From Cellulosilyticum lentocellum DSM 5427 (lineage in GTDB: Bacteria > Bacillota > Clostridia > Lachnospirales > Cellulosilyticaceae), in the NCBI RefSeq assembly GCF_000178835.2, contig NC_015275.1, positions 703,001-767,000 on the forward strand: 64,000 bases of DNA, given 5' to 3'. Both the position numbers and the translations under genes were made by a program. The first letter of the stretch is position 1. Every line of letters starts with the position of its first letter. Positions 1 to 64,000 of the stretch are shown in pieces. The notes below the pieces were generated by a model. It was not told the origin of the DNA and ran no database searches. It saw only the letters and a program-made list of their open reading frames with translations.

Positions 1-1
1 T

Positions 2-745
2 TTTAGCTATGACGATGGTCAAGTATATGATGAACGACTAATTGACATTTTTAACAAGTATCATATGAAAGCAACCTTTCATTTAAATTCAGGAATCTTA
101 AATAAAGAAGGTTATGTGAAAAGTAATGCTTTAAAAGAACTATATAAGGGGCATGAAGTAGCATGTCATGGAAAGAATCATAAATATTTAGGACAGTTAA
201 CAAAAGAACAACTTATTAATGAAATTTGGGAAGATAGAAAAAATCTTGAAGGCTATATAGAACAGCCAGTAGTAGGAATGTCTTATGCCTTTGGTGAGTA
301 TTCAATGGGCATTAAGCAAACGTTAGCACAATTAGGAATTAAGTATTCTAGAACAGTTGAGTCTACACAGGGTTTTGGCATTCCAGGTGATTTCATGTGC
401 TGGCATCCTACATGTCATCATAATGACTCTATTATGGAGAAAGCAGATGTCTTTCTAAATATGCCTGAGTATATGAAGAGTCCTTTATTTTACATATGGG
501 GACATAGTTTTGAGTTTGGTAGAGAAAATAATTGGAGTGTCATAGAAAAATTCTGTGAGAAAATAAGTTTTAAGGAAGATGTATGGTATGCTACCAATTT
601 AGAAATTGAACACTATATTAATGCTATGCGCCACCTTACAGTAAGTACAGATGAAAAGATGTACATCAACAATGCCGATATATCCATCTGGGCAGAGTAT
701 GAAGGAGCGGTGATAGAACTTAAACCAGGCTATACTAAGCTGTGA
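2..745 (+). CDS. Polysaccharide deacetylase family protein (5' end outside window)
   Basis: The reading frame is open from base 2, so the start lies upstream of the window. The first visible residues, FSYDDGQVYDE, are the metal-binding Asp-Asp motif of the NodB/carbohydrate esterase 4 fold, followed by KATFHLNSG. HGKNH, about 55 residues further on, fits the HxxxH zinc motif. About 247 residues are visible. Family members remove N- or O-acetyl groups from peptidoglycan, chitin or xylan; the substrate cannot be told from this fragment. No signal peptide can be judged because the N terminus is missing. An intrinsic terminator at 801-838 closes the unit. Confidence 0.8.
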   Translation, partial: FSYDDGQVYDERLIDIFNKYHMKATFHLNSGILNKEGYVKSNALKELYKGHEVACHGKNHKYLGQLTKEQLINEIWEDRKNLEGYIEQPVVGMSYAFGEYSMGIKQTLAQLGIKYSRTVESTQGFGIPGDFMCWHPTCHHNDSIMEKADVFLNMPEYMKSPLFYIWGHSFEFGRENNWSVIEKFCEKISFKEDVWYATNLEIEHYINAMRHLTVSTDEKMYINNADISIWAEYEGAVIELKPGYTKL

Positions 746-800
746 AAAAAGACTCTATAAAATAGGACTAATCGTATACTGGATTTAGGACCATAAGAAA

Positions 801-838
801 AAAGGAAGTTTGTGTCAGTGATGACAGCTTCCTTTTTT
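801..838 (+). terminator. Intrinsic terminator after the deacetylase gene
   Basis: AAGGAAG and a TGTCA/TGACA inner stem around a GTGA loop pair with CTTCCTT and run into TTTTTT. An internal bulge interrupts the stem. It ends the deacetylase unit before the IS630 element. Confidence 0.7.
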
Positions 839-1065
839 GTATATCTGATATTTTTATCATTCTTATTCTAGGGGGATAGCCGCCTTAAATAAATAAAATA
901 ATAAGTGAATTAAATTTATAAGTATATATATGTCAATACAGTTTGTGAAAGCCGTCAATGAAATAATAAAAAACTTTTTAAAAGAAATATAAAAAGATTT
1001 TTGTTATTAGCATATATAGGTATTTAAGGACAGTGGTTGTGATTATATTTTACAAACAATTACTA

Positions 1066-1079
1066 TAGATAAACCATTT
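1066..1079 (+). repeat. Left terminal inverted repeat of the IS630 element
   Basis: TAGATAAACCATTT, preceded by TA at 1064-1065. It is the exact reverse complement of 2307-2320. Confidence 0.85.
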
Positions 1080-1155
1080 TAAATACTGTTATATGTTTGT
1101 ATGATTTCTGTTATTTTTCATATCCTAAGTAAAAAAGGATTAGGAGATGACATTT

Positions 1156-2250
1156 ATGAGCAGAACAACTTCCGTAACAGCTGAACTTCATGGATACTCG
1201 TTAGAAGAACTAAAAAAATTAAGAAGATCTTATTCTACAGAGATAGGTAGGAATGTTCTTACGACAGTTGTTATGCTTATAGAAGGCAATTCAGTTAAAC
1301 AAATTGCAGATTTTCTTGCAGTACGTTTAATTACTGTTTATACCTATATAAATCGTTGGAATGAGCTTGGTATTTCTTCTTTAGAAGACTATAGAGGTAG
1401 AACCCCTTCTAATTGCAAAATGACAGCTGAAATGGAACATGATCTTTTAGAAGTGGTTCAGCATAATATCCCTAATGATTTTGAGTTTCTAGGCAATGTT
1501 TGGACTGCCAAGCTTTTATCAGATTATCTTAATCAAAACTACGGGATAAGGCTATGCCCACAATGTATTAGAGATACACTTCATAAAAACAACTATAGCT
1601 TCAAACGAGCTCAAAAAAGACCAAGTAAAGGTGTAAAATCTGAGCAAGAATCGTTTAAAAAAATGATAGAAACTACGAGTACTGTAGAAAACGATTCTGA
1701 TAGTGTTTTGTATGTTATGGACGAAACTGCCCTAAGAACAGAATCTGATAACAGGAGAACTTGGAGTCCAGTTGGGGTGTCCCCTATCTTAGAAAGCAAT
1801 GGTTCTCATCAAGGGGTTAATATTATTGGTGCAACAGAAATAACCAAAAACTTTGATACAATAGCCGATATATATGATGCAGCACATACTATCAAAGGTA
1901 AAGAAATAAAAGAATTTTTAAGTGAACTATTAGAACGTAATCTTGGAAAGAAGGTGTATGTTGTTTTAGATAATGCTAAAACACATAATAATCATGAGAT
2001 TCAAGAGTTCTGGAGTCAAAATACTAATAGGTTAGTACTTATTAATACCCCCGTTTATTCACCACAACTTAATCCACAAGAAAACATTTGGAACTTGCTT
2101 AAGAATAAAGTGTATACAGTAGGTGCTAAAGAGAGTACTGATGCACTCTTTGAAGAAGTTAATCATCTATATAATCAATTCAATGATGATAAAGGGCTAA
2201 TTAAAAACATCGTTAATCCCAGAAATTACTACTTCAAGTCCAGAATATAA
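1156..2250 (+). CDS. IS630-family DDE transposase
   Basis: The product is about 364 aa. Residues about 25-130 form the helix-turn-helix/winged-helix DNA-binding part (NSVKQIADFLAVRLITVYTY). The C-terminal catalytic domain shows the three acidic positions: YVMDETALR, VVLDNAKTH, and NPQENIWN after the YSPQLNP motif. It would cut and paste the element into TA sites. The ATG at 1156 is preferred over that at 1147, because the AGGAG at 1142-1146 directly abuts 1147 but is 9 bases from 1156. The frame has no stop, so the element may be active. Confidence 0.9.
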   Translation: MSRTTSVTAELHGYSLEELKKLRRSYSTEIGRNVLTTVVMLIEGNSVKQIADFLAVRLITVYTYINRWNELGISSLEDYRGRTPSNCKMTAEMEHDLLEVVQHNIPNDFEFLGNVWTAKLLSDYLNQNYGIRLCPQCIRDTLHKNNYSFKRAQKRPSKGVKSEQESFKKMIETTSTVENDSDSVLYVMDETALRTESDNRRTWSPVGVSPILESNGSHQGVNIIGATEITKNFDTIADIYDAAHTIKGKEIKEFLSELLERNLGKKVYVVLDNAKTHNNHEIQEFWSQNTNRLVLINTPVYSPQLNPQENIWNLLKNKVYTVGAKESTDALFEEVNHLYNQFNDDKGLIKNIVNPRNYYFKSRI

Positions 2251-2306
2251 GTAGGTATTTTAGTCCTACTTATTTCCTGAAATATTACAACATTATTTAG
2301 TTTTAT

Positions 2307-2320
2307 AAATGGTTTATCTA
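2307..2320 (-). repeat. Right terminal inverted repeat of the IS630 element
   Basis: AAATGGTTTATCTA, followed by TA at 2321-2322. It is the exact complement of the left end. Confidence 0.85.
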
Positions 2321-2427
2321 TATACAAAGTAAAAGAAAGTATTTAAAATATAATCAGATACTAAATGCTAAGGTTTTGTAGTGTTGAACTGTCGGTAGTC
2401 TAAATGAACCATGAATAGGAGAATCGG

Positions 2428-4233
2428 ATGAAGAAACAAAAGTATTTATCTCATATAGAACAGATAAACACAGTATTAAGTATTTTAGAGCATAGGTTAG
2501 ACAAAGTAGGATGGCTTAGAATAGCTACTTTTTTACTAGGGATAGTTAGCATTATAGCAGGTTTTGAACTTAAAAATAATTTTTATTATATGATTGGGAT
2601 TTTACTTATATTAGGTTTTATAGGTTTGGTAAAACATTATAATAAGTTAAAAAACCAAAAGCAATATGAAACAGCTAAAAAAGAAGTGGTAGAAGGTTAT
2701 GTAAAACGTCTAGGACAAGAGTGGTTAGATTTTAAAGAGGATGGAAAAGATTATATTACTCAAGATATTCCTAGAACCAAGGATTTAGATTTATTAGGTA
2801 AAGGTTCTTTATTTCAGTATATTTGTGTTGGACATACACCTTACGGGAAAGAAGCGCTAGCAAAAGCATTAGTTGAGGGCGCTCAACATGAACAAATCTC
2901 TAGAAGGCAAGAAGCTATTAAAGAGCTACTTAATGATGAAGCATTTGCCTTGCATCTTCAGACTTTAAGCCAGATGATTGGGAAGAACGAAGAGGGGATA
3001 GAAACTCAAACAATGGAAGCTTTTGTAGAGCTAGCTGAAGGGGAAGGCAAGAAGCAGAGTATAGTAATGAAGGGCTTAGCGCTAGTACTCCCCTTTATTG
3101 TACTTTTCTCTAGTGTTTTAATTGGGATTCATAGACAAACACCACTGACTAATTTGTTAGGAAGTCTTGGTATACTGGTTCAGATAGGATTAGGTGCCTT
3201 TTACTATAGGAAGCATAATATGGTATTTGAGCCCATTATTAAGTTTAGCCAAAACATAAAGGCTTATGAAGCCTTTCTCTATGCTATAGAAAACAAAGAG
3301 TTTAAGTGTGATTATTTAAAAGACCTGCAAAAAAGCTTATGTGACCAAGGTGGTCCGAAGAAGGCTTTAAAGGGACTTAAACAATTAACAGAAGCCTTAA
3401 AAGTAAGGTTTAATGGACTAGGTTATATGATTGTAGCAAGTACTTTAATGTGGGATTTTCATTGTATGGATATTTACTATATGTGGCATAAACAATATGG
3501 TAAATCAGTCCGTCGTTGGTTAAAGGTGATGGGAGAAATGGAAGCCCTCCTAAGTCTAGCTGTCATTGGTGAAGTAAAAGAAGATTATGTTTTTCCACAG
3601 GTAGAAGAAACCAAAGAGCCTTTTGTAAATTTTTCACAGTTAAAACACCCATTGATACAAGAACAAACAGCGGTAGGCAATGCATTAGAGTTAAAAAATG
3701 CTACCTGTATTATTACAGGTTCCAATATGTCAGGGAAAACTACTTTTCTAAGGACAATAGGTATTAACCTAGCTTTAGCTTATGCAGGGGCACCTGTATT
3801 AGCAACTAGATTTGAAGCCGCACGCATGGAGGTACTCACTTCAATGCGTATTGAAGATAATGTCAATGAAGGTATTTCAACTTTTTATGCTGAACTCTTA
3901 CGCATTAAACAAATGATCACATTAGCAGAATTAAAGCAGCCGATGCTTGTATTAATAGATGAGATTTTTAAGGGAACGAATTCAGCTGATCGTATATTAG
4001 GTGCTACAGAAACCATTCATGCTTTAGAAAAACCATGGATTACGGTCATGGTAAGCACTCATGATTTTGAACTATGTGAACTTGAAAATAGTAGCAAAAG
4101 AGAATCTTATAACTATCACTTTACAGAGCATTATAAAGACAATGAGATACAGTTTGACTATCAACTTCAAAAAGGTCGTTGTAAGACCACTAACGCCAAG
4201 TATTTACTGAGAATGGTAGGAATTATAAAATAG
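2428..4233 (+). CDS. Membrane-anchored MutS-like ATPase (not a mismatch-repair MutS)
   Basis: 601 aa. The C-terminal third is the MutS ABC-type ATPase: Walker A GSNMSGKT near residue 430, Walker B LVLIDEIFKGTNSADR near 507, then VSTHD. The mismatch-recognition and connector domains of MutS are absent. The N terminus instead has two hydrophobic hairpins (about 24-68 and 212-258), so the protein is probably membrane-attached with a cytoplasmic ATPase. Clostridia commonly carry such MutS-domain membrane proteins, but their role is unknown to me. The start follows AGGAG at 2417-2421. The gene stands alone between the IS630 element and a hairpin at 4242-4284. Confidence 0.8.
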   Translation: MKKQKYLSHIEQINTVLSILEHRLDKVGWLRIATFLLGIVSIIAGFELKNNFYYMIGILLILGFIGLVKHYNKLKNQKQYETAKKEVVEGYVKRLGQEWLDFKEDGKDYITQDIPRTKDLDLLGKGSLFQYICVGHTPYGKEALAKALVEGAQHEQISRRQEAIKELLNDEAFALHLQTLSQMIGKNEEGIETQTMEAFVELAEGEGKKQSIVMKGLALVLPFIVLFSSVLIGIHRQTPLTNLLGSLGILVQIGLGAFYYRKHNMVFEPIIKFSQNIKAYEAFLYAIENKEFKCDYLKDLQKSLCDQGGPKKALKGLKQLTEALKVRFNGLGYMIVASTLMWDFHCMDIYYMWHKQYGKSVRRWLKVMGEMEALLSLAVIGEVKEDYVFPQVEETKEPFVNFSQLKHPLIQEQTAVGNALELKNATCIITGSNMSGKTTFLRTIGINLALAYAGAPVLATRFEAARMEVLTSMRIEDNVNEGISTFYAELLRIKQMITLAELKQPMLVLIDEIFKGTNSADRILGATETIHALEKPWITVMVSTHDFELCELENSSKRESYNYHFTEHYKDNEIQFDYQLQKGRCKTTNAKYLLRMVGIIK

Positions 4234-4241
4234 GTAAATAA

Positions 4242-4284
4242 GAACCCTAGTTAATAATACTAATTTGGTATTTAACTAGGGTTC
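4242..4284 (+). terminator. Hairpin after the MutS-like gene
   Basis: GAACCCTAGTTAA pairs perfectly with TTAACTAGGGTTC over 13 bp around a 17-base loop. The T tract after it is poor, so termination efficiency is uncertain. Confidence 0.55.
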
Positions 4285-4399
4285 CATTGTTTATAAGGAG
4301 TTGGATAGGTATAATAAAAGTAAGAAAACTCTCATTTTTAGGCATTAGAAGAGAGGCTAAGTGACTCACCTTAATATATGATAAAAAGGAGCTGAAAAA

Positions 4400-5260
4400 A
4401 TGGAATGGATACAATGCTTAAACCGTGCTATGAAGTATATTGAAGAGCATTTAGAAGATGAAATAAAGTATGAAGAGGTGGCTAAGTTAGCTTGCTGTTC
4501 AACTTATCATTTTCAAAGAATGTTTACTTATATGGCAAATGTGCCACTTTCAGAATACATACGACGTAGGCGAATGACTATGGCAGCAGTAAGATTGCAA
4601 AGTACAGATATAAAGATTGTGGATCTTGCTCTTATTTATGGCTATGAATCTCCTACAGCTTTTAATCGTGCTTTTCAAAGCATCCATGATGTGACACCCT
4701 CTAAGGCAAGACAAGAGGGCATTAGTTTAAAGGCTTATCCTCCTATCAGCTTTAGTTTATCTATTAAGGGAGATGTAGCAATGAATTACAGAATCGAAAA
4801 GAAAGAAGCTTTTAGAATTATAGGGATTTCTGCTCCATTACATCAAGACATAGAAAAGAATTTCGAGGTAGTACCGATGATGTGGCAAAAGGCCGCAATG
4901 AGCGGCACTATAGAAAAGTTAGCAGCAATGATGAATGGAGAACTTAAAGGCATACTAGGGGTAAGTGCATGTAATGAAAGAGAACAGTGGAAGTATTTTA
5001 TTGCAGCAGCAAGTCATGAGCCTTTAGATGAATCACTAGAAGAACTCACAGTGCCTCCAGCAACCTGGGCCATTTTTTATGGAGAAGGGACTATGCCAGA
5101 GGCAGTGCAGGAATTAGAAAGAAGGATTGTGACAGAGTGGCTACCTACTTCAGGCTATGAATATGGAAACGCACCAGATATAGAAGTTTACCTTTCACCA
5201 GACCCACAAAATGCAAAGTTTGAAGTTTGGATTCCAGTCATGAAAAAGGAGGATAACTAG
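4400..5260 (+). CDS. AraC-family regulator with C-terminal GyrI-like effector domain
   Basis: 286 aa. Residues about 8-105 hold the two AraC helix-turn-helix motifs (CCSTYHFQRMF; ALIYGYESPTAFNRAF). After a short linker, residues about 125-283 form a GyrI-like small-molecule-binding domain ending in the typical EVWIPV strand. This is the SoxS/Rob-like layout in which the ligand domain controls a DNA-binding domain. The start follows AAAAGGAGCTG. The stop overlaps the next gene by one base (TAGTG), so the two are translationally coupled. The ligand is unknown. Confidence 0.85.
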   Translation: MEWIQCLNRAMKYIEEHLEDEIKYEEVAKLACCSTYHFQRMFTYMANVPLSEYIRRRRMTMAAVRLQSTDIKIVDLALIYGYESPTAFNRAFQSIHDVTPSKARQEGISLKAYPPISFSLSIKGDVAMNYRIEKKEAFRIIGISAPLHQDIEKNFEVVPMMWQKAAMSGTIEKLAAMMNGELKGILGVSACNEREQWKYFIAAASHEPLDESLEELTVPPATWAIFYGEGTMPEAVQELERRIVTEWLPTSGYEYGNAPDIEVYLSPDPQNAKFEVWIPVMKKEDN

Positions 5261-5712
5261 TGGTTCATTTAGTATACTGCGATGATAAGGAAAAGGTATT
5301 AGAAAAAATAGTAGAAGGTTCAAAGACAATGATTATAAGAGCAGCAGCAGGACGAAAAATACCTCATAGTAGAGTGTTTGAAGGAGAAAAACTTTACTTC
5401 ATGAAAAAGGGAACAGGTAAAATCACGGCAATGGCAACTGTAGAATCCGTACAAAACTATATTAAGCTAACAGAAGAAGAGATTAATAGTACACTTGAAA
5501 ACAATCAGCCCCAGCTCAATTTATCCAAAAAACAACAAGAACGATGGCACAAAAAATGTATGTGTTTAGTGGCATTTACAGGTACCCGAGAAATAGAACC
5601 TTTAGCATTTGACCATCAAGGGAATATGGATGATTGGCTAATTATTGAGAAGATTGAAGATGTCGTTGTAGGAACAAGCATTCCTTATAATTATGAAAAG
5701 TCAAGATTTTAA
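5260..5712 (+). CDS. Small ASCH/PUA-like domain protein
   Basis: 150 aa, starting at a GTG that overlaps the stop of the AraC gene by one base; AAAAAGGAGG lies seven bases upstream. The pattern KTMIIRAAAGRKIPHSRV, then EGEKLYFMKKGTGKITAMA, resembles the beta-barrel of ASCH/EVE-type PUA-like domains, which bind modified nucleotides or RNA. The identification is by eye and tentative. Coupling to the AraC/GyrI regulator suggests a shared stimulus. No membrane or secretion signal is visible. Confidence 0.5.
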   Translation: MVHLVYCDDKEKVLEKIVEGSKTMIIRAAAGRKIPHSRVFEGEKLYFMKKGTGKITAMATVESVQNYIKLTEEEINSTLENNQPQLNLSKKQQERWHKKCMCLVAFTGTREIEPLAFDHQGNMDDWLIIEKIEDVVVGTSIPYNYEKSRF

Positions 5713-5745
5713 TTCATTTTAATCGTTTGTTGCTTTTTAAATTAT

Positions 5746-5775
5746 TTCACCTGAATTGTTACAATATGTTATAAT
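5746..5775 (+). promoter_or_regulatory. Probable sigma-A promoter for the GntR gene
   Basis: TTCACC (5746-5751), an 18-base spacer and a perfect TATAAT (5770-5775), 43 bases before the GntR start codon. Confidence 0.5.
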
Positions 5776-5817
5776 AAATGAGATGATTTAATATTAAGGA
5801 CAAGGAAAAGGTGCCAT

Positions 5818-6552
5818 ATGCAAATTCAAAACAACTTTTTACCTATGTACTATCAATTAAAAAATATAATTATTGATATGATTGAAAATGAAGAGATCGG
5901 TGTAGACGAATGTATACCTTCAGAACCTAAGCTTATGCAGACTTATAACTTAAGTCGTACTACAGTTAGAAAAGCTATTGATGAACTGGTTAATGAGGGT
6001 TATTTATATAAAAAGCAAGGCAAAGGAACCTTTGTGAAAGGGCGTGGTTTTGAGCAAGGACTTATTAAGCTATCTGGTTGTAGTGAAGACATTAGACGTT
6101 ATGGTCTAGAACCAAAACCTTTTGTATTAAAAGCTACTATAGAAAAGCCCTCAAAACGAGTAGCCAAGATGTTAGAAATCGACCAAGAGCAAGAAACCTT
6201 TTACATGGAACGCGTTATTTACGGGGATGAAATCCCTATTAATAAAAACAAGAGTCATATTCCTTATCATCTTGTACCAGGTATTGAAAAAGTGGATTTC
6301 AACAAAGAATCCTTATATAAGGTGATTGAAAAGGACTATGGCATAGTCATTACTAGAGCTATTCGTACAGTAGAAGCCATTTTAGCTAATGAGGAAATAG
6401 CACTTCAGCTTAAAATTAAAGAAGGGGCACCTGTCATGCTATTTAAGGGACAAGTTTATGCAGATATGAAAGGTAAAGAGGTTATAATAGAGTATTTTGA
6501 AGCGATTTATCGTTCAGATCAATTTCAATTTTATATTGAGCAACATAGATGA
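5818..6552 (+). CDS. GntR-family regulator, HutC/UTRA subfamily
   Basis: 244 aa. The N-terminal winged helix (about 5-72) has the GntR signature IPSEPKLMQTYNLSRTTVRKAI and KQGKGTFV. Residues about 95-238 match the UTRA effector domain (ETFYMERVIYGDEIPI, then GAPVMLFKGQVY). HutC-type regulators usually repress sugar or amino-acid genes and release DNA on binding a sugar phosphate or similar ligand. The gene has its own promoter and a strong terminator. The next genes downstream are transaldolase and transketolase, whose promoter carries a short palindrome at 6779-6790; regulation of that unit is a reasonable guess only. Confidence 0.88.
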   Translation: MQIQNNFLPMYYQLKNIIIDMIENEEIGVDECIPSEPKLMQTYNLSRTTVRKAIDELVNEGYLYKKQGKGTFVKGRGFEQGLIKLSGCSEDIRRYGLEPKPFVLKATIEKPSKRVAKMLEIDQEQETFYMERVIYGDEIPINKNKSHIPYHLVPGIEKVDFNKESLYKVIEKDYGIVITRAIRTVEAILANEEIALQLKIKEGAPVMLFKGQVYADMKGKEVIIEYFEAIYRSDQFQFYIEQHR

Positions 6553-6568
6553 TAAAGTTATAAGGAAT

Positions 6569-6619
6569 CACACATTAATTGAACCTGTAAAGGTTACAGT
6601 AATTAATGTGTGTTTTTTT
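6569..6619 (+). terminator. Strong intrinsic terminator after the GntR gene
   Basis: CACACATTAATT (6569-6580) pairs exactly with AATTAATGTGTG (6601-6612), followed by TTTTTTT. The loop contains a second small hairpin, AACCTGTAAAGGTT. Confidence 0.88.
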
Positions 6620-6745
6620 GTTAAATAGGAAATATCAAGTGATGAATAAAGGCAAGTTTCAACGGAGAAAGTAATTGAGAAAACTTTTTTAATAAGATTT
6701 AAATACACTTTGATAAAAATATTTAGACTTTATAATCAGATACTA

Positions 6746-6790
6746 TTGAAAAATTAAAAATATAGTAGTATATTTAACTTGTACGGACAA
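6746..6790 (+). promoter_or_regulatory. Promoter of the tal-tkt unit with overlapping palindrome
   Basis: TTGAAA (6746-6751), a 17-base spacer and TATATT (6769-6774) form a good sigma-A promoter. The predicted start site near 6781 falls inside TTGT-ACGG-ACAA (6779-6790), a palindromic site well placed for a repressor such as the neighbouring GntR protein. A leader of about 85 bases follows before the transaldolase start. Confidence 0.6.
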
Positions 6791-6866
6791 CATAACGACA
6801 TGATGAAAAACAACGTGATAATAGATTCAATAAAACTTTATATACAACTATTTAGGAGGAATTAAA

Positions 6867-7520
6867 ATGAAATTATTTGTGGACACAGCTAATACTGAAG
6901 AAATTCGTAAGGCAAATGACCTAGGAGTAATCTGTGGGGTAACTACTAACCCTTCTCTTATTGCTCGTGAAGGACTTGAGTTTAAATCAGTTATTAAAGA
7001 AATTACAGAGATTGTAGATGGCCCTATTAGTGCCGAGGTTATTTCACTTGAAGCACCTAAAATGGTAGAGGAAGCTTTAGAACTTGCTAAAATACACAAA
7101 AATATTGTTATTAAATTACCTATGACAGAAGAAGGTTTAAAAGCAACGAAACAGCTAACTGCCAAAGGGATTAAAACCAATGTAACTTTAATTTTTTCAG
7201 CTGCACAAGCTCTACTTGCAGCTAGAGCTGGAGCTACTTATGTTAGTCCATTCTTGGGAAGACTAGATGATATAGGAACAGAAGGTATGCAATTAGTAAG
7301 AGACATTGCAGAAATATTTGATATCCACGGCATTGAAACAGAGATTATCGCAGCTAGTGTACGTAGTCCTCTTCATGTAGTAGATGCAGCTAAAGCAGGA
7401 GCTCATATTGCAACTGTCCCTTATAACGTCATTATTCAAATGACTAAACATCCTCTTACAGATAATGGTATTCAAAGATTCCTCAAGGATTGGGAAGGTT
7501 TAGAACAAAAGCTTAACTAA
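6867..7520 (+). CDS. tal: Transaldolase (short MipB/TalC type)
   Basis: 217 aa, the usual length of the short class. It moves a dihydroxyacetone unit between sedoheptulose 7-phosphate and glyceraldehyde 3-phosphate in the non-oxidative pentose phosphate pathway. Visible features are [15 protein letters not shown], and the Schiff-base lysine K83 in [10 protein letters not shown]. Glu57 (SAEVI) and Phe129 (VSPFLGR) occupy the positions where fructose-6-phosphate aldolase has Gln and Tyr, so transaldolase is favoured over FSA. The start follows AGGAGG. Transketolase is next, 129 bases downstream past a weak hairpin, so the two probably share the promoter at 6746. Confidence 0.92.
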
Positions 7521-7537
7521 CAATAACCCCCTTATTT

Positions 7538-7569
7538 TGCATATGGCCCTTCTTTTAAGGTCATATGCA
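7538..7569 (+). terminator. Hairpin between transaldolase and transketolase
   Basis: TGCATATGGCC pairs with GGTCATATGCA (one G-T pair). Only TATATTTT follows, so it may be a partial terminator or a stabilising hairpin that lets some transcripts continue into transketolase. Confidence 0.5.
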
Positions 7570-7649
7570 TATATTTTAAAGAACTAATAACTGTCATAAT
7601 TACAGAACAAGGTATTTAGAAGATTTTAATAGGAGAAAGGGAGTAGAAA

Positions 7650-9626
7650 ATGAAAGTAGAGCAAAAAACAATTAATACTATTCGTGTATTAGCAGCAGAA
7701 GCTGTTCAAGAGGCTAATTCAGGACATCCAGGATTGCCTTTAGGTTCTGCGCCTATGGCATATACTTTATGGGCTAATATGGCACATAATCCTAAAAATC
7801 CAAAATGGGAAAATAGAGACCGCTTTGTTCTTTCAGCAGGACATGGTTCAGCCCTATTATATGCTTTATTACATGTATTTAATTATGGACTCACAGCAGA
7901 AGACCTCAAGAATTTCCGCCAAGAAGGAAGCCTAACACCAGGTCATCCAGAGTATGGACATACTGTTGGAGTAGAAGCAACTACAGGACCTTTAGGACAA
8001 GGAATTGCCATGGCAGTAGGTATGGCCATGGCAGAAAAACATTTGAGTGCTGAATTCAACAAAGAGGGATATCCTATTGTAGATCATTATACCTATACAT
8101 TAGTTGGAGATGGCTGCTTGATGGAAGGTATTTCTTATGAAGCAGCGGCCTTAGCAGGTACTCTAGCATTAGGTAAGCTTATTGTACTTTATGACTCAAA
8201 TAATATTACAATTGAAGGTAGTACCAATATTGCTTTTAAAGAAAACGTAAGAGCACGTTTTGAGGCACAAGGTTTTGAAACCTTCCTTGTAGAAGACGGT
8301 AATGATATAGCGGCTATTAAAAAAGCACTAGATGAGGCTAAAGCTAATCTATCAAAACCAAGCTTTATAGAAATAAAAACACAAATTGGATATGGTTGCC
8401 CAAAGAAACAAGGAAAAGCAGCAGCACATGGTGAGCCTTTAGGACAGGAGAATTTAGCAGAAATGAGAAGCTTTTTAGAACACCATGATCAAGCATTCTT
8501 TGTAGAAGATGAAGTGAAAATGCATATTAAAGAACTTAATCAAGCGGGTGCTAAGAAAGAAGCTGAGTGGCAGAAGTTATTTGAAAGCTATGCCAAAACT
8601 TATCCAGAATATGCTAAGAAGTGGGAGCAGTGGCATAACCCAGAAGAAGTAAAATTATATATTTATGATAAGTATCAAGATACAAGTAAGAAAATGGCTA
8701 CACGTGTAGCATCTTACGAAGTCATTAATCATATGGCAGACATAGTTGATTACATAATAGGAGGATCTGCAGACCTTGCTCCTTCGACTAAGACTTATAT
8801 GAATGATAAGGGGGATTTTAGTAGCGAAGACTATACAGGGCGGAATCTTCACTTTGGCATTCGTGAACATGCTATGGGTGCTATAGCAAATGGTATCACT
8901 TTACACGGGGGACTTAGAACCTTCTGTTCAACCTTCTTTGTATTTAGTGATTATATGAAGAATCCAATGCGATTAGCAGCACTTATGAAATTGCCAGTAA
9001 CTTATGTATTAACTCATGATAGCATAGGAGTAGGAGAAGATGGTCCAACACATCAACCTATAGAGCAGCTAGCAATGCTTCGTAGTACGCCAAACCTTAT
9101 AACTTTTAGGCCAGCTGATGCGAAAGAAACAGTGGCAGCATGGGAGTATGCACTAAATAGTAAAACAGAACCAGTAGCTATTGTTCTTTCAAGACAAGAC
9201 CTACCTTTCCTTGAAAAATCAGGAGAAGAAGCTAAGAAAGGTGCCTATGTCGTAGGTGGTGTAGCGCCAGAAGAGGCGGAGATATTATTAATTGCAACAG
9301 GTTCAGAGGTACATTTAGTTGAACAAGCAATAAAAGTATTAGCTGAAGAAGGTATTAAAGCAAGTGCTATTAGTATGGCATCTGTAGATGTTTTTGAAAA
9401 GCAATCTGACGAGTATAAAGAATCTATCCTGCCAAGTAATAAGGTAAAGAGAATTGCAATAGAAGCAGCTACTAGCTTCGGTTGGCATAAGTACACAGGA
9501 TTTGAAGGACAAGTGATTTCAATAGATACCTTTGGTGAGTCAGCTCCGGCAGGTATTATATTTAAAAAGCAGGGATTTGCAGTAGAGAATGTAGTAAATC
9601 AAGCTAAGCAAATGTTACGTAAATAG
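7650..9626 (+). CDS. tkt: Transketolase
   Basis: 658 aa, full length for bacterial transketolase. It is a thiamine-diphosphate enzyme that moves two-carbon units among sugar phosphates and links pentose use to glycolysis. Visible motifs are GHPGLPLGSAPMAYTLW at the N terminus, the thiamine-diphosphate GDGCLMEGISYEAA site (about 153-166), the pyrimidine-domain FGIREHAMGAIANG, and HDSIGVGEDGPTHQP. The C-terminal domain (about 535-658) begins near ILLIATGSEV. The start follows GGAGAAAGGGAG. Its place between transaldolase and a xylan-uptake block fits pentose fermentation. Confidence 0.95.
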   Translation: MKVEQKTINTIRVLAAEAVQEANSGHPGLPLGSAPMAYTLWANMAHNPKNPKWENRDRFVLSAGHGSALLYALLHVFNYGLTAEDLKNFRQEGSLTPGHPEYGHTVGVEATTGPLGQGIAMAVGMAMAEKHLSAEFNKEGYPIVDHYTYTLVGDGCLMEGISYEAAALAGTLALGKLIVLYDSNNITIEGSTNIAFKENVRARFEAQGFETFLVEDGNDIAAIKKALDEAKANLSKPSFIEIKTQIGYGCPKKQGKAAAHGEPLGQENLAEMRSFLEHHDQAFFVEDEVKMHIKELNQAGAKKEAEWQKLFESYAKTYPEYAKKWEQWHNPEEVKLYIYDKYQDTSKKMATRVASYEVINHMADIVDYIIGGSADLAPSTKTYMNDKGDFSSEDYTGRNLHFGIREHAMGAIANGITLHGGLRTFCSTFFVFSDYMKNPMRLAALMKLPVTYVLTHDSIGVGEDGPTHQPIEQLAMLRSTPNLITFRPADAKETVAAWEYALNSKTEPVAIVLSRQDLPFLEKSGEEAKKGAYVVGGVAPEEAEILLIATGSEVHLVEQAIKVLAEEGIKASAISMASVDVFEKQSDEYKESILPSNKVKRIAIEAATSFGWHKYTGFEGQVISIDTFGESAPAGIIFKKQGFAVENVVNQAKQMLRK

Positions 9627-9634
9627 AGACTAAA

Positions 9635-9679
9635 AAAGGTGTTGCACAACTAAAGAGTAAGTTGTACAGCACCTTTTTG
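9635..9679 (+). terminator. Intrinsic terminator after transketolase
   Basis: AAGGTGTTGCACAAC pairs with GTTGTACAGCACCTT with G-T pairs, followed by TTTTGTTTT. It separates the pentose-phosphate genes from the two-component system. Confidence 0.8.
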
Positions 9680-9704
9680 TTTTAAGTTATTAAGGAGAAT
9701 GACT

Positions 9705-11444
9705 ATGAGAAAGCTAGCATATTCAGATTGGAAGATTTCAATTAAGTTGTCTATTATGTATATGTGTTTTTTGGTTTTTCCCTTAAGTATATCGCTTACC
9801 ATCTATGCTTATATAAGCAATCAAATTACTATTGAAAAACAAGTAAGTCTAATAACACAATCATTAAACTCGCTTGAAACGAATATTGATAATGTCATTA
9901 CTAATGTTAGCAATAACTCTAGAATTATAATAGCCAATAATGAAATTCAACAAGTTATTAAAGAAAAGAGTAATACAGAATTAGTAGCCAATCAAAACAG
10001 GGTTTCGACAGCTCTAGTGGAGATGGTTCACTCTATACCTTATGTTCAGTCCATTTATGTATTTGATCATTATGGTCATCGATATGGTTCAGATAAGCAT
10101 TCTTTGAAGTCTTTAAAATTTACATCTATTGAAGAGGCCTCTTGGTACGAGAGAGCAAAGGATGAGAAAGGTTATTATATTATTGAGATTAATGCAGATG
10201 ATATTTTTTTGAATGGAGAAGCAGAAAATACCATTTCTTTGATTCGTATTATTAATAGCACAGTGACAATGAAGCCCATAGGCACATTGATGATTAACAT
10301 CTCAGAGGAGGCCTTTAAAAGTAATTATGATGAAATTTCAAGTGGCTATAGTCCTAATATTTTACTGCTGAATGAAAATCAAAAAGTAATTGCTACAGAA
10401 GGGGATATCTCTAAAGAAATAATTAATGAGGTTTTTCCTAAAGGATTAAAGGATGAGAAGGGGTCACGCATTGTAAGTGTAAATGATAGTAGGTATTTAT
10501 TTTCATACAAAGTGTTATCTAAATATGGCTGGATGGCTATTATGAGTATTCCAATAAAGGAATTAGAGAGGGAACCTTATCAAGTAGCCATTGTTGTTAT
10601 TATTATTATGAGCGGTATTTTTGTTATGGTGAGCTGTTTAATTATGTCTCACACTATTACAAAACCTATTGAAAGATTGGTTCATTCAATGAAACAGATG
10701 GAAACTGGAAAGTTTGTAAAGGTAGATATAAAGACAGGAGGCGATGAGGTTGGTGAACTTAAAAATCATTATAATGATATGGTAGATGAGATTGAAAAAC
10801 TCATTAAAAGAATTTATGCAGAACAGCAGTTTAAGAGAACTGCTGAACTTAGGATGTTGCAAGAACAAGTAAAGCCCCACTTTTTATACAATACTATTGA
10901 TGCCATGCGGTTTTTGGCTTATTCAGGAAGAAATGACGAACTTTGTGAAGCGCTAGAGGCCTTTGGAAATTACTATCGTACTAGCTTAAGTAAGGGAAGT
11001 GAAATTATTTCACTTGAAGAGGAAATAAATATTGTAAAAGATTATTTATACCTGCAAAAAATGAGATATGGAGAGACCATACAGTTTACCTTTGAAATAG
11101 AAGCTTGTGTACTGCCCTATACAGTACCAAAACTTATACTGCAACCATTAGTGGAAAATGCTATTTACCATGGTATTAAACCAAAACAACAACTAGGGCA
11201 TATCGCCATTCGTTCGAGATTAGAAGAAAACTATATTTTACTTGAAGTAGAAGATGATGGGGTTGGTATGGCAGGAGAAAAAATAGCAACTATTATGAAT
11301 AATAAGGCAAGCTTTGGGTTAAGGGGAACTTTTGAACGATTGAACATTTTTTTCGAAAGAAGAGATTTATATAGGATAGAAAGTGAGGAAGATAGGGGGA
11401 CGAAGATAATGCTTTATATACCAATAGGGGGGAGTAGAGAGTAA
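9705..11444 (+). CDS. YesM-type sensor histidine kinase
   Basis: 579 aa from the ATG at 9705; the ATG at 9699 is one base after AAGGAG and therefore unlikely. The order is a transmembrane helix (about 14-35), a large extracytoplasmic sensor region (about 36-290), a second helix (about 294-316), HAMP, a His_kinase domain with the phospho-acceptor His392 in QVKPHFLYNTID, and an HATPase domain with LVENAIYHGI and EDDGVGM. This class pairs with AraC-type response regulators and often controls polysaccharide or oligosaccharide importers. The stop overlaps the regulator start by one base, and a sugar importer and xylanase follow. Xylo-oligosaccharide sensing is inferred from context. Confidence 0.9.
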   Translation: MRKLAYSDWKISIKLSIMYMCFLVFPLSISLTIYAYISNQITIEKQVSLITQSLNSLETNIDNVITNVSNNSRIIIANNEIQQVIKEKSNTELVANQNRVSTALVEMVHSIPYVQSIYVFDHYGHRYGSDKHSLKSLKFTSIEEASWYERAKDEKGYYIIEINADDIFLNGEAENTISLIRIINSTVTMKPIGTLMINISEEAFKSNYDEISSGYSPNILLLNENQKVIATEGDISKEIINEVFPKGLKDEKGSRIVSVNDSRYLFSYKVLSKYGWMAIMSIPIKELEREPYQVAIVVIIIMSGIFVMVSCLIMSHTITKPIERLVHSMKQMETGKFVKVDIKTGGDEVGELKNHYNDMVDEIEKLIKRIYAEQQFKRTAELRMLQEQVKPHFLYNTIDAMRFLAYSGRNDELCEALEAFGNYYRTSLSKGSEIISLEEEINIVKDYLYLQKMRYGETIQFTFEIEACVLPYTVPKLILQPLVENAIYHGIKPKQQLGHIAIRSRLEENYILLEVEDDGVGMAGEKIATIMNNKASFGLRGTFERLNIFFERRDLYRIESEEDRGTKIMLYIPIGGSRE

Positions 11445-12199
11445 TGATTAAAGTGCTCGTAATTGATGATGAAGAGAAAACCAGGGGACTTATTAAGCTG
11501 CTTATTAACAAGGAACTAGGGATAAATATGATTTGTGAAGCTACTAATGGAGAAGAAGGTATAGCAGTGATTAAGCAAAAATATCCAGATATAGTCATTA
11601 CGGATATAAAGATGCCTATTGTAGATGGTTTAGAGTTGACTCAAAAAGCATTAGCTTATAACCCCGATTTGATTATTATTATGATTAGTGCCTATGAAGA
11701 ATTTGAGTATGCCCAAAGAGCTATCAAATTAGGGGTGTCTGACTATCTTTTAAAACCTATTAGAAAAAATGAATTAAATGAAGCTTTAAAAAAAGCTATT
11801 ATGAGGGTAAAGGAAAGAAGGCTTAAGTACGGCATTAGTGAAAAGGAAAGTGCATCGAGGCCAGTCATTCAACAGGTATTAGAGTATGTGAGAGAGCATT
11901 TAAGTGATCAAGATCTATCTTTATCAACAGTGGCCGCCCATTTTTTTTTGAATTCATCTTATTTAAGTAGATTATTCAAGAGAGAGGTAGGCGAACCTTT
12001 CATAGAATATCTTACAAAGGCAAGAATCGAGAGAGCTATATGGTACCTTGAAAATACAGATAAGAAAGCTTATGAGATAGCTGAATTAGTAGGTGTAGTA
12101 GATGCTACTTATTTTAGTAAATGTTTTAAGAAAAATAGGGGGATGTCCATTCATGATTATAAAAAAGTGATAAAAAATTATAAGGATAACTTACAATAG
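11444..12199 (+). CDS. YesN/AraC-type response regulator
   Basis: 251 aa. The receiver domain (about 2-120) has the acidic pair DDEE, phospho-acceptor Asp54 in VITDIKMPIVDGLEL, and the lysine of YLLKPI. The C-terminal AraC domain (about 145-248) shows STVAAHFFLNSSYLSRLFKR and GVVDATYFSKCFKK. It overlaps the kinase gene by one base, so they form a pair. By analogy it should activate the binding protein, permease and xylanase genes downstream; no binding site is proved. Confidence 0.92.
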   Translation: MIKVLVIDDEEKTRGLIKLLINKELGINMICEATNGEEGIAVIKQKYPDIVITDIKMPIVDGLELTQKALAYNPDLIIIMISAYEEFEYAQRAIKLGVSDYLLKPIRKNELNEALKKAIMRVKERRLKYGISEKESASRPVIQQVLEYVREHLSDQDLSLSTVAAHFFLNSSYLSRLFKREVGEPFIEYLTKARIERAIWYLENTDKKAYEIAELVGVVDATYFSKCFKKNRGMSIHDYKKVIKNYKDNLQ

Positions 12200-12319
12200 G
12201 TAAAAAAATTACTATTTTTAATCATCTAAATACGTGTACATAGATGCAAAATGACCATAAAATAAAAGCATATCAAGGATTTGGTTGTAAAAAACTACAA
12301 TATATCCAGGAGGGGTAAG

Positions 12320-13663
12320 ATGGGGAAATTTAAAAAGGCAATAACATTCTTAATCTCAAGCATGATGGCATTTTCAATGATAGGATGTACAGGCGGTACT
12401 ACTACAACAGGGGATGAAACTAAAACTGAGAATACTGCTAGTACAAGTAAAGAAGCAATACAAGAAGCAGAAACTACCTCAGATGAAGTGGTGACCTTGA
12501 ATTTGTGGCATATTTGGGCAGCGGAAAGTGAATCTAGTAAAGCGCCATTTGAAGCAGCAGTAAAAGAGTTTAATGAGGAAAATCCTAATATTCAGGTAGT
12601 ATTAGATGCAACTGAAAATGAAACTTATAAAACGAAGATGACAGCAACAATTGCAGCTAATGAAGCACCAGACATTTATTTCTACTGGAGCGGCGGTTAT
12701 ATGAAGAATATCGTAGATGCAGGTAAAGTCCTTGCGTTAGATGAGTACCTTGATGATGCTACGAAAGATAAAATATTAAATGGTACGCTTACCAATATGA
12801 CATTTGACGGAAAGATTTATGGTATAGGACACTCAATGTCAGTTGGTACATTCTTTGTAAATACAGAGTTATTTAATAAATATAGTGTTAAAATTCCTGA
12901 AACATGGGATGAATTAGTAACAGCTTGTAAAACATTTAAAGATAATGGTATTACACCAATGGCAGTAGGTGCTAAAGATAGATGGTGTATCGATATGTAT
13001 TTAGATATTATAGAAACAAGAGCAGCAGGCTATGAAACATGTTATAATGCTTTAACTAAAAACGGCTCTTTCGTAGATGAGGGTATTATTGAAGGTGCTG
13101 CTAAATTACAAGAACTTGTAGACATGGGTGCATTTACAAATGGTGCTTTAGGAGTATCAAGAGATGAATCAGAAGTACCTTTCTATAATGGTCAAATACC
13201 AATGTACGTTAATGGTAGCTGGACAATTGGAAATATCAATGCAGATGATTGTCCTGTAAAAGGTAAAATCTCAATTGCTAAATTCCCAACGATTAACGAA
13301 AAGAGCAATGTGAATGACTTTACTGGTGGTGTAGCTGAAACCTTTGTAGTTAATGCTGCTACAAAACATCCTAAAGAAGCAGTATATGCATTAAGAACAA
13401 TTTCTGAAAAATTCTCTAAGAACTTATACTTAAGTGGGGCTGGTATCCCAACATGGAAAGTAGATGTAGATGAATCTCAAATTGATCCACTGACATTACA
13501 ATTAGTTGATTTGATTCAGGACTCTAATTCATTTACTTTATGGTGGAATACATTACTTGAAGGTGAAGATTCCGAAACCTATATGAATAAATCAGCAGAA
13601 TTATTTGCAAAACAAATTACACCAGAAGAATTTGTAAAACAGTTGCAAACAATGAATGAATAG
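12320..13663 (+). CDS. ABC-importer sugar-binding lipoprotein
   Basis: 447 aa. The start at 12320 fits CCAGGAGGGG just upstream and gives a compact lipoprotein signal: KKAITFLISSMMAFSMIG followed by Cys23. A T/E/S-rich spacer follows, then a family-1 extracellular solute-binding domain (LNLWHIWAAES, ATIAANEAPDIYFYW, YVNGSWTIGN). Anchored outside the membrane, it would capture an oligosaccharide for the two permeases downstream. The hairpin at 13672-13717 probably lets it be made in excess of the permeases, a common pattern. Xylo-oligosaccharides are the likely ligand because a xylanase ends the cluster. Confidence 0.9.
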   Translation: MGKFKKAITFLISSMMAFSMIGCTGGTTTTGDETKTENTASTSKEAIQEAETTSDEVVTLNLWHIWAAESESSKAPFEAAVKEFNEENPNIQVVLDATENETYKTKMTATIAANEAPDIYFYWSGGYMKNIVDAGKVLALDEYLDDATKDKILNGTLTNMTFDGKIYGIGHSMSVGTFFVNTELFNKYSVKIPETWDELVTACKTFKDNGITPMAVGAKDRWCIDMYLDIIETRAAGYETCYNALTKNGSFVDEGIIEGAAKLQELVDMGAFTNGALGVSRDESEVPFYNGQIPMYVNGSWTIGNINADDCPVKGKISIAKFPTINEKSNVNDFTGGVAETFVVNAATKHPKEAVYALRTISEKFSKNLYLSGAGIPTWKVDVDESQIDPLTLQLVDLIQDSNSFTLWWNTLLEGEDSETYMNKSAELFAKQITPEEFVKQLQTMNE

Positions 13664-13671
13664 TTAAATAC

Positions 13672-13717
13672 AAAAGCCACTGTTGTTTAAGCAGAACTTA
13701 AGCTAACAGTGGCTTTT
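13672..13717 (+). terminator. Intercistronic hairpin between binding protein and permeases
   Basis: AAAAGCCACTGTT pairs perfectly with AACAGTGGCTTTT, with TTAAG/CTTAA pairing inside. It resembles the partial terminators found after binding-protein genes. Confidence 0.75.
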
Positions 13718-13768
13718 CTAAACAGGACTTGATGATAGAGAACTTTGTGATAGAGGGGGAGAGATGAG

Positions 13769-14656
13769 ATGAAGAATATTTTCGCTGATAAGAAAGCTAT
13801 TTTTCTGTTTATGCTACCAGCAACATTATTCTTTTTGCTAATTATCGTATTACCTGTTATTTTATCAGGATATTACTCAACATTAGATTGGAATGGCTTT
13901 GGCATGGCTAAATTTATTGGCATAGATAACTTTAAAGAACTCTTTATAAATAACAAGGATGGGTTCCCTAAAGCTGTTATGAACTCCTTGTTTTTCTTAG
14001 TAGTTTCATTAGTGATTCAAATACCAATTTCTTTAATACTAGCACTTGTTTTGGCTAATGGTATTAAGGGAGAGGGCTTTTTTAGAACAGTGTTTTTTAT
14101 CCCAGTTGTACTAGCCACAGTTGTTATTGGACAGTTATGGATGAAAATTTATAATCCTGATTATGGACTACTTAATACATTTTTAAGAGCAATAGGTTTA
14201 GGGAAGTGGGCAAAGGCTTGGCTGGGAGAAACGAGTACAGCTTTAGGGGCTTCTTTTGTACCTATTTTGTGGCAGTATGTAGGTTATCATATGCTTTTAC
14301 TATATGCTGCGATCAAGACGATATCACCTGATATTTATGAGGCAGCTCAAATAGATGGAGCAAGTAGTAGGAAAATGGCAACTAAGATAACCATACCACT
14401 TATTATTCCTATGCTTAAGGTAAGTACTATTTTATCAGTAACGGGATCACTTAAAGTATTTGATTTAGTATTTGTACTGACCAATGGAGGCCCAGCAGGT
14501 GCAAGTGAAGTGCCGAGTACACTTATGGTTAAGAGTATTTTTAACAGCTATCGATACGGCTATGGAAGTGCTATGGCAGTATTTATTATTATTGAGTGTT
14601 TTATTTTTACAGCTTTAGCTAGAGGCATTTTTAGTCAAATAGAGAAACGTTATTAA
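13769..14656 (+). CDS. ABC sugar permease, MalF/UgpA type
   Basis: 295 aa with about six membrane helices. The EAA loop that docks the ATPase is clear at about 190-210 (YEAAQIDGASSRKMATKITI). It forms the transmembrane channel with the next gene, which starts 14 bases downstream after a good AAAGGAGG. The start at 13769 is the only workable ATG; the ATG at 13764 runs into a stop after two codons. No ATPase gene is nearby, so a shared MsmX-type ATPase is expected elsewhere. Confidence 0.92.
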   Translation: MKNIFADKKAIFLFMLPATLFFLLIIVLPVILSGYYSTLDWNGFGMAKFIGIDNFKELFINNKDGFPKAVMNSLFFLVVSLVIQIPISLILALVLANGIKGEGFFRTVFFIPVVLATVVIGQLWMKIYNPDYGLLNTFLRAIGLGKWAKAWLGETSTALGASFVPILWQYVGYHMLLLYAAIKTISPDIYEAAQIDGASSRKMATKITIPLIIPMLKVSTILSVTGSLKVFDLVFVLTNGGPAGASEVPSTLMVKSIFNSYRYGYGSAMAVFIIIECFIFTALARGIFSQIEKRY

Positions 14657-14670
14657 AGGAGGAAAAGCAC

Positions 14671-15498
14671 ATGGGTAAAAGGATAGTGGTAGGTTTAAAA
14701 TATTTATTACTGAGCATATGGACTGTAATATGCCTGTTTCCTATTTATTGGTTAGTGTGTTTTTCTCTTAAAGATAACACAGAAATATTTGGTGAGAATA
14801 TAGCAGGACTTCCAAGGCATTGGATCTTTTCCAACTATCAATCAGCATTTATGGGAGGCAATGTAGGTATCTACCTATTAAATAGTGTGATTGTTACAGG
14901 TATGACCATCTTATTAACCATTATAGTAGCGGTAACAGCCAGCTATGCATTAGAACGAATGGTATGGAAGCTTAGAAAAACAGCTATGACTATTTTTATG
15001 ATAGGTATTATGATTCCTATTCATGCAGCTTTATTACCTGTATTTTATATGATGCAAACCTTGCATATACTAAATACCGCATGGTCATTGATTATTCCAT
15101 ATGTAGCCTTTGCTATGCCAGTGGCAATTATGATTATGACTGGTTTTGTAGCAGGTATTCCGAGAGAATTAGAGGAATCAGCAAGTATAGATGGTGCCAG
15201 TATCTATAAGATTTTTATATCAGTCATTCTACCTTTATTGAAACCGGCTATAGCTACAGTATCCATTTTTACATTTATACAAGCATGGAATGAGCTGATG
15301 TTTGCAACAGTATTCATTAGCAATAATGCAAAGAAAACGCTAACAGTAGGTATTCAATCTATGTCAGGTCAGTTTTTAACTCAATGGGGACCTATTGGAG
15401 CGGCATTGGTCGTAGCAACCATACCAACGATAATGATTTATTTGTTACTTAATAGACAAGTACAAGACAGTCTAGTAATGGGAGCTGTTAAAGGATAA
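14671..15498 (+). CDS. ABC sugar permease, MalG/UgpE type
   Basis: 275 aa with six predicted membrane helices. Typical MalG features include FPIYWLVCFSLKDN near the start and the EAA loop ELEESASIDGASIYKIFISV (about 168-187). It ends in the usual GAVKG tail. It pairs with the preceding MalF-type permease and the lipoprotein at 12320 to import an oligosaccharide. A 258-base gap to the xylanase suggests that gene has its own leader or promoter. Confidence 0.92.
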   Translation: MGKRIVVGLKYLLLSIWTVICLFPIYWLVCFSLKDNTEIFGENIAGLPRHWIFSNYQSAFMGGNVGIYLLNSVIVTGMTILLTIIVAVTASYALERMVWKLRKTAMTIFMIGIMIPIHAALLPVFYMMQTLHILNTAWSLIIPYVAFAMPVAIMIMTGFVAGIPRELEESASIDGASIYKIFISVILPLLKPAIATVSIFTFIQAWNELMFATVFISNNAKKTLTVGIQSMSGQFLTQWGPIGAALVVATIPTIMIYLLLNRQVQDSLVMGAVKG

Positions 15499-15589
15499 AT
15501 ATTAATTATTTTAGGGATTTATAAAAGGATTTTCTCACTTATAGAGAGCTACAAGTAGAGGATGAAAGGCTTAATAAATGGTCTAAAAC

Positions 15590-15665
15590 TGGCAAAAACA
15601 AACAAAAAAATAACAAAATAACACATAAAAATATACATAATAAACAAAAACATTTAAAATATTCC
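15590..15665 (+). other. A-rich tract upstream of the xylanase
   Basis: About 75 bases in which the plus strand is mostly A with scattered C and T and almost no G. It may act as an UP-element-like or bent-DNA segment, or as an unstructured leader. No clear -35/-10 pair was found here. Confidence 0.35.
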
Positions 15666-15712
15666 GAATATATATTAAGATTTCATTAGATGTTAGGATA
15701 AACTACACATCA

Positions 15713-15732
15713 CAAATCAAAGGTTTGATTTG
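15713..15732 (+). promoter_or_regulatory. Perfect palindrome in the xylanase leader
   Basis: CAAATCAAA-GG-TTTGATTTG, nine paired bases around GG, about 8 bases before the ribosome site and 24 before the start codon. It could be an operator or an mRNA stem near the ribosome site. Confidence 0.5.
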
Positions 15733-15756
15733 AAATTTTATTAAGGAGGAATAGGT

Positions 15757-17181
15757 ATGAGATTAAAGAAGTTAAGTAAAAAATGCACGGCTCTATTAGT
15801 AGCAGGACTCATGATGGTAGCTACCATCATACCCAAACAAGATGCCTATGCAAGTATGACGAGTGGTAGTAAATTTTTAGGCAATGTTATCGGAAATAGT
15901 ATTCCAAGTGATTTTGGAACCTATTGGAACCAAGTTACGCCAGAAAATGCGAGTAAGTGGGATGCAGTTGAGGGTACTAGAGATAGTATGAATTGGACTG
16001 CAGTAGATAGTTATTTTAATTATGCAAAGCAGAATAACTATCCATTTAAATTTCATACACTAGTATGGGGGAGTCAAGAACCTAACTGGATTAAAAATCT
16101 TTCTAAGGCAGAACAACAAGAAGAAGTTTTGGAATGGATTAAGGCAGTTGGATCAAGGTATAGTACAGTGGATATGATAGATGTTGTTAATGAGCCACTG
16201 CATGCTAAACCATCTTATAAAGATGCAATTGGTGGAGATGGTGAAACAGGATGGGATTGGGTTATTTGGTCTTTCACCCAAGCTAGAAAATATTGTAAAG
16301 GTAAGTTACTCATTAATGAGTACGGTATTATTAGTGACACTAATGCTACTAATCAATACATTCAAATTATTAACTTATTAAAAGAAAGAAATTTGGTTGA
16401 CGGAATTGGTATTCAATGTCATGAGTTTAATATGAATTATGTGTCTGTAAGTACCATGAAGACTAATCTAGATAAATTAGCAGCAACAGGATTACCTATC
16501 TATGTATCAGAGCTTGATATGTCAGGTGATGATAGTACACAGCTAGCACTTTATAAAGAAAAATTCCCTGTATTATGGGAGCACTCAGGTGTAAAAGGAA
16601 TTACATTGTGGGGATATATCGAAGGTCAAACATGGAAGAGTAACACACATCTTAGAAATACTTCTGGAACAGAACGTCCAGCATTGCAATGGTTGAAGAG
16701 TTATTTAAAAGATGGTTCGACGCCAACACCAACACCAACACCTACACCTACTCCTACGCCAACACCTACTCCAACACCAACAGAAGGTGCTATCCCTAAG
16801 GTGAGCGTTACTACCCAGTTAGGTAGCTCTCTCAATCAACAATATACTATTACATCTGTAGGTAGTCAAAACCTTGATCTTTCTAAGCTCACTATCCGCT
16901 ACTATTACACTAAAACAAGTACAAAGAGTCAAAGCTTTTGGTGTGATAATGCAGGCCTTCAGCTCAATGTATCTCCATGGTATGTGAATCTTGCTTCAGG
17001 CGTAAAGGGTACTTTTAAAGATGGCTATCTTGAAATAACCTTTGATACTACCTATAGTATGGCGCCAAACTCTGGTTCACTTAATTTAGGAATTCGTCTT
17101 GCCCAAAGTGATTGGTCTACTTATGAAAACTTAGTGGATAAAGGGTATGAAGTTTATTATAATGGAACATTAGTTAAATAA
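15757..17181 (+). CDS. Secreted GH10 endo-1,4-beta-xylanase with C-terminal CBM3-like module
   Basis: 474 aa. A signal peptide (about 1-32, KKLSKKC then a hydrophobic core, cleavage after AYA) precedes a GH10 catalytic domain (about 36-318). The acid/base is Glu146 in DVVNEP and the nucleophile Glu252 in YVSELD; KFHTLVWGSQ and LWGY are also typical. A threonine-proline linker of about 21 residues follows, then a module of about 125 aa with LTIRYYYT, KSQSFWCD and AQSDWSTY, typical of cellulose-binding CBM3. It would cut xylan outside the cell, feeding the importer upstream. The start follows AAGGAGG. An IS630 relic lies just after the terminator. Confidence 0.95.
   Translation: MRLKKLSKKCTALLVAGLMMVATIIPKQDAYASMTSGSKFLGNVIGNSIPSDFGTYWNQVTPENASKWDAVEGTRDSMNWTAVDSYFNYAKQNNYPFKFHTLVWGSQEPNWIKNLSKAEQQEEVLEWIKAVGSRYSTVDMIDVVNEPLHAKPSYKDAIGGDGETGWDWVIWSFTQARKYCKGKLLINEYGIISDTNATNQYIQIINLLKERNLVDGIGIQCHEFNMNYVSVSTMKTNLDKLAATGLPIYVSELDMSGDDSTQLALYKEKFPVLWEHSGVKGITLWGYIEGQTWKSNTHLRNTSGTERPALQWLKSYLKDGSTPTPTPTPTPTPTPTPTPTPTEGAIPKVSVTTQLGSSLNQQYTITSVGSQNLDLSKLTIRYYYTKTSTKSQSFWCDNAGLQLNVSPWYVNLASGVKGTFKDGYLEITFDTTYSMAPNSGSLNLGIRLAQSDWSTYENLVDKGYEVYYNGTLVK
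16720..16782 (+). repeat. Thr-Pro codon repeat in the xylanase linker
   Basis: About ten tandem ACN-CCN codon pairs with varied third bases, encoding the flexible linker between the GH10 and CBM3 modules. Prone to length change by slippage or recombination. Confidence 0.9.
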
Positions 17182-17189
17182 TGATTTGC

Positions 17190-17227
17190 AAGTAGCTAGG
17201 AGGATTAAAAATCTTAGCTACTTTTTT
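17190..17227 (+). terminator. Intrinsic terminator after the xylanase
   Basis: AAGTAGCTA (17190-17198) pairs with TAGCTACTT (17215-17223), followed by a T run. Confidence 0.82.
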
Positions 17228-17273
17228 ATTGTGTGCCTTAGCTCTGTACAAACGTTCCTTTATGACATCAGGT

Positions 17274-17388
17274 CATATTGTTGATCCTAGAAATTACTAT
17301 TTCAAATCTAGGATTCAGGAAGGTTTTTGAGGCCTACTTGTTTTCTGGATTATAACAATATAATTACACCTCTCAAATGGGTTATCTA
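17274..17388 (+). mobile_element. Relic: right end of an IS630-type element
   Basis: Translating 17277 onward gives IVDPRNYYFKSRI, nearly identical to the transposase C terminus at 1156-2250 (IVNPRNYYFKSRI). The bases beyond follow the downstream part of that element. The relic ends in AAATGGGTTATCTA, one mismatch from the intact right repeat, then TA at 17389-17390. The rest of the element is gone, so this is an old insertion scar beside the xylanase. Confidence 0.8.
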
Positions 17389-17568
17389 TAGTTGAATAAA
17401 AAATCTAAATATTATAAAATTAATCGAGGTATTCAGTTGTATTAAAAGAAGTTTGGTACTGCTCAGTATTGATTTTTCACAGCTCTTCAAAATTCAATCG
17501 ATATAGCAACTGAATGATTATAAATAAAAATGGGATTTTATTAAAAATAAGAAGGGGAGAGCGTTATA

Positions 17569-19023
17569 ATGGAACAGGAGATTTTAAGTGGGCCAGTAAA
17601 AACAAGAAAAAGTGTGTGGGGAATCTTAGCAGTAGTTATTTTAGGAATTTATGCATTGATCACTATAGGATTGGTAGTTGTGGGATGCGTGGTTAAGCCA
17701 ATACCAGGACTAAATTATTCTTTTGAATATGCAAAGGATAATTTATTAGATGTTCTAAAAATTAATTCTGAGATATCAATAATCCTATTCATTATCTTAG
17801 GTGTAATTGGAACTGTATTTAAGATCATTAAGAATAACAGTATTAGGAATGGACTTATAGGTTTCTGGGGATTTTTATTTGTATTGCCCATGAGTGTGTT
17901 AAGCCTGTGGCTTCAAAAGTTGGTACCAAGTGATATAGGGCTAAGTAGAAATTTTAGATGGGTGATATTGGGGATTGCTGCATTTAAGGTAGGGCTTCTT
18001 ATACTTATTTTACTAAAATATATAGAAAGAAAAAGAGATGTCAATTTTAAAATAGTATGGACTTCTGCAATCTTTCTGGCGTTGATTAATTTTATGACAA
18101 TGTCTCAGTTTAGTTTTGGCATGGATCAGAACTATTCATTTGGATATGCAATGCTAGAACAATGGGGGCTATTTTTTACAGAGCAATACATATGGTTACA
18201 TGGAAATTTAGGTATATCTAGGTTTATTAACATAAGTATAGTCGTTTTATTTGTAGTCTTAAGTGTACCATTATATATGATTGGTAGGGGCTTATTTATT
18301 CCAAAATCTGAGGAGAAAAACGAGGAATATGTATCTAGAGGTTCTTTAGCAGTACTAGTAGGAAATGGACTAGGATTATTAATGATAGTCACTCCTATTT
18401 TAAAGAGTGGTATGAGTATAGAAAGTATAGGGCTAAAGAGTTTAGGAGCAGGTTTTTTTATTAGTTTATTAGTAGGTATAATAGCTACCATTTTAAATGT
18501 AGGGATAGGAAGCATAATAGTACAGATGAAGCACTCAAGAATAGGGTTGATTGGGATTGGATTATTAGTTTTAATCAGTAGTTCTGTTACTACCTCGCCA
18601 ATAAACTCAGTATTCATTAGTTCGTGGTTATTGTTTGGTAAAGGCATAGTAAGTACTGTATTTGCAATAAGTATAAACATGGTAACCCTTTTTGCTATAA
18701 CATGGATACTTAGAGAAAGAAAAAGTAAAGAGGGTATTCTAAATAAGAATTTTATAATGAGGTTAAGTATAGCTATTTTTATTGTTCAGTTCTTGGCTGG
18801 TATGACTAACTTTGGTATTGGGTTCGTGTTTTATGCAAGTAACTTTGAGAGCATGTTACCTTTAAACTCAATCTTTTTTCAACCAGATATGACTTCTGAA
18901 GCAAGAAACTTTATTTTTGTAGTCATTTCTACATTAGTATTTTTAGGGATCAATATAAGTCGATTATTATTAAAAGAAGAAGATTATGGTGAATGGACAT
19001 GGCTTAGTATACTTCATAAATAA
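17569..19023 (+). CDS. Polytopic membrane protein of unknown function
   Basis: 484 aa, with about 12 hydrophobic segments from residue 18 to 470. A short charged loop at about 246-260 (PKSEEKNEEY) divides two roughly equal halves. I do not recognise the family. Length and topology would suit a transporter or permease-like protein, but no signature such as an EAA loop or MFS motif is visible. The start follows GGGGAGAGCG. The next gene, an FMN-reductase-like protein, begins about 50 bases downstream in the same direction and may be co-transcribed. Confidence 0.65.
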   Translation: MEQEILSGPVKTRKSVWGILAVVILGIYALITIGLVVVGCVVKPIPGLNYSFEYAKDNLLDVLKINSEISIILFIILGVIGTVFKIIKNNSIRNGLIGFWGFLFVLPMSVLSLWLQKLVPSDIGLSRNFRWVILGIAAFKVGLLILILLKYIERKRDVNFKIVWTSAIFLALINFMTMSQFSFGMDQNYSFGYAMLEQWGLFFTEQYIWLHGNLGISRFINISIVVLFVVLSVPLYMIGRGLFIPKSEEKNEEYVSRGSLAVLVGNGLGLLMIVTPILKSGMSIESIGLKSLGAGFFISLLVGIIATILNVGIGSIIVQMKHSRIGLIGIGLLVLISSSVTTSPINSVFISSWLLFGKGIVSTVFAISINMVTLFAITWILRERKSKEGILNKNFIMRLSIAIFIVQFLAGMTNFGIGFVFYASNFESMLPLNSIFFQPDMTSEARNFIFVVISTLVFLGINISRLLLKEEDYGEWTWLSILHK

Positions 19024-19072
19024 AGAGAAACTAAAATAGAATAAACAAAAAAACAGAGGAGATAAGAAGAAA

Positions 19073-19869
19073 ATGAAATATCATTCATTAATGGAAGCCC
19101 ACATAAGGGAAACACTTGGAAATTAGCTGAAGAGGTTCAAGGTATACTAAAAAACATAGAGCCGGGTAGTGTTATAGAAGAAATTCATTTAGTAAATCTG
19201 AAGCTGCCATTTTGCAGTGGCTGTTCCTTGTGCTTTAGAACAGGAGGAAGTAATTGCCCTCATAATGAAAAGATTCAGCAAGTGTTAAATGCCATGGAAG
19301 AAGCTGATGGAATCATAGTAGCCTCGACTAGTTATAACAGGAGGGAAACTACCTTGCTTAAAAACTTTTTCGATCATTTGTGTTACCTCCTTCATCGTCC
19401 ACACTTCTTTACTAAAAAAGCATTAGTTATAACGACAACAGGAGGTGTAGGGGCTAAATCAGCAGCTAAAAGTATTGCATCCTTTTTGAAGGGAATAGGT
19501 TTTAATAAGTGTTATCTCTTACCAATTGCAGCTTATAGTTGGAATGATTATAAAGTTAATAATAAAACAAAAATGAAGTGTGAGCAGGTAACTAAAAAGT
19601 TTTATCAAGCTATCAGCTCAGAAAAATTACATAGTCCAAGTGTCTTAGTTATGATTCCCTATAACTTATTTAGAGGAATGTCTCTGTATTATGTAAAAGG
19701 GACTGAATATGAAACAGAGGATGGTAGTTATTGGACAGATCCTATTAGAAAAGACACTGTATATGATAAAGTTGTTCCAGTTCCTATTTATAAAAGGCCT
19801 ATAGGGTATTTCTTTTACTTCTTAGGCAAAAAGTTAGGGAAAAAAGTCATGGTGACATATAAAAAGTAA
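19073..19869 (+). CDS. NAD(P)H-dependent FMN reductase / flavodoxin-fold protein with 5' frameshift
   Basis: From 19087 the frame reads INGSPHKGNTWKLAEE, the flavin-phosphate loop of the flavodoxin-like NADPH-dependent FMN reductase family, then CSGCSLCF and ADGIIVASTSYNR. The expected start ATG AAA at 19073 is one base out of frame with this: one extra A in the AAA at 19076-19078 would give MKISFINGSPHKG. Either the gene carries a one-base deletion in an A run or the sequence has an error. The first in-frame ATG is far downstream, beyond the flavin loop. Intact length would be about 265 aa. AGAGGAG precedes the ATG at 19073. Confidence 0.72.
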
Positions 19870-19892
19870 GTCGTATATAAAGGGAGATGATG

Positions 19893-20189
19893 ATGATGGA
19901 AAAATGGTTGAAAAATTATCTGGATTCAAGTGGTAAATTATCGATGTATCCATCTAAAAGAAAACTAAAGATTGCTGTTATGTTTTATATAGCTAATCAA
20001 TTAGAAGCTCATAAGACATATACAGAAAAAGAAATGAATGAAGCCATTAATGAGATATGTACTTTTAATGATGCAGCACTACTTAGAAGAGAAATGTACA
20101 ACTATCACTTTATTAATAGGACTGAGGATGGAAAGATATATACGTTAGAAGAAAATCAGCCATCTCCTGAAGAATATGGATTAAGCTAG
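19893..20189 (+). CDS. DUF2087-domain protein
   Basis: About 98 aa from the ATG at 19893; four ATGs in tandem (19887, 19890, 19893, 19896) make the exact start uncertain, and AAAGGGAG fits the later ones. The core PSKRKLKIAVMFYIANQL, YTEKEMNEAINE, LLRREMYNYHFINRTEDGKIY matches the DUF2087 fold, often fused to regulators and probably nucleic-acid binding. It follows the FMN-reductase gene by 23 bases, so the two may be co-transcribed. Confidence 0.75.
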   Translation: MMEKWLKNYLDSSGKLSMYPSKRKLKIAVMFYIANQLEAHKTYTEKEMNEAINEICTFNDAALLRREMYNYHFINRTEDGKIYTLEENQPSPEEYGLS

Positions 20190-20309
20190 AAGAATGAGGC
20201 ATATAGGTATTCATTAGGAATAATAAAAAATAAATAAAGATAGATTGATATCTAAGAAGAAATGATAAGATAAAGCAAAGAAAAATAATCTTATTATAGG
20301 AGTTTGGGG

Positions 20310-20948
20310 ATGTTTAAAGATATTAAGTACATGGGCAGATATCAAGATGAAGAACAACTAAAAACAGGAAGATTACCTGAAGCAGCTATTAAGTATGAAG
20401 AACCAGATACGATGAAAGAAGTGTTTATAAAAGGAACACTTATTAGTGTACCAATATTTATAATAATGATTATGGGTATTCTGGTAAAAATCCAAGTATG
20501 GCAGATGCAGTTTTCGGAGATTAATATAAAGCAGTTGGCAGGAGGCATCCTAATTGCTAGTATAATAAGTTTACCTCTTGTTCCTATTCATGAAGGGCTA
20601 CATGCTATTTGTTATCCAAAAGAAAGTATTAAGGAAATTTGGTATAAAAAAGAAGAGCCTGCAGCATTTGTGTATTGTAATGCACCTATTTCTCGCAGGA
20701 GATTTATATGGATGTCCTTATGTCCTAATTTAGTATTAGGTTTTATACCATATGTATTATGGATCATGGGTATGTTTGATGGCAATAGGTCAGTTTCGCA
20801 AATCCTTATTTCATTGGCGGTGCTTAATATATTTACTGGAATAGGTGATTACTTAAATATCTATTCCACGATTACACAAACACCAAAAGATAGCATCATA
20901 CAAAATTACGGATTTCATAGTTATTGGTATAGAGAAGAGAATAAATAA
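20310..20948 (+). CDS. DUF3267 membrane protein with metalloprotease-like HExxH
   Basis: 212 aa from the ATG at 20310, seven bases after ATAGGAG; a TTG at 20304 is too close to that site. It has about four membrane helices. The HEGLH motif lies at the end of the second helix (PLVPIHEGLHAI), and NIFTGIGDYLNI further on fits the conserved C-terminal block of the DUF3267 family, thought to be membrane zinc peptidases. Substrate and role are unknown. Confidence 0.78.
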   Translation: MFKDIKYMGRYQDEEQLKTGRLPEAAIKYEEPDTMKEVFIKGTLISVPIFIIMIMGILVKIQVWQMQFSEINIKQLAGGILIASIISLPLVPIHEGLHAICYPKESIKEIWYKKEEPAAFVYCNAPISRRRFIWMSLCPNLVLGFIPYVLWIMGMFDGNRSVSQILISLAVLNIFTGIGDYLNIYSTITQTPKDSIIQNYGFHSYWYREENK

Positions 20949-21012
20949 ACCCTAAAAAATTTGATACATAAGCTATAATAAAGAAAAGTTATAGGAAAGG
21001 TAAAGGGGAAAA

Positions 21013-21789
21013 ATGAATCCAACGATTGTCAATAATATCAAACAAACTTTAAACGAATTAGAATCGGAAAAACGTATTCATATTTTAATGGCCATAGAAT
21101 CAGGAAGTAGAGGATGGGGATTCCCTTCAATTGATTCAGATTATGATTGTCGTTTTGTATATACTCAGCCTTTGGAGAATTATTTAACCATAGGAGAAGT
21201 AATAGACCATATAAGTGTTCCTGTAGATGAGGTATATGATGTAGATGGTTGGGATTTGAAAAAGCTACTTATTCATATTAGAAAATCTAACCCAACAGTA
21301 TGGGAATGGTTGCAGTCTCCAATTGCTTATAGGGAGGAGAAAGAGTTTAGGGACCAGTGTATGGCATTAGCAGTACTTTATTTTAATGAAAAAACAGCAC
21401 TTTATCACTATAAAAGCTTAGCTTATAACAAAGTACAACAAATCAGGGAAACATCATTAGGCAAGTTAAAAGCTTATTTTTATGCTTTACGAAGTGCATT
21501 GGCGTGTGACTATGTATTAAACCATCACACTATTCCACCAATGGAAATAAATCAGCTTATGGAAAGCTTAAATCTAGAAATAGAGTTAATATCAGAGATT
21601 AAACATTTAATAGAATTAAAAGTAACTGTAGATGAAGCTTATGTCATAGGACCTCATACTAAGTTGCTTGGTTATATAGAAAAAGTTTTATTAGTCTGTG
21701 ATGACTATTTACAGGAAGCTAAACCAACTACAGCACTTAAAGAGGCAAAGTTATTAGATGAGTGTTTTAGAAATTGGTTAATTAGGTGA
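21013..21789 (+). CDS. Nucleotidyltransferase-superfamily protein, YcgL/RlaP type (copy 1)
   Basis: 258 aa. The polymerase-beta-like active site is clear: AIESGSRGWG, then SDYDCRFVY with the metal-binding acidic pair. The rest is helical, typical of the YcgL/RlaP family. Some relatives act in RNA ligation or repair, but no substrate is established for this branch. The stop overlaps the region before the next gene, a homologous second copy, so the two are translated from one message. Confidence 0.83.
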   Translation: MNPTIVNNIKQTLNELESEKRIHILMAIESGSRGWGFPSIDSDYDCRFVYTQPLENYLTIGEVIDHISVPVDEVYDVDGWDLKKLLIHIRKSNPTVWEWLQSPIAYREEKEFRDQCMALAVLYFNEKTALYHYKSLAYNKVQQIRETSLGKLKAYFYALRSALACDYVLNHHTIPPMEINQLMESLNLEIELISEIKHLIELKVTVDEAYVIGPHTKLLGYIEKVLLVCDDYLQEAKPTTALKEAKLLDECFRNWLIR

Positions 21790-21797
21790 GAGAAGTG

Positions 21798-22784
21798 ATG
21801 AAAATAGAAGTTATAGAGCGATTAGAAAGTAAAGTCTATGAGTTTTTAAAAAACGAAAAGACGCTAGGCGATAGAATTTTATATTTAGTGGTGAGTGGCT
21901 CATACGGTTATGGAACCCAATATGAAAATAGCGATATAGATTTACGTGGCTGTACCATAGAAGGAAAGGAAGTACTATTTGGATTAGAAAGCTTTGAACA
22001 GTACGAAGACCTTCATACAGACACAGTTATCTTTGGCCTAAAGAAATTTGTAAGATTAGGATTGAATGCCAATCCCCAAACCTTGGAATTATTAGGCATA
22101 GATGAAGATTGCATTTATCAAATGACACCACAAGGAAAGCTTCTAAGAGACAATACAGAGCTTTTCTTATCTCAAAAAGTTGCAGATACTTTTGGTGGTT
22201 ATGCAATGGCTCAGCTTAGAAGGCTTCAAAATGCGCTAGCACAAAATAGTGCCAGCCAAGTATTAAAGGAGCAGCATATAGCAGCTACACTTTCAAGACA
22301 AATTAAACAATTTAATGATGATTATACTTCTTTTGATAAAGGCAGTATAGTCGTTTATGTGGATGAAGAGAGCCAAGATCTAAGAACGACCATTCACTTA
22401 GAAGATTACCCTTTAAGAGATTTCACAAGTATTTATGCCAATATGACTAATACTATTAAAAGCTATGAGAAGCTTACACATCGTAATCATAAGAAAGAAG
22501 AAAGTAAATTATATAAGCATGCCATGCATTTAGTAAGAATACTGATAACAGGCACATATATATTAGAAGGCAAGGGCATTCGCACAAGATCAGAGGAACA
22601 CTTACCTACATTATTAAGTATTAGACATGGAGAGTATAGTTGGGATCAGATATTTAAGATTGTAGATAGCCGTGAAAAACATTTTAATAAGGCAGCTCAG
22701 CTTACTAAGTTACCAGAGAGACCAAAACAAGATAAAGTTCAAAAATTAATAGAATCTATTTACGAAAGTTATTATTACAAATGA
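21798..22784 (+). CDS. Nucleotidyltransferase-superfamily protein, YcgL/RlaP type (copy 2)
   Basis: 329 aa from the ATG at 21798; a GTG at 21786 overlaps the preceding gene but has no ribosome site, while GGTGAG sits eight bases before 21798. The active site VVSGSYGYGTQYENSDIDLRG carries the GS and DxD motifs. The C-terminal helical part is longer than in copy 1. Family resemblance and adjacency suggest the two products work together or on related substrates. A terminator overlaps the stop codon. Confidence 0.83.
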   Translation: MKIEVIERLESKVYEFLKNEKTLGDRILYLVVSGSYGYGTQYENSDIDLRGCTIEGKEVLFGLESFEQYEDLHTDTVIFGLKKFVRLGLNANPQTLELLGIDEDCIYQMTPQGKLLRDNTELFLSQKVADTFGGYAMAQLRRLQNALAQNSASQVLKEQHIAATLSRQIKQFNDDYTSFDKGSIVVYVDEESQDLRTTIHLEDYPLRDFTSIYANMTNTIKSYEKLTHRNHKKEESKLYKHAMHLVRILITGTYILEGKGIRTRSEEHLPTLLSIRHGEYSWDQIFKIVDSREKHFNKAAQLTKLPERPKQDKVQKLIESIYESYYYK

Positions 22785-22834
22785 AAGCTCTATAGCTAGC
22801 TAGAAGTAACATTTTAGTTAGTTATAGAGCTTTT
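22784..22834 (+). terminator. Intrinsic terminator after the nucleotidyltransferase pair
   Basis: AAAGCTCTATA pairs with TATAGAGCTTT, continued by CTA/TAG pairing inside, and ends in TTTT. The left arm starts inside the stop codon. Confidence 0.8.
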
Positions 22835-22999
22835 GTAATGGGGAAAATAAATTTGTTTTACAACATTATCAAGTAGAAAGACTTTGTGTTAAGAAAATAT
22901 AAATTATTTATAATATTTTTATTATTATATAGAAGTGGCACACAATCTGTACTATACTAAGATGATTCAATCCAGTTGTTAAATTAAGGAGGATAAGGA

Positions 23000-25048
23000 A
23001 TGATTAGTATAATTGTGGGTTGCGGAGTAGGAATCATAGCAGTTATTTTATTCTTTTGGCTCGTTGGTTTTAAAATTATCCCTAATGATAGAGTAGGAAT
23101 CGTTGAAAAATGGTGGTCTCCTAAAGGTTCTCTAAAGGAGCAAATCATTGCTTTGAATGGAGAAGCCGGTTATCAGCCTGACCTTTTAAGAGGAGGTATT
23201 CATTTTAAATCACCACTTCTCTACAAGGTACATACGGTACCTCTTGTAACAGTACCACAAGGAAAAATAGCTTATGTATTTGCAAGAGACGGAGAGTCTT
23301 TAGAAGCTACACAAACTTTAGGCAGGATTGTTAAAGAGTCTAATAATTTTCAAAATGTAAGGGCCTTTTTACAAAATAAAGGACAAAAAGGACCACAACA
23401 AGGTATTATTCGTGAGGGAACTTATGCGTTTAACCTAGCACAATTTGTGATTATTACTGAAGATAAGACGCACTGCTTAAAAATAGGTAATAGGGCAGAG
23501 CAAGACACGCTTATGCAAATGTCAGAGCTTATTAAAAATAGAAATGGTTTTAGGCCAGTTGTCATTCAAGGGGAAAAAGATGAAATTGGTATTGTAACGG
23601 TCCACGATGGACCATCTTTAGGCAGTGGCAATATTATTTGTCCAACAGTAGGAGATGTAGCAACTGATCCACATTATCATAACAATTTCCAAGATATTGA
23701 TGCCTTTTTAAAGGCTGGTGGTTATAGAGGTAGACAATATCAGGTTTTAGCAGATGGTACTTATTTTATTAATAGACTTTTTGCAACTATTGAATATATT
23801 CCTAAAGTAATCATTGAAGTAGGTTTTGTAGGAGTAGTTGTTTCTTATACTGGCGCAAAGGGTGAAGATTCTTCTGGTAATGATTATAAGCACGGAGAAC
23901 TTGTTGGAAAAGGGTATAGGGGGGTATGGAATGAACCATTAATGCCAGGTAAATATGCTTTTAATACCTATGCAGGAAGCATTGTAAAAGTGCCTACAAC
24001 CAATGTTATTTTAAAATGGATTTCTAATCAAACAGGGAATCACAAATATGATGAGAACCTTAAAGAAGTTAGTCTTATCACAAAGGATGCTTTTGAGCCA
24101 ACCTTACCACTATCTGTTGTATTCCATATTGATTATCGAAAAGCACCTTATGTTATTCAACGTTTTGGGAATGTAAAGATGCTAGTTGATCAAACCTTAG
24201 ATCCTATGATTTCTGCTTACTTTAAAAATATAGGACAAACGAAAACACTCATTGAACTCTTGCAGCAAAGAAATGAAATCCAGAGCCAAAGTGCTATGGA
24301 GATGAGAGAACGCTTTGAGCATTATAATCTAGAGTTAGAAGAAGTACTTATTGGTACACCAGGTAGCTCAACTTCAGATTCTAATATAGAAACCATTCTT
24401 ACACAGCTTCGTAGCAGGCAAATTGCTAAAGAGCAATTAGAGACCTACGAAACCCAACAAAAAGCAGCCGAGAAAGAAAAAGAATTAAGAGAAGCAGAAG
24501 CAGTGGCTAAACAACAAACCACCTTAACTGAGTCTGATATTAATATTAGAATTCAAGAAAACCAAGGTAAAGCTGAGCTGATGAAAGCTAAACAAGATGC
24601 TGAAAAGATTCAGCGCCTAGCAGAAGCTGACTCTTATAAGATTAAAAAGCAATCTGAAGGTGAAGCGTTTAGAATTAAAGTGACAGCAGAAGCACAAGCA
24701 GATCAAGAAGCAAGAGTAGGTATCTCAAAGGCTATTGCTGCTAGAGAACAAGTTAATGCTTATGGTGGTCCACAGTACAAGGTAATTAGTGATGTCATGA
24801 GTGAATTCTCTAAAGCTGTTAAAGAGGGCAAGATTGATATCGTACCTAAGACTGTTATTCAAGCAGGAGGAGAAGGCCAAGGCGTTAATGCCTTTGAATC
24901 CCTTATTATGCTTTTAATGAGTGAAAAATTAACGGCTTTAAATGGTAATGAAGGCCACGAAGAATCTGAAGAAGTAGAACGTATAAAAGAACAGATTTTA
25001 GCTGAGATTAAAAACACCCAATTAGAAGTGGCTCCTACAAAGGAATAG
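23000..25048 (+). CDS. SPFH/Band-7 (flotillin-like) membrane scaffold protein
   Basis: 682 aa. A single N-terminal helix (about 4-24) is followed by KIIPNDRVGIVEKWWSP, typical of SPFH proteins. The SPFH region spans roughly 30-460. Residues about 470-590 form a long Ala/Glu/Lys-rich coiled coil (KEKELREAEAVAKQQ; AEADSYKIKKQSEGEAFRIK). Such proteins oligomerise on the inner face of the membrane and organise microdomains. The start has AAGGAGG; the gene is monocistronic between two terminators. The client is unknown. Confidence 0.88.
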   Translation: MISIIVGCGVGIIAVILFFWLVGFKIIPNDRVGIVEKWWSPKGSLKEQIIALNGEAGYQPDLLRGGIHFKSPLLYKVHTVPLVTVPQGKIAYVFARDGESLEATQTLGRIVKESNNFQNVRAFLQNKGQKGPQQGIIREGTYAFNLAQFVIITEDKTHCLKIGNRAEQDTLMQMSELIKNRNGFRPVVIQGEKDEIGIVTVHDGPSLGSGNIICPTVGDVATDPHYHNNFQDIDAFLKAGGYRGRQYQVLADGTYFINRLFATIEYIPKVIIEVGFVGVVVSYTGAKGEDSSGNDYKHGELVGKGYRGVWNEPLMPGKYAFNTYAGSIVKVPTTNVILKWISNQTGNHKYDENLKEVSLITKDAFEPTLPLSVVFHIDYRKAPYVIQRFGNVKMLVDQTLDPMISAYFKNIGQTKTLIELLQQRNEIQSQSAMEMRERFEHYNLELEEVLIGTPGSSTSDSNIETILTQLRSRQIAKEQLETYETQQKAAEKEKELREAEAVAKQQTTLTESDINIRIQENQGKAELMKAKQDAEKIQRLAEADSYKIKKQSEGEAFRIKVTAEAQADQEARVGISKAIAAREQVNAYGGPQYKVISDVMSEFSKAVKEGKIDIVPKTVIQAGGEGQGVNAFESLIMLLMSEKLTALNGNEGHEESEEVERIKEQILAEIKNTQLEVAPTKE

Positions 25049-25051
25049 TAT

Positions 25052-25088
25052 AAAAAGCACATCTTAGTTAAATTAGGATGTGCTTTTT
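25052..25088 (+). terminator. Intrinsic terminator after the SPFH gene
   Basis: AAAAAGCACATC pairs perfectly with GATGTGCTTTTT around a loop of about 13 bases. Confidence 0.85.
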
Positions 25089-25172
25089 ATACCTTACTAT
25101 CTAAAGCGATACTATTTGCAATAAAATCAATTGTAATCATTCAGCCATACAAATTGAAATTCGTAATATATA

Positions 25173-25351
25173 AGTGAAGGTTCTCAGTAGCCTTCACTCT
25201 TTTATTTTATAATGAAGGTGATTGGCTGACGGAATTTGAAATTGGGACATTACGCCCGTAGTTAAATGTGTCAGCTAGCCTTCATTTTCTTGCATTCGAT
25301 TCAGCAAGTTGGGACATACAAATGCTCCCGTTTAACCAACGAATATGAATG
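25173..25351 (+). ncRNA. Candidate IS110 bridge RNA
   Basis: Three consecutive stem-loops span 179 bases. SL1 pairs 25173-25180 with 25191-25198. SL2 pairs AATGAAGG (25211-25218) with CCTTCATT (25279-25286) and GCTGAC (25225-25230) with GTCAGC (25270-25275) around a large internal loop. SL3 pairs CATTC-ATTC (25293-25302) with GAAT-GAATG (25341-25351) and GTTGG with CCAAC around another large loop. A short stem followed by two large-loop stems, upstream of the transposase, is the layout of known IS110 bridge RNAs, which are of similar length. Both loops contain TTGGGACAT and CCCGT. Confidence 0.65.
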
Positions 25352-25403
25352 GAAACTGAAGAGTTGGAACCAATCAAATATTCTACTATAAGGAGGTATC
25401 CCC

Positions 25404-26597
25404 ATGATTGCTGTTGGAATAGATGTTTCAAAATCCAAAAGCACTGTTGCTATCTTAAATTCCAATGGTTCTTTACTTGTCAAGCCATATACAATGACAC
25501 ATACTCAATCCGATATGTGTGCCTTGGTTGACTATTTATGTACCTTTGATGAACCCATTACCATTCTCATGGAGTATACAGGTCACTATCACTATCCAGT
25601 ACTTAAAAAGCTACAACAGGAAGGATTCCCTGTCTGCATTATCAATCCATATCAAATGAAAAAATATGCCGACGTTGAAATCCATAAAGCAAAAACTGAT
25701 AAAAAAGATGCTATCAGAATTGCTACATATGCTCTGGAAAAGTCTTATAAACTCGTCCCCTATAACTCATTGGAGCAGAAGTATGAAGATCTGAAATTTT
25801 TGTCAAGGCAATATAATCAACGAATTTCCTCTGTGTCCTATACAAAGGTTCAGTTGATTAACCTACTTGACCAGACAATGCTGGGAATTACTCGCTTACT
25901 TCCTCTAAAGAGCAAGAATCCTGAACAATGCGTTTTATTACTTTTTATCAAACGCTTTAAATCTTTTGATGAAATCAACAAAATCGGCAAAACACGTTTT
26001 CTTTCCAGTTATACAACACTTGTGAAGAAAACTTGCGACCGCCACGCTCCAAGTAAAGGATTGGCAATATATGAGCTTGCCACTAACAGTATTACAACCC
26101 GCGGTGAAGACCCATATATTCAGCTTGCTCAAAGTCAATGCGTAGACCTTTTAGCAACTTCACAGAATGCAGCAGATGAGATTATCCTGCAAATGCAGAC
26201 CATGGCTGAAACCATACCTGAATATAAAATCCTCAGGGCTATGGCTGGCGTAGGTGATAGACTTGGTCCAATAATACTTGCTGAGATTGGTGATATTCGC
26301 CGTTTTCATAGTGGTAAAGCTCTTAATTCCTTTGCTGGAAATGATGCGCCACCTTATCAATCCTGGCAATTCGAGAGCAGAAACCGCCACATATCAAAAC
26401 GTGGTAGTGCCACCCTCAGAAAAGCTTGTTTTGAGGTTATGCAGGCTCTCAAACTGACAAAACCTCAAGATGATCCCGTCTACCTTTTTATGTTAAAAAA
26501 GGAGCAGGAAGGAAAACCCTACAACGTAGCCAAAATGGCTGGTGTAAATAAGTTTCTCCGAATTTACTACGCTCGTGCGATGGAGCTTTATAAGTAA
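25404..26597 (+). CDS. IS110-family DEDD transposase/recombinase
   Basis: 397 aa. The N-terminal RuvC-like DEDD domain begins AVGIDVSKSKSTVAIL and contains MEYTGHYHYPVLKKL and KTDKKDAIRIA, giving the acidic positions. The C-terminal Transposase_20 domain has RAMAGVGDRLGPIILAEIGD, SFAGNDAPPYQS and the catalytic-serine region KRGSATLRKACFE. It has the full length of the family with no stops, so it is probably functional. AAGGAGG lies eight bases before the ATG. It would act with the RNA encoded just upstream to choose target and donor DNA. Confidence 0.93.
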   Translation: MIAVGIDVSKSKSTVAILNSNGSLLVKPYTMTHTQSDMCALVDYLCTFDEPITILMEYTGHYHYPVLKKLQQEGFPVCIINPYQMKKYADVEIHKAKTDKKDAIRIATYALEKSYKLVPYNSLEQKYEDLKFLSRQYNQRISSVSYTKVQLINLLDQTMLGITRLLPLKSKNPEQCVLLLFIKRFKSFDEINKIGKTRFLSSYTTLVKKTCDRHAPSKGLAIYELATNSITTRGEDPYIQLAQSQCVDLLATSQNAADEIILQMQTMAETIPEYKILRAMAGVGDRLGPIILAEIGDIRRFHSGKALNSFAGNDAPPYQSWQFESRNRHISKRGSATLRKACFEVMQALKLTKPQDDPVYLFMLKKEQEGKPYNVAKMAGVNKFLRIYYARAMELYK

Positions 26598-26718
26598 ATC
26601 CGAGTTTATTATCATATATTTTTGAAAAATCTACAATACGTAGGTTTATTAAGGTTACCCTTTTTAAAGATGAAATTTCTTAAAATTCTTCTTGACAAAC
26701 ATTAGCAAGATTTGTCTT

Positions 26719-27140
26719 GGATGTTTATGAGAAATACGTCTGAGAGAAAATGAGTGGGTATGGGTGCCTTCCGTTGTTCCGGTTCACATTTTTTGAAGCA
26801 CTAAGTTCACTTATTTAGATGAACGGCAGAACTCACTTCGTTCAAACAGCTGCCTAAAACCCATCTAAAGCGTTCACTAAGTGCTTCTAAAAAATGCTCC
26901 CAAGTCACTACTTCAGGCACCCATACCCACTCATTTTCACAAACGTTATTGACCTCATAAACGTCCGAGACAGTGAAGCAGTGTGGAAAGAAGACGTAAC
27001 AACAATTGGTAACTTGTACGCAATTTAAAAACACTTAGAACCGGGAGCAGATGCCTAGAGCAATAATGTATCAAGCTTCCTATAAGTCTGTTTTGCCAAG
27101 AAGTAGCTAAGTAGGGAAGCTAGAGAGCTTACTCTTTTTT
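26719..27140 (+). ncRNA. Large structured non-coding RNA candidate, copy A
   Basis: No credible gene lies in 26598-27351. Nested pairing is extensive: 26719-26731 with 26954-26966 (one T-G pair); a perfect 23-bp stem, 26747-26769 with 26915-26937; TTTTTTGAAGCAC with GTGCTTCTAAAAAA; TTTAGATG with CATCTAAA; GGCAG with CTGCC. A later AGCTTCC/GGAAGCT stem leads to a small hairpin and TTTTTT at 27135-27140, a plausible end. Copy B keeps the same architecture with compensating base changes. TTGACA occurs at 26692-26697 but no good -10 box follows. The strand is inferred from the terminator-like end. Confidence 0.6.
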
Positions 27141-27212
27141 CTTGAAAACACTTAAGAGAGGTAGCTTTATGCATTATCCTCTCGTTTCCTCCCAGCAGCA
27201 TTTCTCATAAAC
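26719..27212 (+). repeat. Dispersed repeat unit A (structured RNA plus downstream motif)
   Basis: Shared with 39289-40250. Beyond the RNA-like part, GAGAGGTAGCTTTATGCATT (from 27156) matches GAGAGTGGCTTTACGCGTTA (from 40125). GTTTATGAGAAAT at 26723-26735 has an exact inverted partner at 27200-27212, which may mark the unit's ends. Confidence 0.55.
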
Positions 27213-27351
27213 GATTAGACTGATTTCTATTTATAATATAGACTTAATAGTTAAAAAGTATTATTGACGATGGGATAGTTGTAAGCATATTTGCAAATGG
27301 CTTTATGCTAGAGAAAATAGTTAACAATTGTGTAGGTGTTAATAAAAAATT

Positions 27352-28350
27352 CTATATGTAAGAATAGTACTCCAGTTTTCGGATTTCCCAATCTATAGAT
27401 TCACCTATATCAGGTTGAGATGGCTTGCTGTGAAATATCTCATTAGCATAAGTTTTTTCTAATGAACCGATGTCGAGACCACAGACTTTGGAGATATAGG
27501 CTAAATTGGCTCTTTCTTTTACTAGATGGCTAATTGCAGCTTTCATAATTGGTTCGATTGGATATGTTCTTGTTTTGTCTGGAATTTTAAATATTTGTTG
27601 ATCCTTTATAAAGGAACAAAACCAAGTGTTTAGAACTTCAGCTCTAAAGGTTGATCCAGCAATATATTTAAATATTTTATCTTGTCCTCGTATGGCTTCA
27701 TTAGATTCACTTTTTGCTAGTTCCAATACAAGTTTTAAATCTCGTCTCAAAGAATTAGGAATTGAAATTTTCACTTCATTCACAGTTACAGTTCTTAAGT
27801 CTTGGCTAAAGTTAGAGTATTTTAAATTGCATATTACTTGTCTTTTTGCTGGTGCAATTAGAGTGAGTTTAATAACTAGTCGTAATACAGACCAATGAAG
27901 ATATCTTTTTTTGTTATTTATTCCTTCCAATGAAGAATACTCTACTTCTAAACAATCATCTAATTTTGAGAGAATATCTTTTATAGTATTCATATGAAAT
28001 ATTTCTCTTGAAACTTTTTGAGCTAAGTTAAATTCGTCTGTTAAGCTGTTCTTGTACTCTTCATAATTCATTTGTGAAAAAATATCAGGTGATTTACCTG
28101 CTTCAAGTAAGTAATCATAAAAGTTCTTAAAGGACTCCAAATACGATTCCATAGTTTTTATTTTTGTTAAAACTTCAGATTCAACATAGTATCCTATACA
28201 ATTACGAATGTCATCTAAATCAATATTATTTGGTGTATTACTCTTGTTAATGAACTTTAAATAATCAATAAGTTTATTTACTTGATTTTTATACCTATCC
28301 CCCTTAGCTTTCAAGTATTCATTACGCCATCCTTCCATTATAGTAGGCAT
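27352..28350 (-). CDS. Divergent tyrosine-recombinase-like protein
   Basis: 332 aa. The N-terminal part (about 1-110) resembles a SAM-like core-binding domain (MESYLESFKNFYDYLLEAG). The C-terminal part has TLIAPAKRQVICNLKYSNF where integrases carry the first catalytic Arg, and LAYISKVCGLDIGSLEKTYA where they end in the nucleophilic Tyr. The HxxR block is not recognisable (PIMKAAISHLVKE stands there), so activity is doubtful. Start: ATG with AAGGAG upstream. It faces the structured repeat A, about 140 bases away. No phage genes adjoin. The call rests on pattern similarity only. Confidence 0.45.
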   Translation of the reverse strand: MPTIMEGWRNEYLKAKGDRYKNQVNKLIDYLKFINKSNTPNNIDLDDIRNCIGYYVESEVLTKIKTMESYLESFKNFYDYLLEAGKSPDIFSQMNYEEYKNSLTDEFNLAQKVSREIFHMNTIKDILSKLDDCLEVEYSSLEGINNKKRYLHWSVLRLVIKLTLIAPAKRQVICNLKYSNFSQDLRTVTVNEVKISIPNSLRRDLKLVLELAKSESNEAIRGQDKIFKYIAGSTFRAEVLNTWFCSFIKDQQIFKIPDKTRTYPIEPIMKAAISHLVKERANLAYISKVCGLDIGSLEKTYANEIFHSKPSQPDIGESIDWEIRKLEYYSYI

Positions 28351-28414
28351 ACTAACTCAACTCCTTATTCTTATGATTATAAAATTGAGAAAAACAAAAA
28401 TATTAATACAAATA

Positions 28415-28442
28415 AATATATCATAGTTGTAATTTTTATCAA
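28415..28442 (-). promoter_or_regulatory. Possible promoter for the recombinase-like gene
   Basis: On the minus strand TTGATA (28442-28437), a 16-base spacer, and TATATT (28420-28415), about 65 bases before the start codon. The remaining bases of the 28351-28623 gap are AT-rich with no other clear signal. Confidence 0.4.
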
Positions 28443-28623
28443 TACAAAACACAATAAAGTTAGCATTTTAATTAATACTGACTAAGATGAATTTCTATAA
28501 AGTATTGGAAATAAAGGGATTTATAATTGTGTTAAAAAATTGTAGTGATGACTATTGGGATTTTTAATGAAAATAGAAGTTATTAAGTTTGATATAGTAA
28601 GAGCAGACTTTAGGAGAAGTTGA

Positions 28624-28672
28624 ACATATAAAAAATACATCCTGATGCAGTTAGGATGTATTTTTTATATGT
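28624..28672. terminator. Bidirectional terminator hairpin
   Basis: A perfect 20-bp stem (28624-28643 with 28653-28672), with A runs on one arm and T runs on the other. It can end the minus-strand MFS transcript and any plus-strand transcription. Confidence 0.88.
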
Positions 28673-28715
28673 TTTCTATTTAAAATTTTATATCTATAGA
28701 AAATCAATCAGTGCT

Positions 28716-29912
28716 TTATGAGTTATGTATTTGTTGCCTGCTTATAAGCATACAGATTATTACGCCTATAATCAATAAGACAGGAAAGACAGTCGCAGCA
28801 ATAATACCTACCCTAAGATTGTCATTAAACAGACTAGATACTGTACCTACAACAGTTGGTCCAATAGAGCATCCCACATCCCCGGCTAGTGCTAAAAAAG
28901 CGAACATAGCTGTTCCACCTCTTTTAATTTTAGCAGATGACATGCTAAATGTTCCAGGCCAAAGAATACCAACAGCTAAGCCACATATGCCGCACCCAAT
29001 TAGGCTTAATATAGGTAGTGGGGACAGTGAAATAATAAGATAACTTAAAAAGCAAAGAATCCCACTACCTAGCATCATTTTTTCTAGATTTATTTTTTCT
29101 CCCCATTTACCATACAAGGTTCTTGAGAGTCCCATCATAATGGCAAAGAACATAGGTCCTGCTAAGTCTCCAATAAACTTATTTACTTCAAGTCCTTTTT
29201 CAGCAAAAGTTGAAGCCCATTGACTAACAGCTTGTTCACTTGCTCCAGCACATATCATTAAAAGCATCATATTCCAAAAGATTTTTTTAGAAAACATTTC
29301 TTTTAAGGTGAGTCCATTCTCATTATCTTCAATTAAATGAGAAACAGGTACCTTTGCAAAGAAAAAGGTATTAAGTACAGGGATAATAGCCCATAGAAGA
29401 GCTAGTACCTTCCAAGCTGAAGTGCCAAACAAAGTGAAAAATAAGGTTGATAGTAAAACTACTCCCACATGACCCCAACAATAGAAGGAATGTAATAGAC
29501 TCATGGCAGCTTCTTTATTATCTGTGGGACAAGCTTCTACAATAGGACTTATAAGTACTTCAATAAGGCCACCGCCAACAGCATAAATCATAACTGAAAT
29601 CATCAATCCTATAAAAGGATCACTAAAAACTTCTGGCAGTATAGTAAGCGATATAAGGCCTAAAGCAGAAAAAATATGGGCAATAATCACAGAAGCCTTG
29701 TAACCGATTTTATCTATAAATCCTGTTGACAATAAATCAATGACTAATTGTATTCCAAAATTAAAGGTTACTAAAAAAGTAATTTTAGAAATGGGTATAT
29801 CATATAGTGATTGAAAAGTTAAAAATAATAAAGGTATAAAGTTATTAATAATGGCCTGAACGATATAGCCAGTGAATGAAGCATACATCGTGTGCTTATA
29901 CTGAAAATTCAT
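28716..29912 (-). CDS. Major facilitator superfamily transporter
   Basis: 398 aa from the ATG at 29912, which has AAAGGAG six bases upstream; an ATG 27 bases earlier lacks a site. About 12 membrane helices are visible. DKIGYK after helix 2-3 fits the MFS loop signature, and helix 4-5 carries YAVGGGLIEVLISPIVEACP. The best fit is the sugar-efflux or fucose-permease-like branch, but the substrate is unknown. It is monocistronic and ends at a bidirectional terminator. Confidence 0.83.
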   Translation of the reverse strand: MNFQYKHTMYASFTGYIVQAIINNFIPLLFLTFQSLYDIPISKITFLVTFNFGIQLVIDLLSTGFIDKIGYKASVIIAHIFSALGLISLTILPEVFSDPFIGLMISVMIYAVGGGLIEVLISPIVEACPTDNKEAAMSLLHSFYCWGHVGVVLLSTLFFTLFGTSAWKVLALLWAIIPVLNTFFFAKVPVSHLIEDNENGLTLKEMFSKKIFWNMMLLMICAGASEQAVSQWASTFAEKGLEVNKFIGDLAGPMFFAIMMGLSRTLYGKWGEKINLEKMMLGSGILCFLSYLIISLSPLPILSLIGCGICGLAVGILWPGTFSMSSAKIKRGGTAMFAFLALAGDVGCSIGPTVVGTVSSLFNDNLRVGIIAATVFPVLLIIGVIICMLISRQQIHNS

Positions 29913-30091
29913 ATTGCTCTCCTTTAAAAACAAAGTCATGATTTCATTATATAGTATTTTTCTTATTATTTTTGCGGTTTTTATAAATCCTATAGTATAT
30001 TACCGGTAAATTATAAAAGTTATAGTATATTCATCTTTAAGAAATTTATAGATCAAAAGAATTAGTCTTTAGTAGCCCTTATTCTTTATTC

Positions 30092-30209
30092 TATAATGAG
30101 GTTAAGGTGTTTTTGTGATGAGAGAGATGATATGCTAAGGACATCATATCAGAGGAGGAAATGTCTTATGATTACACCAGTTCAAATGTGTTCTTATTCT
30201 ATTCAATAA
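30092..30209 (+). promoter_or_regulatory. Leader of the DUF1062 gene with possible small upstream reading frame
   Basis: The 29913-30296 gap holds a TATAAT at 30092-30097 (weak -35 TTAGTA at 30069) and then AGAGGAGG at 30151-30158. That strong ribosome site serves no long gene. It precedes ATG 30168 (13 codons, MITPVQMCSYSIQ) or ATG 30161 (26 codons), both ending before the real gene at 30297. GATATG/CATATC can pair just upstream. A leader peptide or decayed gene start are equally possible. Confidence 0.3.
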
Positions 30210-30296
30210 TAAGCTGTATGAAAATAGGAATACATTTTTAAATTAAAATAAAAAATCTTATATTTTTGTGCGGCTTCATAAAAAAAGGAGCACAAG

Positions 30297-30872
30297 ATGC
30301 AAGAGATTATTAGATGGAAGGTTATACCTATCAATGAACCCAATGTAATAAGGAATTGTTCTAAATGTGGAGGAAAGGCACACTTTGAAAATAGTAAAAA
30401 ATTTAGAGTGAATGCTAATCAAAGTAAATTAGATGTTTGGCTTATCTACCAGTGTAAAAAGTGTAAGACAACATGGAATATGACTATTTTGTCAAGAGTT
30501 AATCCAAAAGAAATACCCAATAATCAGTATAAACGGTTTATAGATAATGATAAGGAGCTTGCAAGATTTTACGCATTTGATGCAGATACTCATAGAAGAA
30601 ATGGTTCAATTCTAGATTACCATGAAATAGAATATACAATAGAAGGAAAAACACTGGATATACAAGCATTGGAAGAAAAGGTAACCATACTTCTGGAATG
30701 TGAAGAAGTATTTACTATACGCATGGATAAAGTATTAAGTAGGCAATTGGAGATATCTAGAGCCCAAGTTAGAAGTTTAGCAGAAAAAGGTATATTAAGT
30801 AGTAGGGAAGAAAAGAAATTATGGAAGTCTAAGTTAAAAAGCGAAATGTATATAGACATCCTACCACAGTAA
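30297..30872 (+). CDS. DUF1062 protein with N-terminal zinc ribbon
   Basis: 191 aa. A zinc ribbon is formed by CSKCGG (about 21) and CKKCKTTWN (about 53). The block KFRVNANQSKLDVWLIYQC between them is the family signature. The C-terminal half (about 140-190) is basic and has an S4-like flavour (LSRQLEISRAQVRSLAEKG), suggesting RNA binding. Function is not established. Start follows AAAAAAGGAGC. It stands alone with its own terminator. Confidence 0.82.
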   Translation: MQEIIRWKVIPINEPNVIRNCSKCGGKAHFENSKKFRVNANQSKLDVWLIYQCKKCKTTWNMTILSRVNPKEIPNNQYKRFIDNDKELARFYAFDADTHRRNGSILDYHEIEYTIEGKTLDIQALEEKVTILLECEEVFTIRMDKVLSRQLEISRAQVRSLAEKGILSSREEKKLWKSKLKSEMYIDILPQ

Positions 30873-30928
30873 TAAGAAACACAGAGATAAAGCTTTTTCT
30901 GTATTTTTATATGAGTGAAATACATATT

Positions 30929-30966
30929 AAAAAGCACGTTTTAGTATAGGCTAGTACGTGCTTTTT
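30929..30966 (+). terminator. Intrinsic terminator (DUF1062 gene, also usable by asd)
   Basis: AAAAAGCACGT pairs perfectly with ACGTGCTTTTT. It lies between convergent genes and works on either strand. Confidence 0.85.
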
Positions 30967-31021
30967 AAATTTCATAATATAAAATAGTTTCTCTCAGAAG
31001 GATTATAAATGATGGAGATAA

Positions 31022-32113
31022 CTAAAGTGATTTTGCAAAGAGATAGCCAGTAGCTACTAGATATTCAGCAGATAATACACCACCTCCAGCAGCACCTCTT
31101 AATGTGTTGTGAGATAAGCAAACAAATTTATAGTCAAATACAGTATCAGCTCTAAGCCTACCAATGGTAATACCCATCCCTTTTCCAAAGTTCCTATCTA
31201 ATTTTGTTTGTGGTCTGTTTTCTTCTTCCATATAGCATAAAAACTTTTCAGGGGAGCTAGGTAGATTTTTGGCCAGTGGATTGAATTCATAATGATTAAG
31301 AGCTTCTAAGATTTCTTCTTTAGTAGGCTTTTTCTTGAAATTCACATAAACAGCAGCTAGGTGACCATCTGAAACAGGTACTCTTAAACACTGAGTTGTA
31401 ATGAGTGGTGAATTGGAATTAACAATCTTACCATTTTGAACACTTCCCCATATTTTATGAGGCTCTTGTTCACTTTTTTCTTCTTCACCAGGTATAAAAG
31501 GAATGACATTGTCTAGGATTTCAGGACATTCTTTGAAGGATTTTCCAGAGCCAGATATGGCTTGATAAGTACAAGCTAGAATAGTTTCTGGTTCAAAAGC
31601 CATTAAAGCTGAAAGTGGTGGCACATAGCTTTGAATAGAGCAATTAGGTTTGACAACGATAAAGCCTCTTTTTGTACCAAGGCGCTTTTTTTGTGAGTCA
31701 ATAACTGCGATATGATGTCCATTAATTTCAGGAATGAGCATAGGTACATCCTCTACATAGCGGTTAGCTGAGTTATTAGAGATGACAGGAATTTCAGCTT
31801 TGGCATAAGCTTCTTCTAAAGCTTTAGTTGCAGCTTTATCTAATGAAATAGCGCAGAAGATAAAATCCACTTTTTGACTAATAAGGTCTATCTGTTCACC
31901 ATCTTCTACCATCATTTGCTTATATTTTTCAGGAATAGGAACAGACATTTTCCAGCGGTCTTTAATAGCATCCTCATAAGGCTTACCGGCAGATTGTTTG
32001 CTAGCTGCTAAAACAGTAACTTCAAACCAAGGATGATTTTCTAAAAGTAAGAGAAAGCGTTGACCTACCATACCAGTAGCGCCGATGATACCTACTTGTA
32101 ATTTTTGTTTCAT
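31022..32113 (-). CDS. asd: Aspartate-semialdehyde dehydrogenase
   Basis: 363 aa from the ATG at 32113, preceded by AAGGAGG; an upstream ATG at 32161 would add 16 residues without a ribosome site. It reduces aspartyl phosphate to the semialdehyde, the branch point for lysine/diaminopimelate, threonine and methionine. Visible are the NADP-binding GIIGATGMVGQRF at the N terminus, catalytic Cys158 in KPNCSIQ, and ISGSGKSF. The sequence is of the archaeal/fungal-like Asd class common in clostridia. A LysR gene diverges from its promoter region. Confidence 0.94.
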   Translation of the reverse strand: MKQKLQVGIIGATGMVGQRFLLLLENHPWFEVTVLAASKQSAGKPYEDAIKDRWKMSVPIPEKYKQMMVEDGEQIDLISQKVDFIFCAISLDKAATKALEEAYAKAEIPVISNNSANRYVEDVPMLIPEINGHHIAVIDSQKKRLGTKRGFIVVKPNCSIQSYVPPLSALMAFEPETILACTYQAISGSGKSFKECPEILDNVIPFIPGEEEKSEQEPHKIWGSVQNGKIVNSNSPLITTQCLRVPVSDGHLAAVYVNFKKKPTKEEILEALNHYEFNPLAKNLPSSPEKFLCYMEEENRPQTKLDRNFGKGMGITIGRLRADTVFDYKFVCLSHNTLRGAAGGGVLSAEYLVATGYLFAKSL

Positions 32114-32255
32114 TTCACAAACCTCCTTAATGAATGATTGAATTTTCTTTTTTATTAGCATATGATAAAATCAAACATTAGTAAAATTGATAATATAGAT
32201 AATATCATTCGATTTTTTTGAACTATAGAAACTTCATTAATAGGAGGTTGGTCTT

Positions 32256-33137
32256 ATGGATTTAAAGCAGCTGAATACCTTTCTGATGATTAGTAAATTG
32301 CAAAGCTTTACAAAAGCAGCAGATACACTTAATTATGCTCAGTCTTCTGTAACTACTCAAATTAAGTTGTTAGAAGAAGAGTTAGGTGTAAAGTTATTTG
32401 AGAGGATTGGAAAGAATATATCATTGACACATGATGGTAAGAAGCTTATTCCTTATGCACAGCAAATGCTGAAGCTCTCTACAGATATTAAAAATAATAT
32501 TAGTGAAGATGAGTACCCAAAAGGTGTTTTGACCATTGGCGTAGCAGAATCTTTGTGTGTCATACGCTTGCCAGAGATTATTAAGGAATATAGAAAACTA
32601 TATCCAGAAGTGGAGATAGCCCTTAAATTTGGAAGTTGTGCAGATTTTAGACGCTATTTAAATGATAATCTAATAGATGTAGCTTTTTCGTTAGGAGCCA
32701 AAATTGATGGAGGTGAATTTATTTCTGAGATAGAAAGAGATGAATCGATGCTACTTTTAGCTTATCCAGGTCATCATTTATTAGAAAAAGAAAAGATTCT
32801 TCCAGAAGATTTAGAAGGAGAGTCACTTATTTTAACAGAAGTGGGTTGTAGCTACAGAGCAGCCTTTGAACGCATTTTAAAAGATGAGGGGATTAGTCCT
32901 CGTATCACTCTAGAATCAGGTAGTGTTCATGCTATTAAACAATTTACTATGAGTGGATTAGGCATATCATTACTCCCTCGAGTAGCAGTTGAAGAAGAGG
33001 TAAAAAGTGGTAAGTTAATACCACTAAAATGGCAAGGGGCAGAATTTGAAATAGTTTCACAGGTTTTATATCATAAAAATAAATGGATCTCACCGGCGTT
33101 AGATGCGTTTATTAATTTGTGCAAAGAGATGTTATAA
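32256..33137 (+). CDS. LysR-family transcriptional regulator
   Basis: 293 aa. The N-terminal winged helix (about 2-60) reads LKQLNTFLMISKLQSFTKAA then QSSVTTQIKLLEEELGVKLF. The rest (about 90-290) is the periplasmic-binding-like effector domain. The 142-base gap to asd includes GATAATATAGATAATATC, an A/T-rich imperfect dyad of the kind LysR proteins bind; it could serve both genes. The ligand is unknown; CysB/CbbR-type relatives sense metabolites. Start follows TAGGAGG. Confidence 0.88.
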   Translation: MDLKQLNTFLMISKLQSFTKAADTLNYAQSSVTTQIKLLEEELGVKLFERIGKNISLTHDGKKLIPYAQQMLKLSTDIKNNISEDEYPKGVLTIGVAESLCVIRLPEIIKEYRKLYPEVEIALKFGSCADFRRYLNDNLIDVAFSLGAKIDGGEFISEIERDESMLLLAYPGHHLLEKEKILPEDLEGESLILTEVGCSYRAAFERILKDEGISPRITLESGSVHAIKQFTMSGLGISLLPRVAVEEEVKSGKLIPLKWQGAEFEIVSQVLYHKNKWISPALDAFINLCKEML

Positions 33138-33285
33138 GTAAGTTGGTTTTTAATTTTGTGCAGCATTAAGTATGAAATAAACATTAATTAAAAAAGAACA
33201 TAGTAATAGCTCCTCAGACCAATATGATATGTTTTACTGTGCTTAAAATAGCAAAATATAAAATCTAGGGTTTCAAAACAGAAGA

Positions 33286-34200
33286 CTAAAGAAATTTTTT
33301 CTTTTTACAAATCCAAATACTTAAGCAAATAATAGCTAAGCTGATGGCAATAACAAGAGGATAACCATACTTCCATCTTAATTCAGGCATATAAGTAAAA
33401 TTCATACCATACCAACCCGCAATTAAAGTAAGTGGCAAAAAGATAGTAGTTACTACAGTTAAAATCCTCATGGTATTATTTTGTTTAATATCTATTTGGG
33501 ATTGATATTCTTCTCTTACCTGAAGGGCATATTCTCTTAGCATTTGTACATTACTTTGAAGACGACTGACTCTCCTTGTAAAAAAGTCAAAAAGTCTTAG
33601 GTTATGTTCGTTAAAGAAATCATTTTCATTTTCTCCCAAGACCTCTCCTACCTCTACAAGTTGTGAGTAATAGTAATGAAGTGTTAGAAGTTCTTTTCTA
33701 AAATCCATAAGCGTATGATTAAAATGAGTAATTTCTCCATTCAAAATGGTAGATTCCATCTTAGCAATTCTATTTTCAAGTTCCTCTAAATAAAGCAAAT
33801 CCTTATCAATAAGGAGTTCCAAAAAATTACTAAAGAAAGTCTCCAAGGTAGGCGTATCCCAAGTTCTGGTATGACTCATTTTTTCAAGTAAAGCTTTGAC
33901 TAAATCGCTATCATCCACAAAGACAATGCCATCCTTGTGAATATAATAGATAAAGCGCTTTTTTTGTTTAGAGTTTTGTTTTGAGGGTATACAAAAGGTT
34001 CCTAACATATAATCAGCATAGTTTTCTAATTTGCATAAATGAATATTTGCATAGCTCTTAAAACTTTCTGCATGCACACTAGAAGTAGCACCACTAGTTT
34101 GCCACTCCTTTAATGTCACTATTTGTACGGTCTTTACGGTTAAATCCCCTTGTGGCTTATCTTCTAAAGGTACAAGCCGTTCTTTAATCATATAATACAT
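33286..34200 (-). CDS. CorA-family divalent metal transporter
   Basis: 304 aa. The N-terminal soluble domain ends in a long helix region (about 130-240). Two C-terminal membrane helices follow (about 243-263 and 278-297), with the pore signature YGMNF between them. This is the CorA layout for Mg2+ (or Co2+/Ni2+) uptake. A basic KKKKFL tail ends the protein. Start at 34200 has AGGTGA five bases upstream. Confidence 0.9.
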   Translation of the reverse strand: MYYMIKERLVPLEDKPQGDLTVKTVQIVTLKEWQTSGATSSVHAESFKSYANIHLCKLENYADYMLGTFCIPSKQNSKQKKRFIYYIHKDGIVFVDDSDLVKALLEKMSHTRTWDTPTLETFFSNFLELLIDKDLLYLEELENRIAKMESTILNGEITHFNHTLMDFRKELLTLHYYYSQLVEVGEVLGENENDFFNEHNLRLFDFFTRRVSRLQSNVQMLREYALQVREEYQSQIDIKQNNTMRILTVVTTIFLPLTLIAGWYGMNFTYMPELRWKYGYPLVIAISLAIICLSIWICKKKKFL

Positions 34201-34439
34201 TAACTCACCTGATTTCTCGATTGTTCATTGTTTTTCCACCATAAACGCTTAACTCTTCATTTATACTTCTCACTCTTCAGACTTCCTAATTTTTATTTTA
34301 TCACTTTCTAGAAAAAAGGATACCTTATAAAATTTAGGCATCTAATACAAAAAATAAAGGTATTCAAAAGTATAACAGGAATTTCATCTGCTGAGTATAG
34401 AAAGAATAGCGACTGAGCAAAATAAATCTTAAAAAGTAG

Positions 34440-34468
34440 TTGACATATGTAATGGGATGGTGTATATT
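34440..34468 (+). promoter_or_regulatory. Promoter of the 5S rRNA-tRNA-Gly unit
   Basis: TTGACA (34440-34445), a 17-base spacer and TATATT (34463-34468). Downstream, GTCGTC...GACGAC (34476-34496) forms a leader hairpin just before the 5S gene, a possible processing site. Confidence 0.8.
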
Positions 34469-34501
34469 TAAATAGTCGTCAAGAGAAATGACGACGAAAT
34501 T

Positions 34502-34618
34502 TCTGGTGATGATGCGCTTAAGGGAAACACCCGTTTCCATTCCGAACACGTAGGTTAAGACTTAAGCGGCTGATGGTACTTGTCGGGAGACTGACTGGGA
34601 GAGTAAGTGGTTGCCAGA
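34502..34618 (+). rRNA. rrf: 5S ribosomal RNA, free-standing
   Basis: 117 bases beginning TCTGGTG and ending CCAGA, so the terminal helix closes. It has the conserved CCCGTTTCCATTCCGAACAC loop and the GGGAGA region. No 16S or 23S gene is present on either side; the unit has its own promoter and continues into a tRNA-Gly gene six bases later. Confidence 0.93.
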
Positions 34619-34623
34619 TTTAT

Positions 34624-34696
34624 GCGCGAGTGGCTCAGTTGGTAGAGCATCTCCTTGCCAAGGAGAGGGTCGCGGGTTCGAGTCCCGTCTCGCGCT
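34624..34696 (+). tRNA. tRNA-Gly (anticodon GCC)
   Basis: 73 bases with acceptor stem GCGCGAG/CTCGCGC and T discriminator. The anticodon loop TTGCCAA lies between CTCC and GGAG, and the T loop is GGTTCGAGTCC. No CCA is encoded. It is co-transcribed with the 5S gene. Confidence 0.95.
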
Positions 34697-34703
34697 TATG
34701 AAA

Positions 34704-34730
34704 CCCCTTGAATTTCAAGGGATTTTTTTT
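34704..34730 (+). terminator. Intrinsic terminator of the 5S-tRNA-Gly unit
   Basis: CCCTTGA/TCAAGGG with a three-base loop, followed by eight T. Confidence 0.88.
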
Positions 34731-35185
34731 GTGCAGATACATAATTTATGGCATAGTTAATCAAGACTCATTTCCGCTATTTGCTCGTATGTTAGAAAAA
34801 GCAGAAACTCATCTATGAAATTTAATTCTTTCTCCCTTTCTCTTGTACTTTTAACATTTCTTTAAATTCACCACTTTTATACAGATAGAAATAAAACTTG
34901 ATTTAATAGGGTTAGTATCAAAACATAATACCTTTTATGAAATACAGAAAACAAATGAAAATATTCAGAAGTTTAACTTGAGTTTGGATTAATTAGCTGA
35001 TATATTTTAAGTATAATAAGGAAAGGATGTGATTGGTATGTTTAAAAAATATAGCATTGTTGTTGAGGTGGCATTAGGATAAAGCCGATGGCATCTTGAC
35101 CATTTTTTAACCGCCTTAGGTTGTTATTCTTTTGCCTCCTTCAACTATGAAGATCAAAAAATAACAATAATGGGAGGTTCTGCAA
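34731..35185. other. Gap with possible minus-strand gene remnant and leader
   Basis: No intact gene. On the minus strand, 34925 to 34757 reads as KSGEFKEMLKVQEK in one frame and ELNFIDEFLLFLTYEQIAEM in another before a stop, which looks like a frameshifted protein tail; the family is unknown. From 35038 a 14-codon plus-strand frame (MFKKYSIVVEVALG) follows AAAGGATG and stops early. The methyltransferase ribosome site, GGGAGG, closes the gap. Confidence 0.3.
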
Positions 35186-35905
35186 ATGCGGAATTTTATT
35201 TTAAAAGAAAAGTATAATACATTAATTCAAAGTTTAATTGATGATTTTAATAACAGTCATAGCTATAAATATATCATGGGACCAGATGCATTATGTCTTA
35301 TTGAAATTTTATGTGAAAAAATGAATCTAAAACCTGGCATGCGTGTATTGGACATGGGTTGTGGAGCAGGCTTCACTTCAATTATATTGGCAAAAGAATT
35401 TGGTGTTACTGTATTTGCAAATGATTTATGGTCTTGTGCAACTGAGAACTATGAGCGATTTGTAAAAGCTGGAGTAGAAGATAGAGTATTCCCTTTTAGA
35501 GCGGAAGCGCATAATCTTCCTTTTGCAAGTAACTTTTTCGATGCAGCTATCAGCATTGATGCTTATCATTACTTTGGTACAGATGAATGCTATTTATGTG
35601 ATCATTATGCTAAGCTAGTTAAACCAGGTGGACAGTTTGGCCTTGTCAATCCTGGTCTTTCAAAGGAGTTTACTAACGGTCTACCAGAAAAAATGAAGCC
35701 TTTCTGGGAACCTAATATGTATGCTTGGCACAGCGCAGGGTGGTGGCAACAGCTCTGGGAAAAGACAGATTTGGTGGATGTTACTTGTGCGCAAGAAATT
35801 CCTGATGGCAAATCAATCTGGAGAATGACTGCTGATTATGATCTCCATGATGCGGATATAGAAAATTACCTTACATTAGTACTTATGACAGCAATAAGAA
35901 AGTGA
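35186..35905 (+). CDS. SAM-dependent class I methyltransferase
   Basis: 239 aa. Motif I, VLDMGCGAGFTSIILA, lies at about 54-69. FANDLW provides the acidic ribose-binding region, followed by FRAEAHNLPF and FDAAISIDAYHYFGTDE (motif IV region), then LVKPGGQFGLV. This is a complete small-molecule-type (UbiE-like) methyltransferase fold. The substrate is unknown. Start follows GGGAGG eight bases away. It is monocistronic with a terminator at 35934. Confidence 0.88.
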   Translation: MRNFILKEKYNTLIQSLIDDFNNSHSYKYIMGPDALCLIEILCEKMNLKPGMRVLDMGCGAGFTSIILAKEFGVTVFANDLWSCATENYERFVKAGVEDRVFPFRAEAHNLPFASNFFDAAISIDAYHYFGTDECYLCDHYAKLVKPGGQFGLVNPGLSKEFTNGLPEKMKPFWEPNMYAWHSAGWWQQLWEKTDLVDVTCAQEIPDGKSIWRMTADYDLHDADIENYLTLVLMTAIRK

Positions 35906-35933
35906 TGTTATATGGATGATTAAACTAATTAAT

Positions 35934-35970
35934 GAAGCCGTAAATTCGAAAAAAGAATTTACGGCTTTTT
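35934..35970 (+). terminator. Intrinsic terminator after the methyltransferase
   Basis: GAAGCCGTAAATTC pairs with GAATTTACGGCTTTT around an A-rich loop, with T5 at the end. Confidence 0.88.
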
Positions 35971-35989
35971 GTGTTTATAGAGATGATTA

Positions 35990-36118
35990 CTAGAGAATAA
36001 GATTATTAATAATTAGAGATAGTCCGGAAAAGATAAGCATTATAATCACTATCTTCTTTACATGTTTTTCTTTAAACACTTGTGATAAAGCTATACCAAT
36101 AAAGAGGACTAATAACAT
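35990..36118 (-). pseudogene. C-terminal fragment of a membrane protein
   Basis: A 42-codon minus-strand frame reads LLVLFIGIALSQVFKEKH and then IVIIMLIFSGLSLIINN before its stop. Two hydrophobic helices with a basic loop look like the last helices of a transporter, perhaps TauE/SafE-like. It has no ribosome site and the upstream frame is closed by a stop, so it is probably decayed. The rest of 36119-36242 holds only the leader of the next gene (TATAAT at 36186-36191). Confidence 0.4.
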
Positions 36119-36242
36119 AAAAGGTTAATTGTATAAAAATTATTACGAATAGATAACATAAGTACGTTACACCATAAATGTGGGATATAATGATTAGAGT
36201 TAGTTCATACTAAAGTGGAAGATATTCTAGGAGAGTGAGAAA

Positions 36243-37163
36243 ATGTATAAGAAAAGATTCTTAAGTGCAGTATTAGCAATGAGTTTATTAGTAACGCAAG
36301 CCAGTGTAATGGCTCAGGTAGTAAGTGTTAATGAAGTAGAACAAGCAACTCAGATTGTTATGGATCAAAAAGAAGAAAAGGGCTTATATTTAGTTCAAAA
36401 GGGTGAAATAACAGAATTAGATACAACAAAACATGGTACACGTATTTTAGTAGGAGATTATAATAATGGTATCTTTTTTAATCTGCAACCTAAAGTACCT
36501 GTATTAGATGCTAATACGTTAAGCTTTAAATCTCAAAAGGATTTAAAAGAAGGGATGGAAGTAACTGTTATATATCCCAAGAATTCACCAATGGCATTAA
36601 GTCAACCACCAATGTCTTCATCAGCTGTTTTAGTTATAATCAATTCACCTAAAAATTCGATAGAAGTAGGATACTTTGATGAAAATCTAGTAAATGAAGC
36701 GAATACCTTGAAACTTAATATTGGTGAAAATACAGTGATTAAGAATATAAAAGGTGAATGCCGCGTCTTTACTGCTGATGATATTAAAAATAAAAATGCA
36801 GCTGTTATTTATGATGTAACTACACGTAGTATTCCAGCGCAAACGACACCACTTTTTGTAATGATTTTAGATGATGAAAAAGTAGCTAGTGAAGAGTTAA
36901 TAAATGAGAATGGCGAAAGAGAAACGGAAGTAACAGCTGATTATAAAGTGCTACGAGAGATTGCTACTGATTTAGAATATGAAATCAATTGGGATAATGA
37001 AAATAAGCAAGTTACTCTCACTAAAGGAGAATTAGAAGTAACCTTTAAAATAGGAGAATCAACGTGTTCTATTAATAATCAAGTAAAAACACTACAGCAA
37101 GTAAATAAATTACAAGCAGGTAGTATTTTGGTTTCTGAGGAGACAGCTCATTTATTAAAATGA
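36243..37163 (+). CDS. Secreted protein with copper-amine-oxidase-N-like (stalk) domain
   Basis: 306 aa. A signal peptide is clear (YKKRFLSAVLAMSLLVTQAS, cleavage after VMA). The middle (about 40-220) is beta-rich and unassigned. The C terminus (about 232-306) matches the Cu_amine_oxidN1 stalk pattern: VLREIATDLEYEINWDNENK, then QVTLTKGELEVTFKIGE and a final small strand. Such domains are common on clostridial cell-surface proteins and do not imply amine oxidase activity. Start follows AGGAGAGTGAG. Confidence 0.75.
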   Translation: MYKKRFLSAVLAMSLLVTQASVMAQVVSVNEVEQATQIVMDQKEEKGLYLVQKGEITELDTTKHGTRILVGDYNNGIFFNLQPKVPVLDANTLSFKSQKDLKEGMEVTVIYPKNSPMALSQPPMSSSAVLVIINSPKNSIEVGYFDENLVNEANTLKLNIGENTVIKNIKGECRVFTADDIKNKNAAVIYDVTTRSIPAQTTPLFVMILDDEKVASEELINENGERETEVTADYKVLREIATDLEYEINWDNENKQVTLTKGELEVTFKIGESTCSINNQVKTLQQVNKLQAGSILVSEETAHLLK

Positions 37164-37292
37164 TCTGTATAAAAATATACAATATTTCGCAAATGGTGAT
37201 ACTTTTTGTTTTAAACAGACATTGCCTATGGTAGAATAAATCTGTATATGAAGAAAATATGTTCATGTACAAAATTCTATGGGGGTGAAAAG

Positions 37293-37862
37293 ATGTTTGA
37301 GAGAAGTTATTATGGAGGAGTAAGTAACGCAGGTGCTATAGGAGTATGTTTTTTAGTAGCTATTATTGGTGGTATACTTTTATACTTTCTATTTTTAACA
37401 CCTAAAAACGACAAGAAGTTTACAGGTTTTATGGGATGGTTATATGATTTTTTGGCTTTTAAGAAACTCTTAGTGGAAGCAATATTAAAGGTTATTTATT
37501 TAATATCTGCATGTTTTATAACTTTATTAGGAATTGTTTCTTTGTTTGATTCATTTGTATTAGGCATTGCGATCATTGTTTTATGGAATATTATATTAAG
37601 AATTTCTTATGAGTTTTTATTAGTACTCATCATTATTTGCAAAAATACAAGTGAGATTAACAAAAAGATTTCAGGGAAAGATACAAGCGAAGCTGATATG
37701 TTTGTAAGTCAAGTAGAAATCCCAAAATCAGTAGTGGAGCAGTTTACAGCTAAAACGTCACCAACTACAACAGCAGAACCAGAAGTGTTTTGTAAAAGCT
37801 GTGGTCAAAAAATGAAGATAGATTCTACTTTTTGTCCAAACTGTGGGCAAAAGAACGAATAA
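37293..37862 (+). CDS. Membrane protein with C-terminal zinc ribbon
   Basis: 190 aa from the ATG at 37293, five bases after GGGGGTG. Three or four hydrophobic segments (about 16-36, 62-84, 87-118) precede a cytoplasmic tail. The tail ends in a double-Cys ribbon (CKSCGQKMK, then CPNCGQKNE) of the zinc_ribbon_2 type. The family and role are unknown. GGGCAT/ATGCCTT forms a weak terminator at 37870-37899. Confidence 0.65.
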   Translation: MFERSYYGGVSNAGAIGVCFLVAIIGGILLYFLFLTPKNDKKFTGFMGWLYDFLAFKKLLVEAILKVIYLISACFITLLGIVSLFDSFVLGIAIIVLWNIILRISYEFLLVLIIICKNTSEINKKISGKDTSEADMFVSQVEIPKSVVEQFTAKTSPTTTAEPEVFCKSCGQKMKIDSTFCPNCGQKNE

Positions 37863-37935
37863 ATAATGTGAGGGCATTCTAGGATGCCTTCTTTTTATTA
37901 GTCTAGATTTTTTCAAAAAAAAGTAAAATAATTGC

Positions 37936-37964
37936 TTGACATATGGTAATAAATTTTGTATCAT
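37936..37964 (+). promoter_or_regulatory. Promoter of tRNA-Gly (TCC)
   Basis: TTGACA (37936-37941), a 17-base spacer and TATCAT (37959-37964), 24 bases before the tRNA. Confidence 0.78.
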
Positions 37965-37987
37965 TTATATAGTGATAAACAACATTT

Positions 37988-38058
37988 GCGGGTGTAGTTC
38001 AATGGTAGAACTTCAGCCTTCCAAGCTGACTACGTGGGTTCGATTCCCATCACCCGCT
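37988..38058 (+). tRNA. tRNA-Gly (anticodon TCC)
   Basis: 71 bases with acceptor stem GCGGGTG/CACCCGC and T discriminator. The anticodon loop CTTCCAA lies between TCAGC and GCTGA, and the T arm is GGGTTCGATTCCC. No encoded CCA. Confidence 0.95.
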
Positions 38059-38063
38059 TACTT

Positions 38064-38109
38064 AAATAAGAGTTGCGAAATGAAAAGTTTCGTAGCTCTT
38101 ATTTTTTTG
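38064..38109 (+). terminator. Intrinsic terminator after tRNA-Gly (TCC)
   Basis: AAATAAGAG...CGAAA pairs with TTTCG...CTCTTATTT, followed by T residues. Confidence 0.82.
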
Positions 38110-38177
38110 ATTCTATTCATAAAAAAAGTAATTTACTTCTTGATATAATTTGTTATTACTTATAAGAAGTGATTATA

Positions 38178-38262
38178 TTATCCCCATAAATAACCACATA
38201 CTAACAAGGAAATAACAAGTTATACACAGAGTACATGCCTTTTATCCTCAAAATGTGGATAA
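38178..38262. promoter_or_regulatory. Cluster of four DnaA-box-like sites
   Basis: TTATACACA (38220-38228) and TGTGGATAA (38254-38262, the complement of TTATCCACA) match the DnaA-box consensus exactly. TTATCCCCA (38178-38186) and TTATCCTCA (38242-38250) differ at one base. A strongly AT-rich stretch follows to about 38330. No dnaA or dnaN is near, so a titration or regulatory cluster is more likely than the chromosome origin. Confidence 0.5.
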
Positions 38263-38380
38263 AATTAATTTGAACTATTAAATAATTAATACTATAATTT
38301 TAATTAGCTCAGTTTGTTTGGACATATAAAAATTATTATTAACTAGTTAAAATAATTTATATTTAAAAGAGGTGATAGGT

Positions 38381-39271
38381 ATGAAACAGGTTATATCTGT
38401 AGCAGTTGTAAATTTTAATGCTAGATGGGGAGAGAAAAGCATTAACTATGAAAGAATAGTAGGATATATAGAGGCTGCTAGTAGAAGGGGAGTAAATCTT
38501 ATTGTTTTACCAGAATTATGTTTAACAGGTTATGATGATGAAAACCATGTGGCTAAAGAACAAAAGATGCAAGTTAGGTTAGCGGAAAATAAATATGGAG
38601 AAATGGTGAGTGAACTATTAGATTTAGCTAAAGTATATAATATGTATATCGTGCTGGGGATGCCTGAGAGAAATAAGAAGGATGATGCAACTATTCATAA
38701 CTCGGCATTAGTACTTACACCAGAAAGTATGAGTTACACTTATAGAAAAATACATTTAGCTTTAGATGAACCTAATTGGGCTACGCCAGGGGAAGAGCCA
38801 CTTCTAGTAGAAACACCTTGGGGACCTATAGGAATTGCTATTTGTTATGATATATATGCATTTCCAGAACTAATTCGTTATTATGCAGCTAAAGGAGCAA
38901 GACTGATTGTGAATAGTACTGCATATGCTAAAAGTAGAGGAGCAGCTAAAGGGAGAACGACTTTAGAAAGTACGGTTTTAATGAATGGCGTATACGTAGC
39001 AACGGCTAATTTATGTGGCATAGATTTAGTGAATGATTTTTGGGGAGGCAGTAGCATCATTGGGCCTTCTAGAAAGATGCAAGAGGTTTATTATTACGCA
39101 GGTAAACCCTTTGATGCACCAGATGCAGGTGAGCAAGAAATGTATATAGCTACTATTGATCTAAGCTTAGCTGAAAGAGGGATCTTTAAAGAGAACTCTA
39201 GACTAGGACATTCGGATTTTAGGCCAGAACTTTATGCGAAATGGTATAAAGAGCTTGCAGGAGAAAAGTAG
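38381..39271 (+). CDS. Carbon-nitrogen hydrolase (nitrilase superfamily)
   Basis: 296 aa from the ATG at 38381, eight bases after AAAGAGGTG. The catalytic triad is visible: Glu45 in VLPELCLTGY, Lys123 in YRKIHLA, and Cys155 in IAICYDIYAFPE. Members hydrolyse nitriles or, more often, amides such as N-carbamoylputrescine or omega-amides. The exact substrate cannot be named. The gene sits alone between the DnaA-box cluster and the structured repeat B, which begins 17 bases after its stop. Confidence 0.88.
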   Translation: MKQVISVAVVNFNARWGEKSINYERIVGYIEAASRRGVNLIVLPELCLTGYDDENHVAKEQKMQVRLAENKYGEMVSELLDLAKVYNMYIVLGMPERNKKDDATIHNSALVLTPESMSYTYRKIHLALDEPNWATPGEEPLLVETPWGPIGIAICYDIYAFPELIRYYAAKGARLIVNSTAYAKSRGAAKGRTTLESTVLMNGVYVATANLCGIDLVNDFWGGSSIIGPSRKMQEVYYYAGKPFDAPDAGEQEMYIATIDLSLAERGIFKENSRLGHSDFRPELYAKWYKELAGEK

Positions 39272-39288
39272 AGATGTACCTCAGTGGT

Positions 39289-40066
39289 TATAAGGAATGC
39301 TACTGGGTGGAAATGCGAGAATAAGGGCTACCTTCCGGAATTCCGCTCCTTATTTTTTGAAGCACTAAGGCTCACTTTTTTGATGAACGTGCGAAAACTC
39401 CCGTTGGTCAAACACTCGCACTAAAACCCATCAAAAAAGTTCGCCAAGTGCTTCTAAAAAATACTACGAAGTCATTCCTACAGGCAGCCCTTATCCTTGC
39501 ATTTCTTACAACTATTATTAACCTTATATGCGTTCAAGCACCTAAACGAGGAGTGCAGAAAATGCATAATAACAATTTGTTTTTTATTAGGGAATCGGTT
39601 GCTTGGGTACATATACATAAGTGTAAGAACAAATAAATAACTTCCTACGGCATAATTACCACAGCTTCAACCTGAGGAACTGACCGGGTCAGCCAAGTCT
39701 CAATCTATTGTTATAGGTACCTCTGGACTTAAGGAAGATGTTCACTGGTGCGCTGCAAGGAAGGCGCCATTTATAAGTTGTTTTTAATGTTTTTATACCC
39801 CGCATTACCCAAAATAAAGTTTTAAATCAGAGTCTTAAGGTCTTAGCTTCCTAGCATAGGGTGCACCGGCCAAGACTTTTAGGAGCTCCTCACTCATTGG
39901 TTTAACTTTCATAGCTAGTCTTAGTAGGCACTAAGCAATAACGCATGCGTGCTGAGGAGCCATCTTGCGCCTTGATTAAGGTCTATTTAGCTAGCCGTGA
40001 AGGTTTATTTCAAGAGCCTGGAACAAAAATAGCTCTTCAAGTTATAATACTTGAGGAGCTATTTTT
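39289..40066 (+). ncRNA. Large structured non-coding RNA candidate, copy B
   Basis: The 39272-40511 gap has no credible gene. The first 240 bases repeat the architecture of copy A: TATAAGG/CCTTATA; 39315-39333 with 39482-39500 (16 Watson-Crick pairs and one G-T of 19); TTTTTTGATG/CATCAAAAAA; GTGCGA/TCGCAC; and GTGCTTCTAAAAAA pairing back to TTTTTTGAAGCAC. Several pairs differ from copy A on both arms. An extra middle part adds more hairpins (CTGAC/GTCAG near 39678). AAAAATAGCTC with GAGCTATTTTT at 40025-40066 makes a strong terminator-like end. Confidence 0.6.
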
Positions 40067-40156
40067 ATTGCCTCTAACTACTATAAATAAAATTGATTAG
40101 CTTTTTTTATTAAAAACAATTCATGAGAGTGGCTTTACGCGTTATTGTTGGTAGAA

Positions 40157-40216
40157 CTGAGAGAGGGTGGCTGTCCTGACGGAGCCAAGCCACGCAGGAT
40201 AGTCACCTTCTCTCAG
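40157..40216 (+). other. 22-bp hairpin whose only irregularities are G-U pairs
   Basis: 40157-40178 pairs with 40195-40216 around a 16-base loop. All three departures from perfect complementarity are G on the left facing T on the right, so the stem is intact as RNA but not as a perfect DNA palindrome. This favours a function in RNA transcribed from the plus strand. Confidence 0.6.
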
Positions 40217-40294
40217 CTTTGCCCAAATAGCTAGTAAAGTCCAAGGCAAATTTTAACTAAGATATTTAAATAAGTTAGTTATATATAAATTATT

Positions 40295-40375
40295 AAGGAC
40301 CATTCTGTGTTACTTAACCTATGATTAGTATGAAAGAAATACTTCTGGTTAAGTACTTAGGGTAGTCCTTTTTTT
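40295..40375 (+). terminator. Two-part terminator before the tubulin/GTPase operon
   Basis: AAGGAC pairs with GTCCTT and, inside, ACTTAACC with GGTTAAGT; seven T follow. It insulates the operon from transcription through repeat B. Confidence 0.75.
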
Positions 40376-40451
40376 AATATTTATTAAGAAATCTTAATCT
40401 TTATAAGGGCAAACTAAATATAAAATTAATATTAATGTAAAGGATATTTTA

Positions 40452-40480
40452 TTGTTAAATAATATGCTAGAGCGTATAAT
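40452..40480 (+). promoter_or_regulatory. Promoter of the tubulin/GTPase operon
   Basis: TTGTTA (40452-40457), a 17-base spacer and a perfect TATAAT (40475-40480), 31 bases before the first start codon. It is the only good promoter seen ahead of the ten-gene run. Confidence 0.72.
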
Positions 40481-40511
40481 AAGCGTATATTATAGGATTC
40501 TGAGGTGGAAT

Positions 40512-40658
40512 ATGTCTATTATACTAATGGGGATTATTGGAGCTGTCCAATTAGTTTTATTAGGCCATTACTTTTTTTGTGGGCTTAAATATAAAAAGAG
40601 AGCCAAAGATAAAAAAGTTGTTGGTGAGGAATTGATAGAGCTAGTAAATGGAAAATAA
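40512..40658 (+). CDS. Small single-pass membrane protein, first gene of the operon
   Basis: 48 aa from the ATG at 40512, just after GAGGTGG; longer readings from 40452 would start inside the promoter. One hydrophobic helix (about 2-24, IILMGIIGAVQLVLLGHYFF) is followed by a basic stretch (KYKKRAKDKK) and an acidic end. The likely topology is N-out, C-in. No family recognised. Fifty bases separate it from the next operon gene. Confidence 0.55.
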   Translation: MSIILMGIIGAVQLVLLGHYFFCGLKYKKRAKDKKVVGEELIELVNGK

Positions 40659-40707
40659 TAAAGGTATGGAAGACTTTTGTAAAAAGAAGAACTAAAGGAG
40701 TAAACAT

Positions 40708-41619
40708 ATGACAGAAAAATTAGTAGTACAGTTTGACCAGCTACCAGTTTATGATAGTCCGCTTGACTATTTAGCTTATTGCATGGGCTGTAATACCTAT
40801 CATATGACTGATCAAAAGCCTTGCATTAAATGTGGGAAAGCTGATGTAAGTGTATCTCTTGAATGTATTGCTGAAAAAACAGTTAAAAGACATTTTTTAA
40901 ATGGCATGGGTATTCTTGTGATGCTTCATGCCCTAATGTTTGTAGTAAGTATGAGCTGGATTGCGATTCTTTTGGGAACAGTTTATACAATAGTTTGTAT
41001 AGTACTTTACGGGGGAATTTATTTACGTTATAAAGAAGCTTATTGTAAAAAGGAATTAGAAAAGCATGTCAGAGCCAATAGCCAAAGAATCAAATTAGAC
41101 CTTGAAAAGCAATGGGAAGAGTGTAAAGAACAGATAAATAAAGGAGATTACCTAGGTGCTTATGAAAAACTAAGATATTTAAGCCAATTAGTAGATAATG
41201 AAGAAATAAGAGTTTATAAGCTTGTTTGCTTAAATCATTTTCATTTAAGAAAAGACTTACCATTAGAACTTAAAACCGTACTTTTGCCAGATTGTAATAT
41301 GCTTCTTATTAGATATATTTATGAAGTAGCAAAATTAAAAAAAGAGCTTATTGATGAAGCGACCATTAATTACATACTACGTTATAGACAGCAAGTTTTA
41401 ACGGAAGAAAAGGGCGAAGAAATAGTGGCTAGTGTACTTGGGGGAGCACTTCGCTCTAAGTTTTTATTAAATAAATATGCTTTAGCATTAAAAGAGTATT
41501 TACCTTACCTACCAAAAGAAAGATTATTAAGATTAAGAAAGATTCAAGATGGGATCTCTGATGAGGCCCTTAGAGAAGAAATCATTAGTCAGATAGCGAC
41601 ATTGGTGGGGGAGGAATGA
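40708..41619 (+). CDS. Zinc-ribbon membrane protein of the tubulin/GTPase operon
   Basis: 303 aa. A four-Cys ribbon (C25xxC28 and C39xxC42) lies at the N terminus. A hydrophobic hairpin (about 64-106) would place both ends in the cytoplasm. The remainder (about 108-303) is helical and charged, with repeat-like spacing around GDYLGAYEKLRYLSQLV, perhaps TPR-like. Function unknown. One base separates its stop from the next gene, so translation is probably coupled. Start follows AAAGGAG. Confidence 0.6.
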   Translation: MTEKLVVQFDQLPVYDSPLDYLAYCMGCNTYHMTDQKPCIKCGKADVSVSLECIAEKTVKRHFLNGMGILVMLHALMFVVSMSWIAILLGTVYTIVCIVLYGGIYLRYKEAYCKKELEKHVRANSQRIKLDLEKQWEECKEQINKGDYLGAYEKLRYLSQLVDNEEIRVYKLVCLNHFHLRKDLPLELKTVLLPDCNMLLIRYIYEVAKLKKELIDEATINYILRYRQQVLTEEKGEEIVASVLGGALRSKFLLNKYALALKEYLPYLPKERLLRLRKIQDGISDEALREEIISQIATLVGEE

Positions 41620-41620
41620 G

Positions 41621-43387
41621 ATGAATAAAAGAAATAGATATAAAAGAGGAAAGCTAGTTCAAGGGTTTATTCTCCTATTATTTGCAGTAATATTAGTGGT
41701 AGTCGTTTTTAAAGCAAGGCATATCATAGGGAAAATGGGCTTTGTAAATGATGGGATAGAGCATTATAAAAGGCAGCAGTGGATAGAAGCTGAAGAAAGT
41801 TTGCAGCGCGCAAAAGGTTATAGATGGTTTCATTACAAGGAAGAAGAAGCTACTAGTACACTTACAGCATTAAGCTGGATTACGGAGTATAAAGATTACA
41901 TAGCTGATTTATATGGAAAAGTAACAGAAAGTAGTGAGGGCAAAGATTTAGAGGCCTTTGAGGATTATGTTAGTGAATATGAAGTATCGGGATTCTTAAA
42001 TCTAACAGATTCACAAAGACAGTATCTTTTAGAAAAATATCCGATTGATCAAGCTATTTTCACTGGATGGACACATTTTAAAGCTAGTATTGTAAATGAG
42101 TTAGAAAATCCTATGCAAGGCAAGTATAATTGGGCCAAGGAAAAAATATTTTTAGTACCAGCCCAGTATTTTTCACAAGATAAGGAAAGTGCCATCTTAG
42201 CGCTCTTTAAAAAGTGTGATCAGGAACTTTATGACAGATATGCAGTGGCTACAGGTATTCAAGCTTTTAGAGATTTAATAGACAAATTAAGTGACATTTA
42301 TGTGACTAATAGAGCGTATGATTTTGAGACAGAGTGGTTAACACCTCAAGTTAAAAGATTCATGTATGAGGCATTAATACAAAAATCAAAAGAAGAGACT
42401 AAGACTTTTGAACAGTACATAAGTGCTTATAGAAGTGGAGTAGACCGAGCCTATAAGGATGAGGCTATAGAGAAGATTGTAGAAGATTTTATGGTGGAAA
42501 AAGAGAAGGAGATAGAAAAACTTTTAAAAGCCAAGGAATATGATACACTCATCACACTTTATAAGGAATTGAAATATTTTAAAGATTATACAAAGGAAAT
42601 AGAAGTGGCCGAGAAGATGCAAAAGTATGAGCATCCGGAAATGCTGCTTCAGCAGCCTATAGAGCAGTATGACTTTATTCAAACGGGAACAAATAGTTTT
42701 GATGTGAATCAGTATCTTATAGCTATGAACAAGAATACTAATAAGTTAGAATTAATCCTTTTCATAGGTGAATATCAAGATTATGAAGTTAATACCCATG
42801 AGTTTAACTTAAATGATTTAGGTATTACTCCAGATGAGGTAAAGCAGATTGATGTAGGGGATTATTTAGTTGGACTCAGAGTAGCAGGAACCAATAAAGC
42901 GATTAGATTGCCAATATTACGTTTTACCAATAATAGATTAGAATATCTAACAGAATTTGAAGGCGATCAGATAGAGTTAATAGATGACCTTAAACATTTG
43001 AAAATAACAAATCCAAGTAATGAGGCGATTCCTTATACCTATGATTATATATTAGGAGAAGAGGGCTATGAGAAACAAGATATAGCAGCCACACCTATTA
43101 ATTTATCAGATACTAATTTAGCAAATTATGAGGGCAAACTAGTTAAGTTTAGTTGTTATGTGTCAGAGGATTCAAATGATGGTATAGTAAATGCATACTA
43201 TTATGTAGGTAATACTTTCTATTCTGATTCAATGGCTTATATTTATAGAGAAGATGGTGTGGCCATTAACAAAGGGTCTTATACGGTTATTGGTGAAATT
43301 GTAAGTATGGAGCCATTCTATAATACTGATCTTCAGCTAGAGGTATTAAGGCCTAAAATTAGAGTATTAGAAATGCAAAAAGAGTAA
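41621..43387 (+). CDS. Membrane-anchored protein with helical repeats, tubulin/GTPase operon
   Basis: 588 aa. A basic N terminus (NKRNRYKRGK) and one helix (about 12-31) suggest a type II anchor with the large C-terminal part outside the membrane. Residues about 40-330 are helical and TPR-like (GIEHYKRQQWIEAEESLQRA). The last 240 residues are mainly beta-rich. No catalytic motif was seen and the family is unknown. It sits one base after the preceding gene and 14 before the first vWA gene. Confidence 0.55.
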   Translation: MNKRNRYKRGKLVQGFILLLFAVILVVVVFKARHIIGKMGFVNDGIEHYKRQQWIEAEESLQRAKGYRWFHYKEEEATSTLTALSWITEYKDYIADLYGKVTESSEGKDLEAFEDYVSEYEVSGFLNLTDSQRQYLLEKYPIDQAIFTGWTHFKASIVNELENPMQGKYNWAKEKIFLVPAQYFSQDKESAILALFKKCDQELYDRYAVATGIQAFRDLIDKLSDIYVTNRAYDFETEWLTPQVKRFMYEALIQKSKEETKTFEQYISAYRSGVDRAYKDEAIEKIVEDFMVEKEKEIEKLLKAKEYDTLITLYKELKYFKDYTKEIEVAEKMQKYEHPEMLLQQPIEQYDFIQTGTNSFDVNQYLIAMNKNTNKLELILFIGEYQDYEVNTHEFNLNDLGITPDEVKQIDVGDYLVGLRVAGTNKAIRLPILRFTNNRLEYLTEFEGDQIELIDDLKHLKITNPSNEAIPYTYDYILGEEGYEKQDIAATPINLSDTNLANYEGKLVKFSCYVSEDSNDGIVNAYYYVGNTFYSDSMAYIYREDGVAINKGSYTVIGEIVSMEPFYNTDLQLEVLRPKIRVLEMQKE

Positions 43388-43401
43388 GAGGAGGCGGGCA
43401 A

Positions 43402-45183
43402 GTGAGAAAATATATCAATAGAATTTTTATAATAGGGTTTGCCATTATGCTCCTTCTATTTCCAAGCATGTTAATGGCAGCTACTAGTGATGCACAGTTA
43501 GATGCTATTCTAGTGATAGATGCTAGTGGGTCTATGAAGGAAACAGACCCTAATAAATTAGGATTAGAGGGTGTTAAGCTCTTTGTAGATATGTTGGGGC
43601 TTACTGATAATCAGGTGGGTGTAGTAACCTATGGTTCTGATGTGTCTCAGACCTACCCTATGAGTTTGGTTAAGAACCAAAGCGACAAGGAAAATATCAA
43701 AAACTTCGTAGATGGTATCACCAGAGATTTAGAGTATACAGATATTACATCAGGTCTAAAGGAAGCAGTGAAGATGCTAAATCAAAGGAATGCTTCTGGA
43801 AATAGTCCCTTGATTGTTGTTTTTACAGATGGTAATAATGCAATTGGTGGAGTGGCTAACCGCACCCCAGCAGATATTGATAAAGACTTAGCTGCTATTA
43901 TAAGCCAGGCTCAGTCAGAAGGTTATCCGATTTATACAATTGGTTTAAATGACAATGGTAAATTGAATGAAGCTTACTTAGAAAAAATTTCAGTAGATAC
44001 AAAGGCAAAGGCATTTGCAACTAAAGACCCAGCAGAACTACCAGATATCCTAACTGAAATTTTTGCGGCACATTCTAATTTAAAAGTACAATCTTTAGGA
44101 CCTATTACGGGAACAGGTAATTTTGAAGAAGTGGTTGTTAATATTCCCAATGGCAATGTATTAGAAGCTAATTTATCAGCAACTTCAAAAAGTCCCGTGG
44201 AATTTAAGTTAGTAGACCCCAATGGCAATGAGCAAACAATTCCATCACAAAATATCACTTTACATACTTCTAATAGCTATAGTCTTTTAAAACTAGCAAG
44301 GCCTATGCAGGGAGATTGGAAACTGTATGTCAAAGGGATTGCGGGTGATCAAATTAATATTGACTTAGTATACAACTACGATATAGAAGTAACGATGAAG
44401 CCCTTAAGTCAAAGTAACTATGGGGTAGGTGATCAGCTGATTGTGGAAGCTTATCTCAGTTTACAGGGGAATGCTGTAAATGATCCTAATTTATATAATA
44501 GTGCTAAAGGCTACTTGGTTTTAACAGAGAATCAAACAGGCATAGAAACTAGAATTAATATGCAACTGCAAGGACAAAACTTTGCAGGTGAATATACTTT
44601 AAAAGATAAGGGCGATTATACAGTTAAGGTGATTGTAGAAGATACAAGCTACGTAAGAGAAAGTACTGAAACCCAGATTCAAGTAGGTGCAGTAGCTACA
44701 ACTAGTCCAGCAGCAACACCCAATCTAAATAACACGGAAGATACAAAAGAAGAAAGTAATCCACTATGGCTTTATATAGGTCTTGGTATTTTAGGCGTGG
44801 TTTTACTAATTGTCATTATTCTTGCTTTAAAAGCTTATAAAGTGGCGAAAACACCTTTAGTTGGTCAAGTCGTGCTAGAACTCAAGGATAATACCACAGG
44901 AAAGCTTACACCACCACAGTACAAAAAGCTAAGTTTATTCCAAGGTAAAGTAAGTTTACATGCTTTATTACAATTTGCACCAGAGTTTAAAGAAACAGAG
45001 AAAGTTATTTTAAAGGCAGCACCAGGTGATAAGGTGATTTTGTATAATAACTCAGCTTATGCTATTGAAAAAAGTGGTAGAGTGGTGAAAGCAAATGAAG
45101 GGCTTGAACTTAAAAAGGGTGACAGATTAAGTATTAATATTGCAGACAGTGGCGAAACGGTACAAATAGAGTATTTATTATAA
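43402..45183 (+). CDS. Exported von Willebrand A protein with C-terminal membrane anchor
   Basis: 593 aa from a GTG start, seven bases after AAGAGGAGG. A signal peptide (about 1-27, ending LMAA) precedes a vWA domain (about 34-225) with an intact metal-ion-dependent adhesion site, DASGS at 40-44, and the conserved TDG further on. Two beta-rich segments follow (about 235-435). A single helix (about 453-475) then crosses the membrane. The cytoplasmic tail of about 110 residues is beta-rich, perhaps FHA-like. This architecture could carry an outside signal to an internal partner. Confidence 0.78.
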   Translation: MRKYINRIFIIGFAIMLLLFPSMLMAATSDAQLDAILVIDASGSMKETDPNKLGLEGVKLFVDMLGLTDNQVGVVTYGSDVSQTYPMSLVKNQSDKENIKNFVDGITRDLEYTDITSGLKEAVKMLNQRNASGNSPLIVVFTDGNNAIGGVANRTPADIDKDLAAIISQAQSEGYPIYTIGLNDNGKLNEAYLEKISVDTKAKAFATKDPAELPDILTEIFAAHSNLKVQSLGPITGTGNFEEVVVNIPNGNVLEANLSATSKSPVEFKLVDPNGNEQTIPSQNITLHTSNSYSLLKLARPMQGDWKLYVKGIAGDQINIDLVYNYDIEVTMKPLSQSNYGVGDQLIVEAYLSLQGNAVNDPNLYNSAKGYLVLTENQTGIETRINMQLQGQNFAGEYTLKDKGDYTVKVIVEDTSYVRESTETQIQVGAVATTSPAATPNLNNTEDTKEESNPLWLYIGLGILGVVLLIVIILALKAYKVAKTPLVGQVVLELKDNTTGKLTPPQYKKLSLFQGKVSLHALLQFAPEFKETEKVILKAAPGDKVILYNNSAYAIEKSGRVVKANEGLELKKGDRLSINIADSGETVQIEYLL

Positions 45184-45207
45184 TAGAAGGGCAAAGGGAG
45201 GAAGAAA

Positions 45208-48200
45208 ATGAAACCAATTATTAGAGATCATATCGAACAGTTAGACATCCAAAAGGGTGGAGGTATTGTAAGTAAGAAGATTAGGGTAGATACGATTGAC
45301 AATCCTATGCTTGTTATTGGTTTAGGCGGTACAGGTATCGATGCTTTGCTAAGACTTAAATATCAAATTAACAGACGTTTTAACCTGCCAGTAGATCCGC
45401 TTACTAAGAAGAGAAAAGATAAGCCAGAAAATGTAGATTTCTTAGCTTTTGAAACCAATGAACAAGATAAAAATAAAAAGTATAAGGGGATTGGGCTAGA
45501 TCCACTTAATGAACTTGTACTTCTCTCAGAAGCAGGGATAGGTTCTATGCTTCAAAATAGAAGTAGATTACATCCAAGTGTGTCATCTTGGCTTTCATCT
45601 GAGCTTCATATTGCAGATGGTATTAATGGAGCTTCTGGGGTAAGGCAAGGTGGTAGATTATTACTTTTCACTAAGATTAATCAAGTTGTAGACGCCATTC
45701 AAAAGAAGATTAAAGAGCTACAAAAAGGAACGGATAAAAAGATCTATATCTTTTTATTAACAGGTTTATCAGGTGGAACAGGTAGTGGTTGTTTCTTAGA
45801 TATTGCTTATATCACTAGAGCAATATTAGATATTGAAGCAGGTGGTAGTGGTATTGATCGTTCTGACATTATGGGGTATTTATTTACACCAGATGTGAAC
45901 CTTGCTAATCCATCTCTTAGTATACATACTCAGGAATATATTAAAAAGAATGGTTATGCAGCTCTTAAGGAGCTAGATTATTGGATGAACATTGAAGAAC
46001 GTGGGGAACACTTTATCCAAGACTATGGCACAAGATTAAGTGTTAACTGTCAGGTAGCACCTTTTGATCTTTGCCACCTTATTTCTGCTACAGATACAGA
46101 GGGTAAGACCATTCACAATGCTTATGATTACTGCATGAATGTAACAGCAGAGAACATCACTAACTTTATGGCTAGTGAAGATAAACAGTCAGGAGAAGAA
46201 TTTGCTATCCATGACTATATTAGCAATATTGAAACGAATATTAAGCAAATGCGTGAAGCCGTACTACCAGCTAACTATAAATACAATATCATAGGGGCAT
46301 CAGCTTCCATTTTACCAATTGAAGAAATGACAACTTATATGGCCTTTAAAGTGTTTAAACGTATTGAAGGTATGTTTGATGCTGTGCCTACAGAAGAAGA
46401 GGTTATGGCACTTGCCAGACGTTTAGGGTTAGACATCGATAGTGTGAGTAAACGTTTTGAAGATAGCGTGCCAGAACCACTGCCGGGCTTTGAAACAAGG
46501 GAGGCATATGCATATAACAACGTTGTAAAAACACAAGCTATTAATATGGATGCAGAGTTAGAAAAGAACTACCTCTTGAAAGCAAGAGAAGAATATAACA
46601 AAGCAGCTAATCAGCTTCCTAATGAGTTAAAGGAAACTATTTCCGGGGAAATAAGACGTCTTTTCACAAGTCCAGAGCATGGCCCAGTGTATGCTTCAAA
46701 TATGATTGTGAATAGAGAAGGTTTCTCTTTAGTTAAAACCATCGAGGCTTATATTGTTTCACTTAAAGAACAGCTTGCTAACTTGCCTAAGCAAATACAA
46801 TATCAAGTAGATACTTGTATTGAAAAAATGCAAGAAGCCAAATCAGCGTTTATCTCTAAAGAAAAGAAAAAGAATGAATACATTAGCAGTAAAATTTCAG
46901 AATATATTTTAAGAGCAGATACAGAAAAATATACAAAGATGATTGCGGCTTATGAAGATTTAAGATTACTTCTTATTGATCAAAATAATAAAATGTATGC
47001 TGTATTTAAGGAAATCTTAGGTACCCTTAGAAATATCTTTGAAAAGGATGGAGAAATCCTTGTAAATGCAGATGAGTCTGTAGATGAAAGAGGAAATGTA
47101 ACTTATCATTGGAACGTAGTAAGTGTAAGAGATATTTCAAAACATATTGATAAAGTGATTGATGGGTATGACCCACAACTTTTAGTTTCTGAGTTTACAA
47201 GTATGCTTTTAGAAGAAGCAGATAGCTGGATTAATGAAGCAGAGATTGATATTATCACAAGTATTTCTGACTTTATTACAGATAAATTCTCAGATCTTAT
47301 TTCTAAAACCATGGAAGAATTCTTAGTCATGAAATATGGAGAGGAACAATCTTTAACAGATTTAGTAGAAAAACAAATTGCTTCCAAATTAGCAAGAGAT
47401 GCAGTGCCATTATTCTACTTAACGAATAGTTCAGAATTTAATTTCCCTTACTATGCTATGGTTTCTGTACCAACCAATACACCAAGCATTTATAAGGGAC
47501 TTAAGAACTTCCAAGAAAAGTATCCTAATTCAGCAGCTAAGTTCTCACTTAGACAAAGCAAGCTTACCAATCGTATTTTCTGGGTAACTACTAGAAATGG
47601 TATACCTCTTTATGCATATGGCCCACTTAAGAGCTATGAAAAACTCTATGAGGAAACCATTGCTACTAAAGAAGGTGTAGGCCGCCATTTGGTCATGACA
47701 GAGAAGGAAAACTGGATGAATCTACCTTCTCCTATTCCGGTAGAAGCTTGGGGAGATACTTATAAAAATAATCGTATTGAGGATAAAGCAGGTACTTTAA
47801 AAACACGTTTTGCAGCAGCTCTTAAATATCATGTGGTAACTAAAAAAGAAGAAACCGGTCTTGCTAATCAATATGTTTTAAACTGCGTAACTGATTTTGA
47901 TTTAGAAAAGCAAGCAGAAGCTTATGGTATAGACTTTGAAAAACCAAACTTTACAAGTATCAAAAAAGCTTTAACAGACTTTGAAGAGCAAGTAAAAGAA
48001 GGCTTAAAAGGTAATAAGGTAGAATATCCTATTATGAATAGCTATTCAGAAGAAATGGCATTTTCAGGTATTCTTCGTTATCCAAAACAACAGGAACTTT
48101 TAAAAGCAGAGCTTAAAAAGTATGAAGCAGTAGAAGCTTATATCGAAAAACTAAAGGATGCTATTGCCTTAGCTGAAGAAGAAGCTAAAGCAACAGAGAA

Positions 48201-48594
48201 CTTTGTAAAAGCGATTTATACTAAGACTATTTATAAAAAAGGAGCACTTTATATTTATGATAAAGATGCAGAAGAAGAGCTTTGGGACCCACTTCTAAAT
48301 GTAATGGATGTTAATAAATATCCTGAGTATGAACTTTTTAAACGCTTTACAGCTATGGAAGGCAAACAAAAGGAAGTAATGCTTAGAAAAGCAGAAAGAC
48401 GTGTAAAAGCTTTAACTCAAAGCGAAGATATTAGTGAACTTATGGCAAGCTTAGAACAGATTCTTGAAGTTTATGGAGAAAGAAGAGAAGAAATAGAAGA
48501 TGAAGTTCATGAGATTGTAGACGGCAGGGAGATTTATGATTTCTACCGTGATATACTAAGTTATACAAAAGAACTGAAAAAGAAATTAAGTTAG
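45208..48594 (+). CDS. Giant tubulin/FtsZ-like GTPase (Tubulin_2 type)
   Basis: 1128 aa, about three times FtsZ. The nucleotide-binding fold starts with LVIGLGGTGIDALLRLK (about 35-52) and carries the tubulin signature GGTGSG at 189-194 (TGLSGGTGSGCFLDIA). Residues about 420-750 are helical with coiled-coil stretches, and the C-terminal part (about 1000-1128) is charged and helical. This matches the bacterial Tubulin_2 families found in predicted conflict operons. It is neither FtsZ nor phage or plasmid TubZ, both far shorter. It may polymerise on GTP; that is inference. It is the largest subunit of the operon. Confidence 0.82.
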   Translation: MKPIIRDHIEQLDIQKGGGIVSKKIRVDTIDNPMLVIGLGGTGIDALLRLKYQINRRFNLPVDPLTKKRKDKPENVDFLAFETNEQDKNKKYKGIGLDPLNELVLLSEAGIGSMLQNRSRLHPSVSSWLSSELHIADGINGASGVRQGGRLLLFTKINQVVDAIQKKIKELQKGTDKKIYIFLLTGLSGGTGSGCFLDIAYITRAILDIEAGGSGIDRSDIMGYLFTPDVNLANPSLSIHTQEYIKKNGYAALKELDYWMNIEERGEHFIQDYGTRLSVNCQVAPFDLCHLISATDTEGKTIHNAYDYCMNVTAENITNFMASEDKQSGEEFAIHDYISNIETNIKQMREAVLPANYKYNIIGASASILPIEEMTTYMAFKVFKRIEGMFDAVPTEEEVMALARRLGLDIDSVSKRFEDSVPEPLPGFETREAYAYNNVVKTQAINMDAELEKNYLLKAREEYNKAANQLPNELKETISGEIRRLFTSPEHGPVYASNMIVNREGFSLVKTIEAYIVSLKEQLANLPKQIQYQVDTCIEKMQEAKSAFISKEKKKNEYISSKISEYILRADTEKYTKMIAAYEDLRLLLIDQNNKMYAVFKEILGTLRNIFEKDGEILVNADESVDERGNVTYHWNVVSVRDISKHIDKVIDGYDPQLLVSEFTSMLLEEADSWINEAEIDIITSISDFITDKFSDLISKTMEEFLVMKYGEEQSLTDLVEKQIASKLARDAVPLFYLTNSSEFNFPYYAMVSVPTNTPSIYKGLKNFQEKYPNSAAKFSLRQSKLTNRIFWVTTRNGIPLYAYGPLKSYEKLYEETIATKEGVGRHLVMTEKENWMNLPSPIPVEAWGDTYKNNRIEDKAGTLKTRFAAALKYHVVTKKEETGLANQYVLNCVTDFDLEKQAEAYGIDFEKPNFTSIKKALTDFEEQVKEGLKGNKVEYPIMNSYSEEMAFSGILRYPKQQELLKAELKKYEAVEAYIEKLKDAIALAEEEAKATENFVKAIYTKTIYKKGALYIYDKDAEEELWDPLLNVMDVNKYPEYELFKRFTAMEGKQKEVMLRKAERRVKALTQSEDISELMASLEQILEVYGERREEIEDEVHEIVDGREIYDFYRDILSYTKELKKKLS

Positions 48595-48626
48595 TTTAAT
48601 AAAAATCAAAAAGGGGGGACCTTAGC

Positions 48627-50948
48627 GTGAAAGAGGAGATTCTAGAAAGAGCATATCATTATGCCTTAGGGGATGATGAATGTGTTTTGAGGAGTAATGA
48701 AATTCGGGCGAAGTCCCCTATTTTATTTGTGGTTTTAGGAGATAAGGTTAAAGAGAGTATAAAAAGCATTAAGACTGAATTTAGCCAAAATGTCATGAAT
48801 GCAGAGGGCATCATGTATTTATATATTGGACTAGAACAAGGAATAGAAGATGGGCAGACTTCGTCTCTTGTATTACCACTAGGTAAAGGAGAGGAAAAGT
48901 CGTCTAGAGGCACTTTAAGTAGCCAATTATTTGAAGAGGAAAATGCGTTAAAGATTTTAAATGAGCAAATAACCAAGGTAAGAGAAGCTATTTTAGAAAA
49001 GGGAAAGATGTTTCACTATTGGGAGCAGATTCAGGTCAGTGTGATTACAGATGCCAGTGAAGAGATGAATAGTTTATTGCCGGATATTGTTGTGCTCCTA
49101 AAGAAAAAATTAGAACAAGACTTTAAACAAGTGACAGTGGACTTATTTACAGTATTAGAGGAGACCATTTATACACCATTAGAGCAAGCTATAAGTATGA
49201 GTTTCTTTAAGGAAATTGAGACTTACCAAGCTAGAGATTATTGTTATGAGAAGCCATTAGAACTTTTAGAGGATGGCTTAAAATTAAATACAGCTTATAA
49301 TCAACCTTTATTTAATTTAACTTTCATTTTATCTGATAAAAAAGAAAATGGGCAGAAAATAGAGCACGCTAAAGAAAAGCATTATGAAACCATAGCAGCT
49401 TTTAATTTGTTAAAGAATAGAGAACAAAAGGAAATCGAATTAGCTGAAGCTAGAGAACAGTATAATAATAGTGTATTTATGACAAATATCATGAGTGGAG
49501 GCGAACATCGTTTTGCTAGTGCAAGACTTGCAAAGGTGAAAAAGCCTCGGGTGGGTATTTATTTAGCTACAGCTTATCATCTCTTTAATGCCTATAAAGA
49601 AGAATTAAGCTATCATGGTATTAAGGAAAGCAAGGCTTTATTAGAAGCAGTAGGCTTAAATGAAATGAGACTAAGTAGTTTGATAGATGATATTATACCG
49701 CCAAAAGAAAACCTGGGTGAAATTTATAGCGTTATTTCTCAGTCTATAGGCTTTAGAGAATTAAAGGGTTTAAGTTTTCAAGATGCTGAAAAGCAGCTTT
49801 ATAAAAAAAGTCTAGAGGATTTTTTCAGTGCCAACTTTACTAAGAGTAGTGAAAGAAAGTTAGCAGAGAAAGTGAGTAAGGAGAAAATAAAAAAGCAAAT
49901 CTATGCTGAGGTCATTAATCATCCAGATTATGGTCCTTATGCATTAGAAGAACTCTTTAAGATAGAACAAACGAGGGCTATAGATAAGCTAAGAGAACAA
50001 TATGGCTATGAAATAAAACAGTTAGAAGTAACCCTTGAAGAAAAAGAAAATAAATCAGTTGGAGAAGTGATAGGAAGTAAGTTTGGGTTATTTGATAAGA
50101 AATATTTAAGGGATGTAAAAGGGTATTTAGTAAGTGAAGTTTATAGCTTGAAGTATGAAAGGTTAGAGAAGCAATTAAAGCTTAAGGCTATGGAGACTAT
50201 AAAAGACATTCTGGAGGAACTTTATAACGAAATCAAAATAGAGCTTAAGAAATTAGAAGAAGTAGGTAGCTTGCTGAAGACGCTAATGGAGGAAGCCAAT
50301 AAATTTGAAGAAGCTTACCTTGTACAGAATGTTAATGAGTATTATGAAAAGTTAGTACATAACAAGTTAGAACAATTAAAGAAAGCTAGAGGTGAACATT
50401 TCCTACTTGAAGAAAAATATATGGGAGATATCACCAGCGTTTTAAGTCAGAGCAGAGAGCAGTTTTTAGAAAAGCTCTTTATATTGCAGGAAAAATATAT
50501 TTTACAAGATGAAAAGCTCTTTAGACTATCTTTTGAAGAAGAACTTTTAGCAAGGGCCAATATGTTAGTCAGCTATGAGGAAAAAGATGTAGCAGCTAAA
50601 AGTGAGCTTTATCACATGCTCTATTTAAGTTTAGAAGAGAATTCTAAGCCTTGTGTTTACTTAGATTCAGCTGCAACCACGCATCGTTATGAGGAAAAGT
50701 ACTTCCTTGGTGATCGCAAGAGTGAGTTTATGACATATGCCTATGAAAAGGATAAAACCTCTAGAAGCTATAAGTTAGCCTATATTAATGATCAAAGAAA
50801 AAGTAGCTTAGAAAAACTTCAGCTTATGGGGGGCTTTAAGGCTTCAGACCTAATTTTCACTAGAACAGCTCAGCGCTACTATGATGCATATATAAAAGAA
50901 GGTTATTTATTTTCAAGTAACCAGGAAATAAGTAAAAAGGGGGATTAA
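48627..50948 (+). CDS. Coiled-coil protein of unknown family, tubulin/GTPase operon
   Basis: 773 aa from a GTG start behind AAAAAGGGGGG. The N-terminal region (about 1-190) alternates strands and helices (SPILFVVLGDKV; MYLYIGLEQG), perhaps an alpha/beta fold. Long coiled-coil segments cover about 245-300 and 425-600. No membrane helix, P-loop or known domain is visible. Its place between the giant tubulin and the second vWA gene, three bases from the latter, suggests a structural partner or effector of the tubulin. Function unknown. Confidence 0.5.
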   Translation: MKEEILERAYHYALGDDECVLRSNEIRAKSPILFVVLGDKVKESIKSIKTEFSQNVMNAEGIMYLYIGLEQGIEDGQTSSLVLPLGKGEEKSSRGTLSSQLFEEENALKILNEQITKVREAILEKGKMFHYWEQIQVSVITDASEEMNSLLPDIVVLLKKKLEQDFKQVTVDLFTVLEETIYTPLEQAISMSFFKEIETYQARDYCYEKPLELLEDGLKLNTAYNQPLFNLTFILSDKKENGQKIEHAKEKHYETIAAFNLLKNREQKEIELAEAREQYNNSVFMTNIMSGGEHRFASARLAKVKKPRVGIYLATAYHLFNAYKEELSYHGIKESKALLEAVGLNEMRLSSLIDDIIPPKENLGEIYSVISQSIGFRELKGLSFQDAEKQLYKKSLEDFFSANFTKSSERKLAEKVSKEKIKKQIYAEVINHPDYGPYALEELFKIEQTRAIDKLREQYGYEIKQLEVTLEEKENKSVGEVIGSKFGLFDKKYLRDVKGYLVSEVYSLKYERLEKQLKLKAMETIKDILEELYNEIKIELKKLEEVGSLLKTLMEEANKFEEAYLVQNVNEYYEKLVHNKLEQLKKARGEHFLLEEKYMGDITSVLSQSREQFLEKLFILQEKYILQDEKLFRLSFEEELLARANMLVSYEEKDVAAKSELYHMLYLSLEENSKPCVYLDSAATTHRYEEKYFLGDRKSEFMTYAYEKDKTSRSYKLAYINDQRKSSLEKLQLMGGFKASDLIFTRTAQRYYDAYIKEGYLFSSNQEISKKGD

Positions 50949-50951
50949 AGG

Positions 50952-52166
50952 ATGGGAAGTAAGAGATTTAGCATTACAGCTGTTGCACTTAGTATAATAG
51001 GGAGTCTTCTAGCTTTTGTAGTAGGAGAATTGTTACTTCATTTGGGGGAAGAATGGCCAGCTTATTTAAGGATGGGGCTTTATTTTGGTGTGGGTGCTAT
51101 GTTTGTAGCAGCGTTGCTACTGCTTTCACAATGGCTATCACCGCAACTAATCGGTTATAGATGGAAACAGCAATATTTTAAAACCTCTTTAAAACTATTT
51201 ATTCCTACTACCTTATTAATGCTAGGCTTAGGTGGAGGTTTATTTCAATTCCTATATGGTATGAATGTGAATAAGGAAAAAGCTTTTAAAGATATTGTTA
51301 TTGCTATAGATACCTCTGGTAGTATGGAACAATCAGACCCTAATGGTGAACGTTTTAAAGCAACTAGTAGTTTGATTGACAATTTAGAAGGCAATAGAAG
51401 AATTGCCTTTATGACCTTTGATGATAGTCCGATTCTTCAATTTGATTTTATGGAAGCTACTACGAAGGAACAAAAAGAAGTTGTAAAAGCTAAGATAGCT
51501 AGTTATCAGCAGAATGACGACGGACAGACTGGTGTAAGAGATATGATCAATGAAGCTTATGAGTTAATTCAAAATAACTCAAAAAATCATAGTGGTAGTT
51601 TGATTATGATTTCAGATGGAGCACCTTCAGATGATTCAGCTTCCAATATCCCTGCCTTAGTAAGTAACTATGTCCAAAATAATATCCCTATTTATACCAT
51701 AGGTATGATGTATGGCGATAATTCTGCAGAGCAGTATCTAATAGACATAGCCAATCTTACAGGTGGGCAGCATTATAGTACTTCTGATACGACTATGATA
51801 GCAGGTGCTTTTGGACAAATTCGTTATGATGAGGGCAAAAGAGAACTGATGACTGAGCGTTCTGATGAAAAAGCAGAGGTAACGCTTTATATGGTTCTTA
51901 GAGTAGGCTTTTTAACTATTTTAGCTTTTCTAATGGCTTTAGCCTTAGGGATTATGTTTGACAATCGTTTCTTGGCTAAAGGCTTGATGATAGGTGGTAC
52001 TTTAGGCGGTTTAATGGGTGGTATTGTAGTAGAAATGCTATTTAAACAAGGTACAACACCTTACATGGTAAGATTAGGCTATTGGCTTATGTTTGGGCTT
52101 TGCCTCGCAACTTTTACAGGCCTTATAACCTTTAAAGATAGTTATCATGGAACAAGGGAGGCTTAA
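50952..52166 (+). CDS. Polytopic membrane von Willebrand A protein
   Basis: 404 aa. Three N-terminal helices (about 8-28, 40-60, 83-103) precede a vWA domain (about 114-300) with the metal site DTSGS at 120-124 and ISDGAPSDD later. Three more helices end the protein (about 318-342, 349-371, 375-395). With the N terminus inside, the vWA domain would lie outside, as in the vWA protein at 43402; topology is predicted by eye. It is closely coupled to its neighbours (3 and 8 bases). Confidence 0.75.
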   Translation: MGSKRFSITAVALSIIGSLLAFVVGELLLHLGEEWPAYLRMGLYFGVGAMFVAALLLLSQWLSPQLIGYRWKQQYFKTSLKLFIPTTLLMLGLGGGLFQFLYGMNVNKEKAFKDIVIAIDTSGSMEQSDPNGERFKATSSLIDNLEGNRRIAFMTFDDSPILQFDFMEATTKEQKEVVKAKIASYQQNDDGQTGVRDMINEAYELIQNNSKNHSGSLIMISDGAPSDDSASNIPALVSNYVQNNIPIYTIGMMYGDNSAEQYLIDIANLTGGQHYSTSDTTMIAGAFGQIRYDEGKRELMTERSDEKAEVTLYMVLRVGFLTILAFLMALALGIMFDNRFLAKGLMIGGTLGGLMGGIVVEMLFKQGTTPYMVRLGYWLMFGLCLATFTGLITFKDSYHGTREA

Positions 52167-52174
52167 GCTAAAAG

Positions 52175-52807
52175 ATGGAAGTAAAAATGTGTGAGAATAC
52201 GCTCCTTAGACTCACGGGGCTTAAAGCTGAGGTAAAAGAAGATGAAGTATATCTTAGCTTTAAATGGCCTAGGGAATTGGAACAAGTTTATATTTACCGT
52301 AGAAATCTATTAGAGAAGGAAGATTTTAATAGGGATAAGCCCTATAGAAAATATACTCAAAGTGAATATGTGCGTTTTGGAGGGTTTATAGATGCGCATC
52401 CAGGGATGGGACTTATTGAATATGAAGTATGTCCATACGTACAAACACCAGAAGAAACTTATTTGATAAGTAGCGAAGAAGGCAACAATAGAGTACAGGT
52501 CATGACTAGAAAAATAGCCATTAGATACATTTTAAAGGAAAGAAAAAAGCTTTTTAGTAATAGTAAGATGGTTCAAATGCAAGTGTTTTGTGAAGTAGAC
52601 TTACCTAGAGAAGCACTTTGCTATGTCAAGAAAAAAGGAAGTATTCCTGTTAATAATGAGGACGGTATGCAATTTCAATTTATCTCAGATTTTGTAGCTG
52701 GTGATAATATATTACCAGAAATAGAAGTTGCTAAGGATGAGTACGTTAGGATTTACTTATCAGATGAAGTAGAGCATAAAGAAGTGTATGGTATTTATAA
52801 AGAGTAG
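52175..52807 (+). CDS. Beta-rich protein of unknown family, tubulin/GTPase operon
   Basis: 210 aa, no signal peptide or membrane helix. Predicted strands (DEVYLSFKWPRELEQVYIYRR; GLIEYEVCPYVQ; VQMQVFCEV) suggest two Ig/FN3-like beta sandwiches with a short KERKK linker. It may be a cytoplasmic adaptor. GGGAGG lies some 13 bases upstream, rather far. Its position just before the GTPase gene suggests that partner. Function unknown. Confidence 0.5.
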   Translation: MEVKMCENTLLRLTGLKAEVKEDEVYLSFKWPRELEQVYIYRRNLLEKEDFNRDKPYRKYTQSEYVRFGGFIDAHPGMGLIEYEVCPYVQTPEETYLISSEEGNNRVQVMTRKIAIRYILKERKKLFSNSKMVQMQVFCEVDLPREALCYVKKKGSIPVNNEDGMQFQFISDFVAGDNILPEIEVAKDEYVRIYLSDEVEHKEVYGIYKE

Positions 52808-52835
52808 ATAAGTAAATATTGAAAGGAGTGAAGAA

Positions 52836-54104
52836 ATGGGGTTGTTTAAAAGTTTATTTGGCGGGAAGAAAGAAGAAGCGCCTGTGCAAAAGAAATTTCC
52901 TATTGTATGCCCGCATTGTTTTAATAAATTTAGTCCAGACACAGTCGTCTTTAGAGCAGCTCATTCAAAGGAAGAAGATGAAGAGTATTGTCTTCAAGAA
53001 GATGCTAAGCTGAATGAATACTTAGAGCGTTTTGGCTTAGAGGGCAGTGAGGAATTAGAAGCTGTTCTTAATCCTTATTTGGTACCAGCAGAAAATAGGC
53101 ATTATGTAGATGATGTACTTATTAGCATGAAAGACAAATATAATGTAGAGACCAAAAAGAGATTATGTCCTTATTGTCACAATGATTTGCCTTATTCAGC
53201 AGGGCGTGCGCCAAGTAATATCATTGCGATTATCGGCGCTTCTCAGGTAGGGAAGTCTGTTTATATGGCCTCGCTTATTAATACTTTAGAAAACGTTACA
53301 GCGCATAACTTTGAAGCAGCTTGTTTACCAATCAATAGTGATACAAGTAGACGTTTTCGTAGTCAATATTTAGATCCTTTATTCTTGCAAAATAGTTTAA
53401 TAGAATCTACCCAAAAGGAAAGAAAACAGGAACCCTTTATTTTTCAATTTAAGTTCAAGGATCCTTCTAAAGAACCGTTAAGCTTGGTATTCTTTGATGT
53501 AGCGGGAGAAGGAATGGTAGAAGAGGAATATTTAGATCTTTATGCCAATCATATTAGAAATGCAGAAGGGATTTTATTTTTAGTGGATCCATTACAGCTC
53601 TCTACTATCAGACGTAAGTTAATACTTAATCAAGATGACAATGGAGGAGATTTCACTTCTCAATATCAAGAATCTAGAGATGTAGTTGTAACCCTTGCTG
53701 AACATTTTATTGGAAGCCAGGAAGATGGGAAAACTAGTATACCAACAGCTGTTGTGATTACTAAAAGTGATATGCTTACTTCTTTAGCAGAAGAAGAAGG
53801 GGAATATATTAAACCTAATAGTAATGTATTTGAAAATTATATCCATAAGGGTTATTTTAACTTAAATGAATATGAAAATATTAATGGCGAAGTACAACGT
53901 TTCTTAGAAAAAGTAGATCTTGCTTTTAAAGACGCCGTAGAAGTACATTTTAAAAATGTCTCTTATTTCGCAGTGTCTTCACTAGGACAAAATCCAGTAG
54001 AAGGAAAATTAGAAAAGGTGATTCAACCTATGCGTATTGATGAGCCGTTTTTATGGCTATTATATAAATTAGGTTATATAAGTAGCAATGAAGGGGTGAG
54101 ATAA
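52836..54104 (+). CDS. Zinc-ribbon P-loop GTPase (double-GTPase/DO-GTPase-like)
   Basis: 422 aa. An N-terminal ribbon is split by a helical insert: CPHC at 25-28 and CPYC at 111-114. The GTPase core follows: Walker A GASQVGKS (134-141), G3 DVAGEG (221-226), G4 TKSD (309-312). The Gly-Glu-Gly in G3 replaces the usual DxxG-Q pattern, so GTP hydrolysis may need a partner. Such GTPases occur beside GAP1 proteins in predicted conflict systems. The next gene, a GAP1-type protein, begins directly after its stop codon, supporting a complex. Confidence 0.78.
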   Translation: MGLFKSLFGGKKEEAPVQKKFPIVCPHCFNKFSPDTVVFRAAHSKEEDEEYCLQEDAKLNEYLERFGLEGSEELEAVLNPYLVPAENRHYVDDVLISMKDKYNVETKKRLCPYCHNDLPYSAGRAPSNIIAIIGASQVGKSVYMASLINTLENVTAHNFEAACLPINSDTSRRFRSQYLDPLFLQNSLIESTQKERKQEPFIFQFKFKDPSKEPLSLVFFDVAGEGMVEEEYLDLYANHIRNAEGILFLVDPLQLSTIRRKLILNQDDNGGDFTSQYQESRDVVVTLAEHFIGSQEDGKTSIPTAVVITKSDMLTSLAEEEGEYIKPNSNVFENYIHKGYFNLNEYENINGEVQRFLEKVDLAFKDAVEVHFKNVSYFAVSSLGQNPVEGKLEKVIQPMRIDEPFLWLLYKLGYISSNEGVR

Positions 54105-56717
54105 ATGATTGAGCAACAATATTATACAAGGGAACGTGGTGGTCTGTTCTCAAAAACAGATGGTTACGATACCATTGCCAAGTCTCCTAAGCTCAAGCTA
54201 GAATTTATAAAAAAATATCTTCATCCATTATGTAGCTATGATAGTCCTAGCGAACTACAAAAAAGTGGGGAGGAAGATGAGACCAAGTATCCCCCCAATC
54301 TTGTAATTATGCCAGTAGCTTCAGGTGAACTCATTATTGGACAAGCGGTCTATAAAAGTAAAGACTTTACAGGTCTTCGTTCTACATTCTTCATGCATAA
54401 TTATGTGCTATCAGCCAATGAAAAACACCGTTATGTAAAAGAACCAGAAAAGTTATTTGGTATTACCCAGTTTCAAACAGCTTATGATATAGGCTTAGGA
54501 TCAGAACTTCCAACTTTAGCAGCTATTCCTTATGAAGGCAATTCAGTATTATTTAAGGATAGAGCACGCCTTTTAAGTGAGCTAAAAATGGATGAAATAC
54601 TTTTTGAAAAGCTTTTAGCTGCCATTTTTACTGCAGCGAGCTCAAAGAAAAAGGTCTTTATTGTTTTAGATGTGCCTATTTCTGAATTGGGGACTTACGC
54701 CAAGGCTTTACTTTATCATGTGTACCTTAGTTTGCCTTGGAGTGTAACAGAGGAATTAGGTGTAAGTACCTATTCGCGTAGTAGCGAAGCTAAAAAGAAT
54801 ATTCATATTACGTTTTTAGAGAAGGATGCACTTCGTTATGATGGAAAAGTAACAAAGGAATTTGTATTAGATTTCGTGAGTCAAAAGTTTTTAAACTTAG
54901 ATGAGACCACTCATTTAGATCCTTATTTTAAAGTGGCAGCTATGTTTAGGTCGATAAAGCCATTATGGGAAAAATTTAATAGCTATGGTGAGCAGCTCTT
55001 AAAGGCCATGAAGGACAAGGGGGAGAAAACCCTTAGCTTTTATAACCGTACAGCTACTTTATTTGTTATCTATGCGTATTTGTCTAATCATAAGCCTTAT
55101 GTATTAGAGGAAGGTAGAGAAAGACAAGGATTTTTAACAGAAGCACTAAGTTATTTAAACCTACCTATTGGAGATGAGTTTAAGAGAGAACTCATAGAGG
55201 TGATTGGATATGCAATCAGTAGCTTAGAAGCTAGTTTAAGAGGTGGAGTACTTCTAAGTCGGGAAGAAATAGTAGCTATGCTGAATTTTAAACTTAAGGT
55301 TAATCAAGGCAGTAAAACTAACTTTGAAGATATGCTACGTATTTTATTAGAAGCCATAGAAGTAGCTAGAAGAGAAAATAATGGAGCCTATATAAAAGAA
55401 ATCTTTGCTAAAGCAAGCAAGGAAACAGCGCTTTATCAAAGTTTATTTGAAAAGTTATATAGTAGAGAAGAATTAAAAGAAGAAGTGGCTTATACCTATA
55501 TAAAAGAAGCATTTGAGGGTATTAATAACCTAGATGCTTTTATTACTAAGGTGAAAGAATTTGAGCCTATAGAAAGTATTTTGTTTACCGATGTTTATTA
55601 CTCTAATATAGTGAAAACGAGATTTATGGACTGCTTAAGGGCAGCTAGCAATAAAGTCAAGCTATTAGAAAAAGTCCAGCAGTGGTGTGAAAAGCATCAA
55701 GGGCGTTTATATGAAGAACTTGTTGTTTTAGCAGAAGAACATTTCTTAAAGCATATACGTTTAGAAACAATAGAGTCTGAAGCTGCTTTATGTCATATTA
55801 CATTTAAACATATTTATGACGATGAAAATTATGAGGCTATTAAAGACTATCAAAAGCTGAAGACAAGTCTCGAGGCAATGAGTCCGAAGCATATCAAAGT
55901 AAATAAAGCTGTACAGAAACAAATTCAACACTTTTATAAACAAACTGTAAAAAAAGAAGATTTTTATATGTTAGTGTATGCATTTCTTGAGCCAAACAAA
56001 GAGGCCTATAGTGAGGAAATGTGGCGTTTAAATTTAACCAAAGTTCTGGAATATTTGTATCCTATTAGCCCTGCGATCATGCTAGATTTTATTATTTGGA
56101 GTAAGGGACAAGAAATCTATATGAATAAGACCAGCTTTGATACAACAGTCATTCGTTTCTTTACTAAACTTAAAGAAAAAGAGGGTAAGTGGCCTAAAGA
56201 ACTAGCTAAACAAAAGTTAGAAGGTCAATTAAAAACAAAGACTTTATATGTTAAGCTGAATAAAGCAATGCAACCAGCCATTATAAAGCTACTTAGTCAA
56301 TATGGGAAGACAATAGCTATAACCTGTATGATTCTAATAGGTTGTGCAGGGGTAGGCATAGGAGGTTACTTTGCTTATAATTATTACCTAGCGCCACCAC
56401 CTAGCATAGATACAACAGCAGCAGAATTAGAGCAAAGTATTAAACTACCAGTAAATGAGCTGGGGTTACCGGAAGACCAAGTGAAAGCTCAGCTTAAGCT
56501 TTTAGAAGAAAATAATAAAAAGCAAAACGAAACTGATGAAACTAATAAAGACAAGCAAGGTGAGGCAGATGTAAAAGAAGAAAAAACTCAGCCATCAGTA
56601 AATGATAAGGAACAAGTAAAGACTCCAGCAGAAACTGAGACTAAGTCTGAAACACCAGATACATCGCAAAATGACAATAAGAAGCAAGAAAATACTTCAT
56701 CTCATACAGGAAACTAA
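54105..56717 (+). CDS. GTPase-associated protein (GAP1-N2/GAP1-M type) with membrane anchor
   Basis: 870 aa. The N-terminal region (about 1-150) reads QQYYTRERGGLFSKTDGYDT, then PVASGELIIGQAVY and FFMHNYVLS, the GAP1-N2 pattern. The following part (about 160-265) fits GAP1-M (KALLYHVYLSLPWSVTEE). A helical central region (about 270-720) leads to one membrane helix (about 735-760). A charged, Lys/Glu/Thr/Pro-rich tail of 100 residues would end outside the membrane. The family is named for association with the neighbouring kind of GTPase; a direct GAP activity is not shown. Last gene of the operon; no clear terminator follows. Confidence 0.75.
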   Translation: MIEQQYYTRERGGLFSKTDGYDTIAKSPKLKLEFIKKYLHPLCSYDSPSELQKSGEEDETKYPPNLVIMPVASGELIIGQAVYKSKDFTGLRSTFFMHNYVLSANEKHRYVKEPEKLFGITQFQTAYDIGLGSELPTLAAIPYEGNSVLFKDRARLLSELKMDEILFEKLLAAIFTAASSKKKVFIVLDVPISELGTYAKALLYHVYLSLPWSVTEELGVSTYSRSSEAKKNIHITFLEKDALRYDGKVTKEFVLDFVSQKFLNLDETTHLDPYFKVAAMFRSIKPLWEKFNSYGEQLLKAMKDKGEKTLSFYNRTATLFVIYAYLSNHKPYVLEEGRERQGFLTEALSYLNLPIGDEFKRELIEVIGYAISSLEASLRGGVLLSREEIVAMLNFKLKVNQGSKTNFEDMLRILLEAIEVARRENNGAYIKEIFAKASKETALYQSLFEKLYSREELKEEVAYTYIKEAFEGINNLDAFITKVKEFEPIESILFTDVYYSNIVKTRFMDCLRAASNKVKLLEKVQQWCEKHQGRLYEELVVLAEEHFLKHIRLETIESEAALCHITFKHIYDDENYEAIKDYQKLKTSLEAMSPKHIKVNKAVQKQIQHFYKQTVKKEDFYMLVYAFLEPNKEAYSEEMWRLNLTKVLEYLYPISPAIMLDFIIWSKGQEIYMNKTSFDTTVIRFFTKLKEKEGKWPKELAKQKLEGQLKTKTLYVKLNKAMQPAIIKLLSQYGKTIAITCMILIGCAGVGIGGYFAYNYYLAPPPSIDTTAAELEQSIKLPVNELGLPEDQVKAQLKLLEENNKKQNETDETNKDKQGEADVKEEKTQPSVNDKEQVKTPAETETKSETPDTSQNDNKKQENTSSHTGN

Positions 56718-56838
56718 ATAAGTTGAAAAGTGATTGGAAAAATATATAATATTTAAACTATGGTAAAACGGAGATTTTTATAAAAAAAAGACTAGACGAA
56801 CCCGATACTTTCTGTTATTATAATCAAGTATCAGGTTT

Positions 56839-56920
56839 GCGGGCGTGGCGGAATTGGCAGACGCACTAGACTTAGGATCTAGCGCCGCGAGGTGTAAGGG
56901 TTCGACTCCCTTCGCCCGCA
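56839..56920 (+). tRNA. tRNA-Leu (anticodon TAG)
   Basis: 82 bases, class II with a long variable arm (CGCCGCGAGGTG). Acceptor stem GCGGGCG/CGCCCGC with A discriminator; anticodon loop CTTAGGA between CTAGA and TCTAG. No encoded CCA. TATAAT at 56819-56824 may be its -10 box, though no good -35 is seen. Confidence 0.95.
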
Positions 56921-56924
56921 TAAT

Positions 56925-56963
56925 AAAAAGACGTATTCATTTTAAATGAATACGTCTTTTTTT
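56925..56963. terminator. Terminator after tRNA-Leu (bidirectional)
   Basis: AAAAGACGTATTCATTT pairs perfectly with its complement and ends in seven T. It also lies at the end of the convergent AraC gene. Confidence 0.88.
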
Positions 56964-56986
56964 GCTTTAATTAAAAGTGGCTATTA

Positions 56987-57835
56987 TTAAAATTTATTAA
57001 TTTTACGATATTGCAAAGGAGAAACACCAAGAAGTTGTTTAAAAACTCGCCCAAAGTGAGTAGAGTTGCTATAACCCACTGCTATGGCAATTTCTAGTAT
57101 ACTTAAATTAGTTTTTTGAAGAAGCTCTTCACTAGCACGTATACGAACAGTATTAACGTATTGAGTGAAATGGAATCCTGTTACTTCATTAAAGGTTCTA
57201 GAGAGATAGTAACTATTCATATAAAACAGATTAGCTACTTTATCTAAAGATAGGTCTTCTTTATAATGAATGTTAATATAGCTAGTGATTTCAGATATTT
57301 TTTTGTGTAAGCTACTTGGAAATTCTAAGTAGCTATTTTTAATTTCAGGAGAAAACCTACCTAGAAAAATAAGAAGCTCTAATAAGTAAACCTTTATACA
57401 AGAAGTATAACCCTCTGAGCGTTTGGTATCTTCTTCTAGCATACAGTAAAGTAACTTTTCTATAAAAAGTTGTTCTTTAGGACCTAGATTAAACACAGGA
57501 GTGGTTTTTTCAAAGCATTGAAATAAATCAAAGTCGTCAACAGCTTCTTTAAATGCTTTTAGATAACTAGGATCGAAGTAAATTAAAATACGCTCATGAG
57601 TATTGCCTCCAGCTTGCAGTGTTTTATGTAGTTCATAACTATTAATAAGAGCAATATCACCTTTTTTGAGATAATAAGAACGGTCTTTAATGAAATAATA
57701 ACGTTCACCTGAGAGTTGGTAATAAATTTCATAATAGCTATGATAGTGATTAGATGGCATATTAAGTGCTGTTTCGCGCTTAACATATTCAATGATATAG
57801 CCGCTTTGCTTGATAGGATCTTGTTTGTCACTCAT
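56987..57835 (-). CDS. AraC-family regulator with N-terminal cupin domain
   Basis: 282 aa. The N-terminal sugar-sensing cupin (about 15-140) reads HYHSYYEIYYQLSGERYYFI then LKKGDIALINSYELHKT. Two helix-turn-helix motifs form the C-terminal domain (about 180-280): VANLFYMNSYYLSRTFNEVT and AVGYSNSTHFGRVFKQ. AAGGAGG precedes the start. It diverges from the GH4 alpha-galacturonidase gene and probably controls it in response to a galacturonate-related sugar; that link rests on gene order. Confidence 0.88.
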   Translation of the reverse strand: MSDKQDPIKQSGYIIEYVKRETALNMPSNHYHSYYEIYYQLSGERYYFIKDRSYYLKKGDIALINSYELHKTLQAGGNTHERILIYFDPSYLKAFKEAVDDFDLFQCFEKTTPVFNLGPKEQLFIEKLLYCMLEEDTKRSEGYTSCIKVYLLELLIFLGRFSPEIKNSYLEFPSSLHKKISEITSYINIHYKEDLSLDKVANLFYMNSYYLSRTFNEVTGFHFTQYVNTVRIRASEELLQKTNLSILEIAIAVGYSNSTHFGRVFKQLLGVSPLQYRKINKF

Positions 57836-57989
57836 CGAAGATGCACCTCCTTGTTAAGTATATAATATATAATTTTAAATAGGAACAAAAAAAGACTAAT
57901 TTAAAGAAAAAGAACAATAAATACAGAGAAATATAAAAATAATAAAGGTACAATAAAGATATATGATAGGGGAAAGGAGCCTAAAAAAG

Positions 57990-59381
57990 ATGAAGTACAT
58001 TGAAGATAGAGTCGAAGATATACAAATCACCTATATTGGTGGGGGGTCTAGAGGTTGGGCATGGCAACTGATGAGTGATTTGGCAAGAGAGCCACAATTA
58101 GCGGGGACAGTAACGCTTTATGATATTGATTATGAGGCAGCATTGCAGAATGAAAAGATAGGTAATCGTCTAAAAGATAGAGAAGATGTCAAAGGTAAGT
58201 GGCAATATAGGGCAGATAAAAGCTTGGAGAGTGCTTTAAAGGGAGCAGATTTTGTTGTGATTTCCATTTTGCCAGGTACTTTTGATGAGATGGCTTCCGA
58301 TGTACACGCACCAGAAAAATATGGGATTTATCAATCTGTTGGGGATACAGTTGGCCCAGGGGGACTTATTAGGGGGCTAAGAACCGTCCCTATGTATGTG
58401 GAGTTCGCAAAAGCTATAGAAAAGAATTGTCCTGAGGCTTTCGTTATTAACTATACCAATCCTATGTCTTTATGTGTAAAAACGCTTTATGAGGTATTTC
58501 CAGGGATTAAAGCATTTGGTTGTTGCCACGAGGTATTTAATGCACAGAATTTATTAGCAGCAGCATTAAAGGATATAGAGGGCATAGAAGGAGCTACAAG
58601 AGAAGAAATCAAGATAAATGTCAAGGGAATTAATCATTTTACTTGGATTGATGAGGCTTCTTATAAAGGATTAGATTTAATGCCAATTTACAAACAGTTT
58701 GTAGACAAATATTATGAAAACGGTTTTGAAGAAGGAAAAACAGGAAACTGGATGAATGACTTCTTTGAATCAGCTAATAGAGTGAAGTTTGATCTTTTTA
58801 AGCGATACGGTATTATTGCAGCAGCAGGAGATAGACACCTAGCTGAGTTTATGTCAGGTAACTGGTATATAGAGAATCCAGAAACAGTTATGGATTGGAA
58901 ATTTAGTTTAACACCTGTTAGCTGGAGAAAAGAGGATTTAAAAGAAAGATTAGCTAAAAGTAAGAGACTTGTTAAAGGCGAAGAAGTTTTCGAAGTTAAA
59001 GATTCAGGAGAAGAAGGCGTTAGACAAATCAAGGCATTAGTTGGTCTCGAAGAACTAGTAACCAATGTTAACTTGCCTAATGAAGGTCAAATCTTTAATC
59101 TGCCAAGAGGCTCTATTGTAGAAACCAATGCCATTTTTAGAAGAGGACAGGTATTACCTATAGTAGCGGGAAAACTTCCAAGTGCTATTCAAGGAATAGC
59201 AACACGCCATATTACCAATGCACATCTTATTCTAGAAGCCGCATTAGAAAAAGATAAGAAAAAAGCTTTTGTAGCTTTTGCTAATGATCCATTAGTCAAT
59301 ATATCCTTAGAGGATACAGAGGAGCTTTTTGAAGAAATGCTCAAAAATACAGCAGCTTATTTACCTGGCTGGAAACTATAA
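57990..59381 (+). CDS. lplD: GH4 glycosidase, alpha-galacturonidase type (CHEV motif)
   Basis: 463 aa from the ATG at 57990, ten bases after AAAGGAG; an ATG at 57963 lacks a site. The NAD-binding loop TYIGGGSRGWAWQL is at 14-27, NYTNPMS at 154-160, and the metal-binding motif CHEV at 179-182. GH4 enzymes use NAD+ and Mn2+ in an oxidation-elimination mechanism, and the CHEV variant marks alpha-galacturonidases rather than alpha-galactosidases (CHSV) or 6-phosphoglucosidases (CN-P). It is cytoplasmic and would release galacturonate from imported pectin fragments. It diverges from an AraC regulator. Confidence 0.85.
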   Translation: MKYIEDRVEDIQITYIGGGSRGWAWQLMSDLAREPQLAGTVTLYDIDYEAALQNEKIGNRLKDREDVKGKWQYRADKSLESALKGADFVVISILPGTFDEMASDVHAPEKYGIYQSVGDTVGPGGLIRGLRTVPMYVEFAKAIEKNCPEAFVINYTNPMSLCVKTLYEVFPGIKAFGCCHEVFNAQNLLAAALKDIEGIEGATREEIKINVKGINHFTWIDEASYKGLDLMPIYKQFVDKYYENGFEEGKTGNWMNDFFESANRVKFDLFKRYGIIAAAGDRHLAEFMSGNWYIENPETVMDWKFSLTPVSWRKEDLKERLAKSKRLVKGEEVFEVKDSGEEGVRQIKALVGLEELVTNVNLPNEGQIFNLPRGSIVETNAIFRRGQVLPIVAGKLPSAIQGIATRHITNAHLILEAALEKDKKKAFVAFANDPLVNISLEDTEELFEEMLKNTAAYLPGWKL

Positions 59382-59418
59382 ATATAGAGCACTTAAAATT
59401 TAATAGGAAATAATTCAC

Positions 59419-59469
59419 AAAAATACTTTTATTCAAGAGACTCGCTAGCCCTTGAATAGAAGTATTTTT
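59419..59469 (+). terminator. Intrinsic terminator after the GH4 gene
   Basis: AAAAATACTT...TATTCAAG pairs with CTTGAATA...AAGTATTTTT around a GC-containing loop. Confidence 0.85.
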
Positions 59470-59588
59470 CCTATAATAGGAACAATTTACTTCTTGAGGT
59501 TTCAAGTAATATGTAGTATGATTAAAGGTATGGATGTAAGCGAATAGATTAATTTCACTTATAAATTATTTAATAGATTGTAGAGGTA

Positions 59589-61367
59589 ATGATTATAGAA
59601 AGTATATTATTTAACCAACTAGAAGTATCAGAAGACATTATTAGAGCGGCTCATGACATGGGATTTGAGGAAACAACACCTATTCAAGGAAAAGCAATCC
59701 CTATTATTTTACAAGGTAATGATATTATTGCACAAGCGCCAACAGGAACTGGTAAAACTTGTGCATTCGGTATTCCAGCAATAGAAAGTGTTGACACTAC
59801 GAATGAAAAAGTACAGGTGCTTATTCTTTGTCCAACGCGTGAACTTGTTATCCAAACAACTGAAGAGCTTTCAGCTCTTGCTAAATATAAGAGAGGTATA
59901 CGTACTCTTCCTATCTATGGAGGACAACAAATAGATAGACAGATTATAGCTCTTAAAAAGAGACCTCAAATTATTGTAGGTACTCCAGGTAGAATTATGG
60001 ATCACCTTAGAAGAGGAACTTTAAAATTAGAACATTTAAAAATGATTATCTTAGATGAAGCAGACGAAATGCTTAACATGGGATTCCGTGAAGATATTGA
60101 TGTTATTTTAGAAAGTGTACCAGAAGAACGTCAATTTGTACTTTTCTCAGCTACTTTAGCAAAAGCCATTTTAGATATTGCTAACAAATATCAAAATAAC
60201 CCAATCACTGTTAATGTTGTTCATAAAGAGTTAACAGTACCAACAGTTAAACAATACTATCTGGAAGTAAGAGATAGCAACAAGGTAGAAGTTTTATCTC
60301 GTCTAATTGATGCGAATAACTTTAAGCTTTCAGTAGTATTCTGTAACACTAAAAGGCGTGTAGATGATTTATGTAGAGACCTTCAAGCAAGAGGTTATAG
60401 TGCAGAATCACTTCACGGAGATATGAAACAACTTCAAAGAGATAATGTTATGTCTCGTTTTAGAAATGGGCTCATTGATATTCTTATAGCGACAGATGTT
60501 GCCGCTAGAGGAATTGACGTAGATGATGTAGATGCAGTATTTAACTATGATGTACCAAGTGATGAAGAGTACTATGTACACCGTATTGGTCGTACAGGTC
60601 GTGCACAAAGAGAGGGTGTTTCCTATACTTTTGCAGCTGGTAAAGAGTTAGCTAAATTACGTGATATTCAACGTTATACAAAATCAAAAATTAAGCTTAT
60701 TAAGCCACCTTCAATTGAAGATATTCAAGAAAATAAACTTTCTGGAATTATAGATGATGTAAAAGCTATTTTAGCTGAAGGTAAGCTTACAAAATATACA
60801 GGTTTTATTGAAAAGATGCTTGAAGAAGTAGGCGACATTGAGGATGAAAATTACGCAACATCTCTAGAAGTAGCAGCAGCCTTCCTTAAAATGACTATGG
60901 ATAAAATGGTTATGGGAGCTTCAGCAGAGTATTCAGTAGAAGACTTAGCAGCACGTAGCAATTATGATACAAGCAAAATTGATGGGGACTTTGTACGTTT
61001 ATTTATTAACCTTGGACGTAAAGACGAACTTCAAGTATCAGAACTTGTTAAATTTATCGCATCTAACTGTAATATTACAGGTAAGGAAATTGGCCGTGTA
61101 GATATGCTTGATAAATTCTCATTCTTTGAAATTCCAAAGAAACATCTTGGAGATATTATGGCTAACCTTGTAGGCGAAAGCTTAAAAGGACGAAGAGTGA
61201 ATATTGAAGTAGCTAATAGAAAACAAGATGGTAGAGATAGACAAATGGGTCGTAGTACATCAAGACGTCAGGAAAACAATGGTGAGAGACGTGGAGATAG
61301 TAATAGACGCCAAGATGGAAACCGTTCAAACTACCGTTCTCGTAGTAATGATAAGAATAATAGATAG
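59589..61367 (+). CDS. deaD: DEAD-box ATP-dependent RNA helicase (CshA/DeaD type)
   Basis: 592 aa. In order: the Q-motif region (FEETTPIQGKAIP), Walker A APTGTGKT (about 55-62), PTRELV, GTPGR, LDEADEML (Walker B), SAT, then the second RecA domain with ATDVAARGID and HRIGRTGRA. Residues about 485-560 form a DbpA-type RNA-binding domain, and an Arg/Gly/Asn/Ser-rich tail (about 560-592) adds unspecific RNA affinity. Likely roles are ribosome assembly, mRNA turnover and cold adaptation. The site GAGG lies only a few bases before the ATG at 59589, an unusually tight spacing. Confidence 0.93.
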   Translation: MIIESILFNQLEVSEDIIRAAHDMGFEETTPIQGKAIPIILQGNDIIAQAPTGTGKTCAFGIPAIESVDTTNEKVQVLILCPTRELVIQTTEELSALAKYKRGIRTLPIYGGQQIDRQIIALKKRPQIIVGTPGRIMDHLRRGTLKLEHLKMIILDEADEMLNMGFREDIDVILESVPEERQFVLFSATLAKAILDIANKYQNNPITVNVVHKELTVPTVKQYYLEVRDSNKVEVLSRLIDANNFKLSVVFCNTKRRVDDLCRDLQARGYSAESLHGDMKQLQRDNVMSRFRNGLIDILIATDVAARGIDVDDVDAVFNYDVPSDEEYYVHRIGRTGRAQREGVSYTFAAGKELAKLRDIQRYTKSKIKLIKPPSIEDIQENKLSGIIDDVKAILAEGKLTKYTGFIEKMLEEVGDIEDENYATSLEVAAAFLKMTMDKMVMGASAEYSVEDLAARSNYDTSKIDGDFVRLFINLGRKDELQVSELVKFIASNCNITGKEIGRVDMLDKFSFFEIPKKHLGDIMANLVGESLKGRRVNIEVANRKQDGRDRQMGRSTSRRQENNGERRGDSNRRQDGNRSNYRSRSNDKNNR

Positions 61368-61387
61368 TATGAGCAAATGAAGTCAAT

Positions 61388-61437
61388 AAAAATTGCTATC
61401 TCATATATTGTAAAATATATATGAGATAGCAATTTTT
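61388..61437. terminator. Bidirectional terminator between the helicase and DHFR genes
   Basis: A perfect 21-bp stem, 61388-61408 with 61417-61437, with A on one arm end and T on the other. It serves both convergent genes. Confidence 0.9.
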
Positions 61438-61455
61438 TATTGTAGGAAATATATA

Positions 61456-61944
61456 TTAATGACCTATTCTTTTCCAAAGAGTAAAGAAAAAATAATGACC
61501 AGTAGATGTTTGCGACTTACTACAAGTGGATTTTATCAATTGAAAATCTTTTTGATAATCGGGAAAGCAAGTATCACCCTCAACAACTTCATCAATTAAA
61601 GTAATGTATAAATATTCTGCGAAAGGTAAAAAGGCTTTATAAATTTCACCACCACCAATTACAAAAACTGCTTCTGTTGTTGTTTTGCATAACTCTAATG
61701 CTTCATTTAAGCTATGCAAAACAACAACACCCTCCGCAGAGAAGTTAGGGTTTGTAGTTAAAACCATATTGGTTCTATGGGGGAGAGGTTTACCTATGCT
61801 TTCGAAGGTCTTTCTTCCCATGATAACAGTATGCCCACTTGTTACTTCACGAAAATAAGCTAGGTCTTCAGGAATATGCCAAGGCATTTGATTGTGAAGT
61901 CCAATTTGATTATTTTTACTAACAGCTGCGATTAAACAAATCAA
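61456..61944 (-). CDS. folA: Dihydrofolate reductase
   Basis: 162 aa, starting at a TTG (61944-61942) with AAAGGAG 10 bases upstream; no ATG is available in frame near the conserved N terminus. It regenerates tetrahydrofolate using NADPH. Visible motifs are LIAAVSKNNQIG, MPWHIPEDLAYFR with catalytic Asp27, VIMGRKTFESIG and VFVIGGGEIYKAFL. The thymidylate synthase gene nearby is of the ThyX type, which does not produce dihydrofolate, so this enzyme serves general folate reduction. Confidence 0.94.
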   Translation of the reverse strand: MICLIAAVSKNNQIGLHNQMPWHIPEDLAYFREVTSGHTVIMGRKTFESIGKPLPHRTNMVLTTNPNFSAEGVVVLHSLNEALELCKTTTEAVFVIGGGEIYKAFLPFAEYLYITLIDEVVEGDTCFPDYQKDFQLIKSTCSKSQTSTGHYFFFTLWKRIGH

Positions 61945-62217
61945 TAGTGTAATCTCCTTTAAAGTTTGATAGAGTTATAGTATATCAAGGATATGATACT
62001 AATAGGTTAATATAGAAAAGAAGGTTGATAGTCATTAATGAAAGACAGGATTTAATAAGATACTTGCCAGTGGAAGTCTTTTGTAATACACTTTCATCAT
62101 AGAGAGAAATTAATCTACTATTACTTTTATCTATAACTAATTAAATTATAGTATAAACCATAAGCGTTAGTTTAGATAGGTTGTCTAATATATACAGAAA
62201 GATAAGAGGAGAATCAA

Positions 62218-63081
62218 GTGGAAACTAAATTAAATGTAGTCATATTAAGTCATACACCAGAGTTTGAACAAAATATAGTAAGAGGAGCTAGACTTTGCTA
62301 TAGTTCAGCGGATATAGAAGAATTAAGAGACCAAATTACACCAGAAAGTGCAGAAAGATTTTTAAATATGATTTTAGAAATCGGGCATGGTTCCATTCTA
62401 GAGCATAGTAGCATTACCTTTGGAATTGAAGGTGTAAGTCGTTCCTTAACGCATCAATTAGTACGTCATAGAATAGGTTGTAGCTATTCTCAGAAATCAC
62501 AACGTTATGTAAGTGAAGGACAGTTTGAGTATGTTATTCCAAAGCCAATAGCTAAATATGATCGCTTAAAAGCTGACTATATTAAGATGATGGAGAAATT
62601 GCAAGAGGACTATAATCATATCACCCTTAGTTTGTTAGTGGAACAAATCAAAGAACAAGCAGCAACTGGTAAAGTAACGGAAGAAGTGAACTCAACTATA
62701 GCAAATGGTATAGAGGGAGAAGCTCTAGTGGAGATTCTCAAGGCTAGTGATAAAAAACTCTATTCAAAGCTTGAAAAGATTGCTATAGAAAATGCACGTT
62801 ATGTGCTCCCAAATGCATGTGAAACAAAAATTCAAGTAACAATGAATGTTAGAGCACTTTTTAATTTCTTTAAAGAAAGACTATGTGATAGAGCACAAGA
62901 AGAAATTAGAGATATGGCCTATGAAATGTGGTTAGCTTGTATGGAAATTGCTCCAACTATATTCAAGTATGCAGTCCCTACCTGCGTTCATGGCAAATGT
63001 AAAGAAGGTAAGATGACTTGTGGTAAGATGCTTTATTATAAAGAAAAGCATGGTAAAATTATTAAAAAATATGAGAAATAA
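62218..63081 (+). CDS. thyX: Flavin-dependent thymidylate synthase ThyX
   Basis: 287 aa from a GTG start after AAGAGGAG. It methylates dUMP to dTMP using FAD, NADPH and methylene-tetrahydrofolate. The signature appears as RHRIGCSYSQKSQRY (83-97): RHR and the following Ser are eight residues apart rather than the usual seven. GHGSILEHSSITF (57-69) and NARYVLPNACETK are also typical. A Cys-rich C-terminal tail (CVHGKCKEGKMTCGK) extends beyond short family members. It diverges from folA across a 273-base gap with no other clear signal. Confidence 0.92.
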   Translation: METKLNVVILSHTPEFEQNIVRGARLCYSSADIEELRDQITPESAERFLNMILEIGHGSILEHSSITFGIEGVSRSLTHQLVRHRIGCSYSQKSQRYVSEGQFEYVIPKPIAKYDRLKADYIKMMEKLQEDYNHITLSLLVEQIKEQAATGKVTEEVNSTIANGIEGEALVEILKASDKKLYSKLEKIAIENARYVLPNACETKIQVTMNVRALFNFFKERLCDRAQEEIRDMAYEMWLACMEIAPTIFKYAVPTCVHGKCKEGKMTCGKMLYYKEKHGKIIKKYEK

Positions 63082-63098
63082 TCAAGAATATTATAAGA

Positions 63099-63152
63099 GC
63101 AAGGCTTCATAGTACTGGATTAGTAAAAGTATTATTAGGGCCTTGCCCTTTT
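63099..63152 (+). terminator. Intrinsic terminator after thyX
   Basis: GCAAGGC (63099-63105) pairs with GCCTTGC (63140-63146), with a long loop, followed by CCTTTTG. Confidence 0.65.
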
Positions 63153-63269
63153 GTTAAATGAGATAAAATATTAGCTAAACAGTAGATGTATGAATTGGAA
63201 AATCTACAAAAATTCCTCTAAAAAATTTTTATAATTCTAATATTACTATGTAAAAAAATTTAAAGCATC

Positions 63270-63298
63270 TTGATTTTTCGCGACAATTATGATAATAT
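63270..63298 (+). promoter_or_regulatory. Promoter of the cold-shock gene
   Basis: TTGATT (63270-63275), a 17-base spacer and TAATAT (63293-63298), giving a leader of about 125 bases, as is usual for cold-shock genes. Confidence 0.5.
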
Positions 63299-63337
63299 TA
63301 ATGAGTAAGTTAAAATATTGAAACAAAAACGGATAGG

Positions 63338-63428
63338 TAGGCCTCTTGTAACAAAAAAACTAGCAAGACCGAATAACGTTTTGCGTAGCAGTGTTTTAGC
63401 AATAAAAGATTTTATTTAAGGAGGCCTA
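63338..63428 (+). promoter_or_regulatory. Ribosome-site-sequestering leader of the cold-shock gene
   Basis: TAGGCCTCTT (63338-63347) can pair with AAGGAGGCCTA (63418-63428), covering the whole AAGGAGG ribosome site with one bulged base. The 70 bases between could form alternative structures. Such a switch would suit temperature control of translation. Confidence 0.55.
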
Positions 63429-63433
63429 GTAAC

Positions 63434-63631
63434 ATGACAGGTAAAGTTAAATGGTTTAACGCAGAAAAAGGTTTTGGATTTATCGAAAGAGAAGGTGGAG
63501 ATGATGTATTCGTACACTTCACAGCTATCCAAGGCGACGGTTTCAAAACATTAGAAGAAGGTCAAGAAGTTAACTTCGATATCGTTGAAGGTAACAGAGG
63601 ACCACAAGCTGCTAACGTTACAAAAGCATAG
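63434..63631 (+). CDS. csp: Cold-shock domain protein (CspA/CspB family)
   Basis: 65 aa, exactly the family length. The five-stranded OB fold carries RNP1 (KGFGFIER) and RNP2 (VFVHF) for single-stranded RNA/DNA binding. Start [15 protein letters not shown] is canonical; AAGGAGG lies nine bases upstream. It would act as an RNA chaperone. The codons are more GC-rich at third positions than in neighbours, consistent with high expression. A clean terminator follows at 63657. Confidence 0.96.
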
Positions 63632-63656
63632 TTAGCGTTAAATAATTGTAGATAAT

Positions 63657-63684
63657 GACGATACTTTTGGTATCGTCTTTTTTT
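63657..63684 (+). terminator. Intrinsic terminator after the cold-shock gene
   Basis: GACGATAC pairs with GTATCGTC around a short loop, followed by seven T. Confidence 0.9.
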
Positions 63685-64000
63685 GTAGATGTTAGCTATA
63701 AAAGATTTCAAATTATAATCTATAAAGAAGTTGCATACTAGAATCTAGAATGAAAATGAAAACTAAAATGAATAAAAATACAATAATATTAACAAAAAGT
63801 ATATAATAGTATAAAAATTTGTTGAAATATAAAGGACACAATGATAAACTAGAAATGGAATGTTAAGGAATTAACAACTCGTTTTGCTGCAATGAATGGC
63901 GGCAATTAAGGTAATAAAAATGGCTGCGATCATCGTGGCCTTTTCTTAAATACACAGGGGAAGGGTACTTGGTATATAGGAAATATATTTACGAAGAATA
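63685..64000 (+). other. Non-coding end of window with a terminator-like hairpin
   Basis: No gene is visible. TATAAT occurs near 63803. GGC-CGAT-C-ATCG-GCC (about 63923-63942) forms a hairpin followed by TTTTCTT; a nine-codon frame (MAAIIVAFS) overlaps its left arm. This could be an attenuator for a gene beyond the window. The last 50 bases show nothing recognisable. Confidence 0.35.

Follow-up and report, generated by a model that had tools for sequence, protein, structure and literature searches.

The flagged stretch of the Cellulosilyticum lentocellum DSM 5427 genome consists of two different repeats that adjoin each other: a DNA palindrome (module A) and an apparent structured-RNA gene family (module B). 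We consider it probable, at slightly better than even chances, that module A is a fold-back DNA repeat and module B a free-standing structured-RNA gene, present in about 41 copies in this lineage and served by its own promoter class and terminator. Judged by its sequence, module B appears to be a new gene family whose product would be a large folded RNA and which carries signals of its own for starting and stopping. Computation established the copy number and boundaries of module B, the paired changes in its stems, an RNA-type mismatch bias, a shared motif and an empty site in congeners.

Layout of the flagged region

Positions refer to the window, the 64,000-nucleotide stretch of DNA that was analyzed. 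The first-pass annotation had described two non-coding units in this stretch as a two-copy family of large structured RNAs. A BLAST map shows that the sole common part of these units is a palindrome of ~300 bp, module A (26703-27006 and 39266-39576). The remainder of the second unit, module B (39588-40067), is missing from the first: the shared module ends near 39576 and a separate one follows. All the arms listed earlier are present in the sequence, and all lie inside module A; GAAGCACTAAG, previously taken as unpaired, is for the most part base-paired to AGTGCTTC in the opposite arm. The copies also number far more than two, as queries of 531 bases around the first unit and 1111 bases around the second gave 85 and 88 genome matches, respectively, with fragments and hits to the opposite strand of the palindrome counted in. 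The features of the region are as follows.

25404..26597, + strand: IS110-family transposase gene (Pfam DEDD_Tnp_IS110, 5.4e-42; Transposase_20, 8.3e-15)
26703..27006, + strand: module A, subtype A1, palindromic fold-back repeat (29-copy alignment, repeat counts)
27007..27173, + strand: A1 element tail, partly common to other A1 loci (BLAST map)
27174..27230, - strand: inverted remnant of an A-element 5′ end (query 475-531 against A elements, 82-91%, read by eye)
39266..39576, + strand: module A, subtype A2, palindromic fold-back repeat directly 5′ of module B (BLAST map, 29-copy alignment)
39587..39782, + strand: 5′ domain of module B including the promoter, model R1 (29-copy alignment; motif upstream at 29/41 loci)
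39588..39615, + strand: promoter-like motif of module B, TAGGGA-N15-ACATATA (exact in 32/41 loci)
39622..40067, + strand: predicted module B transcript, start placed from the motif (boundaries from 29 aligned copies)
39822..40024, + strand: 3′ domain of module B, model R2 (41 sense loci in the genome; 60-pair structure)
39885..39892, + strand: linker GCUCCUCA, complementary to the apical loop (8/8 positions pair in 30/36 members)
39893..40019, + strand: long hairpin of module B, ~50 bp (arm permutation test; G.U/A.C count)
39953..39960, + strand: apical loop UGAGGAGC of module B (arm and loop-linker comparison)
40029..40067, + strand: terminator hairpin and T-run of module B (14-bp arms and T-run in 35/41 loci)
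40103..40253, + strand: module C, a repeat occurring beside A elements (BLAST map)

Structure of module B

A search with the 3′-domain model, which contains neither promoter nor terminator, found 41 module B loci in this genome. The predicted RNA is about 450 nt long, and shorter in members that lack the 5′ domain. Its ~50-bp hairpin differs in sequence among members while complementarity is kept: arms from the same member pair at -39.7 kcal/mol, against -29.6 kcal/mol for permuted arms (36 members, 10,000 permutations). Mismatch events in the hairpins of 21 divergent members comprise 45 G.U against 12 A.C (p 1.3e-5). In an alignment that was fitted to the structure, 27 of 60 pairs are doubly changed, with 165 such cells as opposed to 51.5 after shuffling (reached by 0/500), and in the same alignment 4/60 pairs pass a tree-aware test, compared with 0, 0, 0, 0, 1 and 0 in slid controls. 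The complementarity between loop and linker extends over all eight positions in 30 of 36 members, these members having been located using the two motifs.

Free searches for covariation gave a different result. An unrestricted test on the 29 full-length copies returned no pair at E<0.05; among its best pairs, 126-133, 88-167 and 74-180 are able to pair in 29/29 copies. Similarly, an ungapped alignment of the hairpin arms of 36 members yielded no covarying pair (best E 5.3). RNAalifold, run on a MAFFT alignment of the 3′ domain, predicted the helix between loop and linker but not the long hairpin, with 2/25 pairs doubly changed, and was set aside. The arm permutation, the G.U bias and the structure-restricted tests thus indicate RNA-level selection on structure in module B, while the unrestricted test is negative. 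The stretch does contain a large structured RNA, as the first-pass annotation announced, with stems that covary and no match in Rfam. It corresponds, however, to module B by itself (~450 nt) rather than to the 420- and 780-base units built on A, and its covariation in a larger alignment holds when the test is restricted to the structure but not when it is unrestricted. The apical loop was also considered as a Shine-Dalgarno mimic, an idea dropped because the G005 homologue carries UGAGGGGC and pairs it with a matching GCCCCUC.

Promoter-like motif and terminator of module B

The motif TAGGGA-N15-ACATATA occurs in exact form upstream of 32 of the 41 loci and with one mismatch in 3 more; the other 6 lack it even when one mismatch is allowed. 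Genome-wide it occurs at 37 sites, against 1 for the reversed pattern. The corresponding counts are 19 and 10 in 58 relatives, and 15 and 4 within the family. The same motif precedes DUF1659/DUF2922 genes, phage-like replication genes, endolysin-like genes and a tRNA; one module B locus lies 219 bp behind that tRNA. Sigma-E and sigma-K promoter elements have been given for a close relative (PMC3416734), and CATATA resembles their -10; TAGGGA fits neither of the -35 elements given there. At the other end, a hairpin with 14-bp arms and a T-run lies 3′ of 35/41 loci and in 0/41 windows taken 400 nt further on, and a hairpin and T-run of this type appear in 0.85% of 820 resampled sequences. As sequence signals, module B has the promoter and intrinsic terminator of a free-standing non-coding RNA gene.

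Module A as a fold-back repeat

Module A is a multi-copy extragenic palindrome, as REP and MITE elements are, and occurs without module B at some loci. Paired changes maintain its stem, 4/59 structure pairs passing the tree-aware test, which was run here without a slid control. These changes are real, as the first-pass annotation had proposed; its conclusion that they reflect RNA shape does not follow, since G.U does not exceed A.C at the stem mismatches (23 vs 24 events in 29 copies; 32 vs 59 over all copies) and the paired changes in this palindromic DNA repeat therefore give no argument for RNA. Both full IS110 copies in the genome sit at an end of module A, the one containing the 25404..26597 gene abutting its 5′ end. 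In the part of our preferred explanation that concerns module A, which we hold with the same slight lean, these mismatch counts and both IS110 positions point to a non-autonomous, REP/MITE-like fold-back repeat kept as a DNA hairpin. Two stretches bounded by an A(+) and an A(-) copy contain no genes other than host-type ones. Classic REP elements are shorter than module A, which has about 300 bp. No clear target-site duplication was seen by eye in the flanks of 29 copies, and inspection of neighborhoods revealed no transposase partner for A or B. REP/MITE-type fold-back repeats and IS110 targets (PMC1525189) provide the comparison system for module A and the IS110 copies at its ends.

Spread of module B and alternative explanations

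The main rival to an RNA gene acting in trans sees module B as a mobile element, selfish and non-autonomous, that uses promoter, fold and terminator to spread or to shield what lies next to it and whose RNA does nothing for the cell. We regard this as unlikely, yet a serious contender. Against the 41 loci here, matches were found in only 2/245 other genomes (E<=0.01), so that the homologues expected outside this genome exist but are few; many copies in one lineage and so few outside also fit a selfish element. The site between hisF and hisA is empty in 4/4 congeners that have both flanks, and an A or C repeat lies within 150 bp of 12/41 loci, where uniform placement predicts 0.4. (For the site behind glmS, the downstream flank in the comparison is not syntenic.) On the other hand, motif, fold and terminator are still kept in divergent copies, the motif also stands before ordinary genes in relatives, and neither module was seen to travel with a transposase.

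Module B had no match among phage or plasmid records. Its 17-base motif has two exact matches in viral contigs, neither supported by model R1 or R2, and the promoter and A patterns have none there. In genome contigs the B pattern gave 0 matches and the A-loop pattern a single metagenome-assembled genome. Among the open-licence PMC papers listed by the searches, none was seen to describe the family.

Comparison with known RNA families was made through Rfam. At the gathering threshold the whole window contains only tRNA and 5S matches, and Rfam 15 at E up to 10 on 39250-40350 gave 15 weak matches, none of which reached the gathering score or belonged to ROOL, GOLLD, OLE or raiA. Neither module matches a family; these four were rejected for want of a covariance-model match, in agreement with the first-pass annotation, which had found no match to OLE, GOLLD or ROOL, and the hit to a known family that might have undone it did not appear. 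T-box, group I and II introns and omega RNA were dropped likewise. The raiA motif RNA, like module B, is a large structured non-coding RNA of Bacillota (PMC11706538), but neither B nor A matches it in Rfam, through which alone the comparison was made.

ROOL and GOLLD form homo-oligomeric assemblies via intermolecular loops and are phage- or prophage-encoded, often near tRNAs, according to PMC12286853. Module B resembles both, as they are portrayed in that source, in being a large structured RNA without an ORF, and GOLLD in combining a conserved 3′ with a variable 5′ part. Further likenesses are the copy behind a tRNA, the motif common to phage-like genes, and a loop that, judging by loop-linker complementarity alone, could pair between molecules. 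Module B differs from both in lacking an Rfam match and in occupying ~41 chromosomal loci in one genome; the phage records gave no match to it. Speculatively, and with a small chance in our view, module B could be the chromosomal equivalent of ROOL and GOLLD and represent a new class of RNA that assembles with itself. The apical loop of each ~50-bp hairpin would then pair with the linker at the base of a second molecule, and ~41 dispersed genes would supply the product in bulk under a dedicated programme of an alternative sigma factor that also covers phage-like genes for replication and lysis.

It is improbable that module B acts only as DNA or nascent RNA at gene 3′ ends, as a dispersed bidirectional terminator or antisense insulator. 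The next ORF is convergent in 21/30 loci and ends within 100 bp of module B in 14/30, as such a role would have it (ORFs of 70 aa or more, listed mechanically; chance ORFs lying in A repeats account for 2 of the 21 and 1 of the 14), but a bare terminator requires no promoter motif, long conserved fold or optional 5′ domain, and the neighboring genes vary from locus to locus. The original proposal, which took A by itself and A together with B as two representatives of a single giant RNA family, is very doubtful: both regions fold better than shuffled sequence (26715-27235, z -8.2, 100 shuffles; 39270-40080, z -7.0, 20 shuffles) and the A stem is conserved by paired changes, but at 29/41 module B loci any A or C repeat is more than 150 bp away, A is found without B and without a G.U excess, and B begins at its own promoter-like motif behind A.

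Implications

On the preferred reading, of a fold-back repeat beside a free-standing RNA gene, the module B RNA would start at a dedicated promoter class and end at its own terminator. It would have multiplied to its about 41 places in this lineage, the younger copies probably carried by A-flanked units. Module B would be transcribed and its product would act in trans, which is our best guess at its function; most likely it would work as an abundant structural or sequestering RNA, in one alternative-sigma-like programme with DUF1659/DUF2922, phage-like replication and lysis genes.

A family of some 41 dispersed genes for a large structured RNA, of which most bring a promoter-like motif and a terminator of their own, is unusual in a bacterium, and the family has no Rfam match. 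Its paralogues constitute a covariation set inside one genome, and counting G.U against A.C mismatches offers a simple way of separating an RNA stem from a DNA palindrome. Finally, the motif that module B shares with other genes hints at a testable regulon.

Two modules in place of one RNA

The host genome is a single contig of 4,714,237 bp, of which the window is 703001-767000. In the first-pass annotation, 26719-27140 and 39289-40066 (unmarked positions count within the window) were read as two copies of one giant structured RNA. The paired arms quoted there are present in the sequence, and all of them sit in one palindromic repeat, module A. Nor is the family limited to two copies, as a query around the first unit finds 85 matches in the same genome and one around the second finds 88, counts that include fragments, hits to other modules and hits of the palindrome to its own opposite strand. 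The 780-base second copy is really module A plus a separate module, B, which is absent from the first unit.

Features of the window
25404-26710: IS110 element upstream of module A
26703-27006 and 39266-39576: module A, palindromic repeat of about 300 bp
39588-40067: module B, putative large structured RNA gene
39885-39892: linker of the B 3' domain
39893-40019: hairpin of about 50 bp in the B 3' domain, with apical loop at 39953-39960
40103-40253: module C, repeat
40708-56717: same-strand gene run

Module A as a probable fold-back DNA repeat

Twenty-nine near-full copies of module A, in two main subtypes, were aligned. The stem is maintained, since 4 of 59 predicted pairs show covariation in a tree-aware test (limited to the structure, without a slid control). 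RNA stems tolerate G.U and not A.C, whereas DNA palindromes treat both alike. The isolated stem mismatches in A comprise 23 G.U and 24 A.C when each site and type is counted once (32 and 59 over all copies), so the paired changes give no argument for RNA shape. With no RNA-type bias among its mismatches, A is best understood as a fold-back DNA repeat. No target duplication was found by eye at the A flanks, nor was a transposase found between inward-facing A copies (two such pairs). Besides its repeat match, module C carries, by eye, an almost perfect hairpin (about 20 bp) at 40158-40220.

The IS110 element has a second full copy at genome 3187604-3189168, with 100% identity across the aligned length; each of the two sits at the 5' end of an A repeat. 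REP palindromes are known insertion targets of IS110 elements (PMC1525189).

Boundaries of module B

A covariance model of the B 3' domain gives 51 genome matches. Ten of these lie on the antisense strand where a sense match is also present, so that 41 loci remain (two partial). The promoter-like motif TAGGGA-N15-ACATATA lies 49-240 nt upstream in exact form at 32 of these and with one mismatch at another 3; the other six have it with two mismatches (one locus), with three (two) or not at all (three). The 5'-domain motif is found upstream at 29/41 loci, and in short members the promoter-like motif leads directly into the 3' domain. Behind 35/41 loci stands a hairpin with 14-bp arms and a T-run; such a hairpin occurs in 0.85% of 820 Markov-resampled sequences and in 0/41 windows placed another 400 nt along. 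These hairpins vary between subfamilies, and inside subfamilies by paired changes. Thirty copies were aligned with flanks, and 29 remained in the core alignment after one with an internal deletion was dropped; the aligned copies start at TTAGGGA (two or three variants) and end at the terminator hairpin. If replication starts at coordinate 1 and ends on the opposite side of the genome, 29 of the 41 loci would point against it.

Structure of the 3' domain

The 3' domain consists of a helix AGAGUCUU/AAGACUU, an inner GGUC/GGCC and the hairpin of about 50 bp. Hairpin arms from the same copy pair at a mean of -39.7 kcal/mol, compared with -29.6 for arms from different copies; 0/10,000 permutations reach the own-copy mean. 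The 36 members used are 29 long ones, 6 from this genome that are short or divergent, and 1 from the same-genus genome G005. Among 21 members less than 75% identical, the own partner arm is the best of 21 in 10, and isolated mismatches comprise 45 G.U, 12 A.C and 30 others (p 1.3e-5). In an alignment of 35 copies, itself fitted to the structure model, 91.0% of cells pair, both sides change in 27/60 pairs, and doubly changed cells number 165 versus 51.5 when shuffled (0/500 shuffles reach this). When the tree-aware test is limited to the structure, 4/60 pairs pass, versus 0, 0, 0, 0, 1 and 0 for slid versions. Evidence on the other side comes from an unrestricted test on 29 full-length copies, in which no pair reached E<0.05, and from an ungapped alignment of the hairpin arms, which yielded no covarying pair. 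B is a dispersed family marked by a conserved fold, a start that resembles a promoter, a terminator at its end and an RNA-type bias in its mismatches.

Immediately 5' of the hairpin, the linker GCUCCUCA is complementary to the apical loop UGAGGAGC: of 36 members, 30 match at 8/8 positions, four at 7 and two at 6. This conservation is partly by construction, since the members were located with loop/linker motifs and listed variants. Two divergent members have matching changes, ACUCCUCA/UGAGGAGU at 1.209 Mb and GCCCCUC/GAGGGGC in the G005 homologue. Because the rigid helix of about 50 bp holds the loop far from its own base, the loop could possibly pair with the linker of another molecule.

Occurrence of the promoter-like motif

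The exact motif occurs at 37 genomic sites, compared with 1 for the reversed pattern, and 32 belong to B loci.

Motif sites outside B loci
Site 1: before a tRNA, 6 nt behind the motif (Rfam tRNA; tRNA-Gln by eye)
Site 2: before a RepA_N/DnaD-like initiator
Site 3: before a DUF1659-DUF2922 pair
Sites 4-5: gene-free, RNA-like stretches (48,229 and 1,208,993)

In 58 relatives there are 19 sites versus 10 for the reversed control: 15 versus 4 within the family (23 relatives) and 4 versus 6 outside it, where the sites look like chance. By inspection, six of the 15 family sites stand before DUF1659-like genes, six before genes resembling replication initiators, one before an amidase and two before gene-free stretches. 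Protein scans covered the DUF1659, DUF2922 and RepA_N proteins encoded here, the amidase, and two initiator-like proteins (these against PHROGs only).

Distribution and spread

With stricter filters and 10 candidates scored per genome, the 3' model matches 2 of 245 other genomes at E<=0.01, G005 (E 0.004) and the same-family G007 (E 4e-4); a genus-level repeat with 150 candidates per genome gives the same single match, G005. The 5' model matches 10/195, strongly in G007 (83.8 bits) and weakly in nine (22-32 bits). Four weak same-genus matches were inspected: in G002, G004 and G006 the motif precedes a 63-aa DUF1659-like ORF, and G005 is without such an ORF. BLAST for B in phage and plasmid records found nothing. 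The hisF-hisA site, which carries a B here, is empty in all four congeners with both flanks on one contig (gap 0-118 bp versus about 710-745 bp here), and at the window's own B site about 920 bp are missing from the sole congener in which both flanks are present.

An A or C repeat lies within 150 bp of 12/41 B loci (0.4 expected under uniform placement, 44 intervals). Five loci with A on both sides have the order A(+)-B-A(-), two instead carry a like-oriented A downstream, and an identical B-A junction is common to two distant loci. Younger B copies may have been carried by A.

The strongest rival explanation is a selfish element built of the same parts, because amplification in one lineage is predicted by both readings; divergent copies keep motif, fold and terminator, which favours function.

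Several neighbours were recorded. The stretch behind the B terminator at locus L057 (about 2982-3060), and also at L061, resembles a group IIC intron 5' end; congeners contain 14 partial matches to it, several of which may be cut by contig ends, and Rfam gave no group II match there at E<=0.01. By eye, two loci (L101 of G007, about 100-170; L174, behind B at 671 kb) appear to have IS-like ends within the terminator hairpin or directly after it, and an open frame about 2 kb upstream of the L061 copy resembles a retron-type reverse transcriptase. At L091 (about 920-1897) the G007 homologue lies upstream of genes that by eye resemble BREX brxA and brxB. The gene run at 40708-56717 encodes VWA domains along with a Tubulin_2 protein and a DO-GTPase domain; it has the look of a single operon, possibly for a conflict or cytoskeleton-like system.

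A candidate RNA family

In the reading of B as a functional RNA, its loci would be transcribed, the product would act in trans, and spread would be due in part to A-flanked units. The expectation of a large structured RNA outside known families carries over to B, which matches no Rfam family, and not to the arms first quoted for it, which belong to A. Among open-licence papers, no published description of the family was found. B may work like ROOL or GOLLD (PMC12286853), but differs from them in having no Rfam family match and in being chromosomal and many-copied. B would be a new family among the large structured RNAs of bacteria, unusual for its copy number and its motif.
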